DNA from: Deroplatys truncata
Taxonomy: Eukaryota; Arthropoda; Insecta; Mantodea; Mantidae
NCBI GenBank assembly: GCA_030765065.1
Contig: CM060990.1
Span: 670,498,118 to 670,562,117, forward strand
Reading direction: 5' to 3'
Length of the DNA stretch: 64,000 nt
The translations under genes were made by a program, and so were the position numbers. The notes beneath the pieces were generated by a model that did not search any database, was not told the DNA's origin, and saw only the letters and a program-made list of their open reading frames with translations. Of this stretch, positions 1-64,000 are shown piece after piece; position 1 is the first letter of the stretch; each line of letters opens with the position of its first letter.

Positions 1-1
1 G

Positions 2-451
2 ATAGGTGCTAGAAGAATAATAGGGCTCATATTCTTTGATGCAACATTAAATGTAGAGCAATATCAGAGGTTAATTCTAAGGCCATTTTGCAATCGCTTG
101 ACAAAAGAAGAGAAATCGTATGGTTTGTTCCAGCAAGATTCTGCAACAGCACATACGGCTGCCGAATCATTACATGCAATAAGAGAGGTGTTTGATGACA
201 GAATAATTAGTGTTGATTGGTGGGCCCCTCGTTCTCCTGACCTAACGAATTGTGATTTTTATTTATGGGATTCTTTAAAAGACAAAGTCTATCGTTCGAT
301 TCCTCGCACACTACAAAAGGTTAGAGAAAACATTGTGCAAGAAATCACAAGAAATCCTGCTGCTGAGCTCCGGAGAGTGAGCGAGAATACTTACACGAGA
401 TATGCTGCCTGTTTTAGAGCAGAAGGTCAACAATTTCAGCATCTATTATAA
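2..451 (+). CDS. Tc1/mariner-superfamily transposase, C-terminal part (runs off window start)
   Basis: An open frame enters from the left edge and stops at 449-451 (about 149 codons visible). It carries a typical DDE transposase C-terminal half: FFDATLNVEQY, then FQQDSATAHTA with the second catalytic Asp, then RSPDLTNCDFYLW with the third. There are 38 residues between the two Asp of QQD and NCD. The same spacing and motifs recur in the fragment at 58,770-59,245, so both belong to one family. Such enzymes cut and paste their own element in the nucleus. The N-terminal DNA-binding part and first Asp lie outside the window, so intactness cannot be judged. The visible part has no break. Confidence 0.75.
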   Translation: MGARRIIGLIFFDATLNVEQYQRLILRPFCNRLTKEEKSYGLFQQDSATAHTAAESLHAIREVFDDRIISVDWWAPRSPDLTNCDFYLWDSLKDKVYRSIPRTLQKVRENIVQEITRNPAAELRRVSENTYTRYAACFRAEGQQFQHLL

Positions 452-559
452 GAGTAAGGATTTTAGCACGCCTCCGCCGGCGTAATTTCTCCGGCGACTG
501 CCGGCTGTCTCGCGCAGTAGAAAGAGCCCGCGAGTGGGTTCGAATATAATTTAACTACC

Positions 560-965
560 CTTTATTACTGTAATACACTGACAGTAATGGCTTTTTACTT
601 ATTTTTTGGCTCATTATACGTAGCATGAACAGTCCTTTACTCAGTTTCCCTGAGATGTAGTCTATGTGGGATTTCCACTCTAATTTAGGTTCAAGATAAA
701 TACCTAAGAATTTGACTGTTGAAAGATTAAGAGTCAGCAGAAATGAGGTACACAGAATTATCTTGATTAAGTATTAATCTTTTAGAGTCAAACCAATGAT
801 TTACTCTTAAAGTTACATCTTTAAGTTTACTTGTGCGAGTATCGTTGTTAGTACAACATATATTTAATGCTGAATCATCAGCAAATAAAACGTTTTTAGT
901 CATTCATCTTATATAGCTTCAGGACTATCATTGATATACACCAGAAAGAATACGGTTCCCAATAT
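560..965 (-). pseudogene. LINE reverse-transcriptase fragment
   Basis: Read on the minus strand, the segment shows VYINDSPEAI, then LFADDSAL-like sequence (the catalytic FADD box, here in a shifted frame), then VKFLGIYLEPKLEWKSHIDYISGKLSKGLFMLR. The last piece is the conserved YLG / W..HI region that follows the catalytic boxes in CR1/Jockey-type non-LTR retrotransposons. Several stops and frame changes interrupt it, including one just after VYINDSPEAI. Neither the 5' part nor a 3' tail is present. A dead, internally truncated copy. Confidence 0.7.
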
Positions 966-3576
966 AACATTTGTGTGCCAATATGTAAGGGTTAAAGAAA
1001 ACCTGCCTGTGATGTCTGAGAAAGTATTGTATTCCAGTCAAAAATTCAATATCGGCATGTCACCAGAAATGCCCCTTTGAGATTTCCTGAAAAAAAATCA
1101 GAAAGCTTAGCTCAGTGTGCGTGCGTGTGAGGGGAGCAGAGAGAGAGAGCAGAGAGAGAGAGAGAACACCACAACATTAAAGTTTGGAAATTTACTGAGT
1201 TTAATGTTATAGTACGGAACCTTTAAGGGTGTAAACCGATAAGGGTGACCCAAGTCTTAAGGTAAGGTCTCAAAAACTGGAAGGTTTCCTTCTCATATTT
1301 CCTTTCCCAATTATCATTTGCTCTGTAAAGCTGAAGTCTGAAGTCAAACAGTGATGGTTTGCATTACCAATATAAATCAATGGTAGGCAACAGAGTTTTT
1401 CGTGACAGGAGAAGCACCTTTTGGATAGCAAGTGCATTAATTACTATGTTCTACCCAAGCAGCCTATACAATTTAAGAAGATGCACCTCACATTATAGGC
1501 CATAGTAAAGACAAGCTGTCTCGTTTAGCTCGTGAAAAACAATACATATGCTCTCCCGACTCTAAAAAAGAAAACAAGAAACAATTAATATTGTCATAAA
1601 ATACCGCTTTTACATAGTCGCACTCGTGGTTCTAGCTCAGGTAGAAGGCAAAATAGAGGGAATAATTGGAGGCATGGACGGTATACATCTTCAGTGCCTA
1701 GTATCCTGGTCCTATTTTAAAGTAAACGAGGCGGTATATATTTTAGAGCTTTAACGGCCTTTCGTCGGTCAGGTGATATCGGATAACGAATTTACAAATT
1801 AGTTCATTGATAAAATGACTGAGAAAAAGTCAAAAATGAAATTCTCAGCCAGGCACCTGTATCCAAACAGGATTCTAAGCTATGCCCACACTGTGAAAGC
1901 TTGGAATATGAACATATACCATCGTGGTAGCTACTGTAAGAATGTGATAGAGGTTGGGACGGACTTCAAGAGGAGATCTGCACCAAACTCCTAACGTAAT
2001 GATCATGATCAGTTACGGAAGAATTAGCATATGCTGCCGCATCAAATATTAAAATTCTGCAAACGTTTAAGAGTTTGAAGAGGAAGAGAGAAAAAGGGGG
2101 ACTGTAAACACATTGAACTGATACATCGGCAATTTTCATTAAGGTGATGCTGTACAGGAATCCCTGCTTAGAGATCAATGGTGTGGCTCACTTAGCGGAA
2201 GAAATAAATTGGAAGAAACTAGTTATGCTGCGGGAAGATAATGCATTGAGAATCACCAAATAAAAACCTATAATATTTCAGTGTAGCCTTAATGTGGCAG
2301 ATCAGGCATGAAAGCGCAGTGTTGCAAAGCTTAACACCCTTTACAAAATCCTGACACTTTGACTGTTACCTTTACTTGGAGTTAGGAGCATAAATCCAGT
2401 GGCGCGGAAAGTGCACTAATTTTGTGTGAAATTGTACATTCTTTTATGAACAAAATTGTAGAGCACTAAGGGAGAAAAAACATGTAATTGCATTTTCGTT
2501 TAACCAGCACTCGGATATGCTGTAGTTTTTTGTTCTTCATTTAATGCAAGTTTAGAGCAATTTTTTAAACTATTCAATGAATCCATCAATTCCACCTGAG
2601 TGTTCTTATAGCACCGTTGAATAATTCTGTCATCAGACTTTATTTTACTCCCTGATGGATCTCTGATGCACTCCATCAGTTGCCATCAGACTAAAAGGCA
2701 TAATATGCTACATAATTAGATTATGCATGCAGAACACGAAGGATCAATTTAGCTGCACTTTGGCATATTTATTTTACAAATTTTCCTGCAGCCGAGCAAG
2801 TTTTATTACTGTCATATTACTTGTGTACCACAAAATATCTCAAAGAAACAAAACAAACACTGTGCTTGTATAAGTAACACGTTATTTAATTCTTCCTTTA
2901 AGTAATTTAAAATTGGCAGATTGATATGTGAAAAACATTTTAGCACATGTTATATTTAAGAACAGCCTCAAACCAGTTCCGCTAAAAGAAGCTTTACGAT
3001 TTATTCTTAAGAGTTGGAAGGGTATGTACAGAATTTAATAGTAAATGAGCAACGTTGTAAATGATAATAGTGACATATGTTTAAACATTACTTTGTGATA
3101 AGCAGGTTTTATTTAAATTGAGACGGAAATTTAAACACCTAATATAATCACGTGAATATCGTAACCAATATCTCCAAGGGTTAATATAAGCCAATTTCAT
3201 TCACATAATTCTGGTCATCTTAATAAATCATCTGCCGAAAAATCTAACCCTTTTTCAGTTCATTGTAGAATAGAAATACATTCATCGGTGCAATGTTATA
3301 TTCATGGGATCGATGAATTTAAAAACTTGCTGTTATAATTAGGCTGTGCAGCCCTCACCCACAGTATATTGTGGCACTTTTTATCTTGCATGATCGTATT
3401 TTTATTATTTTAAGTTAATAATTAGCTAAAAAAGCAAATTTTATTAAATGTACCAGTTGTCACTAAGGATTTCCGATAACGCAATTCTGCCAATTCAACA
3501 GCTATAACTAATGGGATGGCTTAGTAAGATGCTATAATTTAGGAGACTTTGAGTCAACAGTTTTGTGTATGATGCC
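966..3576. other. AT-rich stretch without recognised gene
   Basis: No long open frame and no recognised transposon ends. A short GA-rich run lies at about 1,128-1,165. Only short chance frames are present. The end of the stretch leads into the candidate exon at 3,577. Confidence 0.5.
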
Positions 3577-3984
3577 ATGGCTCAAAGCGAGTTTTTTGAA
3601 AAAAAATAAATTGAGTTTCATTTATGGACGCTGTTTAACTGCTACGGTACTTAGCGTCTCATTCTATATTGGGCGTGAAAGACCGTAATTTTGCTCAGAG
3701 GCCTCTTTATCAGGCTTGAGGTTCTTTTACGTGCCGTAAATCTACGACATCGGACCATGCTAAGGATTTTTACGCCCGAAAAATACCGCGCCCTCCGCCG
3801 GCTTTGAACTCGCGACCTCGAGAACTAGTGGCTAGCATGGTAACCACTACACTATGGAGGACGACTGGTTTTTTGAAAATAATGACATGGAGGATAATGG
3901 AGATTCAGTACTTCAAGAAGAATTTGAAGCCGGAGAAGTGGACTATGAAGACGTAGAAATTGGCACGCGTCATTCTGGAATGAG
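3577..3984 (+). pseudogene. Candidate first coding exon interrupted by a SINE
   Basis: An ATG in good context (gatgccATGG, 3,577) opens MAQSEFFE and is cut at codon 8 by a minus-strand SINE (3,603-3,867). On the far side the same bases resume (target duplication gttttttgaaaa at 3,591-3,602 and 3,868-3,879). The frame then continues without a stop through an acidic stretch (NNDMEDNGDSVLQEEFEAG, then EVDYEDVEIGTRHSGM) to a consensus splice donor AG|gtatga at 3,984. Before the insertion this would have been a first exon of about 48 codons. The acidic composition resembles the N-terminus of a transposase or a nuclear protein, but I do not recognise the gene and see no later exon. Confidence 0.45.
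3603..3867 (-). mobile_element. tRNA-derived SINE, family A
   Basis: On the minus strand it starts with a tRNA-like head (gtcgtcctcc..., A-box-like tgtagtggtta, B-box-like gagttcaaag in this worn copy). It continues through a shared body (ttttacgcccgaa, cctcaagcctgataaagagg, cgcccaatatagaatg, all read in sense or complement) and ends in an aaactcaattta tail. The 12-bp target duplication gttttttgaaaa on both sides fixes the ends and is typical of LINE-mobilised SINEs. At least five insertion events of this family lie in the window. Confidence 0.85.
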
Positions 3985-4333
3985 GTATGAAATGTTCACT
4001 CACCTTTAATTATAACTAATTAGCTTTCAGCAATGTTTGAAATAACGTAAGTTATTCTGTTTGAAGTGTGCCATTCCCTGTAATGTGATATTACGGATGA
4101 TTAAAAATATGTCAATTAAGGCTCCAAGTATATTTTACTTCTCACTTTAGTATATTTTATGTTAGTATAGCCACCAAATTTATGTGGATTTCTTTGGAAA
4201 CGAATTCATGTGTTGGAGTACTAAATTTCCTTCTCTGTAATTATCATTGCGAGGACGTAAAAATTACACGATGGTGCGAAAAAATATTTTGGCTCTTTCT
4301 TTTTAAAGGAAAGGCAACCTGTGTTTTAACATA

Positions 4334-4604
4334 CAGGTGAACCATTTTAGTTGAGACTGTACAGTATCTCCACAACTAAGCGTTGTAGAAAGAAATGTCT
4401 CGAATAAAATTGCTTTATTTCATGGGGGAAAGTAAAGGCCATTAGTGGTGTTTTATTTCACTATCATAACGTCCTCGAAACACAACACGAATAATGACAT
4501 TTACTTTCCCCTATAATATTAAGTAACTTTTGTTAAAGACATTTCTTTCTACAATGCTTAGTTTAGGAGATATTATACAGTCTCAACTTAAATGGTCCAC
4601 CCTG
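4334..4604. mobile_element. Hairpin (fold-back) MITE
   Basis: The two halves are imperfect inverted copies of each other over about 120 bp: caggtgaaccattttag, ttgagactgt and gtagaaagaaatgtct on the left, with their complements on the right (agacatttctttctac, acagtctcaa, aatggtccaccctg). The whole element folds into one hairpin with a short loop near 4,470-4,485. No coding capacity. The superfamily cannot be told because the target duplication is unclear. Confidence 0.7.
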
Positions 4605-5369
4605 GAGATCTTTTAACAGTCTCAAACTTTTTGAAGTATTACGCATTTCTTATATTACGCATTCTGGAAAATATGTACTAGGTAGACTGAAACAATTACT
4701 GTATTTTTGCCCAATATCGTGTAAATGTAGAAAAGAGCTTGTCTTCTTTTCAGCTTTTAGAGCTTTTCTGTACATGTTTACAATTTAACAATTATGCTTT
4801 TTTACGTCAAAATATCCTTTTTGATAGAACATATTCTTCTCCTTATTGTGTTGTTAGATATTTCTATGGATAACTTCAACGCTAAAAGTTTAGCTGGGTA
4901 TTACAAAATTATTTTGTCTTCTTTTTTTTCTTTCTGGCAGTAAAATGCAGGTTTTTTATTCAACTAATACTCTCAATGATTCATCATAAATGTGGTATAT
5001 ACGATGCGGTTTTTGAGTATCCACTATACCGGACAGAAGGGCTGCAATTATGAAAAAAAATTATGTACACAAGGATGATGAAGATAAATTACAGCATTTT
5101 AATCTTTTAAATGCTTATTTCAGCGGATAAGTTGTTCACTGTACATTTATGGCGTTAGAATAACGTACGAAACTGTTTAACCGGTGCCTTTTTAGATAGG
5201 TATATGAAATACCTGCGGCTAATCTACATTGTTTATATACACACCCTTAAGCACCTTATTTTTCCACAATTTTTAATTATTGTATTGTGTAAATGGTAAT
5301 TCCACTTCTTCCTCAACTCTTCAAGGATTTAGAAAATCTTCCTTAATCAGGCCACAAGCCATTTAGTAG
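4605..5369. other. AT-rich stretch, nothing recognised
   Basis: No ORF of interest and no element ends recognised. Low-complexity T runs only. Confidence 0.5.
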
Positions 5370-5945
5370 ATCTCGCTATATCTGTGCATCGAGAGGGTTA
5401 AAGATGCGGGCGAATGGAGGGGGCCCCCGAAACGGTACTGAGGCCACCCAGCGCCTTTTACTCCTATTATGACCCCCGGAAGGGAGGGAAGAGGGGAGAG
5501 ACTCGAAGGGCGACAGGATCCGGGTGACGACGGGCGCAAGCGGGGAGGGGTTCCCCAATGTTTCCTGATTGAACACCTCCAACGTCACCCCAGCCCCCTT
5601 ATTGTGCCTCGAGCCTCCGGGGTGTCCCCAAAAGAGCACCTACCGAAACATTCAGGCTGGTATGCAACCGAGCGGTCCCTAGACGTCAGGAAGACACCTC
5701 CACAGAGCGCATAGGGATCGTCCATCTGTAACGCGGCGAACACCGTCGTCTGGTCCCACAACCCTGAAACAGATGACAAGGAAGATGATGGGTGCAGAAA
5801 ATGAGGGGCAGGAGATCGTGGTAGAAGATGAATCACCCCCGTATTCGCCTTCCGTTCGAGTGAAACCACGAAAAACCCATGGGTCTGAATGGGCTGTAGT
5901 CAGAGATCGAACCCGGGACCTCCCGAAAACGAAATTCAGAGGGTT
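5370..5945 (-). mobile_element. tRNA-derived SINE, family B (long form)
   Basis: Read on the minus strand, a tRNA-like 5' part ends near 5,940 (gggaggtcccgggttcgat, with an intact B box). A GC-rich body follows (tgggtttttcgtgg; gcgaatacgggggtgattc; ctatgcgctctgtgg) and continues to about 5,370. Six copies of this family occur in the window and the GC-rich body is unusual for this AT-rich sequence. It creates several spurious overlapping reading frames here. The A-box end of the head is missing. Confidence 0.7.
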
Positions 5946-6866
5946 TATCATTCTGTTTGTAGCAGAATGCCAGCATCAATCAAATTGAAAAAGTTTAACT
6001 ACAGGGAAAGGTGAAAAGAATAAATTTTTCTTCAGCGAAAATGCATTTTCTGTTTTCTTTATTAACTAAATAATACAACTAAATTAAAAATGTAACGAGC
6101 ATTAGGTCTAAAAATACATTAACATTTTGGTAAATCATAGACCAATGTTTGTGTTCACTTTAATCCCTTTTTAGGACTAGGACGTATGGTTTCCTTCTTT
6201 TCAAACACCTCACTATGACAGTATCATGAGAGTCGAGCCGCCTCGATAACTTTATGAATGAGAGGCGTTGTTTATGTATCTCAGCCTCTGTGACTGTCCT
6301 ATGTTAAGATTCAGATGTAGCTTGGTGCATCAATGGCGAATCCAAAGCTTTGCCTTGGAACTTCTGAAGCATCTTTATATTAGTCTTTTTTGCACATTCT
6401 CGCAACCGCGCCCTTATAGCCAAACTGGTTTCAGCACTTGTTTGTCCATTAATAACTTATTATAAAGTGATACTTGAAATTGAGGCCCCAATAGCAAGTC
6501 AGCAAGTATTTAATCTAGCTCTTTTCTTTGGAATTTTATTCCCCCCCCCCCCAGCGTATCTTCGAATCCAATGTCAACCCTAAATTAATACTTTGCTGTG
6601 TGCGTCACTGGAACGATCTCGCCATAAGTACTGGGAGTTTGACACGCTTCTTATTTGCGAACGTTTTAAGCTGAAATTTTCTCTCATTTAGTTTGATGCC
6701 TAATTCTTTTTTCTACCAATTAATAATTTGGTTAATAGCGCCTTGTAACTACCTTGTTGCTTCTTCTTTCCTACCTCCATGCACTTAAATGATCTGCGCC
6801 GTGGCACTGTGGGCTAGAGAGTGGAGCTATTGTTGCCGGTCATGGAATGCGCCCGGATTGTCTTGG
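5946..6866. other. Stretch without recognised gene
   Basis: AT-rich, with a run of twelve C at 6,541-6,552. No element ends or coding motifs seen. It leads directly into the minisatellite. Confidence 0.5.
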
Positions 6867-7995
6867 GTCAGTAGTCTGTCGAGGAGCAAGCAAACTCTGA
6901 ATCATGGCATATCCAGGATAGGTGATCAGCCCAATGCCTTGTCAGTAGTCTGTTGAGGAGCAAGCAAACTCTGGAGCATGGCATATCCAGGATAGGTGAT
7001 CAGCCCAATGCCTTGTTTCAGTAGCCTGTCGAGGAGCAAGCAAACTCTGAATCATAGCATATCCAGAATAGGTGATCAGCCCAATGCCTTGTCAGTAGTC
7101 TGTCGAGGAGCAAGCAAACTCTGAATCATAGCATATCCAGGATAGGTGATCAGCCCAATGCCTTATCAGTAGTCTGTTGAGGAGCAAGCAAACTCTGGAG
7201 CATGGCATATCCAGGATAGGTGATCAGCCCAATGCCTTGTCAGTAGTCTGTTGAGGAGCAAGCAAACTCTGGAGCATGGCATATCCAGGATAGGTGATCA
7301 GCCCAATGCCTTATCAGTAGTCTGTTGAGGAGCAAGCAAACTCTGGAGCATGGCATATCCAGAATAGGTGATCAGTTCAATGCCTTGAGTCAGTGGTTTG
7401 TCGAGGAGCAAGCAAACTCTGGATCATAGCGTATCCAGGATGGGTGATCAGCCCACTGTCTTGTTTCAGTAGCCTGTCGAGGAGCAAGCAAAGTCTGGAT
7501 CATAGAATATCCAGGATGGGTGATCAGCCCACTGTCTTGTTTCAGTAGCCTGTCGAGGAGCAAGCAAAGTCTGGATCATAGCATATCCAGGATGGGTGAT
7601 CAGCTCACTGTCTTGTTTCAGTAGCCTGTCGAGGAGCAAGCAAACTCTGGAACATAGCATATCCAGGATGGGTGATCAGCCCACTGTCTTGTTTCAGTAG
7701 CCTGTCGAGGAGCAAGCAAAGTCTGGATCATAGCATATCCAGGATGGGTGATCAGCTCACTGCCTTGTTTCAGTAGCCTGTCGAGGAGCAAGCAAACTCT
7801 GGATCATAGCATATCCAGGATGAGTGATCAGCCCAATGTCTTGTTTCAGTAGCCTGTCGAGGAGCAAGCAAACTCTGGATCATAGCATATCCAGGATGGG
7901 TGATCAGCTCATTGTCTTCGGTCAATAGCCTGTCGAGGAGCAAGCAAACTCTAGATCATAGCATATCCAGGATAGATGATCAGCCTACTGTCTGG
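6867..7995. repeat. Minisatellite, 15 units of 74-76 bp
   Basis: The core gaggagcaagcaaactct recurs 15 times (6,881; 6,955; 7,031; 7,105; 7,179; 7,253; 7,327; 7,403; 7,479; 7,555; 7,631; 7,707; 7,783; 7,859; 7,935). Each unit also holds atatccaggatrggtgatca. Spacing is mostly 74 bp in the first half and a uniform 76 bp from 7,327 on. The 76-bp class is mostly marked by tgtttcagtagcctg. The two classes point to two separate amplification rounds. The open frames across it are by-products of the repeat. Confidence 0.95.
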
Positions 7996-8029
7996 TATGG
8001 CGGCGAAGAAGAAGAAGATAAACAGAAAT

Positions 8030-8197
8030 ATAGCGTTGAAACGGATGATAGGAAAATTCGCGGATCAAATTATCCAACCTAACATTCACCTAGTGACCGA
8101 GAAAACGCGAAAAAGCCTTCGCTCACGGGGTGGTTTGAACTCGGGACCTCCCAAATGCGGGCCACAGACGCTATCGCCTGAGCCATTCCGCTCGGTT
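8030..8197 (-). mobile_element. SINE family B, short copy
   Basis: Minus-strand tRNA-like head with gagcggaatggctcaggcg (A box), gcccgcatttgggaggt and cgagttcaaaccacc (B-box region). It is cut short after about 165 bp. It lies directly after the minisatellite. Confidence 0.75.
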
Positions 8198-9148
8198 AAG
8201 AACACTCAACACTGCATTTTCAAAGTTTCCAGACAAAAAAACATCCTCAAACATGACAGTCATATTCCAGTTGAGCTTTCTAAAAAAAATGATTTTCAGG
8301 CCCATATTCAAATGAACTTTTTTTACTGTTTTGAGGTCAGGAACACGTCCTCCAAATATATGACACCAATAATGATGCATTATGTATAGTGTACAGAAGT
8401 ATTTTTAACACAAGCCTATGGTGAAATTTCCAAAATCCGTAAATTTTAACCAACTGTTTTGAAATGTTAACCACATGGTTGGTAGGTTTTCTTATAACCA
8501 ATGAAGTTTCCTGCAGGCAGTGTAAATACTTTAGTAGTTTTCGATTATTGTTAGGTGAATATTGTTAGTTGTATAAACTGCCCTACGTGTAAAATTATTT
8601 AAATTAGTGCAATAAAAGTTTCCTGACATTAGCTAAAAATATTGCTATTAAGACACTCAAAACGGGCTTTTTTCCATACCTGTTTAACAATAGACAATTT
8701 TTTTCTTCTGTGCTACAGAAGTGTTTCCCAAAGTGTCACTTATTTCACAATTTATACAATATTATGTGGAAACGATTCATATATTTTGAAAAAGGGGTTT
8801 TGAAGCTCATTTACTATGTTTTGTATATCTAGCTTGAAAATTTCAGAAACACTGGTGAAAAATTCCATCACGGGAGATATATATGCTGAAAAATTTGGAA
8901 AATTTGTAGAAGATCAAATTAAAGATATGCATGCCACTATTTTGTGTTGGTGGGCTTTATATGGGCTCACGAGATGTTTCATTAAAGCCGTAAATGGAAA
9001 ATACTAAGGCATAATATGTTGCTATAAACTCTAAATTATTAGAAAATAAAAAAACAATGTGTGAAATTTTGAATTTTCAACCAGTATCTCACCATAAGGT
9101 TGCCTTAATGTATCTACTGAGGTCTCCCTCGGGTTTAAATGAAGGTAT
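8198..9148. other. AT-rich stretch without recognised gene
   Basis: Short frames only; one near 8,816-9,007 matches nothing I recognise. No repeat ends seen. Confidence 0.4.
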
Positions 9149-10448
9149 AGGGTCTTTCAACAAGAGTGTCCTATCTTTGAACTTAAATAAAACACGTTCT
9201 ATAAATAATAGACGTTTATTTCTTTTTTTATTTTGGAACATAATTAACGTAATTACATGTGGAAGAGAACATCAGTTAAGTGACCGCCGCGACTTCGTTG
9301 GGTTGCGCGTATACGGTTGACCCAATTTTCAATGACAGAAGAACGTAAATTAGGTCCAACTTCACGAGTAACATGCGTGATGTTATTCATAAGTTCATTT
9401 ACTGTTTCTGTCTTGTTGACAAAAAACTCGAGATTTAACATAACCCCACAAGCAGTAATCCAACGGTGTTAAATCACATGACCTCGGGGGCCAGTTAACA
9501 TCAGCACCACGGGAAATGATGAAACCTCTGAACTTCTCCTTCAAAAGATAGATTGTTTCGAGAGCAGTATGACATGTGGCACCATCTTGCTGGAACCAGA
9601 TGTTTCTGAGATCCATACCATCCAATTGAGGCCAAAAATAGTCCCTTATAAGAGCCCGGTATCTTTCTCCATTGAAAGTTAGAGCTTCTCCATCTTGATC
9701 TTGGAAAAAATATGAACAAGTAATTCCACCATACCAAAATCCACACCACACAGTAACCTTTTGGGGATAAAGTGGTCGTTCTTGAATCTGCATTGGATTG
9801 CAATTGCTCCAATAGCGGAAATTTTGTTTGTTAACACAACCATCCATCCAAAAGTGGCCTTTGTCGCTGAAGATGATTTTTCGACAAAAATCCGGGTCAG
9901 CTTCCATTGCTCTATAGCCCAGTCAGCGAATACACGGCGCAACCTATGGTCGTTGGGCTTTAGTTCTTGAGTTAACACCATTTTGTAAGCGTGAAACTTG
10001 AAGTCCAGATGCAGAATTCGCCAAGTTCTGGTCGGCGAAATTCCCAATTCTTGCGCTCGACGAGCAATTGATTTGTTTGCGTTCTCGCGTACACTCTCAC
10101 GAACGGCGCTTATGTTTTCGTTGAAGCGCTTACGTCGATTACATACAGGCGTTCTTTGATCGCTGACAGAACCACTTCTTTCAAAGTTATCGATCAAACG
10201 CCGAATCGTTCTCTCGCAGGGACGATTATGCACACCGTAAACTTCACGCAATACACGGAAGGTTTGGCGAACAGATGATCCATTTTGATAATAAATGTTC
10301 ACAATTTCTACGCGTTGCTGAATGCTATAACTTTCCATGGCTATTTGTCAATAACAAATCTAACCACATGAAAAAAATGAATCTGCTGTAACTCAATAAC
10401 CTCAGCTATCACATTTTAAAGATAGGACACTCTTGTTGAAAGACCCTT
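9149..10448 (-). mobile_element. Tc1/mariner-superfamily transposon, DD41D type, both ends present
   Basis: Terminal inverted repeats agggtctttcaacaagag...tcctatcttt at 9,149 and its complement ending at 10,448 match over about 30 bp. The 1.3 kb between them holds one minus-strand transposase reading. A TA lies at the left border and a TA-rich tttatata lies at the right. The length is right for a complete element. The enzyme is broken by frameshifts, so it could move only with help from another copy. Confidence 0.85.
9253..10338 (-). pseudogene. Transposase of the DD41D element, frameshifted
   Basis: Starts at ATG 10,338 (MESYSIQQRVEIVNIYYQNG...) with a helix-turn-helix N-terminus of the DUF4817 kind (VRQTFRVLREVYG, ERTIRRLIDNFERSGSV). 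The DDE core follows: FSDKGHFWMDG (first Asp), FQQDGATCHTA (second), RSCDLTPLDYCLWGYVKS (third), with 41 residues between the last two catalytic Asp. The reading changes frame near 9,900 and again near 9,435. The last part reads VNELMNNITHVTREVG and stops at 9,253. About 360 codons in all, the usual family length. Only these two breaks are evident, so the copy is fairly young. Confidence 0.85.
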
Positions 10449-10873
10449 TATATATACTTCCGCAATCCATATTACGACAGCCAATATCCTATATGAATCA
10501 CATGATGTCGCGGTATGGAAATGATGTCCGTGATATACCGCAACAAATGAACGCGAACTTATTAATTAATCTATTGTTTAGACTATGAAAGAATAAACTC
10601 TTACAAGAACCTCAGCCAGGAAGACTGCTGCAATGGGATCAAGTTGAAGTATTTATAGAGGCAGGAAAACACTCCATCACATTACATAGCAAATTTAATA
10701 TAATTGAAGGCAAAGCAAAATCAGGAATTTTTCGTATTTTATTGCGAAGTAGATAACAAAAAGCACCTGATTGCATTCATGTTGAGATAGGCACCTATGT
10801 GAATTATCTCCCTCATTTGGATAAATCACAATAATTCTAGGGAAGGAAAAAAGGTGATTGTTTCTCTGGTATA
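10449..10873. other. AT-rich stretch, nothing recognised
   Basis: Ordinary AT-rich DNA between two transposons. No coding signal. Confidence 0.4.
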
Positions 10874-10877
10874 TTAA

Positions 10878-11807
10878 GGGGACAAGGTAGTCTGAACACA
10901 CGGAAATTACACCTTAAGTGTGTTAAATTACCACTGCTCTTAAAGTACTACTCAACGGTGTTTTCTGAAATGTTCATGAATTATTCTATACATCATCATA
11001 ATTATTTCAAGTAGGTGTTTGCATTGATAGCTTATGTAGTTGAGTCTATAAAAATTATTTCATTCAGCAGAAAATAATATAATGTACTCTTAAAGGATAT
11101 GAATCCATGTACCTTGCAATACAGAATCACACTTTAGCATGCTTGTTCTTAGTATAATCAGCTATCTTCTGAACCTCAATTATTTAGATATGTACATCAG
11201 TTCATTAGAAGTTGAAAAAAATTGTTTTCAAAGTCAAAAAGGTAAAAATGTGGAAAATTTGGAATGTTGTTGCTTTCTTAATATCACTAATATGCATTAT
11301 AAAATTATGATTGTGGTTCAGAAAGTTTAACTATGTATTGTATACATGTATTGAAAATTTCAGCTCTCTAACTCTCATATTCTCTGAGAAAAACATACAT
11401 AAGTATCCAAAAATGTTGATTTGAGAAAATTGAATTTAAAGTGTGGACGTTAAAATTCTGATACACTTCAGTACATTTCAGGGTCATAATCATCTGCACC
11501 TTCATTCCTGGATTCCTTCAGGTTTTCTGATTGCCTTCTCTTGGTCCTGGCTTCTTTTCCTAATTGCTGAACTACTTGGAGCATGATATAGTCGTTCGTT
11601 GTTGAAACATACAAAAATGTTCTAAAAAGGGGCGTTGTATGACAGCTTTAAAGGAATGCAGACTAGCATTTAAATGGTATTTAAATGTCTTAAAAAGCTC
11701 TTTATCCCCAAAAGGCATATATTTTCTGAAACTGGAAATAATGGAGATTTTATTAGTGTCTAAAACAAAAAATGTGATTTTTAACCATTTCAGAGTACCT
11801 TGTCCCC
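10878..11807. mobile_element. Non-autonomous TTAA-target MITE
   Basis: Inverted ends ggggacaaggtagtctgaa (10,878) and ttcagagtaccttgtcccc (ending 11,807) match at 18 of 19 bases. TTAA stands directly outside both (10,874-10,877 and 11,808-11,811). TTAA duplications are made by piggyBac and Kolobok transposases. The 930-bp interior has no transposase, so this is a MITE driven in trans. The choice between the two superfamilies is open. Confidence 0.85.
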
Positions 11808-11811
11808 TTAA

Positions 11812-12341
11812 GTAAATAGTTCGACTATTCGGTAAGCATATTTTATTACTCTTGATTTCTGCATCCCTCTAGGCGAGGTAGCAACAAATGGTATATATGA
11901 TTTCTTAATATACAGTTTGTTCAAAAACAATGTGCACAAAATTGTAGAGCAGAAAATTAATACCAAAAAAAAAAAAAGCATTTTGAGGTTAGGAGCATGG
12001 AGTTTCAGTTGAGTCATTCCTCAGTCACTCACATAAAATATTACTTTCTCTGAATGTTTTGAATTTTAGTTTACGTATTCCACACACAAAATAAATGGAC
12101 ACGTATTTTATATTTTGCGGAAAATCAAATTATTTTAGGATTTACAGCGTACGTGAAGAACGTTACATAAAAGTAATTTATTCTCGGAATACAGAATGGT
12201 CAGGAATAAGAACAATACATCGTTTTTCAGATTAAAACATTGTGATTTTCCTTATATAAAATACTGTTTTTTGAGAATAAAAAAACAATCACTTTTTTAA
12301 GCATGAATATTTAAACCACAATATCAATAAATCACAATTTA
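11812..12341. other. AT-rich stretch, nothing recognised
   Basis: No genes or element ends seen. A short A run lies at about 11,967-11,980. Confidence 0.4.
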
Positions 12342-13302
12342 ATATTTATTTATTGATTTGTTGAGGCCCACGTTTGGAAGCCAATTTGCGACCGTATTAC
12401 TTATAATGTTTGTTTATTTGTGTTTACTCCACGTGGTGAAGCCATTTTGTGACGTGATTCTTTGTTAGGTTTATTAGCTCCATCTGCTGTTAGCAATTTG
12501 CGGCAGTATTAGTGTTTGTTTGAAAGAATGCTACTGTTATTTTATTTAATTTTTGTTCACTGTCCTCCGGCTAGCTATGATCTTTTTGGTCGAGCACATC
12601 TCTTTATACAGGTTGTGTAAACGGAAAGGAGTCTTTTATCCAAAGATAACACTGATGAAAGAATTTCTTTTATACTTTTATTGTCGAACACTTTCACTAT
12701 CACATTTACACATTGATCTAGACACTCGCCAAACTGAAACTGTTATAATAACTTCATTACTGATCATTCTTAATTCGCGTACTTCAACTTTTTGTATAAT
12801 TAACTTTACAACACTTTAGATTTTTCATAACTCTGCTACGCGTAACTTGTGAATCGATAGCCGACGTGTACTTTTCAAATATTTTCGGTGAACTGACGGG
12901 GTCTATCTCTAACCTAGCCCTTTTTATACTCCTACACCCCGATATGCCTAAAGATTATAACTGAGCTGCAATTGGCTAATAAAACGCGCCAACATTAGCG
13001 TCTATTTTTATATCCAATGAAAATTATGAATACATATGCTCTAGGTATAATGTTCCAGCAAATTCTAAAGGAAAACGCGCCAACATTACGTAACTTCCTC
13101 GTCTCCAATAATGATAAACAGCTCACCCCCCTCGCTGCATTATTGCACGCTATTATTGTCAGTTTCAGTAAGGCAGTATAAACCCACTTCTCAACAATAA
13201 TTACAATCAACAAATATCTCAAATCAATGTCACACAAAAATGCATATTCATACTATAATCATTCTTTACGTTTAAATAATTTACGATACAAATTACTGCA
13301 TC
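12342..13302 (-). mobile_element. LTR-like fossil segment
   Basis: On the minus strand the segment has a core-promoter-like tataaaaagggc (about 12,919-12,930) and a downstream polyadenylation-like aataaaag. Two or three primer-binding-site-like pieces follow (for example tggcttccaaacgtgg near 12,365-12,380). This is the order seen at the 3' edge of LTRs. A 13-bp match aaatcacaattta flanks it (12,329-12,341 and 13,303-13,315), but that is too long for an LTR target duplication, so the true ends are uncertain. An old fossil of an LTR retroelement. Confidence 0.4.
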
Positions 13303-13315
13303 AAATCACAATTTA

Positions 13316-13716
13316 AACCACATGTTTAGCCCCCTAATATTAAAAGCTGGAAAATTAACACGAGGAATCTGTGATATATTTTGTTTTAAATCTTTTAATA
13401 TCAGGATGAGATCTTCCTTAGAAGTACGCTTTTAAACAGCTTATTTGTGTTAGCGCTTAGGGTTTTAGAAACATGACTGCTGACAGAGCTTCACACTGCA
13501 GCGCCACACCGCGCCGGCCGCAGTACGAACATGATAGGCAATCACTTCCGGTGTTCGGTGTAACTAAGCAACCGGAATCTGATATTCTATAAAACCTCTC
13601 TCCGCTGTTTCATTTTAAATGTTTCTTTCTGTTAAGCTTTTTGCGTCAGAAGTTCATTCTTAGCTCTGTTATTTCTGAAAGTGCATAATAAGTGAACTGA
13701 AGAAACGTAGCTATGA
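13316..13716. other. Stretch without recognised gene
   Basis: AT-rich, with one GC-rich patch near 13,500 (gcgccacaccgcgccggcc). Nothing recognised. Confidence 0.4.
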
Positions 13717-14250
13717 CTATATGATCAAAAGTATCCGGACACCCCCACAAACGTACGTTTATCTTAGGTGCTGCCACCTACTGCCTGGTACTCATTATCC
13801 GCGACCTCAGTAGCATTAGACATCGTGAAACAGCAGAATGCGACGCTCCGTGGAACTCACGGACTTCGAACGTGGTCAGGTGATTGGGTGTCACTTGTGT
13901 CAGAAATCTGTATGCGAGATTTCCACACTCCTAAACATCCCTAGGTCTACTGTTTCTGATGTGATAGTGAAGTGGAAACGTGAAGGGACATGTACAGCAC
14001 AAAAGTGTACAGGCCGACCTCGTCTGTTGACTGATAGAGACCGCCGACATTTGAACAGGGTCGTAAAGAGTAATACGCGGACATCTATCCAGGCCATCAC
14101 ACAGGAATTCCAAACTGCATCAGCATCCACTCCAAGTACTATGACAGTTAGGCATGAGGTGAGAAACCTTGGATTCCATTGTCGAGCGGCTGCTCATAAG
14201 CCACATATCACGCAGGAAAATGCCAAACGACGCCTCGTTCCTGCAAATCC
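13717..14250 (+). mobile_element. Tc1-like element, 3' part missing
   Basis: It begins with a Tc1-type end, atatgatcaaaagtatccgg, next to TA, about 115 bp before the transposase start. Similarity to Tc1 ends near 14,240, about half-way through the enzyme. No right-hand inverted repeat was found. A 3'-truncated copy. Confidence 0.8.
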
Positions 14251-14332
14251 TGTGCCGCCAAATCGGCACACGTACCCCCGCAAAATGTGGACAGAAACTA
14301 TATTTGACAGTTTAAAAGGAAAAACTAAGTAA
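13838..14332 (+). pseudogene. Tc1 transposase, N-terminal half
   Basis: ATG at 13,838. MRRSVELTDFERGQVIGCHL and the paired helix-turn-helix region (VCEISTLLNIPRSTVSDVIVKWK; GRPRLLTDRDRRHLNRVVKSN; SIQAITQEFQ) are typical of the Tc1 DNA-binding domain. GFHCRAAAHKPHITQENAKRR is the usual link to the catalytic domain. After residue 130 or so the sequence leaves the family and the frame ends at 14,332, so the DDE catalytic domain is absent. Confidence 0.85.
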
Positions 14333-15289
14333 CGAAAATGATCTAGAAAGGGTGAAGGAAGGAATATCAGTACGAAAGAGTACAATTGGCCAATAGACCA
14401 GAAGTAAATACTAGCTAGGAAGGCATTGGAATCGATGGTGAATGAGGAGACATTTTGGGGGAAAGAGCATATCAGATGATGGATGTTAAGATAAGTGGCT
14501 TATATGAAGAAACGAAGACGAAAGCGGAGAGGAAAGAATAGAGCTGTCTGGGTACGCAGTAAAAGCTATGATCTGGTGATATAATTATATTTGCAGAGAT
14601 AAATATTATCGTTTTTTGGGAGCTGGAGATGTAGCTAAGAGACGATATTCAATGATTGTGAAATGATGTCAAGATAGAATGCAACCCATTGAAATATGAT
14701 TGGTACATTCTTTTGTAAAGCAGAGACAGTAGAGAAAAAACCAAATGGAGCTCCTGTCAGCAATAAATCAATAGCAATAAATGTAAACAATCACAGCAAT
14801 ATAGTTTAGTACTTAAATACAGAATGTTTATAAAAATCTGGAAATACTTGGTATTTAACTCTTAAAGAACCCTGGGGCTGAATTTTCTAATTTTTTTTAA
14901 TTTTAAAGCTGTTGACTTGAAAATTGGCATACTTAATATGAGTGAGTACAGATATAACTGTGAAAAAAACTCTAGCTCAAATAGTTTCCCATATAACACA
15001 ATTAAATATTTTTAATTTGCGAAAAAAATGCAAACTTTCTAAAACTGCCTTGTGCATTCACATTTATCCGAGAAGTATGATAGCGACATTCTATCATGCT
15101 TTAGTACACTGAAAATAAATTAAGAATTTCATTGAAGTTTATGGTATTAGTCGTAGAGAAATACATTCTTATTTTTATGAAGTTGTCAGTGTTAAAATGT
15201 TCCTTGTTTCTCAATACAAATTAATTTTTTGTGAACCAATGAACAAAGCAATCGTAAAATGCATGCTTGAATTTTTATTTAGTACCTCT
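14333..15289. other. Stretch without recognised gene
   Basis: A-rich DNA with no clear frame. Nothing recognised. Confidence 0.4.
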
Positions 15290-15293
15290 TAGA

Positions 15294-16152
15294 TGAGGCA
15301 GTATTTTTAACACTTAAATAATTTCAGTCTAATTATATAATATATAAATTCAATAACAGCCTGCCTTAAAGCAATATGTGTATGTAACAATATACAATAA
15401 ATGTATGTAACAGTCATTTTATATGTTTGTATTATTGTATCCATGTGTAATAATGTTATGTGAATATATTACGTAATTTAATAATGTAGGAGCTGTGAGA
15501 ATAATAGGTTAAAAGTTGCTAACAATGAGGTAACCTTGAGGCAATAATGAATTTGAAAGTTTAACTGCTACTAGTCATTATTGGAGCAACAGTAATGTAA
15601 ATTTTGAGACAGTTTAAAGATATCCAATCAACAACCAGAAAAAGCTTTAGTTAAAAATAGCCAATCAGAGACTTGAGATACAGAAATTTACAAGTTTAGG
15701 CGGTTGAAATCAGTTCAGTTGCCTGCAGACAGTGATTGTAACCGGATGCGAGTTGCGTCCTCGAGAGATTTAATACATATTCGTGTGAGACGAAAAATAA
15801 GTTCACGTGTTAAAAAGCGCAATTAATTAATTAAAGAATCTCACAGCTTTCTATATCAGTGAAGTGTTATTTAAATAGTGTCAAGCATTAATAAATGGAG
15901 TGAAAAAACTTAAAATCTGTGTAAGCCTCATTCTTGTCGCACCACAACCCTGCTAAGAGAAACGTGTCTCTAACAAATACTGACGCAGCCGAGGCAATCA
16001 TAAATATATAATATTTAAAGAAACAGTCAAATTACAAAGTAAATATTTTTAATCTTAGGGCCAAGGCTACTATACGTGCGGTTCCAACTACTACAAGTTC
16101 GTCTCCTCAACAGTTAAAATATAATACAACTCCTTCAATACGACCTACTTCA
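15294..16152 (+). mobile_element. Solo LTR, family A
   Basis: It starts TGAGGCAGTA and ends ACCTACTTCA. The 4-bp duplication taga lies directly outside (15,290-15,293 and 16,153-16,156). The same sequence occurs in inverted orientation at 17,145-18,161, which shows it is a mobile unit. 859 bp with no internal retroelement region, so it is a recombination remnant. Fossil of an LTR retroelement, probably Gypsy-type by the 4-bp duplication. Confidence 0.85.
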
Positions 16153-16156
16153 TAGA

Positions 16157-17034
16157 TTATGTATGCAAATATGAATACAAATCAGAGAAAACTAAAATGT
16201 AAGGAAAAGGCTTTATACGCAAAAATGTAAAGCTGAGAAAAACCACATACAGAAATGGTCCAGTGAGTTTAAAAACGAGCTCACTGGTGAGTTAAATATG
16301 TCGCTGGGTTTTTAAAAGTGGGCATCGTGAAAACGTTTGGCCAAAATGATTAACAGTTTATATAATATTTATGTTGCATTATTAGAAATCGAAAATGTTG
16401 TCATTTTCACCTAAAGCCTCAGTCCCAGTGTCCCTCAATAAGAATTAATGTTCATGAACATATTCATTACCATCAGTAACTTCTAATGCAGGAAGATCTG
16501 CTCTGAGGAATAATAATGGCAACTAATATTTTTGCAACATTTTTCTATGCTGAGAACTTGACTGTCAACATTGTAGCTTTGAACTTTTCATCATGCAGAT
16601 TGTTTGGTTGTTTGTAGACAAATGAGATATATTTGTAGATTGGTTTAAGTTTAAATAAACCTCATATTCGAAGTTCATTTTGCGGGAAGCCCACAGCCCA
16701 TTGAAACCCCTATGCGATTAGTGTGATATGGGAGCTAAATCCCTGTTGCCCCAATTAACCGCAAACTTCACTACCACTGCTGGGGTTTATTATTGAATTT
16801 GAATATTTTTCATCAAGCAGTGACACCACACCAACACAAAACAAACTAATTTACAGTGTCATGTGCAGAAGAATTTTTTCTGCATCAGTGTCCCTGATTC
16901 CTGTCTCTCCCGGTAGTAGCTCTTTGCTGGCCAAAAAGAATATTACTGGCATGAAGAGCAATGCAACAGAAACTGAAAACACCACATTCTGATTAACAGG
17001 GCTACAATAGATTTAGCCGAAAATAATAAAAATG
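16157..17034. other. Stretch without recognised gene
   Basis: Lies between two oppositely oriented copies of one LTR. No retroelement genes lie here, so the two LTRs are separate insertions rather than the ends of one element. Confidence 0.5.
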
Positions 17035-18263
17035 TACCAGATGGTGGTTTAGAACCAAACAGGTGTGGTATCGTGTGACGGGTTCAAACTCGGCGTAGGG
17101 CTATGGGTTTTTTCGGGCGTAAAAAGTTCTTAGCATGGCTTCCTTGAAGTAGTATGGTTTGTTGTATGAGTTGTATTGTAGTTTGCCCCTCCCTTTGGGA
17201 GCCAATTTGAAGTAGATAATATCTTTACGTTATTTGCACCACGCTTTGGGCGTCAATTTGAAGTAGGTTGTACTGAAGGAGTTGTATTATATTTCAACTG
17301 TTGGAGAGCCGAACTTAAAATTCGTTGCAACCACACGTATAGTACCCGCTTTCCGGTAGCCTTCGCCCCAAATGTACTTTCAGGTGGCCTTTGCCCCAAA
17401 TTTTAAAAAAATATTAACTTTGTAATTTGACTGTTTCTTTAAATACTATATTTATGTTTGCCTCGGCTGCGTCAGTATTATTGTTAGAGACACGTTTCTC
17501 TTAGCAGGGTTGTGATGCGACAAGAATGTAGGCTTACGCAGATTATAATTTTACTTCACTCTTTTTATTAATACTTGATACGATTTAAATAACACTTCAC
17601 TGATATAGAGATCTGTGAGATTCCTTTTATTAATTAATTACACTTTTTAACACGTAAATTTCTCGAGGACGCACAAGCAACGCATCCAGTTATGAGCACT
17701 GTCTGCAGGCAACTAAATTGATTTCAACCGTCTAAACTTGTAAATTTGTGTATTTCAAGTCTCTGATTGGCTATTCCTAATCCAATGGAATACCTTCATT
17801 TAACTAAAGCTTTTTCTGGTTGTTGATTGGGTATTTTATAAAATGTCACTAAAATGACATTATTGTTGCTCCAATAATGACTAGTAGCATTATTAAACTC
17901 TCAAACTCATTATTGCCTCAAGGTTACCTCATTTTTGGTAACGTTTAACTTATTATTCTCACAGCTCCTACATTCTTAAATTACGTAATACATTCACATA
18001 ACATTATTAAACATGCATACAATAATATAAACATTTACAATGACTGTAATATACACTCCTTCTATATTGTTACACACACATATTGCTTTAAGGCAGGCTG
18101 TTATTGAATTTATATGTTATATAATTTGACTGAAATCATTTAAGTGCAAAATACTGCCTCATCCTTCGGAAGGGAAGTAAAGCCGGTGGTCCCGTGTCGT
18201 AGGTAAAAGAACCTAAAGTCTGTTAAAGAGGCCTCTGAGCAAAATTTCCTGTAATTTTACGGT
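17035..18263 (+). mobile_element. SINE family A split by a solo LTR
   Basis: The SINE head and first body part (gggttcaaactcggcg; tttttcgggcgtaaaaag; tagcatggcttcct) end at 17,144. The rest (ccttcggaagggaagtaaag ... gaggcctctgagcaaaatt) resumes at 18,162. The tcct present once in other copies is doubled here. This gives a clear order of events: SINE first, LTR second. Confidence 0.85.
17145..18161 (-). mobile_element. Solo LTR, family A, long form inside a SINE
   Basis: TG...CA ends with a tcct duplication on both sides (17,141-17,144 and 18,162-18,165). It is the inverted partner of 15,294-16,152. Compared with that copy it carries an extra 114 bp at its sense 3' edge. There the boundary tgaagtag (complement of the LTR end) recurs at 17,145, 17,208 and 17,259, separated by primer-binding-site-like pieces such as tgacgcccaaagcgtgg (complement). 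No internal genes. Fossil. Confidence 0.85.
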
Positions 18264-18823
18264 ATAACGGTGAGTCTTCTCAGCCTGCGGATTGAGAAGT
18301 TATGCAGTCCCGGTATTATACAGCCTATGCCGTAAACACTGTCCACTGCATCGCGTCGTATCAATTTCGGGCGAATAATTAAACATATTAAAACTTTGTA
18401 TTTCACTTTCACATAGAACACTGATATAAGCTTCTTCAGTGATATTTTACATAGCATCACACGTAGCTTTCGCCCACAATGCAAGCGCGTTACGAAGACA
18501 CTGAAGTATTTGCAACGGATTCCGTAGCGTCGCTTCTATTTGCCTATTATAGTGACGTATCATACGCAAAAACCTATGAAATGCTTTGTACCATGGACAT
18601 CTTATGGAAAAATTTGCTGACTTTAAAAGTACTATCGAATGTTCTTAAAGCTTACTCATTGTTATGTTACTACTACATTGTTAGAGCAGAATATGTTTTG
18701 TTGCTTGCTTTCATATTAAATTCAGATTGTTCCAGTCTTTATAGGAACTTTTGTCTTCTAGCTGCAAGCACGAAATACTTTTGGCTTTGCCTTTAAATGT
18801 TATAAACATAAATATATTGTAAC
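18264..18823. other. Stretch with one unassigned frame
   Basis: A 105-codon frame on the plus strand (18,479-18,796) has no recognisable family, no repeats and no flanking promoter or splice context. It may be chance in AT-rich DNA. Nothing else seen. Confidence 0.35.
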
Positions 18824-18827
18824 ATAT

Positions 18828-19310
18828 TGTGGCGTATTAGTAGGTATTGTCATGCCAGACACATTATTGCGTCGCATTGGCAACAGCGTTGTTGGAGTAA
18901 TTTAGTATTTCTTTCGGCTTGTGTTTGAATTTTCCGTCTCACATGGCACTCTCCACCTCTGGCCGCCGCCCAGAGATGGAGATGGAGAGGGGGAGATAGA
19001 TATTAGCGTTACTTTCTTTGTGTGTAAGCGCCAGTCTGAGAATTGGTGTTTAAAGTAGGCATCTCCCCTGAATTCTTTATTCCCTTGTGTGTGTAATGTA
19101 GGGACACCAATTACTTTATTAATAAACCACAGGTAATGTAAATGATGTGAAATTTGTGTAATTTGTTACAAAACCCCACGCATGCACCGGAATGTGAACA
19201 TAAAGGTCCTGGTCCACTCGCCGTTTGTAGCTACACTTCCCCCATGTGCATATTGGGGTGATTTTAATAATGTTTTGGAAACCTTTTGGCCCTCACCCCA
19301 GCATGTAGCA
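18828..19310 (+). mobile_element. Solo LTR, family B, copy 1
   Basis: TGTGGCGTATTA start and CATGTAGCA end, with atat duplicated outside (18,824-18,827 and 19,311-19,314). aataaa at 19,121 lies on the plus strand and recurs at the same place in the other copies. Conserved blocks shared with 39,635 and 44,345 are aaccccacgc, cttttggcc/gggcctc and ccagac. 483 bp, no internal region. Fossil. Confidence 0.85.
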
Positions 19311-19534
19311 ATATGAGTCTTTAAAATTATGACTTTCATGTTGTAGGATAGTAATATAATTGCATTTGTCGTGATTAACCCGTTAACAATATTTAAAATA
19401 TTTAAACATTGTTAGTAGAGGCTAAGAATTTATTGATCAGCAGTGGATACCATCTCAAAGTGTTAATTATGAGACATTCATTGTTGTACAATAACATGTC
19501 AACAAACATTTTGAAATGAGGCTGTCAATGTCCA

Positions 19535-20040
19535 TTGTTAACCCCAACTTTGCAGTAAGAATTGCTTACGGAAGCTATACCAGGACCCACGTGAGATCTG
19601 TTGCGGCTCTCGCCCTCAGGAGGAAGGGATAAAGTGAAGGAATCACAGGAGGCTACAGGCCACAAAGACACGCGGAAGTCCTTAAAACTTCCAGGCTCGA
19701 AGACCCGCACCACTAATGAAGCTACTCCGAAAGGGCGATAAACGACCTCTCCAACTAGGTATCCTTCTAGTATCCACGGGAAAAGCTCTTTTCTCGGAGC
19801 AAGTATCCGCGCAAACTGTTCGGCACAGTCACACATGAGAAGGAAGCAGAAGCAGCATGAAACGGAAATGAGGTAAAGGAAATCGTGGTAGATGCCCTAG
19901 CATTCGCCTACCGACCAGGGTAAACTACGAAACACCCAATGTAGCAGTGGGTGGGGGACAGAAATCGAACCATGTACCTTCCGAATGCGAGTCCCACGCG
20001 TTACTGCAGAGTCACCTCGTTCAGTAAGCTATACTACCAA
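19535..20040 (-). mobile_element. SINE family B, long form
   Basis: Minus-strand tRNA-like head (gacttgcattcggaaggta-like, from gtaccttccgaatgcgagtc) and body (tttcgtagtttaccctgg; gcgaatgctagggc), followed by the GC-rich body piece at 19,570-19,830. A related body piece lies alone at 44,890-45,130 (shared gaagtccttaaa and gaagacccg). Confidence 0.65.
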
Positions 20041-21896
20041 GGAGCCATTTTCACATTGATATTACAGATCGTGCTGTTTTATTTTATTTTATTTTATTTA
20101 TTTATTTTTTGTGAAGGTAGATCGAAAATAAAAGTACCAATGTCTTGGCTTTATCTCCCATAGGCTCAAGTTTGACAAGAAAAAAAAATTACAGGAATAT
20201 TTACCAATATCTTATTCCTTGCATATATCGGGTTTTAAAGGTATTAAAGAACAGAACTTTCAAAACTGAGCAATTTTTATTTCTTCGGTTTTATTTCTTC
20301 ACCCCTTGAAGGCACCCATCAGTGGAAAAAAAATGAAACCTAACTGCTGCGATTTTCTCTTCGCTACATGAAATCTTGGTTGTAAGTTATCTTTAACGTA
20401 GTCTTGCGTGCAAATACCTGTAGCCTCGGTGCGGGGCAAAGTTTATTCTCCCGTCCCATCTGCGGTTGTGTTGATACATTGACAAAAGGAATGCCGTATA
20501 TTCTTTCCATTAGTTTGTCTCTATGCTTTGTGTTTATTCTCCCTTAACAGGAATTTGGGAATAAATTTAGTAATTATGAGTGATCCAACTGCAGGAACGT
20601 CGGAATGTGTTGTTATATTTATGTTAATTTGATAATACTCTATTTCTTTATAAGGGAATATTATAAAGATGTATCTAATTTTTTTAAAATAATTGTTCTT
20701 CAAATTGTGCCTATGTTTTCAAATGAATACAGTTTAAACATGCATGATATATTTTTAAATTATGTGTATTACGCATTTCACTTGTCAGTTCCGGATTAAC
20801 TATTCCAATTCTTGAAAAATACGATGACCTTTATTTCCGTTTTGGCAACCTTGCATACATTTACTGCAGCTCTGGCATAGTACCAGGCGGCAGATCGTTG
20901 AGTGAAACACAGGCCTAAATTCAGCGGTTACAACTTAAAGATTTATAATTTTTTCCTGGCGAATACGGACCCTATGGGAGATAAAGCCAAGTCAGGGTAC
21001 TTCTGTGTTCAAAGTATTTTCAGTATAAAAAATCGCAGCTTAATCGGCGACATCAGTTTGAGAATGACGCCTTGTAAGTATGGTAAGTAAATCATTTAAA
21101 TCCGAAAAAATTGAATTAATATTTCAAGACTTAAAGTAGAAAAATCAGTATATTTATAATATACACTTACAAATGTTAAAAGTAATATCACATTAACACC
21201 ATATGCACTTTCGGAAGTCTAAATACACTTTCCACCTTTTCTTTTCCATGAACCTTTTTGCTAAATTGATTTTTCAAGACGACAATTTATCTATGTAATC
21301 ACTACATCACTCATAGCTTCATAAAGGTATTAAGTAATTCTAAAGAAGGTACAAATCAATGCTGTCGGCGCAGAACGTAGTTTTGTTTTCCACGCGAATG
21401 CCTTATTTTTCGAAGAAATACAGTAGTATGGGTCACTGTTCGAGCTGCAAATGTGCTGCAAAGTTGTACCTCACTGCTGCTGCAGCATGTCCTACCGGAA
21501 AACGTGAGCTTATTTGTATTTCAGTTTCACAATGAGTCCTTTTTAGATAATAATTATTTTGTTATAGATACACAGATCCTCTCCTCCGGCCCTCCTTCGC
21601 ATTAGGGTAGTGGGCGACCTACCTTCCTCTACATAACTTTCTCTTCTATTCCAATATCTCCTCGCGTAGTCGAACTTATCCTTTGGAACAGTATTTATTC
21701 TGTTGTACCTATATTGTACGAATTAAAATATTTAGAGGATAATACATAAATAAATTAGGAGTACAGAGTTAAAGCAATCACAATAAAAACCAACACAAAA
21801 TCACATTAAAGTAACAATACATTAAAAGTAACGTTCTGGAAAAATTTAGCCCTCCTTCAAGAACCCTCTGTTTCTAATTACAGTTCTCTTTCTTCA
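20041..21896. other. AT-rich stretch up to the palindrome
   Basis: Contains an attttattttatttattta run near 20,080-20,107. No gene or element recognised. The last six bases, TGACCT (21,897-21,902), are the left target duplication of the palindromic element. Confidence 0.5.
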
Positions 21897-21902
21897 TGAC
21901 CT
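21897..21902. repeat. Left 6-bp target duplication TGACCT
   Basis: Identical to 38,127-38,132. It lies directly outside the last paired base of the palindrome, as expected for a staggered integration. Confidence 0.85.
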
Positions 21903-21959
21903 AGTAGAAAATAAATGAGAGAACGGAAACACAAAGGATTTGCCGCCATCTGATAAGGT

Positions 21960-22340
21960 TCTTTGATCTATGCCGCTAGCCCCGCCCCCTCCCTTTGTGT
22001 TCTCACACGCCGGCCTGGTCGCGTGGCGCTAGCCCCGCCCCCTTCCCTTTGTGTGCTGATCTAATGCCGACAGTGTCTGTGCCGGCAGGTCCTCCCCCCT
22101 CCCCCCTGTGGTCTGGTCACGTGCCGGTGTCCCCGCCCCCCTCCCTCCCCCATACGCGTGTCCTCCCTCCCCTTTGTGTTCTGGTTGGTTCCCTGTGGAT
22201 AGGTGGGAGAGTGTGTATTGTTCCTATACGGTGACTACATTCCCGCCCCCTCATTGTGACTTGTCTAAATCCCTGCCGTGTGATTGGCTTGGGGTAGGGG
22301 ATGTGCCGCTCGGGTGATGGGGTATAAGGGAATGGGGTTC
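21960..22340. promoter_or_regulatory. GC-box-rich terminal segment, left
   Basis: A strong GC island in AT-rich surroundings. gctagccccgccccc occurs twice 54 bp apart (21,973 and 22,027), with further ccgccccc motifs at about 22,132 and 22,242. Each is an Sp1-type GC box on one strand. The segment sits within 60-440 bp of the element end, where viral and Polinton-type inverted repeats often carry replication or promoter signals. A regulatory role is inference. Confidence 0.45.
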
Positions 22341-22407
22341 TCGGTGCGTGACGTTGGCGATGTGGGAATGCGATTCTCAATGCCTGCCGCACATCGGCAA
22401 ATCGTTT

Positions 22408-22617
22408 GAGTACATAATTGTGTCAATCAATTAGGTAATGTGTGTTATTGAAAAAAGAATGCCCATCATATTACTACTAATGCAATTAAACGCGGTTCTT
22501 CGAGCAATTAATGAGTACATAATTGTGTCAATCAATTAGGTAATGCGTGTTATTGAAAAAAGAATGCCCATCATATTACTACTAATGCAATTAAACGCGG
22601 TTCTTCGAGCAATTAAG
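22408..22617. repeat. 105-bp direct duplication, left arm
   Basis: Two near-identical units start gagtacataattgtgtc at 22,408 and 22,513 and end in cgagcaatta. They differ at about one base, so the duplication is recent. Confidence 0.9.
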
Positions 22618-22619
22618 TA

Positions 22620-24700
22620 TTTTTGATTGAATTCGCGCGCACCTGGTCCTAAACCCCCCTTATATTACTACTATTGCAATGAAACGCGGCTAGTCGGTTG
22701 ATGAATACATTTAAGTATTTTTTGAATGATTAATTGACTCGCGCGCAACTGTTCGTTATCGTATATGTGTGGTAGCATGTGTATAATTATTACGAGTAAT
22801 AACATTTATTTAATTCTACTTTTGAGGGAAAATATATTTTGGATTTATAAGAATATTACAACACATAGATGAAAGGACAGACTTGACGTAACACTCGTTA
22901 TCGCGTGATAATTGCGGTGGAACACCGACCGCAACCTTCCACTGCGAGACGTTTCGCCGGAATGACTGGCTCCGATACTTCCACGGGCAAGTCAACTAGC
23001 GCATCCCCTCCACTTGCGTTTCAGTTCGCCAGCTACACTAGCGCACCAAGTGGTAATATGAGTGAAACTCCAGCGAGTGTTTGCTCACAGTGCCCCTGGC
23101 GGTCATATCCGAAAGTTGTGAATTCACCACATTTAAACTCATTATGGGTGCAAGACGGCCATCTTAACTCTATATAATTCTGCGAAATATGATTCCGGAA
23201 AAAATAAAGGGGAATTAACATGCAAGGGGCGTTCATGTCGGCTCCGGAGGAATTGATTATGAAATAAATAAAAAATAAATAAGACTCTCGCTGATCGATG
23301 AAAACAATGAATAATTAATGTAATTGACTCGCGCGCCTAGAGATATCTCACCCAATTATTCATCTACCATGAATATCTCACTTCTAATGAAACGGCGCAG
23401 TCTATCGATTAAAAACAATTAAGTTTTTTTTGATTGATTAATGTAATTGACTCGCGCGCAATTGTTCGTTATCGTATATGCGAGAATATTACGCGTATAT
23501 AACTATTACGGCTAATAACGTGTGTTTAATTCTTCTTTTGAATTGCGGGTTTATAAAAAATATTACATTGCTTAGATGAATTAAAAAGCAACTTAAAGCG
23601 AAATTGCAAATAGCTTGTATGAGACGTTAACACGAGAACCCTTTACGAAAAAACAAGACGCAATGTGACAGCAATGCCCCGTCCATCATGAGAGGCGGTT
23701 AAACCAGGACGCGTGGGTTTTCCCCACTACCTGCTCTTAATGGCTAGGGGTATCCAGCACATAGGAGTACGCTTCAACTGACGTTAAAAATAAAAGCCCT
23801 CTATGTCTCTTCTCACACGAGAGAAGTAATAATTACAATTCAAAACAGGCGTACCTGTAAGTAACACGCACGAAGACTTCAAATATAACTTTTATATTCG
23901 TTTTAAATGTTCTTTCTAAAGACGTAGCGAACTTTGAGAAATTCAACGAATTATTCACTGGCGTACACTGCCTGAAAGAAATATGGTGTACACCCCTGAA
24001 GAATGCATATGTAGACCCATTAGCAGACAAGGGCAAAACTCTTCCACACCATTAATTTTCGTCAGAAGAATGTAAAAACAAGGTCTTGTATAGAGCTCTT
24101 AGTGAACAATGACACCCGTTTTCCAGTTGATTAAACATCCAAAGTGCTCTGAAAAACCACAGACCCTCGGGGTAAATAACAATTACCGGCACAAAAGATT
24201 TTCTTAAGAGCTTCCTCTGTCCAGAAATTCCATCATACACAGCGGAAAAACCTGTCTAGACATGTTTTAAGCTTACCACAAAAAATGTTTTCCCGATAAT
24301 TAATATAATTCTACATGAAGAATATTAATGATTTAAGTTTTCAATTAAACGTATACTGTATAGATTCTGTACTTAAACATTCGATTGTATCTTTGTCATT
24401 ATTTAAATACTCGCGTACAAGAAATGCAAACATGATATCAAAAAATTAAACTGATTTTTTTCGGGATGTTAAACAAAGAAATATGATTTGGCGAGAGTAA
24501 TATGAAGAATAAAAAGTATTCAGAATGATATTACATACGTTATTAAAATAAGGCTCTCGCTGATCGATGAAAACAATTAAATATTTTTTTATTAATTAAT
24601 TGTATATGAATTGACTCGCGCATTTGCTTGCTGTCGTATGTGCATGATTATTACGACTAATAGCATTTGTTTAATTCTAAATAATGAAATATGGAGCCTT
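22620..24700. repeat. AT-rich subrepeats with gactcgcgcgc, left arm
   Basis: A degenerate module recurs around 22,730-22,830, 23,320-23,345, 23,440-23,540 and 24,545-24,680. It consists of tgatcgatgaaaacaatta/ataaaaaca, then attgactcgcgcgc, then cgttatcgtatatg, then attacgactaataacattt. The copies are spaced irregularly. The ORF at 22,905-23,177 lies between them and matches nothing I recognise. Mirror copies lie at about 35,330-37,410. Confidence 0.7.
23861..24055 (+). CDS. Possible exon-like open frame, left arm
   Basis: An open frame without its own ATG ends at TAA 24,053-24,055. The C-terminal part has an even, protein-like composition (FEKFNELFTGVHCLKEIW, then TPLKNAYVDPLADKG). An acceptor-like tctttctaaag precedes the best part. 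Function unknown. The mirror copy is at 35,974-36,168. Confidence 0.25.
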   Translation, partial: VTRTKTSNITFIFVLNVLSKDVANFEKFNELFTGVHCLKEIWCTPLKNAYVDPLADKGKTLPHH

Positions 24701-25109
24701 GCCTAAACAATCCTCGTTACTCTTAATTTATTCCATTTTTAAAAAGATTGGGCTTAGTAAACATAGGACGAGTACGATTTTAAATACCCCATCCATTCGA
24801 GAGATATTTTTCGAATATTCCAGCATGTTAATATAAACTTAATACACACACACGCACAAATTCATTTCAAGTAATCTAACGATATTGAATAAAATATTAA
24901 ATGTTTAAGATATTGTAATGAGAAATGAATTGTATATCTCGAATTTTCTGGGCCGCAGGCTGCAGGATCGCTCATCAAATACCGTAATGATTCAGACACC
25001 CGAACACCCGAATGGTAAGCATTCTTCAGAGTTTTTAAATAAGTAATGTAACAATTCATATTAACTTCTTGTTCATATTCTTTATTATTATTTGTATTAT
25101 TATTTCCAG

Positions 25110-25242
25110 GAAGTGGACTTTATTTTGGTATCGACCATCCATCGAGCGCTGCACAGGCAGCGCCAGGCTTCCAGACCTTTCCTGGTACCAAATCATCATG
25201 GAGGCGGCTCTACCATCCGTACATGCAGCAACACTCGTAAGG
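25110..25242 (+). CDS. Exon-like module A of the repeated-exon cluster, left arm
   Basis: A pyrimidine-rich tract and cag at 25,107-25,109 are followed by a segment opening SGLYFG and rich in Ala, Pro and Gln (AAQAAPGFQTF). A gt splice donor lies near 25,236-25,243. It shares its first residues and its PGFQTF and PYMQQ motifs with modules B and C, so these arose by exon duplication. Role unknown. Confidence 0.45.
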
Positions 25243-25556
25243 TGAGAATTTACAGACGGGTGTTTGAGGATTTTAACTAAAAAATTACATGATAGTAGAC
25301 ATACAATGTCGATTCTGGCACACAAAGGCATGCCTCCGACAGCATAGAGTTCTGGATTGTATAAGGAGAAAAGGATATATTTAAGGGGAGTTTCTCACCC
25401 ATATGCAGTCACATAACTCTTTCGGTCTCCCAGAATGCTATGTATTTTTCACGAGGGTGTTTAAAACATGTATTTTTTTTCACGTATAGAGTGTAGATTC
25501 TTTAGAACTCTGTACTTAAACATGCTATACTATTATTATTTATTTATTTTTTCCAG

Positions 25557-25745
25557 GAAATGGACTTTATTTCGGAGGCGGTATCGGTCAACATGCGACC
25601 GCTGCACCGGTAGCATCAGGCTTCGCGAGCGTTGTACCAGCAGGCTTCGCGACCGCTGCACCGCCACCTCCAGGCTTCCAGACCTTCCTGGCACCAAATC
25701 AGCAGGGTGGGGGCCCTGCCCCATACATGCAGCAAGCACCGAACG
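25557..25745 (+). CDS. Exon-like module B of the repeated-exon cluster, left arm
   Basis: Bounded by ttttttccag and g|gtaagaat, 189 bp, phase-1 at both edges. It encodes a Gly/Ala/Pro-rich piece with NGLYFGGGIG, repeated ASGFA/PAGFA units, PPPPGFQTF and PYMQQAPNG. Low-complexity, repetitive and probably extended. Phase-symmetric exons can be multiplied without breaking the frame. Mirror copy at 34,283-34,471. Confidence 0.5.
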
Positions 25746-25821
25746 GTAAGAATTTTTTCAATATTTTATGAAGTTCTTTTTACACATTCTATATTATTAT
25801 TAATATTGTTATTATTTTCAG

Positions 25822-25886
25822 GAAGTGGACTTTATTTCGGAGGCGGGTTTTTTCTGGGAATGTCTCCAAAGTATTCTTCATTCTGA
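25822..25886 (+). CDS. Terminal exon-like module C, left arm
   Basis: After ttattttcag the same SGLYFGGG opening is followed by a hydrophobic FFLGMSPKYSSF end and a stop at 25,884-25,886. It looks like the last exon of the cluster. Mirror copy at 34,142-34,206. Confidence 0.45.
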
Positions 25887-26500
25887 ACGACTTTTGCAAA
25901 ACTGATAAACCATAAGAGATAGACAAAATTTTACTACACAAAAAATGGAGATCGCGTTAAAATACATAATTTATAACATATACATTCTTGTTGTTGAGTA
26001 AATCGTTTTTCGAGATATTGCTTGTTATTCCCTTAAAATTTTCCAATACTTATACTTTTTCTCAAATTCATTATTCTTGTTTTATGTCCTCGATATGCAA
26101 AGAGAATGGAATGCACCACATAGCAACCAGCGTTAAAATATTTGACTATCGCTTAAAACCTATCATATTCACATTGTATCGTCATGAAAATTACCAATAA
26201 CATTGACATCTCGATATCTCGATTAACATGAAGCATATAGGGAATAAGTGCTTGTAAAAATAGTTTGTACAAGAGTAGAGAAAGCCATGTGAGTGTATCA
26301 CATCAGACTTTTTGATATTGGTTTAAATTTTCAAATACTTTTAACTTTTCTCAAGCGGTAACTCGCTATTCGTTTTTTCCCGCGGTAATGCATAGAGAAT
26401 AGAATTATAAAGCCATCACATAGCATCAGACGTTCTTTAAACATCTGTAACGTGTCTATTCACAATCGAAAGGTTGCTGGTTCGAGGAAAATTATATCTA
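25870..26500. repeat. Copy of the roughly 0.7 kb dispersed repeat inside the left arm
   Basis: Shares blocks with repeats outside the element: atagacaaaattttactacac, acataatttata, caaagccatcacatagc, and a tttctctac/gtagagaaag edge. Compare 46,060-46,330 and 63,690-64,000. The mirror copy is at about 33,530-34,160. Confidence 0.6.
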
Positions 26501-26816
26501 CAGAAACAATACATTATTTTCGCTCTGTGATTAATTTGGTAATGTAACAATAATTAACAATGAATTTTTAGCGGTAAATGTAAAAAATAAAATATATTTT
26601 TTATTTCCTAGCGTCATACGCAGAAGCATTCCCCTTAAGGAACGCTGGCGTGAGCGATGGTTTCCCCCATAACGGGTTTAGACTTGCTTACGAAATGTCC
26701 CTGTGCGAGGCTAGCATTTCCCTCTCCTTCTCGAATTTTTGGAGTAGCCAATCAAAATTGCTGTATTATATAACGTCACACCTCTCACCCCTTCAGATTT
26801 TTATCAGGCGAAGCGA

Positions 26817-26824
26817 TATAAAAG
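26817..26824 (+). promoter_or_regulatory. TATA box for the small inward-facing gene, left arm
   Basis: tataaaag, with an initiator-like tcactgt about 30 bp downstream and an ATG (26,922) followed at once by a splice donor. Classic spacing for RNA polymerase II. The mirror copy is at 33,204-33,211. Confidence 0.6.
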
Positions 26825-26921
26825 CAGTAGCTTCCCCAGCGATTTCACTGTATTGTGACAACACAGCGAGCTAAGATCTCCGCAAACTTTTCTCATTCAA
26901 AGTGAAATTTCAACGAACATC

Positions 26922-27921
26922 ATGTCTGGTAAGTTGTAACAAAACACTTCATTTACTTTAAAAGTTAAATTATTACTCTGTACATTTAACTTATATTCGC
27001 GTTCTTGTTTTTAATGCATGGCATTTATATGCGAATAGCTGAGCATTCTAAAAGTTAATAGCTAGACAAGTGAATTTTCTGAAATGTGAACAGTTTAGTT
27101 AAGTATTCATTTTAGGCAAGCTTATTCTACATTTAATAGCTAACTGCGCGAATTCTCAAAATGGGAACAATTTAGTTAAGTATTCACCTTGTTGAGTAAT
27201 TATTATTCCAGATATTTAAATACAGGATTTCACAGAGTGAATTATATTCCTTTTTGGAGAAAATACAATTATTTGAATACCTTATTAACGTTTTTGCTTT
27301 AGAATATTACAAAAAGTCTGTTGCGCGAATCATTCGCTCTAACAAAGTAAATATCTACATTATATTAAAACATTTAAATTGAAAAATACAGTACTTAATG
27401 AACTTCATTAGTGAATCAGAACCTCAATTATATTTACACATATTATCATTTTCAGAAAAAAGTTAATAAGTTTGTAACTTTCAAATAAATGAAATTTTTG
27501 TTATGCAACACATTCTCTAATAAAGAATATGTTTTTTTCTCTTCCTAATGCAGAAAGTTTGACATCTCAACTTAACACATTGGCTGAGGGTAGCATTTAC
27601 CCAGCCGTTCAAAGACTACAAGATCTTCAGCCAGAGGAGCCTTATAATATAAAATCCTTAAGAAAAATTGATACTCGATACGGTGCTAGAGTCGTTGCAC
27701 TTTTAGAGAATAAGCAAGTGTTTCTCCCGACAAGATATTCAACCCTAACAAGCCAACAGTTGGAGGAAATGCCTGGGAAGTTTCAAATGGTATATCATGG
27801 AGTAGTACCAGCCGGCAAGTTTAAGACATGTAAATTGTCTTTTCTTCCTATTAAGGTTTGTAGAAATAATTCAGCTATCCTTTCAAAGCTTCATTTAGAG
27901 TTACATTCGTTGAGTTTATAA
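26922..27921 (+). CDS. Small two-part gene with open frame of about 125 codons, left arm
   Basis: A very short first exon (ATG at 26,922, donor at 26,929) lies downstream of the TATA box. The main open part begins after ttcctaatgcag (27,554) and stops at 27,921. The main part reads like a compact globular protein: NTLAEGSIYPAVQRLQDL, then a charged KSLRKIDTRYGARVVALLEN with QVFLPTRYSTLT, and ends KLHLELHSL. The TKYG/RYGxxVVAxLEx...FLPxR pattern resembles small proteins common in arthropod genomes that may have an OB-fold, but that is recalled from motif shape only. It points toward the palindrome centre. Mirror copy at 32,107-33,106. Confidence 0.5.
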
Positions 27922-28568
27922 ATTCGCACTTCAGTAGGATAACATTTGTCTAAAGTATACATCAATATGTAAAAAAAATAACGTCCAGGATGTAGTCTGA
28001 GCGAGGATCTGCAGAAAGAAGTTTAATAGTCTATTCACTGATTCTTTACCTCAAAGCAGATACCTACAGTAAGTTTCAAATAATTTCCAGCACGATAGCA
28101 GTTGTCAAAGCAGGCATCACTGTATTAAAAAAATATGTGTAAATAATGTCTAGATTGTACTCTGTGTGATTTCGTGCAGAAAGAACTTTAATACCCCTTG
28201 CAGTGATTCTCCACATCGAAGTATATACCTACAAGAAGTTGCAAATAATGTGAATGTGTGTTACAGGAATGCCCAGCTGAATGTAAATGAAGAGGAAGAA
28301 CGAGATAGCTTAAAACATCATAAACAGAAATGTGATAGGAACATTCTCAACACCTCCCAGTAACCTCAATCAATGAAGAATTGCACCAGTGCGGAACATA
28401 CATGGAAAAAACATCCGCGTGTGTAGAATATAACAATAATACATATATATATATAATTATGTACTCATTATTACTGCTATACCAGCCTATACCATTGATT
28501 TCATAAATAATTTCATAATTGTTTAAGGAGAATACCTATCTTAAAAACATTGATGCTACATGAAATCT

Positions 28569-28865
28569 GTCGTCCTCCGTGGACTGGTGGTACCGTGCTA
28601 GCCTCTAGTTCCCAAGGTCGCGGGTTCAAACCCGGCGGAGGGCGATGGATTTTTTCGGGCGTAAAAATCGTTAGCACGGCTTCCTTCGGAAGGGAAGTAA
28701 AGCCGCTGGTCCCGTGTCGTAGATTTACGGCACGTAAAAGAACCTCAAGCCTGATAAAGAGGCCTCTGAGCAAAATTACAGGTGTTTCACGCCCAATATA
28801 GAATGGGACGCTAAGAACCATAGTAGTTAAAGAGCGTCCATAAATATAACTCAATTAAATTAAAT
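28569..28865 (+). mobile_element. SINE family A inside the left arm
   Basis: Full-length copy: head gtcgtcctccgtggactgg, intact B box gggttcaaaccc, tail aactcaattaaatt. Flanked by tacatgaaatct on both sides (28,557-28,568 and 28,866-28,877). Well kept, so a fairly recent insertion. Confidence 0.9.
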
Positions 28866-29285
28866 TACATGAAATCTAAACAAAAAGATTATTGAACTAT
28901 TACTGAAAGAGACTTGAATAAATGGGAATCTAGAAGCCTGAACCATCTTAATATTGGGCTGTATGATATGAGGTGTATAAAAAGATTAATAAAAAAATGA
29001 GGTCTATGTAATATAAACAACATTTATTTTTTATAAACATTTTCCTATTACATTCCTATACAAAAAAACATACATATTTCCTAAAGACAAAGGTGATAGT
29101 CTAGACATTCTAAAACACTCAGTTATATAATCATATACATCACACAGAAAGAGACCTGCATTATCCATAAAAAACTAAACATCTCAAGAATGTCTGGATG
29201 ATGTATTTTATAAGTACAAGGTTTTGATATTTCAAAGTTCCTGTTAACCATGACTGTAATTGATTAACACAATTTCTCGATCCTG

Positions 29286-29753
29286 TCATGCTATAACTTT
29301 AGAAGCTTTCAGCTTACTTATAATCTCCTCAATCTCTTGTGTGTGACTATTATTACCAGCATTCCTCGATGCAATTAGTAACCTTAATATATTTACTAGT
29401 CTATTTGGATTTTCAAGCGTAGATATCACTGAATCATCATCATATGAAGATTTCATATTCTCGCGACTCCCGCTGTATCCAGATTTTTCACCACCAGTAG
29501 TCTCCAGTGAAGGACAGAGGCTTGATCCGGTATAACATCCCCCTCTATACATCTTCGGATCTTCGAGTGTAGGAGAGAGAGTCGATCCAGTATAACATGT
29601 TGCTCTATGAAGCTTAAATCTTGACAAAGAACGATTCTTAAAAATCCGCTCGCATATACAGCATCTAATGACGTGTTTTCCTCCATGTGTAATGTATGAA
29701 AAATTGAGTTTCTCATCCGCTAGTTGCACAGATTTTCTCCGGCAGGAGCTCAT
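29286..29753 (-). CDS. 155-codon Cys/His-rich ORF, left arm
   Basis: Starts at ATG 29,753, with a basic N-terminus (MSSCRRKS). A possible zinc-binding cluster follows (RCCICERIFKNRSLSRFKLH with a later C; C-x2-C...H-x3-C-like). An internal duplication (CYTGSTLSPTLED and CYTGSSLCPSLET) and a C-terminal helix-forming EIEEIISKLKASK complete it. An aataaa on its strand near 29,030 lies about 260 bp past the stop. It points away from the palindrome centre, back to back with its twin. Family unknown. A DNA- or RNA-binding role is a guess from the Cys/His cluster. Confidence 0.55.
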   Translation of the reverse strand: MSSCRRKSVQLADEKLNFSYITHGGKHVIRCCICERIFKNRSLSRFKLHRATCYTGSTLSPTLEDPKMYRGGCYTGSSLCPSLETTGGEKSGYSGSRENMKSSYDDDSVISTLENPNRLVNILRLLIASRNAGNNSHTQEIEEIISKLKASKVIA

Positions 29754-29998
29754 GCTAAAACTAAAAGAAATTAAATGAATACGGGAATGCTAACGCTCGA
29801 AGGAATTAAAAGCGAATGAATGAATTCATAACACGCAGCTATGTATATATTCAGTGTGAGGACGCCGGAGGGAATCGCAATCTTCGCATAGCAGCGGGAA
29901 AGGATGCTCTCTGGAAACATTTGTGGAGAAGGAGGCTCTCAACAGAACATGGCGAATGCGAGCATGGAAAAAGGATGCTCTCTGGGAACATTCGTGGA

Positions 29999-30028
29999 AA
30001 AAGGATGCTCTCAACAGAACATAACGAG
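29999..30028. other. 30-base unpaired centre (loop) of the palindrome
   Basis: Pairing stops at 29,998/30,029. The 30 unpaired bases hold ggatgctctcaacagaac, itself a variant of short units in the neighbouring arm (ggatgctctctgg..., ggctctcaacagaacat). The turn-around point therefore lies inside a short local repeat. Such repeats can seed template switching or snap-back synthesis. Confidence 0.8.
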
Positions 30029-30273
30029 TCCACGAATGTTCCCAGAGAGCATCCTTTTTCCATGCTCGCATTCGCCATGTTCTGTTGAGAGCCTCCTTCT
30101 CCACAAATGTTTCCAGAGAGCATCCTTTCCCGCTGCTATGCGAAGATTGCGATTCCCTCCGGCGTCCTCACACTGAATATATACATAGCTGCGTGTTATG
30201 AATTCATTCATTCGCTTTTAATTCCTTCGAGCGTTAGCATTCCCGTATTCATTTAATTTCTTTTAGTTTTAGC

Positions 30274-30741
30274 ATGAGCTCCTGCCGGAGAAAATCTGTG
30301 CAACTAGCGGATGAGAAACTCAATTTTTCATACATTACACATGGAGGAAAACACGTCATTAGATGCTGTATATGCGAGCGGATTTTTAAGAATCGTTCTT
30401 TGTCAAGATTTAAGCTTCATAGAGCAACATGTTATACTGGATCGACTCTCTCTCCTACACTCGAAGATCCGAAGATGTATAGAGGGGGATGTTATACCGG
30501 ATCAAGCCTCTGTCCTTCACTGGAGACTACTGGTGGTGAAAAATCTGGATACAGCGGGAGTCGCGAGAATATGAAATCTTCATATGATGATGATTCAGTG
30601 ATATCTACGCTTGAAAATCCAAATAGACTAGTAAATATATTGAGGTTACTAATTGCATCGAGGAATGCTGGTAATAATAGTCACACACAAGAGATTGAGG
30701 AGATTATAAGTAAGCTGAAAGCTTCTAAAGTTATAGCATGA
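30274..30741 (+). CDS. 155-codon Cys/His-rich ORF, right arm
   Basis: Identical in translation to its left-arm twin. aataaa at 30,998-31,003 follows. The two starts are 521 bp apart and share the palindrome centre as a common upstream region, with a tatata motif near 30,178. The identical translation suggests very recent duplication, conversion or selection. Confidence 0.55.
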   Translation: MSSCRRKSVQLADEKLNFSYITHGGKHVIRCCICERIFKNRSLSRFKLHRATCYTGSTLSPTLEDPKMYRGGCYTGSSLCPSLETTGGEKSGYSGSRENMKSSYDDDSVISTLENPNRLVNILRLLIASRNAGNNSHTQEIEEIISKLKASKVIA

Positions 30742-31160
30742 CAGGATCGAGAAATTGTGTTAATCAATTACAGTCATGGTTAACAGGAACTTTGAAATAT
30801 CAAAACCTTGTACTTATAAAATACATCATCCAGACATTCTTGAGATGTTTAGTTTTTAAGGATAATGCAGGTCTCTTTCTGTGTGATGTATATGATTATA
30901 TAACTGAGTGTTTTAGAATGTCTAGACTATCACCTTTGTCTTTAGGAAATATGTATGTTTTTTTGTATAGGAATGTAATAGGAAAATGTTTATAAAAAAT
31001 AAATGTTGTTTATATTACATAGACCTCATTTTTTTATTAATCTTTTTATACACCTCATATCATACAGCCCAATATTAAGATGGTTCAGGCTTCTAGATTC
31101 CCATTTATTCAAGTCTCTTTCAGTAATAGTTCAATAATCTTTTTGTTTAGATTTCATGTA

Positions 31161-31457
31161 ATTTAATTTAATTGAGTTTTATTTATGGACGCTCTTTAAC
31201 TACTATGGTTCTTAGCGTCCCATTCTATATTGGGCGTGAAACACCTGTAATTTTGCTCAGAGGCCTCTTTATCAGGCTTGAGGTTCTTTTACGTGCCGTA
31301 AATCTACGACACGGGACCACCGGCTTTACTTCCCTTCCGAAGGAAGCCGTGCTAACGATTTTTACGCCCGAAAAAATCCATCGCCCTCCGCCGGGTTTGA
31401 ACCCGCGACCTTGGGAACTAGAGGCTAGCACGGTACCACCAGTCCACGGAGGACGAC
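31161..31457 (-). mobile_element. SINE family A inside the right arm
   Basis: Exact mirror counterpart with the same 12-bp flanks (31,149-31,160 and 31,458-31,469). Two independent insertions at the same base are not credible, so this copy was made when the palindrome formed. Confidence 0.9.
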
Positions 31458-32106
31458 AGATTTCATGTAGCATCAATGTTTTTAAGATAGGTATTCTCCT
31501 TAAACAATTATGAAATTATTTATGAAATCAATGGTATAGGCTGGTATAGCAGTAATAATGAGTACATAATTATATATATATATATGTATTATTGTTATAT
31601 TCTACACACGCGGATGTTTTTTCCATGTATGTTCCGCACTGGTGCAATTCTTCATTGATTGAGGTTACTGGGAGGTGTTGAGAATGTTCCTATCACATTT
31701 CTGTTTATGATGTTTTAAGCTATCTCGTTCTTCCTCTTCATTTACATTCAGCTGGGCATTCCTGTAACACACATTCACATTATTTGCAACTTCTTGTAGG
31801 TATATACTTCGATGTGGAGAATCACTGCAAGGGGTATTAAAGTTCTTTCTGCACGAAATCACACAGAGTACAATCTAGACATTATTTACACATATTTTTT
31901 TAATACAGTGATGCCTGCTTTGACAACTGCTATCGTGCTGGAAATTATTTGAAACTTACTGTAGGTATCTGCTTTGAGGTAAAGAATCAGTGAATAGACT
32001 ATTAAACTTCTTTCTGCAGATCCTCGCTCAGACTACATCCTGGACGTTATTTTTTTTACATATTGATGTATACTTTAGACAAATGTTATCCTACTGAAGT
32101 GCGAAT

Positions 32107-33106
32107 TTATAAACTCAACGAATGTAACTCTAAATGAAGCTTTGAAAGGATAGCTGAATTATTTCTACAAACCTTAATAGGAAGAAAAGACAATTTACAT
32201 GTCTTAAACTTGCCGGCTGGTACTACTCCATGATATACCATTTGAAACTTCCCAGGCATTTCCTCCAACTGTTGGCTTGTTAGGGTTGAATATCTTGTCG
32301 GGAGAAACACTTGCTTATTCTCTAAAAGTGCAACGACTCTAGCACCGTATCGAGTATCAATTTTTCTTAAGGATTTTATATTATAAGGCTCCTCTGGCTG
32401 AAGATCTTGTAGTCTTTGAACGGCTGGGTAAATGCTACCCTCAGCCAATGTGTTAAGTTGAGATGTCAAACTTTCTGCATTAGGAAGAGAAAAAAACATA
32501 TTCTTTATTAGAGAATGTGATGCATAACAAAAATTTCATTTATTTGAAAGTTACAAACTTATTAACTTTTTTCTGAAAATGATAATATGTGTAAATATAA
32601 TTGAGGTTCTGATTCACTAATGAAGTTCATTAAGTACTGTATTTTTCAATTTAAATGTTTTAATATAATGTAGATATTTACTTTGTTAGAGCGAATGATT
32701 CGCGCAACAGACTTTTTGTAATATTCTAAAGCAAAAACGTTAATAAGGTATTCAAATAATTGTATTTTCTCCAAAAAGGAATATAATTCACTCTGTGAAA
32801 TCCTGTATTTAAATATCTGGAATAATAATTACTCAACAAGGTGAATACTTAACTAAATTGTTCCCATTTTGAGAATTCGCGCAGTTAGCTATTAAATGTA
32901 GAATAAGCTTGCCTAAAATGAATACTTAACTAAACTGTTCACATTTCAGAAAATTCACTTGTCTAGCTATTAACTTTTAGAATGCTCAGCTATTCGCATA
33001 TAAATGCCATGCATTAAAAACAAGAACGCGAATATAAGTTAAATGTACAGAGTAATAATTTAACTTTTAAAGTAAATGAAGTGTTTTGTTACAACTTACC
33101 AGACAT
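32107..33106 (-). CDS. Small two-part gene, right arm
   Basis: Mirror copy of 26,922-27,921 with the same splice signals and coding potential. The TATA box lies at 33,204-33,211 on the minus strand. Confidence 0.5.
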
Positions 33107-33203
33107 GATGTTCGTTGAAATTTCACTTTGAATGAGAAAAGTTTGCGGAGATCTTAGCTCGCTGTGTTGTCACAATACAGTGAAATCGCTGGGGAAGCTA
33201 CTG

Positions 33204-33211
33204 CTTTTATA
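33204..33211 (-). promoter_or_regulatory. TATA box, right arm
   Basis: Mirror copy of 26,817-26,824, with the same downstream initiator-like sequence. Confidence 0.6.
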
Positions 33212-34141
33212 TCGCTTCGCCTGATAAAAATCTGAAGGGGTGAGAGGTGTGACGTTATATAATACAGCAATTTTGATTGGCTACTCCAAAAATTCGAGAA
33301 GGAGAGGGAAATGCTAGCCTCGCACAGGGACATTTCGTAAGCAAGTCTAAACCCGTTATGGGGGAAACCATCGCTCACGCCAGCGTTCCTTAAGGGGAAT
33401 GCTTCTGCGTATGACGCTAGGAAATAAAAAATATATTTTATTTTTTACATTTACCGCTAAAAATTCATTGTTAATTATTGTTACATTACCAAATTAATCA
33501 CAGAGCGAAAATAATGTATTGTTTCTGTAGATATAATTTTCCTCGAACCAGCAACCTTTCGATTGTGAATAGACACGTTACAGATGTTTAAAGAACGTCT
33601 GATGCTATGTGATGGCTTTATAATTCTATTCTCTATGCATTACCGCGGGAAAAAACGAATAGCGAGTTACCGCTTGAGAAAAGTTAAAAGTATTTGAAAA
33701 TTTAAACCAATATCAAAAAGTCTGATGTGATACACTCACATGGCTTTCTCTACTCTTGTACAAACTATTTTTACAAGCACTTATTCCCTATATGCTTCAT
33801 GTTAATCGAGATATCGAGATGTCAATGTTATTGGTAATTTTCATGACGATACAATGTGAATATGATAGGTTTTAAGCGATAGTCAAATATTTTAACGCTG
33901 GTTGCTATGTGGTGCATTCCATTCTCTTTGCATATCGAGGACATAAAACAAGAATAATGAATTTGAGAAAAAGTATAAGTATTGGAAAATTTTAAGGGAA
34001 TAACAAGCAATATCTCGAAAAACGATTTACTCAACAACAAGAATGTATATGTTATAAATTATGTATTTTAACGCGATCTCCATTTTTTGTGTAGTAAAAT
34101 TTTGTCTATCTCTTATGGTTTATCAGTTTTGCAAAAGTCGT

Positions 34142-34206
34142 TCAGAATGAAGAATACTTTGGAGACATTCCCAGAAAAAACCCGCCTCCGAAATAAAGTC
34201 CACTTC
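34142..34206 (-). CDS. Terminal exon-like module C, right arm
   Basis: Mirror copy of 25,822-25,886 with the same opening, stop and acceptor. Confidence 0.45.
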
Positions 34207-34282
34207 CTGAAAATAATAACAATATTAATAATAATATAGAATGTGTAAAAAGAACTTCATAAAATATTGAAAAAATTCTTAC

Positions 34283-34471
34283 CGTTCGGTGCTTGCTGCA
34301 TGTATGGGGCAGGGCCCCCACCCTGCTGATTTGGTGCCAGGAAGGTCTGGAAGCCTGGAGGTGGCGGTGCAGCGGTCGCGAAGCCTGCTGGTACAACGCT
34401 CGCGAAGCCTGATGCTACCGGTGCAGCGGTCGCATGTTGACCGATACCGCCTCCGAAATAAAGTCCATTTC
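34283..34471 (-). CDS. Exon-like module B, right arm
   Basis: Mirror copy of 25,557-25,745 with both splice signals kept. Confidence 0.5.
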
Positions 34472-34786
34472 CTGGAAAAAATAAATAAATAATAATAGTA
34501 TAGCATGTTTAAGTACAGAGTTCTAAAGAATCTACACTCTATACGTGAAAAAAAAATACACGTTTTAAACACCCTCGTGAAAAATACATAGCATTCTGGG
34601 AGACCGAAAGAGTTATGTGACTGCATATGGGTGAGAAACTCCCCTTAAATATATCCTTTTCTCCTTATACAATCCAGAACTCTATGCTGTCGGAGGCATG
34701 CCTTTGTGTGCCAGAATCGACATTGTATGTCTACTATCATGTAATTTTTTAGTTAAAATCCTCAAACACCCGTCTGTAAATTCTCA

Positions 34787-34919
34787 CCTTACGAGTGTTG
34801 CTGCATGTACGGATGGTAGAGCCGCCTCCATGATGATTTGGTACCAGGAAAGGTCTGGAAGCCTGGCGCTGCCTGTGCAGCGCTCGATGGATGGTCGATA
34901 CCAAAATAAAGTCCACTTC
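34787..34919 (-). CDS. Exon-like module A, right arm
   Basis: Mirror copy of 25,110-25,242 with the same edges. Confidence 0.45.
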
Positions 34920-37411
34920 CTGGAAATAATAATACAAATAATAATAAAGAATATGAACAAGAAGTTAATATGAATTGTTACATTACTTATTTAAAAACTC
35001 TGAAGAATGCTTACCATTCGGGTGTTCGGGTGTCTGAATCATTACGGTATTTGATGAGCGATCCTGCAGCCTGCGGCCCAGAAAATTCGAGATATACAAT
35101 TCATTTCTCATTACAATATCTTAAACATTTAATATTTTATTCAATATCGTTAGATTACTTGAAATGAATTTGTGCGTGTGTGTGTATTAAGTTTATATTA
35201 ACATGCTGGAATATTCGAAAAATATCTCTCGAATGGATGGGGTATTTAAAATCGTACTCGTCCTATGTTTACTAAGCCCAATCTTTTTAAAAATGGAATA
35301 AATTAAGAGTAACGAGGATTGTTTAGGCAAGGCTCCATATTTCATTATTTAGAATTAAACAAATGCTATTAGTCGTAATAATCATGCACATACGACAGCA
35401 AGCAAATGCGCGAGTCAATTCATATACAATTAATTAATAAAAAAATATTTAATTGTTTTCATCGATCAGCGAGAGCCTTATTTTAATAACGTATGTAATA
35501 TCATTCTGAATACTTTTTATTCTTCATATTACTCTCGCCAAATCATATTTCTTTGTTTAACATCCCGAAAAAAATCAGTTTAATTTTTTGATATCATGTT
35601 TGCATTTCTTGTACGCGAGTATTTAAATAATGACAAAGATACAATCGAATGTTTAAGTACAGAATCTATACAGTATACGTTTAATTGAAAACTTAAATCA
35701 TTAATATTCTTCATGTAGAATTATATTAATTATCGGGAAAACATTTTTTGTGGTAAGCTTAAAACATGTCTAGACAGGTTTTTCCGCTGTGTATGATGGA
35801 ATTTCTGGACAGAGGAAGCTCTTAAGAAAATCTTTTGTGCCGGTAATTGTTATTTACCCCGAGGGTCTGTGGTTTTTCAGAGCACTTTGGATGTTTAATC
35901 AACTGGAAAACGGGTGTCATTGTTCACTAAGAGCTCTATACAAGACCTTGTTTTTACATTCTTCTGACGAAAATTAATGGTGTGGAAGAGTTTTGCCCTT
36001 GTCTGCTAATGGGTCTACATATGCATTCTTCAGGGGTGTACACCATATTTCTTTCAGGCAGTGTACGCCAGTGAATAATTCGTTGAATTTCTCAAAGTTC
36101 GCTACGTCTTTAGAAAGAACATTTAAAACGAATATAAAAGTTATATTTGAAGTCTTCGTGCGTGTTACTTACAGGTACGCCTGTTTTGAATTGTAATTAT
36201 TACTTCTCTCGTGTGAGAAGAGACATAGAGGGCTTTTATTTTTAACGTCAGTTGAAGCGTACTCCTATGTGCTGGATACCCCTAGCCATTAAGAGCAGGT
36301 AGTGGGGAAAACCCACGCGTCCTGGTTTAACCGCCTCTCATGATGGACGGGGCATTGCTGTCACATTGCGTCTTGTTTTTTCGTAAAGGGTTCTCGTGTT
36401 AACGTCTCATACAAGCTATTTGCAATTTCGCTTTAAGTTGCTTTTTAATTCATCTAAGCAATGTAATATTTTTTATAAACCCGCAATTCAAAAGAAGAAT
36501 TAAACACACGTTATTAGCCGTAATAGTTATATACGCGTAATATTCTCGCATATACGATAACGAACAATTGCGCGCGAGTCAATTACATTAATCAATCAAA
36601 AAAAACTTAATTGTTTTTAATCGATAGACTGCGCCGTTTCATTAGAAGTGAGATATTCATGGTAGATGAATAATTGGGTGAGATATCTCTAGGCGCGCGA
36701 GTCAATTACATTAATTATTCATTGTTTTCATCGATCAGCGAGAGTCTTATTTATTTTTTATTTATTTCATAATCAATTCCTCCGGAGCCGACATGAACGC
36801 CCCTTGCATGTTAATTCCCCTTTATTTTTTCCGGAATCATATTTCGCAGAATTATATAGAGTTAAGATGGCCGTCTTGCACCCATAATGAGTTTAAATAT
36901 GGTGAATTCACAACTTTCGGATATGACCGCCAGGGGCACTGTGAGCAAACACTCGCTGGAGTTTCACTCATATTACCACTTGGTGCGCTAGTGTAGCTGG
37001 CGAACTGAAACGCAAGTGGAGGGGATGCGCTAGTTGACTTGCCCGTGGAAGTATCGGAGCCAGTCATTCCGGCGAAACGTCTCGCAGTGGAAGGTTGCGG
37101 TCGGTGTTCCACCGCAATTATCACGCGATAACGAGTGTTACGTCAAGTCTGTCCTTTCATCTATGTGTTGTAATATTCTTATAAATCCAAAATATATTTT
37201 CCCTCAAAAGTAGAATTAAATAAATGTTATTACTCGTAATAATTATACACATGCTACCACACATATACGATAACGAACAGTTGCGCGCGAGTCAATTAAT
37301 CATTCAAAAAATACTTAAATGTATTCATCAACCGACTAGCCGCGTTTCATTGCAATAGTAGTAATATAAGGGGGGTTTAGGACCAGGTGCGCGCGAATTC
37401 AATCAAAAATA

Positions 37412-37621
37412 CTTAATTGCTCGAAGAACCGCGTTTAATTGCATTAGTAGTAATATGATGGGCATTCTTTTTTCAATAACACGCATTACCTAATTGATTG
37501 ACACAATTATGTACTCATTAATTGCTCGAAGAACCGCGTTTAATTGCATTAGTAGTAATATGATGGGCATTCTTTTTTCAATAACACACATTACCTAATT
37601 GATTGACACAATTATGTACTC
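37412..37621. repeat. 105-bp direct duplication, right arm
   Basis: Inverted counterpart of the left-arm duplication. Its presence in both arms means it existed before the palindrome formed or was copied across by conversion. Confidence 0.9.
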
Positions 37622-37688
37622 AAACGATTTGCCGATGTGCGGCAGGCATTGAGAATCGCATTCCCACATCGCCAACGTCACGCACCGA

Positions 37689-38069
37689 GAACCCCATTCC
37701 CTTATACCCCATCACCCGAGCGGCACATCCCCTACCCCAAGCCAATCACACGGCAGGGATTTAGACAAGTCACAATGAGGGGGCGGGAATGTAGTCACCG
37801 TATAGGAACAATACACACTCTCCCACCTATCCACAGGGAACCAACCAGAACACAAAGGGGAGGGAGGACACGCGTATGGGGGAGGGAGGGGGGCGGGGAC
37901 ACCGGCACGTGACCAGACCACAGGGGGGAGGGGGGAGGACCTGCCGGCACAGACACTGTCGGCATTAGATCAGCACACAAAGGGAAGGGGGCGGGGCTAG
38001 CGCCACGCGACCAGGCCGGCGTGTGAGAACACAAAGGGAGGGGGCGGGGCTAGCGGCATAGATCAAAGA
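37689..38069. promoter_or_regulatory. GC-box-rich terminal segment, right
   Basis: Mirror copy of the left GC island, with gggggcggggctagc twice, 54 bp apart. Same interpretation. Confidence 0.45.
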
Positions 38070-38126
38070 ACCTTATCAGATGGCGGCAAATCCTTTGTGT
38101 TTCCGTTCTCTCATTTATTTTCTACT

Positions 38127-38132
38127 TGACCT
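38127..38132. repeat. Right 6-bp target duplication TGACCT
   Basis: Identical to 21,897-21,902, directly outside the last paired base. Confidence 0.85.
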
Positions 38133-38203
38133 TTTATCCCGAGTCGAAGGATATACAATATTAAAAACTTTGATGTGATACATTACATGAATTTATCTAC
38201 CGT

Positions 38204-39032
38204 TGTAGCGGGACAACCTTGTGCATCATTTGCAGCGGTAAAAACGTTGTTCCTCTGGTTGATGCCCTCTGCTGCAGTTCCCTGGTTTCCGGTAATTGCT
38301 GATCGTCGGCTGCCGATTTCTCCATTCCTAATACATTGCCTATCTGACTAATTTCACTGGTCTCAAGGTTTTCGTAGGTGAAGCAAATTAAAATACACTG
38401 CATTTCCCTTAAATATGTGGTTTATTATTAAATAAAAACTTATGGGTGGCTAGCTTTTCCCATTGTAACAATTCCCACCGTGATTATAAATTAGGAGCCT
38501 AATCTAACTGCACACGCTTCCCACCCTTATGCACACACACGTGCATCTATCGTCCAGAGAGTATCACTGTGTGTCGACGAGATTCTATAAGAGAGTGAAA
38601 ATCTGGGGCTTTCTTTCCCTTTTTATACCTAAGCCTAGTGACGCTCGTCTCCGCTCCTCAAAATGTAACGACACTTCTAATTGGTCCTCAGACCGCGTTA
38701 CCTTATTATGTATGAAAATATTCTGCTCCAAAGTTACGCGTCGTAGTGGCGTTTCCGGAAGCAGATTCAATACCTCTGTCTCTTTCCTTTCTATATGTCT
38801 CTTTCTATTTCTCCTTATTGCTTCAAGTTCCTTGCTCATTATCTTTTACCTGGAATTAGCTAGCTCGCCCGTCCCTTACTTATCTAAGTTACAATCTGCT
38901 TTTACATTTCTTGGTTGCAAAATATTCTTACATCTTTCTTGGTGAATTATATTATTATGTACAATTCTTGTTTAATATTGATTTATATGTCTATGTGTAT
39001 ATGTATGTATATATATGGTATAACCCCTTTCA
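38204..39032 (-). mobile_element. Solo LTR, family C, copy 1
   Basis: On the minus strand it runs TGAAAGGGG ... CGCTACA, flanked by ccgt (38,200-38,203 and 39,033-39,036). Core promoter tataaaaaggg lies near 38,614-38,625 on the minus strand. It shares most of its length with 56,988-57,855 and, inverted, with 59,298-60,023. It sits 77 bp outside the palindrome, inside a copy of the dispersed repeat. Solo, with no internal genes. Fossil. Confidence 0.85.
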
Positions 39033-39036
39033 CCGT

Positions 39037-39625
39037 CTATTGTTTATTAATTGGCATGCAAGCTATTCTTTCCAAAGCTTAATTTTCTATCTACTTCATT
39101 TTAATCCAAATAAGCCTTTGCAGGGATAGCTACATTACACTTTTCGTTATAAATGCAAAGGGAACAGTGATTGCCAAATGTTTAAGAACTGAACGCTGTA
39201 TGCTGGTCTTAAATTCCATAATGTTGACAGGACTTGGACAAATAATGAACAATTCGAACAATTAATAACTGATATCTCAGAAATGGCTTATGCCGCAAAA
39301 AAGTTTATATAAATAAATTGTGTTTCAAATATATCTACATTTCTTGTTTAGTACGTTTTCGTCTGTCGCTTAATGTTTACCAGTTATACAAGATTATACA
39401 AAATTCCTTCTGAATGAAGGGGACTTGCAGGTTATTCCCAGAAAATTCAAGATATAATTTTGTTTGTCATGCAAGTATTATCTTTACTATATATGATATT
39501 TAATCAAAATCGTTAGATAGTTTGGAGTGGGGGGATTTTCTTGAAGTTGCATCTTTGGAAAGTACGGAAGCTGAATACCAAGTTTGGTATTTATTCGACT
39601 TTTCGTTGTTGATTTATGCTATTCA
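39037..39625 (+). repeat. Dispersed repeat piece
   Basis: Continues the repeat interrupted by the LTR: ggcatgcaagctattctttcc, then gtacgttttcgtctgtcgct, gaatgaaggggacttgcag, and ccaagtttggtatttattcg. The same blocks in the same order appear at 48,460-49,220. Confidence 0.65.
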
Positions 39626-39634
39626 CAGACATAC

Positions 39635-40166
39635 TGTGGCATATTAAGTTTATTGCCATTACCAGACGCACTGTTGTGCTGTATTGTTGCTACCAGATGC
39701 AGCATTATTGGGTCTCCTTAGTTATATTTCGGTTTGACGATTTTTCCTTTTGGCGCGGACCGCACCAAAGTGAAGGATCTGTTTGAAATTTTCTGGTACG
39801 ATGTTGACCCTCTCTGGCTTTCGCTAGACACGGTTGGTGGGGGCAAGATAGCGTCACTCGAAAGAAAGTGGTCGTTGGAACCAGACGTGTGTGGCCGATC
39901 TACGGTCTGTGGCATTTCCCATCATCCTGTTTCCTTTGTTAGCTATGTAGAGACGCCAAACGTTTTTGTGAATAAATCCCAGGTAATGTGTGTTGTGTAA
40001 TCTTTCAATGTAATATATAAACCCCACGCCTTTCCCTTAATTCCACACACCGAGGTCCCGGACTTTTTGCTGCCAGCGAGTTGCCCCCCCCTCCATGTGC
40101 GTGTTGGGATGATCTAAATGTAATCATTTTCTGTTAACCTTTTGGCCTTCACCACAACATGTAGCA
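39635..40166 (+). mobile_element. Solo LTR, family B, copy 2
   Basis: TGTGGCATATTA start and CATGTAGCA end. The flank is atac on both sides (39,631-39,634 and 40,166-40,169), with one base shared with the LTR end. aataaa near 39,970 is at the conserved place. Fossil. Confidence 0.8.
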
Positions 40167-40170
40167 TACA

Positions 40171-41165
40171 CATAAACGACTTTTTTCTAAAGCTGCTTTT
40201 TTGGGTTGAAGGGGCCTCAAAACAAGTATTTGCGGTGAAATCTCGGTATCAGTTTTTTGAGTGGAATGCAATACTACTATGCACGTGGTAGCGAAAGTAA
40301 AAACGATTAGGATATCGAATTATAATAGACTTATTTGAACACCAACACATCAAAGCATTTTAGGTAGTTATATCTGCAGCCACAGTCCTTCATTAGATGG
40401 AAATATGCTATGTAAACTATGGATTCTTACACTGGCGCAAGAATTTGCCGACCTGATGGAGCAATATTCCAAAGATAACACAGCGCAGGTCATCTCTACC
40501 GTGAGTGTTGCGAGAAATCGACGGCAAGTTGAAAAAACGATAGATCGACACAAAGTGGCGAGCTCTGTAACTAATGAAAAGAGATGACATGAAATCGTAG
40601 CAGCAAATCATATAGCTACGTTTAAATCAGGTAATATTCATTTTTTAACTAAGACCTCTTTTTCCCTGAGCTCACCTTGGTAGGGGCAGAGGCGGATAAG
40701 GCATCAGTGAGTATAAGGTTGAACACATCGTAAAATAACACCGTGAGTAAGTGCATGTTGGGCAACCGGTAAAGGAGATCTGCTGCCTTATTCGTGTGCA
40801 ATTAAACCAGAATATATAATAAGCGAAATACCTAATACCGGCATCTAATATAAAAATCAGCTAATTACAAAACGGCTGATCTAAACAACTAGAGAAACAA
40901 TAGGCCTCAAAGATTAAAAACACACCTACAACCAAAATGTGTGCTGTGCAGTCGTGCCACACAGATATAATTAAATTAATATTTCAATTCTGGCATGAAT
41001 TGATATACAGTATACAAGATATTGGGCCATTTCATTAATAAAACTGAATCGTCCAATATAAGCTTAAGTCATCTTAAAATGCTACAACAAACTTTCGAAG
41101 TGGAATCAGAATTTTGCCTAGCACTAAGCTAAATTAACTATTTAAATGGCGCTGAGCTATCAGAT
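40171..41165. other. Stretch without recognised gene
   Basis: A short frame at 40,405-40,587 (QVEKTIDRHKVASSVTNEKR) faintly recalls a transposase N-terminus but is too short to call. Otherwise AT-rich DNA. Confidence 0.4.
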
Positions 41166-41205
41166 GCCCAGTAGCTCAGCGGTATAATGACTATACGTCC
41201 AATAG
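41166..41205 (+). mobile_element. tRNA-like head fragment (SINE family C)
   Basis: gcccagtagctcagcggtat has tRNA acceptor and A-box character and is followed by aatgactatacgtc. A related ggtaaaatgactgtacgt lies at 44,300 on the minus strand. It stops where a family-A SINE begins. Confidence 0.4.
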
Positions 41206-41492
41206 TCATCCTACGTGGTCTAGGGGTACCATGGTAGCTCAAGGTTGCGGCTTGAAACCCGGCGGAGGGCTATGTATTTTTTTTCGGGCGTAAAAGATCT
41301 TTAGCATGGCTTCCTTCGAAGGGTAGTAAAGCCGGGGCACCGTGTTGTAAATTTACGCCACATGTAAGAACCTCAAGCCTGATGAAGAGGCTTCTGAGCA
41401 AAATGTCCGGTCTTTTACGCCCAATGTAGAATGAGACGCTAAGAACCACAGCAGTTAAAGAGCGTCCATAAATAAAACTCAATTTATTTATT
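41206..41492 (+). mobile_element. SINE family A
   Basis: Head catcctacgtggtctagggg, B box gcttgaaaccc, shared body and tail aaaactcaatttatt. More diverged than the copy in the palindrome. Confidence 0.85.
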
Positions 41493-41598
41493 TTATAGCC
41501 CAGTGTCACGAACTGACAGCGCAGGTTGGGAGCCGAGATGGCGAGTAGCGTAAATTTCTAGATGAGAAGGCATTAATACTTAAGCAATCGAAAAGTAT

Positions 41599-42086
41599 AG
41601 GGTTATTCAAAAAGAAGGAACAGAATTTAAATATTTATTTCTAATCAACGACAATAGATAGCAACACATACGACACACCATTGAATAGAGGAAAGTTCAA
41701 AGTTGTAAGTTCCACATATTAGTTCCATTCACTGCCTACAGAGGCGCTGTATGCTTACGAGAAAATAGCGACGCCACAGGAAAAGTCGTTTTGTGTGCTG
41801 CATTATGCAAAGAGTGAATCCATTGTTTCATTGCAGCGTAGATTTCGTTGTAAGTTCAACAACGAGCCGCCGCGTCATAACAAATTTACAATTGATACAA
41901 TAAATTCGTAGAAGACGGTTGCGTATGTACTGGTCGTCCTCGCATAACAAATGGTGCTCATTTTGAACACATAAAATAAAATTTTGAGCTTTTCTCTATT
42001 CATTGATGTATCGTAGGTGTTGCCATCTGTTGTCGTTCATTAGAAATAAATATTTAAAGTCTGTTCCTTCTTTTTGAATAAACTTG
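41599..42086. mobile_element. Internally deleted Tc1/mariner-type element
   Basis: Inverted ends (agggttattcaaaaagaagg; complement at the right end) extend about 50 bp through atttaaatatttatttcta. The 490-bp interior keeps a damaged start of a transposase: FCVLHYAKSESIVSLQRRFRC, the DUF4817 helix-turn-helix. It then jumps to the other end. A deletion derivative of a longer element. Confidence 0.8.
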
Positions 42087-42179
42087 TATTTGTAATTACC
42101 TAATCATACTGAGTATTGGGTTAACTCCTCCCCATAGGTAATAACGGACTAAAATTAAATACAAAACATGAAGTTTTTT

Positions 42180-42262
42180 GACCAAATAAGGTTTGAATTA
42201 GCGACTCTTGGCTCCATTACATAAATTTCTAATCGCTAATCCACTGGGCCATAATACAACTT
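42180..42262 (-). mobile_element. tRNA-like sequence (SINE family C or tRNA relic)
   Basis: Minus strand: tggcccagtggattagcg (A-box-like), then gtcgctaattcaaacctt (B-box-like) about 45 bp later. No good cloverleaf and no downstream terminator judged. Confidence 0.35.
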
Positions 42263-42448
42263 TTCCGAAAATTTCTGCAACAAACATTCTTGCTACGGTT
42301 ATATCCAACCTCTTTCTTTGTCAGGTTTCAGTAGCTTCCTTGCCTTATGCAACAATTATTGATTTCCTTTGGTTCGTCAATACTGCTCACAGGATGCCAT
42401 GGCTAGTATTGCGTATGTGTCAGTCTTCAGTTGTTAATACACAATCCC

Positions 42449-43500
42449 AAAATGGAAGTTACAAAGTTTGAGATTAGAGTCTTTCTAAAGCACTACGGAA
42501 ACAAGATTATAAAGCTGCTGCCACGGCTCGAAAAATATGTGAAGCGGAAGGAGAAGGTGTCGTTAGTGAGCGTGTGGACAACGATGGTTCCATCGTTTCA
42601 ACACTGGAGATGAAAACACTAAATATGTACCACGTTCTGGAAGACCTAAATGATGGGATATTGAGAATACACACATAGTTTTGGAAGAAAATCCGCAAAA
42701 AAATACTCGTAGGCTGTCAGAACAACTTGGTCCATCAAATGATACTATACATCGCCAGATTAAGAAACTTGGAAAATCAAACAGAATCTGTAGACCTGTA
42801 CCTCATGAATTGACATCTCAACAGGCTGAACGTAGAGTGGATATCTGTCGTCAGGTTATCGGTAATCCCATGTATCATAGATTTATCGGGAGAATTGTCA
42901 AATGTGTTGAAAAATGAGTATTATCGCAACCCTGACGCCTCGAAACAGTGGATCAGTCCCCGTCAAACTGCCAAAGTCGTCGTTAAAAATAAACATTTTT
43001 TTCGGCCCCAAATTAATGTGTGTCTGGTGGAATTTTGAACGAGTGATTCACTGGGAGTTTGTTCCAAACGGGCTTGCAGTCAATGCGGATCTTTATTCTC
43101 AACAACTGGAACGAGTTCATGAAATTTTGAGACGGAGATACCCAGCATTAGCTAACCGAAAGAGTTCTCTTACAGCAGACAATGCAACACCCCATACTGC
43201 ACGAACAACCAAGACAAAAATTCAGGAATTTGGAAGGAGTCGAACTGCTACCACACCCAACATACAGTCCTGATCTTGCTCCTTCAGATTACCATCTGTT
43301 TCGATGCATGGCCCATTTCTTGCGTGGAAGAAATTTTGAAAACATTGAAACTGTGGAAGTGGGTCTCGCCGAAATCTTCGCATCAAAAATCAGAGACTGG
43401 TACCGTCGCGGGATAAAAATCTGGCTGAAAGATGGCTAAAGACCATAGAATCTGATGATGTCTACTTTGAAGAGGAATTTAACTTCTTGTCAGAAAACGT
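42449..43500 (+). pseudogene. Mariner transposase (DD34D), nearly full length but broken
   Basis: Starts MEVTKFEIRVFLKHY, followed by the typical helix-turn-helix (RRLSEQLGPSNDTIHRQIKKLGK). The core shows YYRNPDASKQWISP, VWWNFERVIHWEFVPNG, YSQQLERVHEILRRRYPAL, DNATPHTARTT and YSPDLAPSDYHLFR. It ends ERWLKTIESDDVYFEEEF. About 345 codons are represented across three frames with several frameshifts, for example near 42,480, 42,910 and 43,230. No clear inverted repeats found. Confidence 0.85.
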
Positions 43501-44249
43501 TCGAAATAAAGTTTTGCTTAAAAACCTACATTACTTATGAGACACCAATCTATAAAATTTCAAATGCTTTCCAAAAGTGTTACTTTTTGTGCAATTTTCA
43601 ATCCTTAACCTTTATCTAATAGTTAAGTTTCTAAATACTTTATAAATAAATGTCACATATTTTATATTTTGGTTTATTTGCGCATATTTGCTAAATCAGT
43701 ACAATAGCATTTATCTTAAAAAAATATATTGGATGGTAGGTTTGAGTTTTCGTGTGTTCTGGAGATTGCTAGAAAATTTTCACGCTAAAAAATTAAAAAA
43801 ATGCATTGTAGACAACATTATGAGTCTGTGTAAGGTGCATTTAAATTGTCACGTAATGGGCTGAAATTTGCACACATTATAAAGGAAGCTGCATCAAAAT
43901 TTGCCCAAAGAATCATACTGAATGACCGTTTTTGACCGTTCATTGTCTTATTTTTACCAAACGGATGTCTTTTGTCACCTAAGTAGAATTTCACACAAAT
44001 ACCAACAATGATAATATAATTATTAATATGGTGTACTATATTTGGTTGTGTAGGAAAATGTTTTGAATGATTTAATGTTTATTCGTTCACCCAGGAGACC
44101 GTCATTGTTAGTTTTATGGTTTTAAAGATTTGTCTCAACTAACTTAAAATTTTAACCGGTGCAGCGAGTTTGTAACTTTCTTAGAATAAATATCGAAATA
44201 TCCAACCCAAACTCAAAGAAATAAATAAAAGGAGGGGTATTTAAATCTC
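43501..44249. other. AT-rich stretch without recognised gene
   Basis: No frames or element ends beyond the mariner remains. Confidence 0.4.
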
Positions 44250-44330
44250 CTATTAAAAAGGATTCGAATCCTCGTTGGAACTTCGTTTCACTAAACGTAC
44301 AGTCATTTTACCATAGTCATACACGAGAAT
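44250..44330 (-). mobile_element. tRNA-like sequence (SINE family C)
   Basis: Minus strand: ggtaaaatgactgtacgttt, then acgaggattcgaatcct, a perfect B box with a self-pairing T arm. Related to the pieces at 41,166 and 56,715. Confidence 0.45.
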
Positions 44331-44344
44331 ATTATAGGGAATAT

Positions 44345-44860
44345 TGTGGCGTATTAATAATTTGGGGGTTTCATTGTCATTACCAGACATATTGTTGCTT
44401 TCGTCTCTCGGTCAGTTTCTGCCTCAGACACCCCTTCCTCCTGTGCACTGATCACGCCAGCCGGAAGGCACTTTCATGTTGAGTGGGATGATGTCACTCC
44501 TGGCTGGGAGTTTTTGGTAGCCACGAGTGGTGGGAATATAGCGTCTGTCTTGCTGAGTATTCCGAGAAGAGCGGATCGCGCGTGCAAGTCGGCTTTTGGG
44601 TCGGTGGATATCTCCCTTCACATTTTATATTTAATAATGTAGGAACCTCAAACGGTTGGGAAATAAATCTGGAGATATGTAAGTAGATTTGTTTTATAGA
44701 TTTTGTACAGTGAAAAACCCACGCCTTCCTTTTAACCTCCACACCACGTTTCGGTCCTTTGCAGCCAAGTGAGTATACGTCCCCTCAATGTACGTTGTGG
44801 GTACTAGAAATTAATTTAATTTTTCATGTGAACTTTTGGGCCTCTACCCAGCATGTAACA
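44345..44860 (+). mobile_element. Solo LTR, family B, copy 3
   Basis: TGTGGCGTATTA start and CATGTAACA end, flanked by atat (44,341-44,344 and 44,861-44,864). aataaa near 44,664 is at the conserved place. 516 bp. Fossil. Confidence 0.85.
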
Positions 44861-44889
44861 ATATGGTATAAAACAGAGGGAGACAACAC

Positions 44890-45130
44890 GCGCACTGCGT
44901 CCTACGTGATATACATTGCGGCAGCCACCCCCAAAGAGGAAGGGATGCAGTGAGGGAACACAGCCGCAGGCAGACAGGCTACAGAGACGCGCTGAAGTCC
45001 TTAAACCTTCCTGCCTGGAAGACCCGTCCCTTTGCTGGAGCTGACCAGAGGGGTCGATGAACGACCCATTGAACCCGGCAGCCCTCCAATGTCCACGAAG
45101 TGAGAGTAGTCACTGAGCGTGTGCGTTTCT
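44890..45130 (-). mobile_element. GC-rich body piece of SINE family B
   Basis: Shares aggaagggat, gaagtccttaaa, gaagacccg and cgatgaacgacc-like blocks, in order, with 19,610-19,760. The tRNA head is missing. Confidence 0.5.
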
Positions 45131-45955
45131 GGTTCGACGAAACGTGCCGTTCTCCGAGTGAGTTTGGGAAGGCTAACTGACGTGCAGTGACTGCTATTTC
45201 CGCGAGATATTGGAGAAGTCTTGTGTTCGACTCCCCAGTGGATGCACCGTCCAGAAGAAGAGGCTACATCGTGCGTATTTCATTGAAAGTGAAGTGATAG
45301 TGAAAATTAAGTGAAGTGACAGAGAAAGTTGAACTACATCACATTAATGTAGAAAGAGAACAACCTTCTAGACGCAGGGGAAGGTGTCATCCAAGTGAGA
45401 CTCCCATCCGTGGAGTGTTCCATTAGGCCAATACCTTAAAACTTTAAAAATCCTCCCCCCCACCCCGCTTGCGCAGGGACAGAAGTACACATGCTACCTT
45501 TGCGCGTCAACCGCAAAGGGGAAGACTGCTGAAAAGCCTCGGTAGGTTCTTGAGGCGTTTCACAACCCCAATGTGCGTCACCGTCCAGAGTACCCAATCT
45601 CCTATGTTTTCCGGGAACCACTGCCCCGTCGAGGCCAACCCAATCCGAACGGCTCCCTTACGGGAGTTGCTCAGACGTTCAGCCCGACGTACTTCTAGTA
45701 ACGCCAAAAGTACCTCGAGTTCTAGGGGTACGCAGTGCCCGCACCACGGCAGCTAAAGGGGCCGGAGCCCCTCCCCCCCTACGGGGTAACGAAGAGACAG
45801 CGAGAACTTAGCGAAGTGACAATTAAAAGCTGGACACATTTACAGTACGAAACTTAGTACCTTTGTTGAGAACCTTCCAAGGATGGGACCCGAAGATTTT
45901 CAAGGGAACATTACCACCAAACTACCCTTTATATGTTTTCAAAATTTTGATTTTC
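45131..45955. other. GC-rich stretch of unknown nature
   Basis: A plus-strand reading with CYLCASTAKGKT and a proline-rich tail suggests an old retroelement ORF1-like piece, but stops break it and no family can be named. The remainder has repeated gtgaagtgac words. Confidence 0.3.
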
Positions 45956-46450
45956 TCAAAAATGAGTAAGATTTCGGTTAAAGATCATATATTCAAGATA
46001 TCTCATGAAAATTAAAATGTATATCCTGAATTTTCTAGAATACCATATTAAATAATCTATGTTCTTAGCGACTTTGTATAATTTGTAAATTGTAAATGAT
46101 AGATAAAATCTTACTGCACAAAAAATGTAGATGTAAAGCACACAATTTATGACAATTAAATTGTTTTCTGCCGTTAAATATTTCAAATACATTCTTTGGT
46201 ATTGGTTTGAATTTTCAAATTCAAGAGTAAATCGATTTTTTCTCACGGTGATGCAAAATGCTTTGAATTTCAAAGCCACCAATTAGCGACTCTCTTTTTT
46301 AAAATCGTACTATCGCTTTACCTGTTATATTATTATACCTACAAGGAAATGTGTGAATGTTGTGAAAGTTTATCTCAAATAAGAAACTAGAGAGGAATAA
46401 GGTTTCATAAGAATAGTTTATAGAAGAGAGAGGGAGCAGAGAAAGTGTAG
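45956..46450. repeat. Dispersed repeat copy
   Basis: gatagataaaatcttactgc, acaaaaaatgtagat, acacaatttatgac and caaagccacc are shared in order with 25,920-26,130 in the palindrome arm. Confidence 0.6.
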
Positions 46451-48459
46451 CGTTTTTCCCCCCACTACTTCGTTGTGGGTAACTTACCTGCGTCATTATC
46501 GTCTCTGCGTTATTGTAGGTGTAGTCTTCAGGACTCGAGATTGTCGATGTCAGTTAGGAAGCACTTGTCGTCGCATCTCAGGGTTAACTGTCGGCGAATC
46601 GGTCTGAAATTCCCTACTGTTATTTTCAGGGGAGGATTGCGGAAGTGGTGACACTAGGATATTATTCATCAAGAAAACACGTTTTCACTTCCTCACTAAG
46701 GCGCGTATTCATGCCAGAAATACTGCAAGATTTCATTTTTCCTACCCTGTGCGGTTCTTATATGTATAAGAGTATCCTCCCCCTTTGGTCCGCTAACGTT
46801 TTGCTCCGGCTAATTATTTAGAATCTAAGGCTCTCTGTCGCCGTTCTTTTGATTCCCGCGAACTTGAAGTCATCACTTGCGGTATGTTAAGTTATTTATT
46901 ATCTTGGATAAATAATTTCAACGAACACTGTAACACGCTATATAATTATTCCACACGCATTACTTTATGATTACACCGTAGTGCGGCACTTAGTAAATTT
47001 CGGAACTTATTTCCCTTTTTTATTTGACTCAACCTGATGCGTGTTTCCTTAACGGAAAATCATGTCAGACTGTCTGAAATCCACGATTGCCTCCAAATGT
47101 TGTACATGTCGCTACATCTTCCTATCTTTTCATTGTGACGCAGCCACGCTACGTCCTCCATCAATAAAGCACTACCTTTGCCTCACGATTGCTGCTTTTC
47201 TCCTCCTAGTTGCTTTTTTTATACTTTGCCACGGCTGCTCGAGCATGAGATCTTAATCACTGGGTATGCGTGAGTGTATGTAAATAGAAACACGAACGCT
47301 TTCCTGGAACACCTTTATTCACCATTAAAATAAGACTTAAGATTTGCCGATCACTTTTAAATTCTTACGATGTTACTGTGTCTTTTCCAAGACCGAAGAT
47401 TATCAATTACATCTGATCGTTCGACCCTCTTGCAATTTTGCACCCAGTCTTCGGACCTCGACGAGAGCGTTGTTCCTCACCACACGAGCGTCCCAGCGAG
47501 AATGTCCTTACCACACGCGCGATACAAAGAAAAACCTCCTAACTTCCCCTCTCTCCCCTTAAAATTTGCACCAAAACTGAGCGTCATGAAGCTTCTAATG
47601 ACCTTCACATCCCGGCCAGTGCAACTGCACCCATTAATTCCAAGAGAAACTGACTTCAGCTATTTTACCCTTTATACCTGGGGCTGGTCCCTAATTAGCT
47701 AAGTTGTGCCTGTCTGGCCATTCTGTTCGCTTTTAACAGTCAACAATTTTCCCAATGCTTCTCTTTCTAATACATGTACTGATTTTAAATATTTTATTAT
47801 GTATTTTATTTCGCTATCCTTCCCAGATTATTTAGTTAATTATTGACTTTATAATTTCGGCTTCAATTGGTTCTAATGCTTATCCGCTACGTTTACTGGT
47901 TCCCTGGTTGAAAATTCAAAGCCTAACTGTAAGAAAAGTCCGTTGCCTCATAGCGTCTGTTTACTCTTAAAACTTGCCTCATCCCCTCGAAGTACAAAAG
48001 AAGGTTTCGATTTTTATGACCCCACGCTCGGAAAATTAATGGACAGTCTGAAATGAAGCTACTCTTGTTGTGCCTAAATCTTGCAGCTTTCTTAGGCAAT
48101 TACGCCTTTATTTGTTTGACAATAGTATTCAAACTTAAAACATATTTACAACTTCAGAAGGGCTTTCGATTGATGCAGTTTTGAATCAGATTACTTTAAA
48201 ATTATGGAACATTACCAAATTGCATGTTAATTAATTACCAATAATTCCAAAATTATAACTATTACAGAATTCCTTTTTGTGTATGCGTAATCCGGCGGAA
48301 GTATCGCTACAAAAGTCATATGAATGCAATATATCAGATTTCTTTTAGTTCTAGTCTCATTAGAAACACCTCTTTGTGGAAAACTCCACAAAGATCATTT
48401 TCTAATGGGACCTACCGAGTTTCATAATGAGACTTGGTCATTGTAAAGTAACGTAGATA
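46451..48459. other. Stretch without recognised gene
   Basis: A minus-strand ggtataaagggtaaaat at about 47,664-47,680 looks like a core promoter, and the surroundings may be a further LTR, but I could not define ends. A 64-codon frame at 47,062-47,256 has one hydrophobic segment and no known family. Confidence 0.35.
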
Positions 48460-49945
48460 CGCGCACAGACACATGTTCAAAAAATCTGATTTGATACATT
48501 CACACGACTTTCTCTACACTGTATCGCTTATTAGTGGGTATACAAATTATTCTTTCCAAAGTTTATTTTCATTTTAATCGAGATAAACCTTTCCGTAAGC
48601 ATCTGCATTACATATTTCGTTATAGATACAAAGGGAACAGCGACAGTCATATGTTTAAGAACTGGACACTATGTATAAGCCTTAAAATTCTATACACTAC
48701 ATGCAATCACGATGGACATATCGAAAGGACTTGAAAATAATTACAAAGTATTGAACAATTTGAACTATTAATAACGATATCTCGGAAATCGCTAATGCCG
48801 CAAAAAATTACTTCCAATTGTGTGTTTTAGGGAACTACATGTTTGTGCAGTACGTTTTCGTCTATCGCTTTCCTAATGAAGAGGAATTCACAGGGTATTT
48901 CCAGGAAATTGAAGATATACATTTTATTTGTAATGTAAATATCTTTAATATGTGATATTCTAATCAAAATCGCTATAGCCGTTTTTGAGAAAATACAGAA
49001 TTTCGAAAAATATTAAAGCCGAAGGGTAGTTTGGGACAGGGGTATTTTCTTGAAAATCTTCGTGTCCCATCTTTTGAAGGTACTGAACTTAAATACAAAG
49101 TTTGGTATTTATTCTACTTTTCATTTTTGAGTTATACTGTTGAAATATCGGTATCGAATTTTTGGGTTAAATGCAATACCTTCTCTACCTACTAGGTATG
49201 TGTTAGAGAAAGCAAAAATATTCCGTGTGTTACATTCACATGAATTTCTGTAACCATTATCCTTAACTTCTACACATTATTCCTGCAAAATTTTATTTTT
49301 CTACCTTCTAGATATTGATCGAGATAAACCTCTGCAGAAAAGGTTTCATAATATGTACATTACGGTGCAGGAGCAAGGTGAATAGAGGAAAGCAAATCAC
49401 TAGTCAGATGTTTTAAAGCGGTTCGCTATGCACTAGCCTTGAAATTCCACATTCTTATCAGTCATGACTAATCTCACAAAAACATTATTTGAAATAAATT
49501 TTGCTTTTTAAAGATATATGCAAATTTGGTGTACCACGTTTTTGCCTCTCTTAAATAATGTTTACCAATTGTACAAAATTACACAAAATTTCTTCCGAAT
49601 GAAAAGGATATCACAGTTTGTTGACAGAAAATTCAACATATGCATTTGAGTTATTGACAGTTGAAATTTCTAAAAATGCTTCGTGAAAAGGGCAGTTAAG
49701 GGTTGGGAATTTTCTTAAAAATACTTCTTGTCACAACTTTGAAAGATACTGATCTTAAATATCAAGTTTGGTATTTGTCCGATATTGTTTTTGAGTTAAG
49801 TTGTTCACACAGACACACAATTTTGTAAAACCCAATTTTTATTCATGGGGCCTCAAAGCATGTATTTCCGATGAAATATTGAGTCAATTTTTGGGTAGAA
49901 TACAATACTTCCTCTACCTACTAGGTACGTCTTAGAGAAAATAGT
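48460..49945 (+). repeat. Two tandem copies of the roughly 0.7 kb dispersed repeat
   Basis: The edge gatacattcacacgactttctc (48,494) recurs as gttacattcacatgaatttctg (49,230). Inside both are agaaacgtattt/gtacgttttcgtct-like, cagggtatttccaggaaatt/cagtttgttgacagaaaatt and caaagtttggtatttattc/tcaagtttggtatttgtcc blocks. The copies are well diverged. Confidence 0.65.
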
Positions 49946-49949
49946 TAGG

Positions 49950-50238
49950 TGGTCCTCCGTGGTGTAGTGGTTACCTCTAGTTCTCGTAGTCGCGGGTTCA
50001 AACCCGGCGGAGGGCGATGGATTTTTTCGGACGTAAAAATCCTTAGCATGGCTTCCTTCGGAAGGGAAGTGAAGTGAAGTCGGTGCGTGTGCAGATTTAC
50101 GGCATGTAAAAGAACCTCAAGCCTGTTAAAGAGGCATCTGAGCAAAATTACCGGTCTTTCACGCCCAATATAGAATGGGTCCACACGCTAAGAACCACAG
50201 CAGTTAAAGAGCATTATAAATAAAACTCAATTTAATTT
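49950..50238 (+). mobile_element. SINE family A
   Basis: Head gtggtcctccgtggtgtag, B box gggttcaaaccc, full body and aaactcaatttaat tail. It carries a small agtga repeat in the body (gggaagtgaagtgaagtc). Confidence 0.9.
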
Positions 50239-50269
50239 AGAGAATATGGAATTGATTTTTGGTTTATTA

Positions 50270-50279
50270 TTATTACTAT

Positions 50280-50310
<31 letters not shown>

Positions 50311-50331
50311 GTGTGTGTGTAAACACATACC
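50270..50331. repeat. TA/TG microsatellite, left of a MITE
   Basis: (TA)n followed by (GT)5. Together with the (TA)n at 50,877 it was probably one run before the MITE inserted. Confidence 0.85.
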
Positions 50332-50874
50332 GGGCCTTCAGATTTATTTGGCCTTTACGGCCAGTCGGTTTAAATGAATGACTCATTATTACTTCAGCGA
50401 GTACATTGTCTCAAAGGGGAATTGAGGAATTGCGGAATTGCGCCTCGGGCTGCATGTGTTTCCGGCTTCGTAAACAGGTTGGTGTACTGCGGCGGGCAGA
50501 ACTGCTTTTCACTAGGACATTTTGCGAGTTCATTGCACCCGAGATGGAAGTGACCACCGATCACAGAATTTGTAAGGTTGAGTGCTAAGCCGAGACACAC
50601 TACGCTTGAAGAACCGTCCAATTATCTGAGTTACCTATCAGCAGACATGCTGAGATTGCGACTTTAGAGATGCAATAAGTTCCAAATGTAAATACTGGAA
50701 AGGTACGACACAAGTCCCATTTTCAGTAAGGTAACTCTAAACTGTTGACATCTACCACTTCCACTCCTCTTTCGCTAGACCTCTGCCAGAGGCACTAGTG
50801 ATAAACTCGCTTCAAAGTATTGACGACACGGGCAGGCAACCCACTGGCGGCAAAGGCCGAATAAATCTTAAGAC

Positions 50875-50876
<2 letters not shown>
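50332..50876. mobile_element. MITE inserted in a TA microsatellite
   Basis: Inverted ends gggccttcagatttatttgg and the complement of aggtcttaagatttattcgg match over about 32 bp (also cctttacggcca / tggcggcaaagg). 545 bp, no transposase. TA repeats on both sides hide the target duplication but fit a TA-targeting transposase. Confidence 0.75.

Positions 50877-50911
<35 letters not shown>
50877..50911. repeat. TA microsatellite, right of the MITE
   Basis: About 16 TA units. Confidence 0.95.
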
Positions 50912-50914
<3 letters not shown>

Positions 50915-51689
50915 ATAAGTACATCATATTTGTGACTGGCATTTGATAACTATGAAATTGTTTGAACTGCTTCATTACTGTGTTTCTTCAGTGGGTGGCT
51001 AAATGATGAGTTTTCTTTGTAGTAGGCAATAGAATGTCGCGTTTGACGAGTGTCTTTCCTAAAACATCTAAGAGGTTGAAGAATCGTTGTGGAAGTCCCT
51101 GCTATTATTTGCTCAGTCAAAGCCATGTTGGAGTTTTGTTAATGATCATTTTCCGGGTCTAAACTTAGCCACAAGAAGACACGGGTAGGGTTTCTTCCGT
51201 TTTGAGGATTTCCTAATCTACTCCACACGCGTTACCTCAAGTAGACCTCGAACACGTGCAATGGCTTAAGCTTGAGGGCATTATGCTAAGAGGGTGAATG
51301 GGTCGATTGAAAAGGCGTGAGGGCGGAGCGGCATTTGTAAGTCTGCTGTTTATCTTCACCCTAACCAACTGGCCTTTTCATTCTTCCGCCCTTCCTCTTT
51401 TTCCTGTTCTTCATAGATCTCTCTCTTCCTCGTGGGATGTCCGCTGCTGTAGAAAAACCCATTTGTAAACTTGTTGCACAATTTCTGCTTGTTGATCATA
51501 TTAATCCTTAAAAGAATTCCAGTTTAAGGAGTATCCCCAAGTAAGGAAATTTTACTCACCGAACAAAGGTGGTAAATTATCAACACTTTGAGAAATGGAT
51601 TTGTATCTATATACCTATATTAAAAGTGTCTCCCACTTTATCAAAACTTTCTACCTTCTCTCCCACTTACCTTATAGATAAGGTGTTGC
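50912..51689. other. Stretch without recognised gene
   Basis: No coding motif and no repeat ends. Confidence 0.4.
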
Positions 51690-52160
51690 ATTTCATCAAA
51701 ACATTTGGTATTGAAATTTCACTGGAAATAGATATTTTGGGACCCTCTGGATAAAAAAGGAACACCTTTACAAAATGATTTGGGTGTGTCTTTGATCAGC
51801 ATAACTCAAAAACTAAAACTAGGATAAACACTAAACTTGATATTTAAGTTCAGCATCTTTCAAAGATGTGACATCAACTTTTTCAGAAATATAACCCTTC
51901 CCCAAAATACTCTTCACAAGAAATATTTTTCCAAAATCCTTTTTCTCAAAATAACCCTTAAGACTATTTATTAACATACCCTATATTTAAGATGTTTACA
52001 TGACAAAGTGTATACATCGAATTTTCTGGGAATAAACTGTAAATTTCTCTTCATTTGAAAGTAATCTTGTATAATTTTGTTAACTGGTAAACACTAAGAG
52101 CCAGATAAGAGCGCACTACACAAAAAACTAGATCTCTTTATAATACACAATTTATTTAAA
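51690..52160 (-). repeat. Dispersed repeat copy, inverted
   Basis: Complement of the same blocks: cacttgatatttaagttcag, gacatcaactttttc, cgaattttctgggaataaac and aactggtaaacactaag. Related to 39,300-39,620. Confidence 0.6.
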
Positions 52161-52342
52161 AGAACTTTTTGTGGTAGCGAGATATCTATTGGAAGGATTA
52201 TTTATGTAGATGCTTTCAAAGCAAGGAGGCCATTTCTAGAAGAAAAATTGGCCCCAAAAATACGATAGACCTCAGTCAGTTTAAAATAAATATACTCCTG
52301 TTTCACTAAACACAAGGAATTACATAATATTTCAGTCTAAAC

Positions 52343-52400
52343 AGGATATTTCGTTATAAATAAATATTTGAAGTCTGTTCCTTCGTTTTGAATAACCCTG
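52343..52400. mobile_element. Single end of the 41,599-type element
   Basis: ataaatatttgaagtctgtt, ccttcgttttgaataaccct matches the right end of the 41,599-42,086 element. No partner end nearby. Confidence 0.7.
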
Positions 52401-52789
52401 TACTAGAACAGTTGTTTTCTTGGATAAAATTCAGATTGAATGCACAACAAACACCTAAAGTTTCAATCACTTACAAAAAGCAATTCGGAAAATAGTACGA
52501 AAAGTGCCATTTTTAATTCCATACCAGAATATATTTATTATAAAGACCTCACATTCGATTGATATCCCCTCCTGAACATAAATTCAACCTCGTTGTCATA
52601 TAAAGTGTGGAAATATTACCTTCTCAACGACTGAAATTAAGTTTTGTACACAAGATACACAATTTTATAAAGGGAACTAGAGATCTAAGTTTATAAATTG
52701 CGGAGATTCTACTTGCTGATGCAGTTATTCTAAGTCATATGTTTATCGTAATTACATAATTCCACTGAGAAAACTTCCAAGTTGAATCT

Positions 52790-53140
52790 TGACCCAGGCG
52801 GAACTCAGAAGATTCAACTGGGAAGTTTTCTCGCATCCTCCATATTCACCAGAGCTTGCCCCAAGTGATTTTCACATGTTCCTCCAACTCGAAGGTAAGC
52901 ATTTTTAACACCGATGATGAAGTCAAATCAGCGAACAGCTTGTTGCGAGCACAGGACCCGACCTGGCACACAATGGCTTGGAAAACCTTGCGTCACGTCC
53001 CCAAAAATGCTTGTAAAAACATGTTGACTATGTAGAAAGGTAACAGAAGGATTTTGCAATACAAATAAAATTAATTCAACATGATTAATTGTGTGTAATG
53101 TTTTTTATAAAATAGGGAAAGTTACTTATTGAACACTCCT
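52790..53140 (+). pseudogene. Mariner transposase C-terminal fragment
   Basis: Frames read FNWEVFSHPPYSPELAPSDFHMFLQLE, then FNTDDEVKSANSLL and KNACKNMLTM. This is the last catalytic Asp region and tail of a DD34D mariner. gaacactcctcgta at about 53,132-53,145 looks like its right inverted repeat. The 5' part is lost and one frameshift follows MFLQLE. Confidence 0.75.
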
Positions 53141-53269
53141 CGTAATATTCAAACGGAATTATAATACAGAAACAGCTTCGCTTACAAGCACAAAATTTTA
53201 TACTGACTTGTGCATAATTCCAGGTAAGAAATAAAATGAATGTGTTAAAATCAGAAAAGCTTTTAAAAT

Positions 53270-53464
53270 CCACGGATCGGTCATCTTAAAACTGAAAAAT
53301 AAAAAACCTAATGTTATATTACCATGACTTTCTATATAACTACTGTCGTTTATTTTTATATAGCCACAAACCATTCTTGCAAAAGCTTATTTTTCTGTCC
53401 ACTTCATATTAATCCAGATGTAGAAATAGTTTCACCACGCAGTTCGTCGCATGTGCAAGAAGGA
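53270..53464 (+). repeat. Dispersed repeat piece
   Basis: tatattaccatgactttcta, attcttgcaaaagcttattt and cacttcatattaatccagat match the start of the other copies. It is then interrupted by the mariner at 53,467. Confidence 0.55.
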
Positions 53465-53856
53465 TACAGAGGGTTGTTCACAAACTTAAGACGCCCTTAC
53501 CTTATGAAAAACCACGCCTCCACCAGTAGTGATGTTCTATCTGATAAGCTTTAGCTTGAGGTATCAATCTGCAGCACAACTTCCAATGGAGCAAACTGCT
53601 ACCAAATACAGGGATGTCAAGTTCATTCCATTCCTCCTGGCAGCTTTTCAGAGAGCATCCAAAGTTTGCGGCCGTCTACTTCCAAGGGCTCTTTTCAGTA
53701 ACCTAAATTCATGAAACTCCATCAGTGACTTAACACGGATGTCGCTGAAAGGTATGGGATGCATTTCCATTTCTATCTCTATGTTCCGCAAAAATTTGTA
53801 GGTTGAAGCAGACGTATGGCTTGATGCCTTATCCTGATGCAGCCAGACTTTATTTA

Positions 53857-54686
53857 TAAGGGTCATTCAAATGAAACCCGGTCACTTGTGTAAACTAACG
53901 GTAACGATTTTATTAACTCCAAAATAGTCGTCAAAACTGTTGGCACATTTATCCCATTGCGACACTAGTCGGTCGATTCCATCTTTGAAGAAGCTAGTAG
54001 GCTGCTGTCGGATCCAGGCCTGGACCCATTCACACACCTCGTCGTCCGTTGTGAATCGATGTCCGCGAATAGCTTGTTTTAGTGGTCCATAAACATGACA
54101 ATCACACGGTGAAAGGTCTGGACTGTACGGTGGATGTTCCAGCATTTCCCATCAAAACTGCTGCAATGTCGTCTTCACCGTATTGGCAGTATGTGGGCGG
54201 GTATTATCATGCAGGAGAATAACGCCATTGGACAACATACCTGGGCGTTTCGACTTGATGGCTCGTCTAATGTTCTGTAAAGTGGCTTGATAACGCTGGG
54301 CATTGATGGTGGTTCCACGTTCCAGGAACTCGACAAGCAGTGGGCCCTTGTGGTCAAAAAAGAAGTACATCATGACCTTACCAGAACTGGTGTGCACGGC
54401 CTTTTTTTTTTTTGGAGGTGGTGATGTCGCATGTTTCCACTGCTTGCTCTGACTCACTCCTCGTTGTTCCTGCTTTCTCGCCTTCATGTTCAGTAGTGGA
54501 CGATAACTTGTGTGACCACCTTCTCTTCGGCGTGAAACCACACTGTCGCTATGCAACGTCAAACGTTGCACACGTTGTAGTCGCTCTACCAATAGATGGT
54601 GCTGCCATACACGCAGTTACGTGGTGCCACCTTACGTGTAGTGGAAAGTTAGACGCACTGACAAGGTTTCATTTGAATGCCCCTCG
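53857..54686 (-). mobile_element. Nested DD34D mariner, shortened
   Basis: Inverted ends agggtcattcaaatgaaacc and the complement gaggggcattcaaatgaaac, with TA duplicated at 53,855-53,856 and 54,687-54,688. It has lost the DNA-binding region and first Asp of its enzyme, leaving 830 bp. Taking one TA away restores the host reading GTDVNKVWLHQDKASS, so this was a clean recent cut-and-paste insertion. Confidence 0.9.
53882..54592 (-). pseudogene. Transposase remains of the nested mariner
   Basis: SQSKQWKHATSPPPKKKKAVHTSSGKVMMYFFFDHKGPLLVEFLERGTTINAQ, HDNTRPHTANTVKTTLQQF and HPPYSPDLSPCDCHVYGPLK, then WVQAWIRQQPTSFFKDGIDRLVSQWDKC, give a good catalytic core. The second and third Asp have 34 residues between them (DD34D). 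An in-frame stop follows LQQF at 54,152. The N-terminal helix-turn-helix and first Asp block are deleted. Confidence 0.85.
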
Positions 54687-55589
54687 TACATCTGTACCAT
54701 AGAGAGCAGGGATTTCTGTATGGAAAATTGGTATCAGGGTGTTAGTCTGCTAATATGCCGAGTTGATTTTCACATTTTTATGCACACGACGAACGGTTAA
54801 TTTGCGATTGTAACTGTACCTAGCTATTACCATGAAACTGTTGGGGAACTTTCGTTAGTTTCCTTATACCAATTATCAAATTTTTTTCTCCCCTTGGTCC
54901 GTAATACAAAGCCTAGGGTTTGCTGCAGTCAGTTAGACAAACATATACCTCATCTAAATAGACAACAAACATCCAGTTTTCACCAGCTAGGTATCTTCAT
55001 ACAGCTTTCTGCTGTTAGTGGCACGTTCTGCAATGTGTTTAGACAACAGCTTATATCCCCGGCTCTTATCGCACTTTTCTAGATTCAAATCCTGGTTAAT
55101 TATGGTGTTCACAGTAGTAACAGGGATCCTTAATTACAGTGCAATGGCCCTTTGAGTTGCAGGATTTGGTCCAGAGGCAGGGGCCTTCACTTTCCAAATT
55201 ATCTCCGGAGTGTGACTGGTGGCCGGTTGTGGATTTCCCTATTCCTTGCCCTGTGGAATAAGTCCTGACGTGGCCTTACCTTTTTTGTTGAGTGTGCACA
55301 TGAGATCACATTCTTATAAATGGTAAAAATACGCCTCTTGCACTGCTTATTAATCTTAGAATAAAGGTATTTTGCATCGGAAAGAGCAACAATGTACTCT
55401 CATCAGAATGGTTCTATTCTTGACGCCATTTTATGCAACAGGAACAAGAGCACACAACTGAGCAAACACAGTGATACACTCATACTGCTGAACTTTCATT
55501 CACTTCCACATGTTTTCAGCGCGGAGCTATTGTGCTCGTCTGGTATTGTTACCATAGATCATAAACAACCCCGTACAGGAAAGTGAAGC

Positions 55590-56245
55590 CATAGTCTAAA
55601 CTTTAAAAGTCTCGCTATATGCTGGCCTTGAAATTCAATTCAATTCACTTTACATCACATCGTCAGGAATAGTCAAATGATAATAAATTCATAAAAGTGA
55701 CAAAGTGATAAAGTGTCGAAATGTTCAGGTCAATAACAACGGATATTTCAGAAACGGCTAATGTCACAAAAAAGTTATTTAAAATAGCTTGTGCGTTTTA
55801 AACAGATCTACATTTTCGGTCTAGTAAGTCTTTGTCTGTCTTATGGTTTACAAATTATACAGAATTGTTTCCGAATGAAGAGTATTTCACAGACTATTCC
55901 CAGAAAATTTAGATATACATTTTGTCATGTAAATATCTTAAATATTTGGTATTTCAATCAACATACATAGAGCCATTTTGAGAAAATAAAACATTATGAA
56001 TTTTTTCCATACGGTAGTTTAGGATGGGGGAACGTTTTTGAAGAAGTTCAAGTCGCATCTTTGGAAAGTGCTGAACTTGAATATCAAGTTTGGTATTTTC
56101 CCCACATTTCGTGTTTGAGTCATTCTGTTTACAGACACACAAAGGGATATATTTTTAAAAATGCTATTTTTGGATTCAGGGGGCTTGAAAACATGTATTT
56201 CCAATTAAACCTCAATATCGGAGGTTTTGGGTGGACCGCAGGACT
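55590..56245 (+). repeat. Dispersed repeat copy
   Basis: Resumes the copy broken at 53,464: ttcaaatcacatcg-like edge, aaacggctaatgtcacaaaa, gtctttgtctgtcttatgg, aagagtatttcacagac, atatcaagtttggtattt and cacacaaagggatatat. Matches 48,700-49,220 block by block. Confidence 0.65.
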
Positions 56246-56257
56246 TTCTCTACATAT

Positions 56258-56660
56258 CGAGCGGGATGGCTCAGGCGACAACCTATGTGGCCCGCATTCG
56301 GGAGGTTCTACGTTCGATCCCCGGTGACCGCCCGCTCTGGCCCTTTCGTGGCTTCCCCGGGTCGAAGGCGAATGCTGGCGTGATTCATCTTCTACAAAAC
56401 TCTCCTCTCCCTCGTTTCCTATACCCATCATCTTCCTTGTCATCGGTTTCAGGGTTTTAGGACCAGGTGGCGGTATTGCGGCTGGGCGATGGCTATGCGT
56501 TCTGTTCAGGTTATTTCCCTGTCTTCGCTGCGGTACTGCTCAATTGGGTCTCTCCTCCGAGTGTGCTCCGCCCCGGAATTGGAGGTTCGATGTCTTGTGG
56601 GCAGGACCGGGTGACTTCGGATACGTTTATACCTATACCGTTACCTGCTCTACCTACCTG
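56258..56660 (+). mobile_element. SINE family B, plus strand
   Basis: Best tRNA head of the family: cgagcgggatggctcaggcg (A box) and gttcgatccccgg (B box). It continues ttcgtggcttccccgg, gcgaatgctggcgtg, tcatcttccttgtcatcgg and the GC-rich body. Inserted at the edge of a dispersed repeat. Confidence 0.8.
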
Positions 56661-56714
56661 CTAGATACGTGGTGCAGAAAGTAAAAACAAAAAGGAAGTT
56701 TTTTTTAAAGGATT

Positions 56715-56795
56715 AAGGCTTGAGTCTTCGAACTCAAGTCTTCCACCGTATTAGTAGCTTTTTAGTGCTAACACACCCAACTACAAGGCATTTTA
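56715..56795 (-). mobile_element. tRNA-like sequence
   Basis: Minus strand: tagttgggtgtgttagcac, then cttgagttcgaagactcaag (T-arm-like hairpin with B-box core). Could be a tRNA relic or a SINE head. Confidence 0.35.
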
Positions 56796-56987
56796 TCAAA
56801 ATGTTCCAGAACGAAGCATTAATTCTGTCAATCTTGCTTTGATATCAACCTCAACGTTGATATCAAAGAGGCCAGAATGGGTTATACATGGGCGAGGACA
56901 GGTGTAATGAATTTAAGTGGTCTAACAAGGAGAAGAAGGGGGAGAGATGTACTAAATGTAATGGATTACATGACAATGGCATTATAT

Positions 56988-57855
56988 TGTAGCGGGAAAT
57001 CGTTGTTGAGCGGTATTTGTAGCGGGAAAACGTCGTTCTTGGGTTGATGCTATCTGCTGCAGTGTTGCTCCTCGGCTATGGATGCTCGTCGGCTGTTGCG
57101 TTTTCCATTCCTAGCTTTTTCCTGTGTGTGTGCGTGTGTGTGTGTGTGTCTAAATCTTGATTCTCAGGTTATTGTGGGTGAGGCAAATTAAAAATAAACT
57201 GCATTTGCCTTAATCAGTATAGTTTATTAACAATTTACATATTTAGGGGCGGCTAGCTTTTCCCATTATTCTAATCTCACCACTTTAAATAAGTCAGGAG
57301 CCTAACTATCTGCACACGCACTCCCACCCATATGCACACACACGTGCATCTGTCGCTAAGAGCATAACACTTCATGTCGACGTGAATTCTAGAAGATCGA
57401 GAGAGAGAGAGAGAGAGAGAGAGAGTGGTCTCTGGGGCCTTGTCTGCCCTTATATACCTGAGCCTAGTGACGCTCACCTCTGCGTTTAAAATTGTAACTA
57501 CGTTTCCAGTTGGTCCTCAGACCGCGTTACCTTAACATGTATGAAAATATGTTGCTCCAAATTCGTGCGCACAGCCGTCACCCTGGCGCGTTGTGAAGCG
57601 GATTCAATATCTCCGTCTCTTTGTTTTCTTTAACTGTCTCTTTCTATTTCTCCGTACCGTTACCGGTTCCCTGCTTGTTGGCTTGGTGAAAGGTGTGCTC
57701 TGCTTACAATTCTGTTTTACCTGGAATTCTGCTAGCTTGCCCGTTCTTACAATCTGCTCTGTACAAATGTTGGATGTTGAATATTTTGACATGTTTCTTG
57801 GTGAATTATATTATTACTATACAATTCTTATATATGTATAGTATATCCCCTTTCA
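56988..57855 (-). mobile_element. Solo LTR, family C, copy 2
   Basis: On the minus strand it runs TGAAAGGGG ... CGCTACA, flanked by atat (56,984-56,987 and 57,856-57,859). The promoter tatataagggcag (complement near 57,447-57,460) matches the other copies. A (GA)n run at 57,397-57,425 lies just downstream of that promoter. 868 bp. Fossil. Confidence 0.85.
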
Positions 57856-57859
57856 ATAT

Positions 57860-58769
57860 TCTGGAATGCGAGAACACGGATAAACGAAGGGAATTTAATA
57901 CTAGACAAATGGAAAAATTTACCAGTAGAACTAAAAGTTAGGAAGATTTTTAATACAAGATGAAATGAAGTATGGAGAAAGCAGAAAAATATTTAGGAAA
58001 AATTAGGTTAAAGTGGTTAAAAGAGACGTAAAGCTAATTGAAGAAAATACGGAAAATGGGCAACAAGGCAAAGAATTAAATACTGGAAAATTATAATTCA
58101 ACACAATGTTGAATATAAGGGAAAGATAAATAATAAGTTACTCTATTGCATTGTAGACAATCCGTGACTTACATGTAAATTCAAAGTAGAAAATAAATAA
58201 TTCATTGATTGATATCAACGTCAATCTATTTTTATAATTTTTGTAGCTTCTTTCCATTTTGTCAACAATTAGTAATAAGTTCTGGTTACGCATATGAAAG
58301 AATCAATTTGCAATGATAATCGTTGATGTAGAAAAATTATTTGTTTGGGAATACGGGCGATGTTTTCAAGAAAGACATAAACCTAGGAGTTGCCTAGATA
58401 CATAAAACTAGGGTCACTTTCTCAGCTGATATGTAGGTCTATAAAAGCGGAACCGGACACTCGGTACATGGTACTTGCATGTTTTAAAGACTAGTACTTT
58501 AGTTAAGCAATATAGTCATTATTTTTACTAACACTCATGAATTAGGGTGTTACGATAGGTACTAGATGCACAATACAGTGCTTTTCCTTCACATTGTGGC
58601 CATCGCACGGCTACTCGTGCGCCGGCTTTCGCAGCTCGGTTCCCACTGAAACAATATCCCCGCAACCGCTTCGCGTTCTCATATTTACAGTTACATTACA
58701 ATGATAATAAGCACATAACGTATCACAAGACATGCAGCAAACGTTCTCCTTCTCTATCCACACATTTCT
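57860..58769. other. Stretch without recognised gene
   Basis: A-rich first half, then a GC-richer patch near 58,600-58,680. Nothing recognised. Confidence 0.4.
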
Positions 58770-59245
58770 GGTGTCTTCTAAGGAAATTTTAATTCACTCT
58801 CGAGAGTTCAATATCTGAAATTGAGTGAATTTCTTGCCTGGTGTGTTCTTATAGTTCTTACGATGTATGGGGTTTGTTGCACACGCCTTATTTTTCAACT
58901 TCCCCATAGATAAAAATCACATATAGTTAAATCAGGGGATCGTGCGGGCATTAATTATTTCCTAATTACCCTATCTTCAAAGTTTTTTTGAATTAGATTT
59001 AATGAAACGTCAGTTGTATGCGCGATAGCAAAATCTTGCTGCAAAAATCCCGACTGGCATTCAAGTCTTCAGTTGTTCAAAACGTGGTGTGAGCAAGTAA
59101 TGTCTGTACATGTCTCCTTTATTGTATTTCAGAAAATATAGGTCCTATTATTCTGTATGCATTTACTGCACACCAACTTTCGCGTCATACAAGGGAATCT
59201 CGTGTGTATAATCGGGTTTCTCTGTGCTCCAATATCCGTTATTAG
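58770..59245 (-). pseudogene. Transposase fragment of the same family as 2-451
   Basis: Minus strand: NGYWSTEKPDYTHEIPLYDAKVGV, then LTPRFEQL, then LQQDFAIAHTTDVSLNLIQKNFEDRVI and ARSPDLTIYDFYLWG. There are 38 residues between the last two Asp, and the same RSPDLT..DFYLW motif as in 2-451. At least three frame changes or stops. Truncated at both ends; the LTR at 59,298 lies just beyond. Confidence 0.75.
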
Positions 59246-59297
59246 GCGATGAAACTAAAAGGAGATATATTATACATATATAGAGGAATTGTACATA

Positions 59298-60023
59298 GGA
59301 AAGGGGAACCATACATATGAGAATTGTACAGTAAATAATTTAATTCACTAACAGGTTAAAATATTCAACATCTAACATTTGTGCAGAGCTAATTGTAAGA
59401 CACGGGCGAGCTAGCATAATTCCAAGAAATTATAAAGACCGTACCTGTCACCGAGCGGTACCAAACTACATCATGGCGCCTAAGCGCACGGATCTGAACC
59501 CACACATTCTAATACATGTCAGGGTAACGCGGCCTGAGGGCCAATAGGAAACGTCGTTACATTTTAAAACGCGGAGAGGAGCGTCACTAAGCTCCCGTAT
59601 ATAAGGGCAGACAAAGCCTCAGAGCCCGCTCTTATTCTGATTATATCTCATCGAGAAGTCACGTCAACACGAGGTGCTACAGATGCACGTGGGTGCACAA
59701 GGGTGGGGTGCGTGTGAATATGGCTAGGCTCCTGACTAACTTAAAGTTGTGGGATTATTATAATAATGGGAAAAGCTAGCCGCCCATAACTATTCAAGGT
59801 GTGAAATAAACTTCATTGATTAAGGGAAACTCGCAGTATATGTTTAACTTGCCTCACCCACTAGAACCTGAGATTCAATAATAAAATATAGCTAGGAATG
59901 GAATACTCAACAACGACGAGCACCAATAGCCGAGGAAGAGGAACACTGCAACAGGCAACAACGTCCTAAGGATCATCGATTTCCCGCTACGAATGTCCCC
60001 CAACGATCGTTTCCCGCCACGAA
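59298..60023 (+). mobile_element. Solo LTR, family C, copy 3 (older)
   Basis: Plus-strand copy with the same core promoter (ccgtatataagggcagac, about 59,595), the same gggaaaagctagccgccc block and a tttcccgc end. cata/acata flanks are visible (59,293-59,297 and 60,024-60,028). Ends are worn, so the boundaries are good to a few bases only. Fossil. Confidence 0.7.
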
Positions 60024-60029
60024 ACATAG

Positions 60030-60801
60030 CCACATAAATGCAACCTGGTTTCGTCAGAGATGAACTCTACCTGGGAGTGAAGTTGGATAAGGGTCTAACT
60101 TTTTGTGAGCACATCCAAGACGTCTCGGCCCGGGCGCAGGGGACAATTTCTTTCTTGTACCCGTTGCTGAGATCCGGAATGCCTGTTCGCTTAAAGTTAT
60201 ACCTTTTACGAGCCCTGATAGTCCCCCTCATGCTGTATGCCTGCGAGGTCTGGGGCTTGGCCGCAGACAGCTGGCTGCTATGGCTACAAAGGGCGCAGAA
60301 TAGGGGACTCCAGACTATCTACTCTGTTGGACGCGCCTTCCCTGTGAGACTACTACATGAAATCTCATCTTTTTCCATATGTGGAGGATGAAATTAGGTG
60401 CCGGGCTACAAAATTTTACGCCTGTTTACCAAACCACCAGAGTGCCCTGGTCAGATCTATTGCGGATTATAACCCTAGAACTCGCCGTCTTTGGCGTCGG
60501 GTTCCCCGCATGGCATGCGGGCATACCAGATAACGAAGGGGTGACACCAACAGCAGCTAAAGCTGACCTCCAAACAAAGCCATCCATGAGATGATTGGTC
60601 TCAAAATTACAACCCCAGCCAAAGTCAATTGAAAACTATTACACATACACCAGGATGCAGAAGGGCCGCTGCATCCTAACAGGCAGCTGTCGAGGAGCTA
60701 TATGCTACCTCCCTTCTTTCTAATCTATCTAAAACAAAACCTACATCCTAAACCATCATTTCCTTACGCAGCAAAATTCACTCGGGCTAAAAAAAAAAAA
60801 G
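60030..60801 (+). mobile_element. 5'-truncated LINE (Jockey-like)
   Basis: Carries the end of a reverse-transcriptase ORF, a short 3' untranslated part and an A run (60,790-60,801). This is the normal form of an aborted target-primed reverse-transcription copy. It starts within ten bases of the LTR end, so it integrated beside or at it. Confidence 0.8.
60038..60600 (+). pseudogene. LINE reverse-transcriptase C-terminal region
   Basis: ELYLGVKLDKGLTFCEHIQD, SFLYPLLRSGMPVRLKLYLL and PLMLYACEVWGLAA are the thumb-side motifs after the catalytic boxes. A frameshift near 60,368 moves the reading to LFPYVEDEIRCRATKFY and then SIADYNPRTRRLWRRVPRM. The catalytic part is missing because of 5' truncation. 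Confidence 0.8.
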
Positions 60802-61649
60802 AAAATGGAGAACCTTAAGCGTGGGTCACTTACTCTCATCATTTCGCAAACATCCATTTACAGAAATTTACCCGACTCTGTTGATCATGTGGAAAATAAG
60901 TTGTAAGTAAGACACCCCATACGTTGTAAGAAAGAAAAGAAAACATCAAACGAGAAATTCACTAAATTTCGCATATTTAACATCGAATATGAATAAAACT
61001 TTCCTGACAATGCCGAAAATGAGCCGTGTGGTGGCCACAATGTGAAGGAACAGCACAGTAAATTAATACTAAACCGTGAAATGGAGTGCTTAAAGCGAAA
61101 AATTAACACATTCGCGAATTACAGAGTTTATATCGTTTTATAGAACATGTCATATTTGGACCCTTTCCCATTATTATTATTATTATTACTATTATTATTG
61201 TTATAATAATAATAATAATAATAATAATATTTTAACAAGTGTGATTCTGGTTTCATTTATTAACTTGGATTTGCTACGTTTTGTTCCGTAAACATTTGTC
61301 ATATAATATACTTATAACGTTTCATTCAACTAAATCTTACTACTGACCTATTGCAACATACCTTTGTATTACCAAACTTCACTTCCTTCTAAGCATCCCC
61401 AAATTGGGGCATTGCACATGTTTCAATGTTTCTTTTTAGCATTTCAAGGTGCTGATCGCTCATCGTCTGCATTACCACTGGCAACAAAACATAAATACTT
61501 TGTGACACAATTTTATTTAAAAAAAAGGAAAACCTAATTCAGTCTACTACTGATGTAAACAATTACACAAATATATTAAATTGTATTAGCTCAACATAAA
61601 ACAAGGATACATTTTGCAAAACAACTCGTATTGCAATTTAATGTCGTTG
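60802..61649. other. AT-rich stretch with a trinucleotide hairpin
   Basis: (ATT)n at 61,170-61,200 faces (AAT)n at 61,203-61,229, so the two can pair as a hairpin. Otherwise nothing recognised. Confidence 0.5.
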
Positions 61650-61890
61650 TTTCTAGCGCTCCCCATATGGCCTATGACCGACGAAGGATACTTCATTCCA
61701 CCAAGTAATGACTGGGCCCATTTTGAGGATGGAGGTGGTATGATAGGATCTACAGCTTTTACCGTTGACTTCGAACCACTATAGGCCTTGGGGATACTTC
61801 ACATGACCAAGTCAGAGGTAAAGACTGGATAGGGCCGAGTTAAAATCGCCACCCCAGAGCCGGGAATCGAACCTCGAGCCCTCCCTTTTT
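61650..61890 (-). mobile_element. SINE-like element, family D
   Basis: Minus strand: gggctcgaggttcgattccc (B box) with a body containing actatagtggttcgaagtca. The plus strand shows ccaccccagagccgggaatc. Only one copy in the window. Confidence 0.5.
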
Positions 61891-62139
61891 CCACCTCATT
61901 TTAAAACCCTTTTTCACCGCAATTTCGGATATTACACAACAAAATTTGACACACTAAAGGCATGTAAAATAGTTCTGAAATATCACAAGCATTTTAAAAT
62001 TGATAGCAACTTTCATAAAGCTATAAAGTTGACAAAATGAAAAATCTTGAAAAACGCCAAAGCATTTAAACTGTAATATCGTTTGTTCTTTCACCATTAT
62101 AAAAATTAAATTTCTTTCTATAATGTTCTGGCTGTTAAT
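61891..62139. other. Stretch, nothing recognised
   Basis: AT-rich; no features. Confidence 0.4.
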
Positions 62140-62540
62140 TTTCTTTTTTTACTTTCTCTACTTCCTAACCACAGTCAGAAGAAGTGTTTGCATTCCACCC
62201 AAAAATTCCGTACCAATATTTCACCGTACACGTTTTGATAATTCCTCAATCACACAAAATCATTCTTAAAAAAGATCCGTGTCTGTCTGTCTGTGTCTGT
62301 CTGTCTGTGTCTGTCTGTCTGTCTGTCTATCGGAACAGCCGTTGAAACGAGTCGGTTAAACACCAAACTTGGCCTTATAAGGCCTTACAAGGTTACGACA
62401 AGAAAATCCCCCACCCAAAACTAGCATTTATACAAAACTTTTCCCTTGTTTTTAAGTTTTCTCAAAACCTATTGCAGCGATTTCAATCAAAATATCACAT
62501 GTTTTAGATACTTGTATGAAAAATAGGATGTAGGACTAGG
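62140..62540 (-). repeat. Dispersed repeat copy, inverted, with tetranucleotide run
   Basis: ctttctctacttcctaacc and ccacccaaaaattccgtacc match the complement of the edges of other copies. (GTCT)n-type run at 62,277-62,330. aaaccaccaaacttggcctt-like block at 62,358-62,385. Confidence 0.55.
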
Positions 62541-62569
62541 AGGGAAGAGGGACTTTGCACCTCGACTTA

Positions 62570-63088
62570 AGGAGATCTTGGGTGCCTAGGCCCCTAACTG
62601 GGCGCCCCCGGGGGTGAGATGAGATAGAGGGCGGCCAGATCAGGAGACACTACAGGGAATAGGGCAGGATCCTTACATTTTCCAAGTTGAAACTCCCCGG
62701 TGGCAACTGGTACAACCGGCTTCCCTCCCCCCTGGAGGCTTGCACATCCCACTGGGGGGCCCGGGACTCGGAGACCGCAACATTTCTGGGAACGAAGTGC
62801 TACAGAGAGCATCCTTTTCCCCTGCAATGCAACGCTGATACGCCCGCCAACACTTGCAACCCAGTAACAGCCAAGCAAATGAAAGATGAACAGAAATGAG
62901 AAAGGAGGTGAAATTGAGAAACAGAAATTCGGGGGATGTAAAGAACTTTCCCAGCATTCGCCTAGCGCCCCGGGGAAACCCTCGAAAAAACCCATGGATC
63001 AGGAAGGTCGACCGCGGGAATCCAGCCTACGACCTGCTGAATTAGAGTCACACGCGCTACCGCCTACGCCAACTCGCTCGGTTGCATG
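62570..63088 (-). mobile_element. SINE family B, long form
   Basis: Minus-strand head gagcgagttggcgtaggcgg (A box) and tagtcacacgcgc region complement, with a worn B box and body ttttttcgagggtttccccgg. The GC-rich body extends to about 62,570. It contains agagagcatccttttcc, also found near the palindrome centre. Confidence 0.7.
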
Positions 63089-63165
63089 AGAAGTAACGTG
63101 TATATCTTGAGTTTTCTGCGAATAGCCTGTGAAGTCTTTTGAATGACATTTTTATATTTGAAAAC

Positions 63166-63210
<45 letters not shown>

Positions 63211-63215
63211 GAGAC
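63166..63215. repeat. GA microsatellite
   Basis: (GA)n with one GGGA interruption. Confidence 0.95.
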
Positions 63216-63264
63216 CAAAACTTACTACGCAGAATATCTAGTTATCGTTAAAATATGCTATTTC

Positions 63265-63480
63265 ACTGATCAGGATGGCACAGGCGACACCGTCTGTGGC
63301 CCTCATTCGGGAGGCTCGATTCGCGATGGCCGCTCACTCTCACCATGGGGGTTTTTCGTGGCTTTCCTCTGGTCGCCTATGCGAATGTTGGGGTGCTATA
63401 TTCTACCATGATTTCTCCTTTTCCTCATTTCCTGTAATTTCATGTTTCATATTTTATTTCTACCTTTCATCTCCAGGTAC
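63265..63480 (+). mobile_element. SINE family B, plus strand
   Basis: Head caggatggcacaggcgac, cattcgggaggctcgatt and body ttttcgtggctttcctctgg, gcgaatgttgggg. The copy lies head to head with the one at 62,570-63,088. The GC-richer sequence to about 63,650 may be more of its body. Confidence 0.75.
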
Positions 63481-63689
63481 CGTTCATCGCCCTCTCCGGG
63501 ACTACGCGTCTACTGGCGAGAGAGGGTGTTTAGAACTGGAAATGATAGGGACTTTCGTGTGTCTCTGTAATCCCGTCTACCTGCGAACCTGCGACCTCCT
63601 GCGGCTCCTTCACTTCGTCCCTGACTCCCGGGGTGTGTGACCATAATAGATCTAGTTGGTCGCAGAGGCGAGGGGTCCCCCTCTAGAAA

Positions 63690-64000
63690 TTGTTATTGGT
63701 ATGAATTTTCCAATTACATAAAGTATATTCAAGTGGTAAGTGACTATTCGATTTTTCTGTGATCATACAAAGATCATGGAATTTCAAAGCCATCACATAG
63801 CGACCCGCTTTTTAAAAATCTGACTATTGATCTTTTCTGCTCCTTAAAACTACAACGAAATGTCCAATGAAAGTTTTCCTTGATTAGCAAGAGGCGAATA
63901 GAAGAATAAGCTTTTGTAGAAATAGTTTGTAGAAGAGCGAGCTCAGAAATTCATGTCAATGCAACACACCAGACTTTTTTTTCAAGCGGCAAGTCGCTTT
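63690..64000. repeat. Dispersed repeat copy at the window end
   Basis: gaatttcaaagccatcacat, agcgacc, ttgtagaaatagtttgtaga, agagcgag and tttttcaagcggcaagtcgc match the palindrome-arm sequence 26,255-26,410 in content. Confidence 0.6.

What the first reader, a model, noticed from the sequence alone, without database searches (positions are those of the whole stretch)
21903..38126. A 16.2 kb near-perfect palindrome that behaves as one mobile unit
Two 8.1 kb arms pair almost base for base around a 30-base loop. Both outer ends stop exactly at a TGACCT direct duplication. Normal transposons have far shorter inverted repeats, and giant palindromes are unstable, so a whole element that is nothing but inverted repeat is exceptional. 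It could be a new kind of large fold-back element or a palindromic derivative of a viral-type transposon.
Basis: partly seen in the sequence, partly recalled or inferred. Interest (0 to 1): 0.95.

Follow-up and report, generated by a model that had tools for sequence, protein, structure and literature searches.

The report
Giant palindromic Maverick-derived mobile elements
This 16 kb stretch is one of several hundred copies of a jumping DNA element that is almost entirely its own mirror image, shares its ends with a virus-like transposon (a Maverick) in the same genome, and somehow keeps its two halves nearly identical as it spreads.

Summary
The palindrome is real: arms 21903-29998 and 30029-38126, 30-nt loop, perfect TGACCT duplication, arms differing at 7 substitutions and 3 indel sites. 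It is not a one-off. The window's own 4.29-Gb genome holds 839 hits to three states of one arm site; 192 of the 221 listed hits form 96 inverted pairs. Nine of nine fully fetched elements have perfect 6-bp target duplications and AGTAG ends. One (E2) is a Maverick with a 0.6-kb inverted repeat, rve integrase, packaging ATPase and double-jelly-roll capsid. I conclude a family of non-autonomous, palindromic Maverick satellites, presumably moved in trans. Sibling centres carry a 21-bp minisatellite; the loop here is best read as a deletion scar. Most striking: arms are near-identical within most elements but differ between elements. A SINE-like insert sits in both arms of 10 of 11 elements carrying it; those sampled otherwise differ in haplotype, yet each has one haplotype on both arms. 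Arms are thus repeatedly made alike, by hairpin replication (favoured) or later gene conversion (open). Six literature searches listed no palindromic Mavericks.

The parts
21897..21902 (+). left 6-bp target-site duplication TGACCT
   Evidence: sequence
21903..29998 (+). left arm of the palindrome
21903..22511 (+). outer ~0.6 kb shared with the terminal inverted repeat of the canonical Maverick E2 (98.2% to its left end over 610 columns, 96.8% to its right end over 591); begins AGTAGAAAATAAATGAGAGAACGG
22407..22616 (+). 105-bp tandem duplication (mirrored at 37413-37622)
25110..25886 (+). exon-like series of GSGLYFGG-type units bordered by AG/GT; one unit has matches (44-82% aa) in the left half of E2
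26817..26824 (+). TATA-box-like TATAAAAG upstream of the split gene
   Evidence: motif recalled
26922..26928 (+). putative exon 1 (ATGTCTG, then GTAAGT) of the split gene
27554..27855 (+). putative exon 2 of the split gene; no Pfam or PHROGs match, no convincing PDB match, no tblastn match in E2
28557..28877 (+). SINE-like insert (about 28569-28865) with its own target duplication TACATGAAATCT on both sides; mirrored in the right arm
29286..29753 (-). 155-aa cysteine-rich ORF; its C-terminus (residues 115-155) is 83% identical to an ORF next to the integrase ORF of Maverick E2
29890..29998 (+). 71-bp repeats that border the centre
29999..30028 (.). 30-nt loop; best read as a deletion scar where five sibling copies carry a 21-bp minisatellite
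30029..38126 (-). right arm of the palindrome
30274..30741 (+). right-arm copy of the 155-aa ORF, same protein
31149..31468 (-). right-arm copy of the SINE-like insert with its duplication
38127..38132 (+). right 6-bp target-site duplication TGACCT
   Evidence: sequence

Best explanation
The palindrome is one copy of a family of non-autonomous giant palindromic elements, several hundred copies strong, derived from a Maverick (Polinton). Each is two inverted arms (about 8 kb in the window type) built from the left end of a Maverick plus a few split genes, joined by a minisatellite spacer in the copies whose centre was read. SHOWN: the family, its ends, its 6-bp target duplications, its kinship with a capsid- and integrase-bearing Maverick in the same genome, and the fact that in most elements examined both arms carry the same haplotype while different elements are mosaics of one another. 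INFERRED: (1) Maverick integrase inserts it in trans; (2) a Maverick polymerase copies it from its identical ends by protein priming; (3) the displaced strand folds into a hairpin across the spacer, and either snap-back copying of one arm or repair of the self-paired arms makes them identical before insertion; (4) in the window copy the spacer was lost by a deletion with 1-nt microhomology, leaving the 30-nt loop. The confidence is for the family, its derivation and movement in trans; for step 3 alone I would say about 0.5.
For: Family: 28 of 40 scored terminal hits form 14 inverted pairs 16-26 kb apart, the window among them; 12 hits are unpaired. Of the 14, 12 are palindromic and 2 (E2, E10) are not; five (E9-E13) were judged from 1-kb samples per side only. 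Three states of one arm site give 603, 215 and 21 hits, control 0 each. Ends and target duplications: 9 of 9 fully fetched elements. Kinship: E2 shares the 0.6-kb ends and much of the left arm, and encodes rve integrase (2.9e-9), A32-type ATPase (1.5e-7) and DJR capsid (3e-110). Concerted arms: in a tree of 7 of the 12 palindromic elements, 6 of 7 have their two arms as sisters, support 1.000; 94 of 96 listed pairs are concordant at the allele site; in 13 elements the arms differ at 0-3 of about 900 sites (S1 over 119 sites only) although SINE-sharing elements differ from each other at 13-123 (S1 and the one-arm carrier left out). L/R differences are private in WIN 7/7, E1 9/9, E3 13/13, E7 13/14, E8 10/12. 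Canonical E2 keeps 22 differences between its own 600-bp ends. Centre.
Against: No step of mobilisation or replication was observed. E2 shows no polymerase in the 38 of 88 listed ORFs that were scanned, so the polymerase would have to come from other Mavericks (PF03175 gives 152 matched stretches, several per gene, from 76 scored candidates). Homogenisation is incomplete: E4 carries a ~1-kb tract that differs between its arms and has 21 differences between its outer 600-bp ends, as many as canonical E2; one element has the SINE in one arm only and another mixes two alleles; E9's 1-kb sample matches at only 94.3%; E6's arms differ by 9.6 per 1000 and E5's match at about 99.0%. Such patches also fit gene conversion after insertion. 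The pair lists are cut at 100 and hold exact matches first, so concordance is an upper figure. In 1-kb windows the own partner was strictly nearest in 84 of 112, tied in 11 and not nearest in 17.
Confidence: 0.72

Rival explanations
1. Same family, but the arms are kept alike after insertion by gene conversion between them in the chromosome, as in sex-chromosome palindromes; replication adds nothing.
For: Tract-like exceptions: E4's ~1-kb tract in one arm, one element with the SINE in one arm only and one with mixed alleles look like conversion in progress. A spacer of a few kb between long arms suits intrachromosomal conversion.
Against: Single-arm differences are mostly private outside E4, as expected if arms were identical at insertion and then drifted. 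The L/R divergence is similar (0.9-1.8 per 1000) in 5 of 7 elements although window-type elements differ from each other by 6.6-24 per 1000. Neither point excludes conversion.
Confidence: 0.35
2. The arms are alike only by descent: one master element with identical arms was amplified recently, with no homogenisation.
For: The SINE and the 23-bp deletion could each have been doubled once and then copied.
Against: Arms group by element, not by side, in 6 of 7 elements with full support. Elements sharing the SINE have different outer-arm haplotypes, each the same on both sides to within 0-2 sites. That needs repeated homogenisation.
Confidence: 0.04
3. Each palindrome is an independent defective by-product of Maverick replication (a snap-back genome) that was inserted once, not a lineage of its own.
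For: Inverted duplication of one genome end is the form of some defective genomes of protein-primed viruses (adenovirus; recalled; Daniell 1976 was seen only as a reference in PMC12090768).
Against: The five centres read (E1, E3, E4, E7, E8) share the 21-bp array and 71-bp repeats beside it. The window and those five share a segment order that differs from E2's, while E5 has E2's order. The split-gene exon has no tblastn match in E2. Hundreds of hits share one arm site. It may still be how the first one arose.
Confidence: 0.05
4. Assembly or library artefact (missed adapter or amplification palindrome).
For: Such artefacts make palindromes in long reads (PMC6218980, listing and start of abstract).
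Against: The palindrome stops exactly at a direct 6-bp duplication with different flanks; equivalent loci with different flanks and different spacer lengths recur on chromosome-size contigs.
Confidence: 0.01
5. A cut-and-paste fold-back element unrelated to Mavericks that happens to have 6-bp duplications.
For: No Maverick core gene among the 65 arm ORFs scanned.
Against: Outer 0.6 kb and several kb of arm are shared with a capsid- and integrase-bearing Maverick; in the outer 600 bp E2's left end is 2 substitutions from palindromic E1.
Confidence: 0.04

Closest known systems
Maverick/Polinton (polintovirus) elements
   Same: 6-bp target duplications, AG-starting ends close to the (AGT)2 motif reported for vertebrate Mavericks (PMC8097293, passages read), shared ends and left part with a local Maverick that has integrase, ATPase and capsid genes.
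   Different: No core gene found on the arm; inverted repeats make up nearly the whole element, against 46-1,447 bp in intact vertebrate Mavericks (PMC8097293 passages); putative split genes, against intronless ORFs there; central minisatellite.
Fold-back transposons (FB, Galileo, Tetris)
   Same: Element consisting mostly of inverted repeats; Tetris is called a foldback transposon that provided building blocks of a satellite (PMC4079207, listing and start of abstract only).
   Different: Far longer arms, 6-bp duplication, Maverick kinship; FB-type elements are recalled as P-like with longer duplications.
Adenovirus defective genomes with inverted duplication of the left end
   Same: Inverted duplication of one end of a protein-primed linear genome (recalled; only a reference line was seen).
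   Different: Here inserted into chromosomes, multi-copy and with a shared type of centre.
Teratorn
   Different: Herpesvirus plus piggyBac; not described there as a full palindrome.
Sex-chromosome palindromes kept alike by gene conversion
   Same: Arms evolve in concert (PMC7023750, listing and start of abstract only).
   Different: Not mobile; here in several hundred copies.

Membership tests
Maverick/Polinton | 6-bp target-site duplication | tested here: met
   9 of 9 fully fetched elements including the window
Maverick/Polinton | ends beginning AG and ending CT | tested here: met
   AGTAG...CTACT at all 18 ends of the 9 fully fetched elements
Maverick/Polinton | exact (AGT)2 or (AG)3 end motif of vertebrate Mavericks | tested here: not met
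   AGTAGA in the window, 5 of 6 to AGTAGT
Maverick/Polinton | core genes on the element (integrase, PolB, ATPase, capsid) | tested here: not met
   Pfam scan of 65 of 66 listed arm ORFs of 45 aa or more finds none; E2 has integrase, ATPase, capsid, but no PolB in the 38 of 88 listed ORFs scanned
Maverick/Polinton | protein-primed self-replication | not testable with these tools
   needs extrachromosomal DNA
Non-autonomous derivative of a Maverick | same ends and sequence as a Maverick with core genes in the genome | tested here: met
   E2 left end 98.2% over 610 columns and further left-arm stretches at 87-95%
Non-autonomous derivative of a Maverick | mobilised in trans by Maverick proteins | not testable with these tools
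   inferred from ends and duplications
Fold-back transposon | inverted repeats make up most of the element | tested here: met
   16,194 of 16,224 bp in the window
Fold-back transposon | FB/Galileo type transposase or longer target duplication (recalled) | tested here: not met
   6-bp duplications; no transposase among the arm ORFs scanned

The most novel reading that the evidence does not exclude
A mobile element that reproduces from a single arm: each new copy is made by copying one arm, folded back across the minisatellite hinge, into both halves, so that the arms play the part that LTRs play in retrotransposons (identical at birth, diverging afterwards), while recombination between elements happens at the single-arm stage. 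It would be a virus-derived satellite with a hairpin replication cycle of its own.
Probability: 0.4. Interest if true: 0.9.

Novelty: new variant of a known kind. Interest (0 to 1): 0.82.

Why it matters
Long near-perfect palindromes are expected to be unstable, yet this genome carries several hundred mobile ones, some with no differences between arms in the 1-kb samples read (E12, E13), so they look recent. They are a natural system for asking how animal cells tolerate 16-kb palindromes, how virus-like transposons spawn satellites, and how the halves of a palindrome are made alike. Arm-to-arm divergence could date insertions the way LTRs do, if the arms are identical at birth. The many copies and the few discordant elements make the question of homogenisation at birth or afterwards directly testable with population long reads.

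Tried and rejected
Core-gene search on the arm: 65 ORFs against Pfam gave only five weak hits, E 0.0047-0.069, none a Maverick core gene; 8 chosen ORFs likewise; PHROGs none for 2 proteins; PDB by sequence nothing convincing for the split-gene exon or the 155-aa ORF. Relatives in viral contigs: none for either protein. Capsid of E2 against phage records: none. The 564-aa ORF of E2 against PDB: none. Rfam on the window at gathering thresholds: none. Structure prediction was never accepted, so neither arm protein has a fold. I first took the centre for the fold-back junction itself; comparison with sibling centres pointed to a deletion scar (E1 lacks the left breakpoint sequence). The arm differences lie somewhat towards the centre (p about 0.02 on 8 events); not explained. 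Rows left out: the arm tree used 7 of the 12 palindromic elements; E5 (rearranged arms) was left out and E9, E11, E12, E13 were only sampled. E6 was left out of the 249-site count, and E6's own 69 arm differences were 40 private and 29 seen in no other arm. A count of the second end variant was not obtained.
Full report
OBSERVATION. One inverted self-match spans exactly 21903-38126. The arms pair base for base except at 7 substitutions and 3 indel sites, around a 30-nt loop at 29999-30028. TGACCT flanks both ends in direct orientation and the inverted match ends there, the mark of an inserted unit rather than of a chromosomal inverted duplication.

ANATOMY OF AN ARM. From the end inward: a GC-rich outer part with a 105-bp tandem duplication; a series of exon-like GSGLYFGG units; a TATA-like box, an ATG and a putative two-exon gene start; a SINE-like insert with its own 12-bp duplication (the name rests on a B-box-like sequence, recalled, and on dispersed copies in the window); a 155-aa cysteine-rich ORF; then 71-bp repeats at the centre. 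Pfam finds no Maverick core gene among 65 of the 66 listed arm ORFs of 45 aa or more.

A FAMILY. The window's own genome (4.29 Gb) was searched with the first 498 bp of the arm: 40 scored hits (of 2,614 loose candidates), 28 of them in 14 inverted pairs 16-26 kb apart, 12 unpaired. Eight of the other pairs were fetched in long stretches and five sampled by 1 kb per side. With the window, 12 of 14 are palindromic and 2 are not. In the nine fully fetched elements the 6-bp target duplication is perfect in nine. A site inside the arm exists in three states: intact (603 hits), with a 23-bp deletion (215) and with the SINE (21), with no hits for the reversed control pattern; at two arms per element this suggests about 420 elements. 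Of 221 listed hits, 192 form 96 inverted pairs and 29 are unpaired; two of the three lists are cut at 100 rows. Search with the 155-aa ORF region returned 40 scored hits of 1,441 candidates, all listed as 100% identical after rounding, 30 of which I count in 15 inverted pairs.

KINSHIP WITH MAVERICKS. Element E2 is 20.2 kb with a 0.6-kb terminal inverted repeat (96.2% between its ends) and left-hand sequence shared with the palindromic arm. Its right half encodes an rve integrase, an A32-type ATPase, a PX/phospholipase-type protein and a double-jelly-roll capsid. No polymerase was found in the 38 of 88 listed E2 ORFs scanned, although polymerase matches abound elsewhere in the genome (152 matched stretches, several per gene). 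A 41-bp capsid pattern from E2 has 766 hits at up to 2 mismatches, and a 1-kb stretch of E10 is 100% identical to E2, so this Maverick probably spread recently. E2's left end differs from palindromic E1 at 2 of about 600 sites. E5 is palindromic but keeps the segment order of E2, while the window, E1, E3, E4, E7 and E8 have two segments in the other order; I read E5 as nearer the ancestral form (inference). Published passages give 6-bp duplications, an (AGT)2 end motif and repeats of 46-1,447 bp for intact vertebrate Mavericks (PMC8097293) and link rve integrase with 6-bp duplications in polinton-like viruses (PMC12220804).

THE CENTRE. Five sibling centres (E1, E3, E4, E7, E8) hold a 21-bp minisatellite (about 50 to 160 units) with 71-bp repeats beside it. 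The window centre joins two points that lie 2,695 bp apart in E3, with one shared base; both points are also present in E4, E7 and E8, the left one is missing in E1. So the 30-nt loop is best read as a deletion scar.

CONCERTED ARMS. Over about 7.6 kb, the two arms of WIN, E1, E3, E7 and E8 differ by 0.9-1.8 per 1000, E6 by 9.6 and E4 by 10.8; window-type elements differ from each other by 6.6-24, E6 from the rest by 51-63. E5 was not in that set; its arms match at about 99.0%. In the 1-kb samples E11, E12 and E13 match at 99.8, 100 and 100%, E9 at 94.3%. Six of seven elements have their own arms as sisters with support 1.000; E4 does not. E4's excess lies in one ~1-kb tract, 70 of 82 differences. 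Single-arm differences are private in WIN 7/7, E1 9/9, E3 13/13, E7 13/14 and E8 10/12; in E4 47 of 82 are shared with other elements. At 249 sites informative between elements (E6 left out) the arms agree in 1,445 of 1,494 cells. The SINE is in both arms of 10 of 11 elements that carry it; the eleventh pairs with an intact site. Besides the window, seven of those 11 were sampled in the outer arm, six with the SINE in both arms plus the discordant one: their two arms differ at 0-2 sites. The window and the six differ from one another at 13-123 of about 900 sites once S1, which aligned over only 119-129 sites, is left out; the discordant element differs from the other SINE carriers by 59-158 and is nearest to E7 (16). 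Elements are therefore mosaics, and each sampled mosaic is present on both arms. In 1-kb windows the own partner is strictly nearest in 84 of 112, tied in 11, not nearest in 17; 7 of the 17 are E4 arms. At C1-C7 90 of 92 listed pairs are concordant in allele, against 40.3 expected if arms were independent; since the lists favour exact matches and are cut, this is an upper figure.

HOW IT MOST LIKELY WORKS. Shown: insertion units with Maverick-type duplications and ends; repeated homogenisation of the two arms. Inferred: insertion by Maverick integrase in trans; copying from the identical ends by protein priming; and a hairpin stage, because a displaced strand of such an element can fold on itself through the spacer. 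Copying back along one arm, or repair of the self-paired arms, would make both halves identical, carry a SINE from one arm to the other and preserve mosaics. The main rival, conversion between arms after insertion, is not excluded; the discordant elements fit both. That canonical E2 keeps 22 differences between its own 600-bp ends argues against a general homogenisation of Maverick ends, though palindromic E4 shows 21 there too.

NOVELTY. Fold-back elements and Mavericks are known. Searches pairing Polinton or Maverick with palindrome, foldback, inverted duplication, nonautonomous or hairpin, and two on linear protein-primed replicons and fold-back elements, listed nothing about palindromic Mavericks, judged from titles and abstract starts of the rows shown (15 of 337 and 12 of 161 papers); subscription papers are largely outside that library.

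Noticed in passing
window 15292-18163: A second, older inverted-repeat structure (about 0.75-kb arms, 85-90% alike, 1.4 kb apart).
   Followed up: no
window 6859-7993: Minisatellite with a ~75-bp unit, about 15 copies (from the self-match spacing).
   Followed up: no
window 9679-10347, 13829-14332, 54152-54616: Transposase-type fragments (Pfam DUF4817, HTH_Tnp_Tc3_2 and Transposase_1 respectively).
   Followed up: partly
L011-L013 (Maverick E2): Capsid-, ATPase- and integrase-bearing Maverick in which no polymerase was found among the ORFs scanned, although its capsid pattern has 766 hits in the genome.
   Followed up: partly
L025/L026 (E8) ends: The outermost ~20 bp differ (AGTAGAAATGTTATGCCGAT on the left) from the window type while the rest of the arm is alike; the window-type 35-bp end has only 20 hits genome-wide at up to 2 mismatches.
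   Followed up: partly
L016 (E4, left arm): A ~1-kb tract in one arm only; the outer 600 bp of that arm are nearest to the right end of Maverick E2 (12 differences), which suggests exchange between palindromic and canonical elements.
   Followed up: partly
L029/L030 (E10) against E2: Right-hand samples 100% identical over 1 kb while the left-hand sample matches at 87-96%: canonical Mavericks here may also be mosaic.
   Followed up: no
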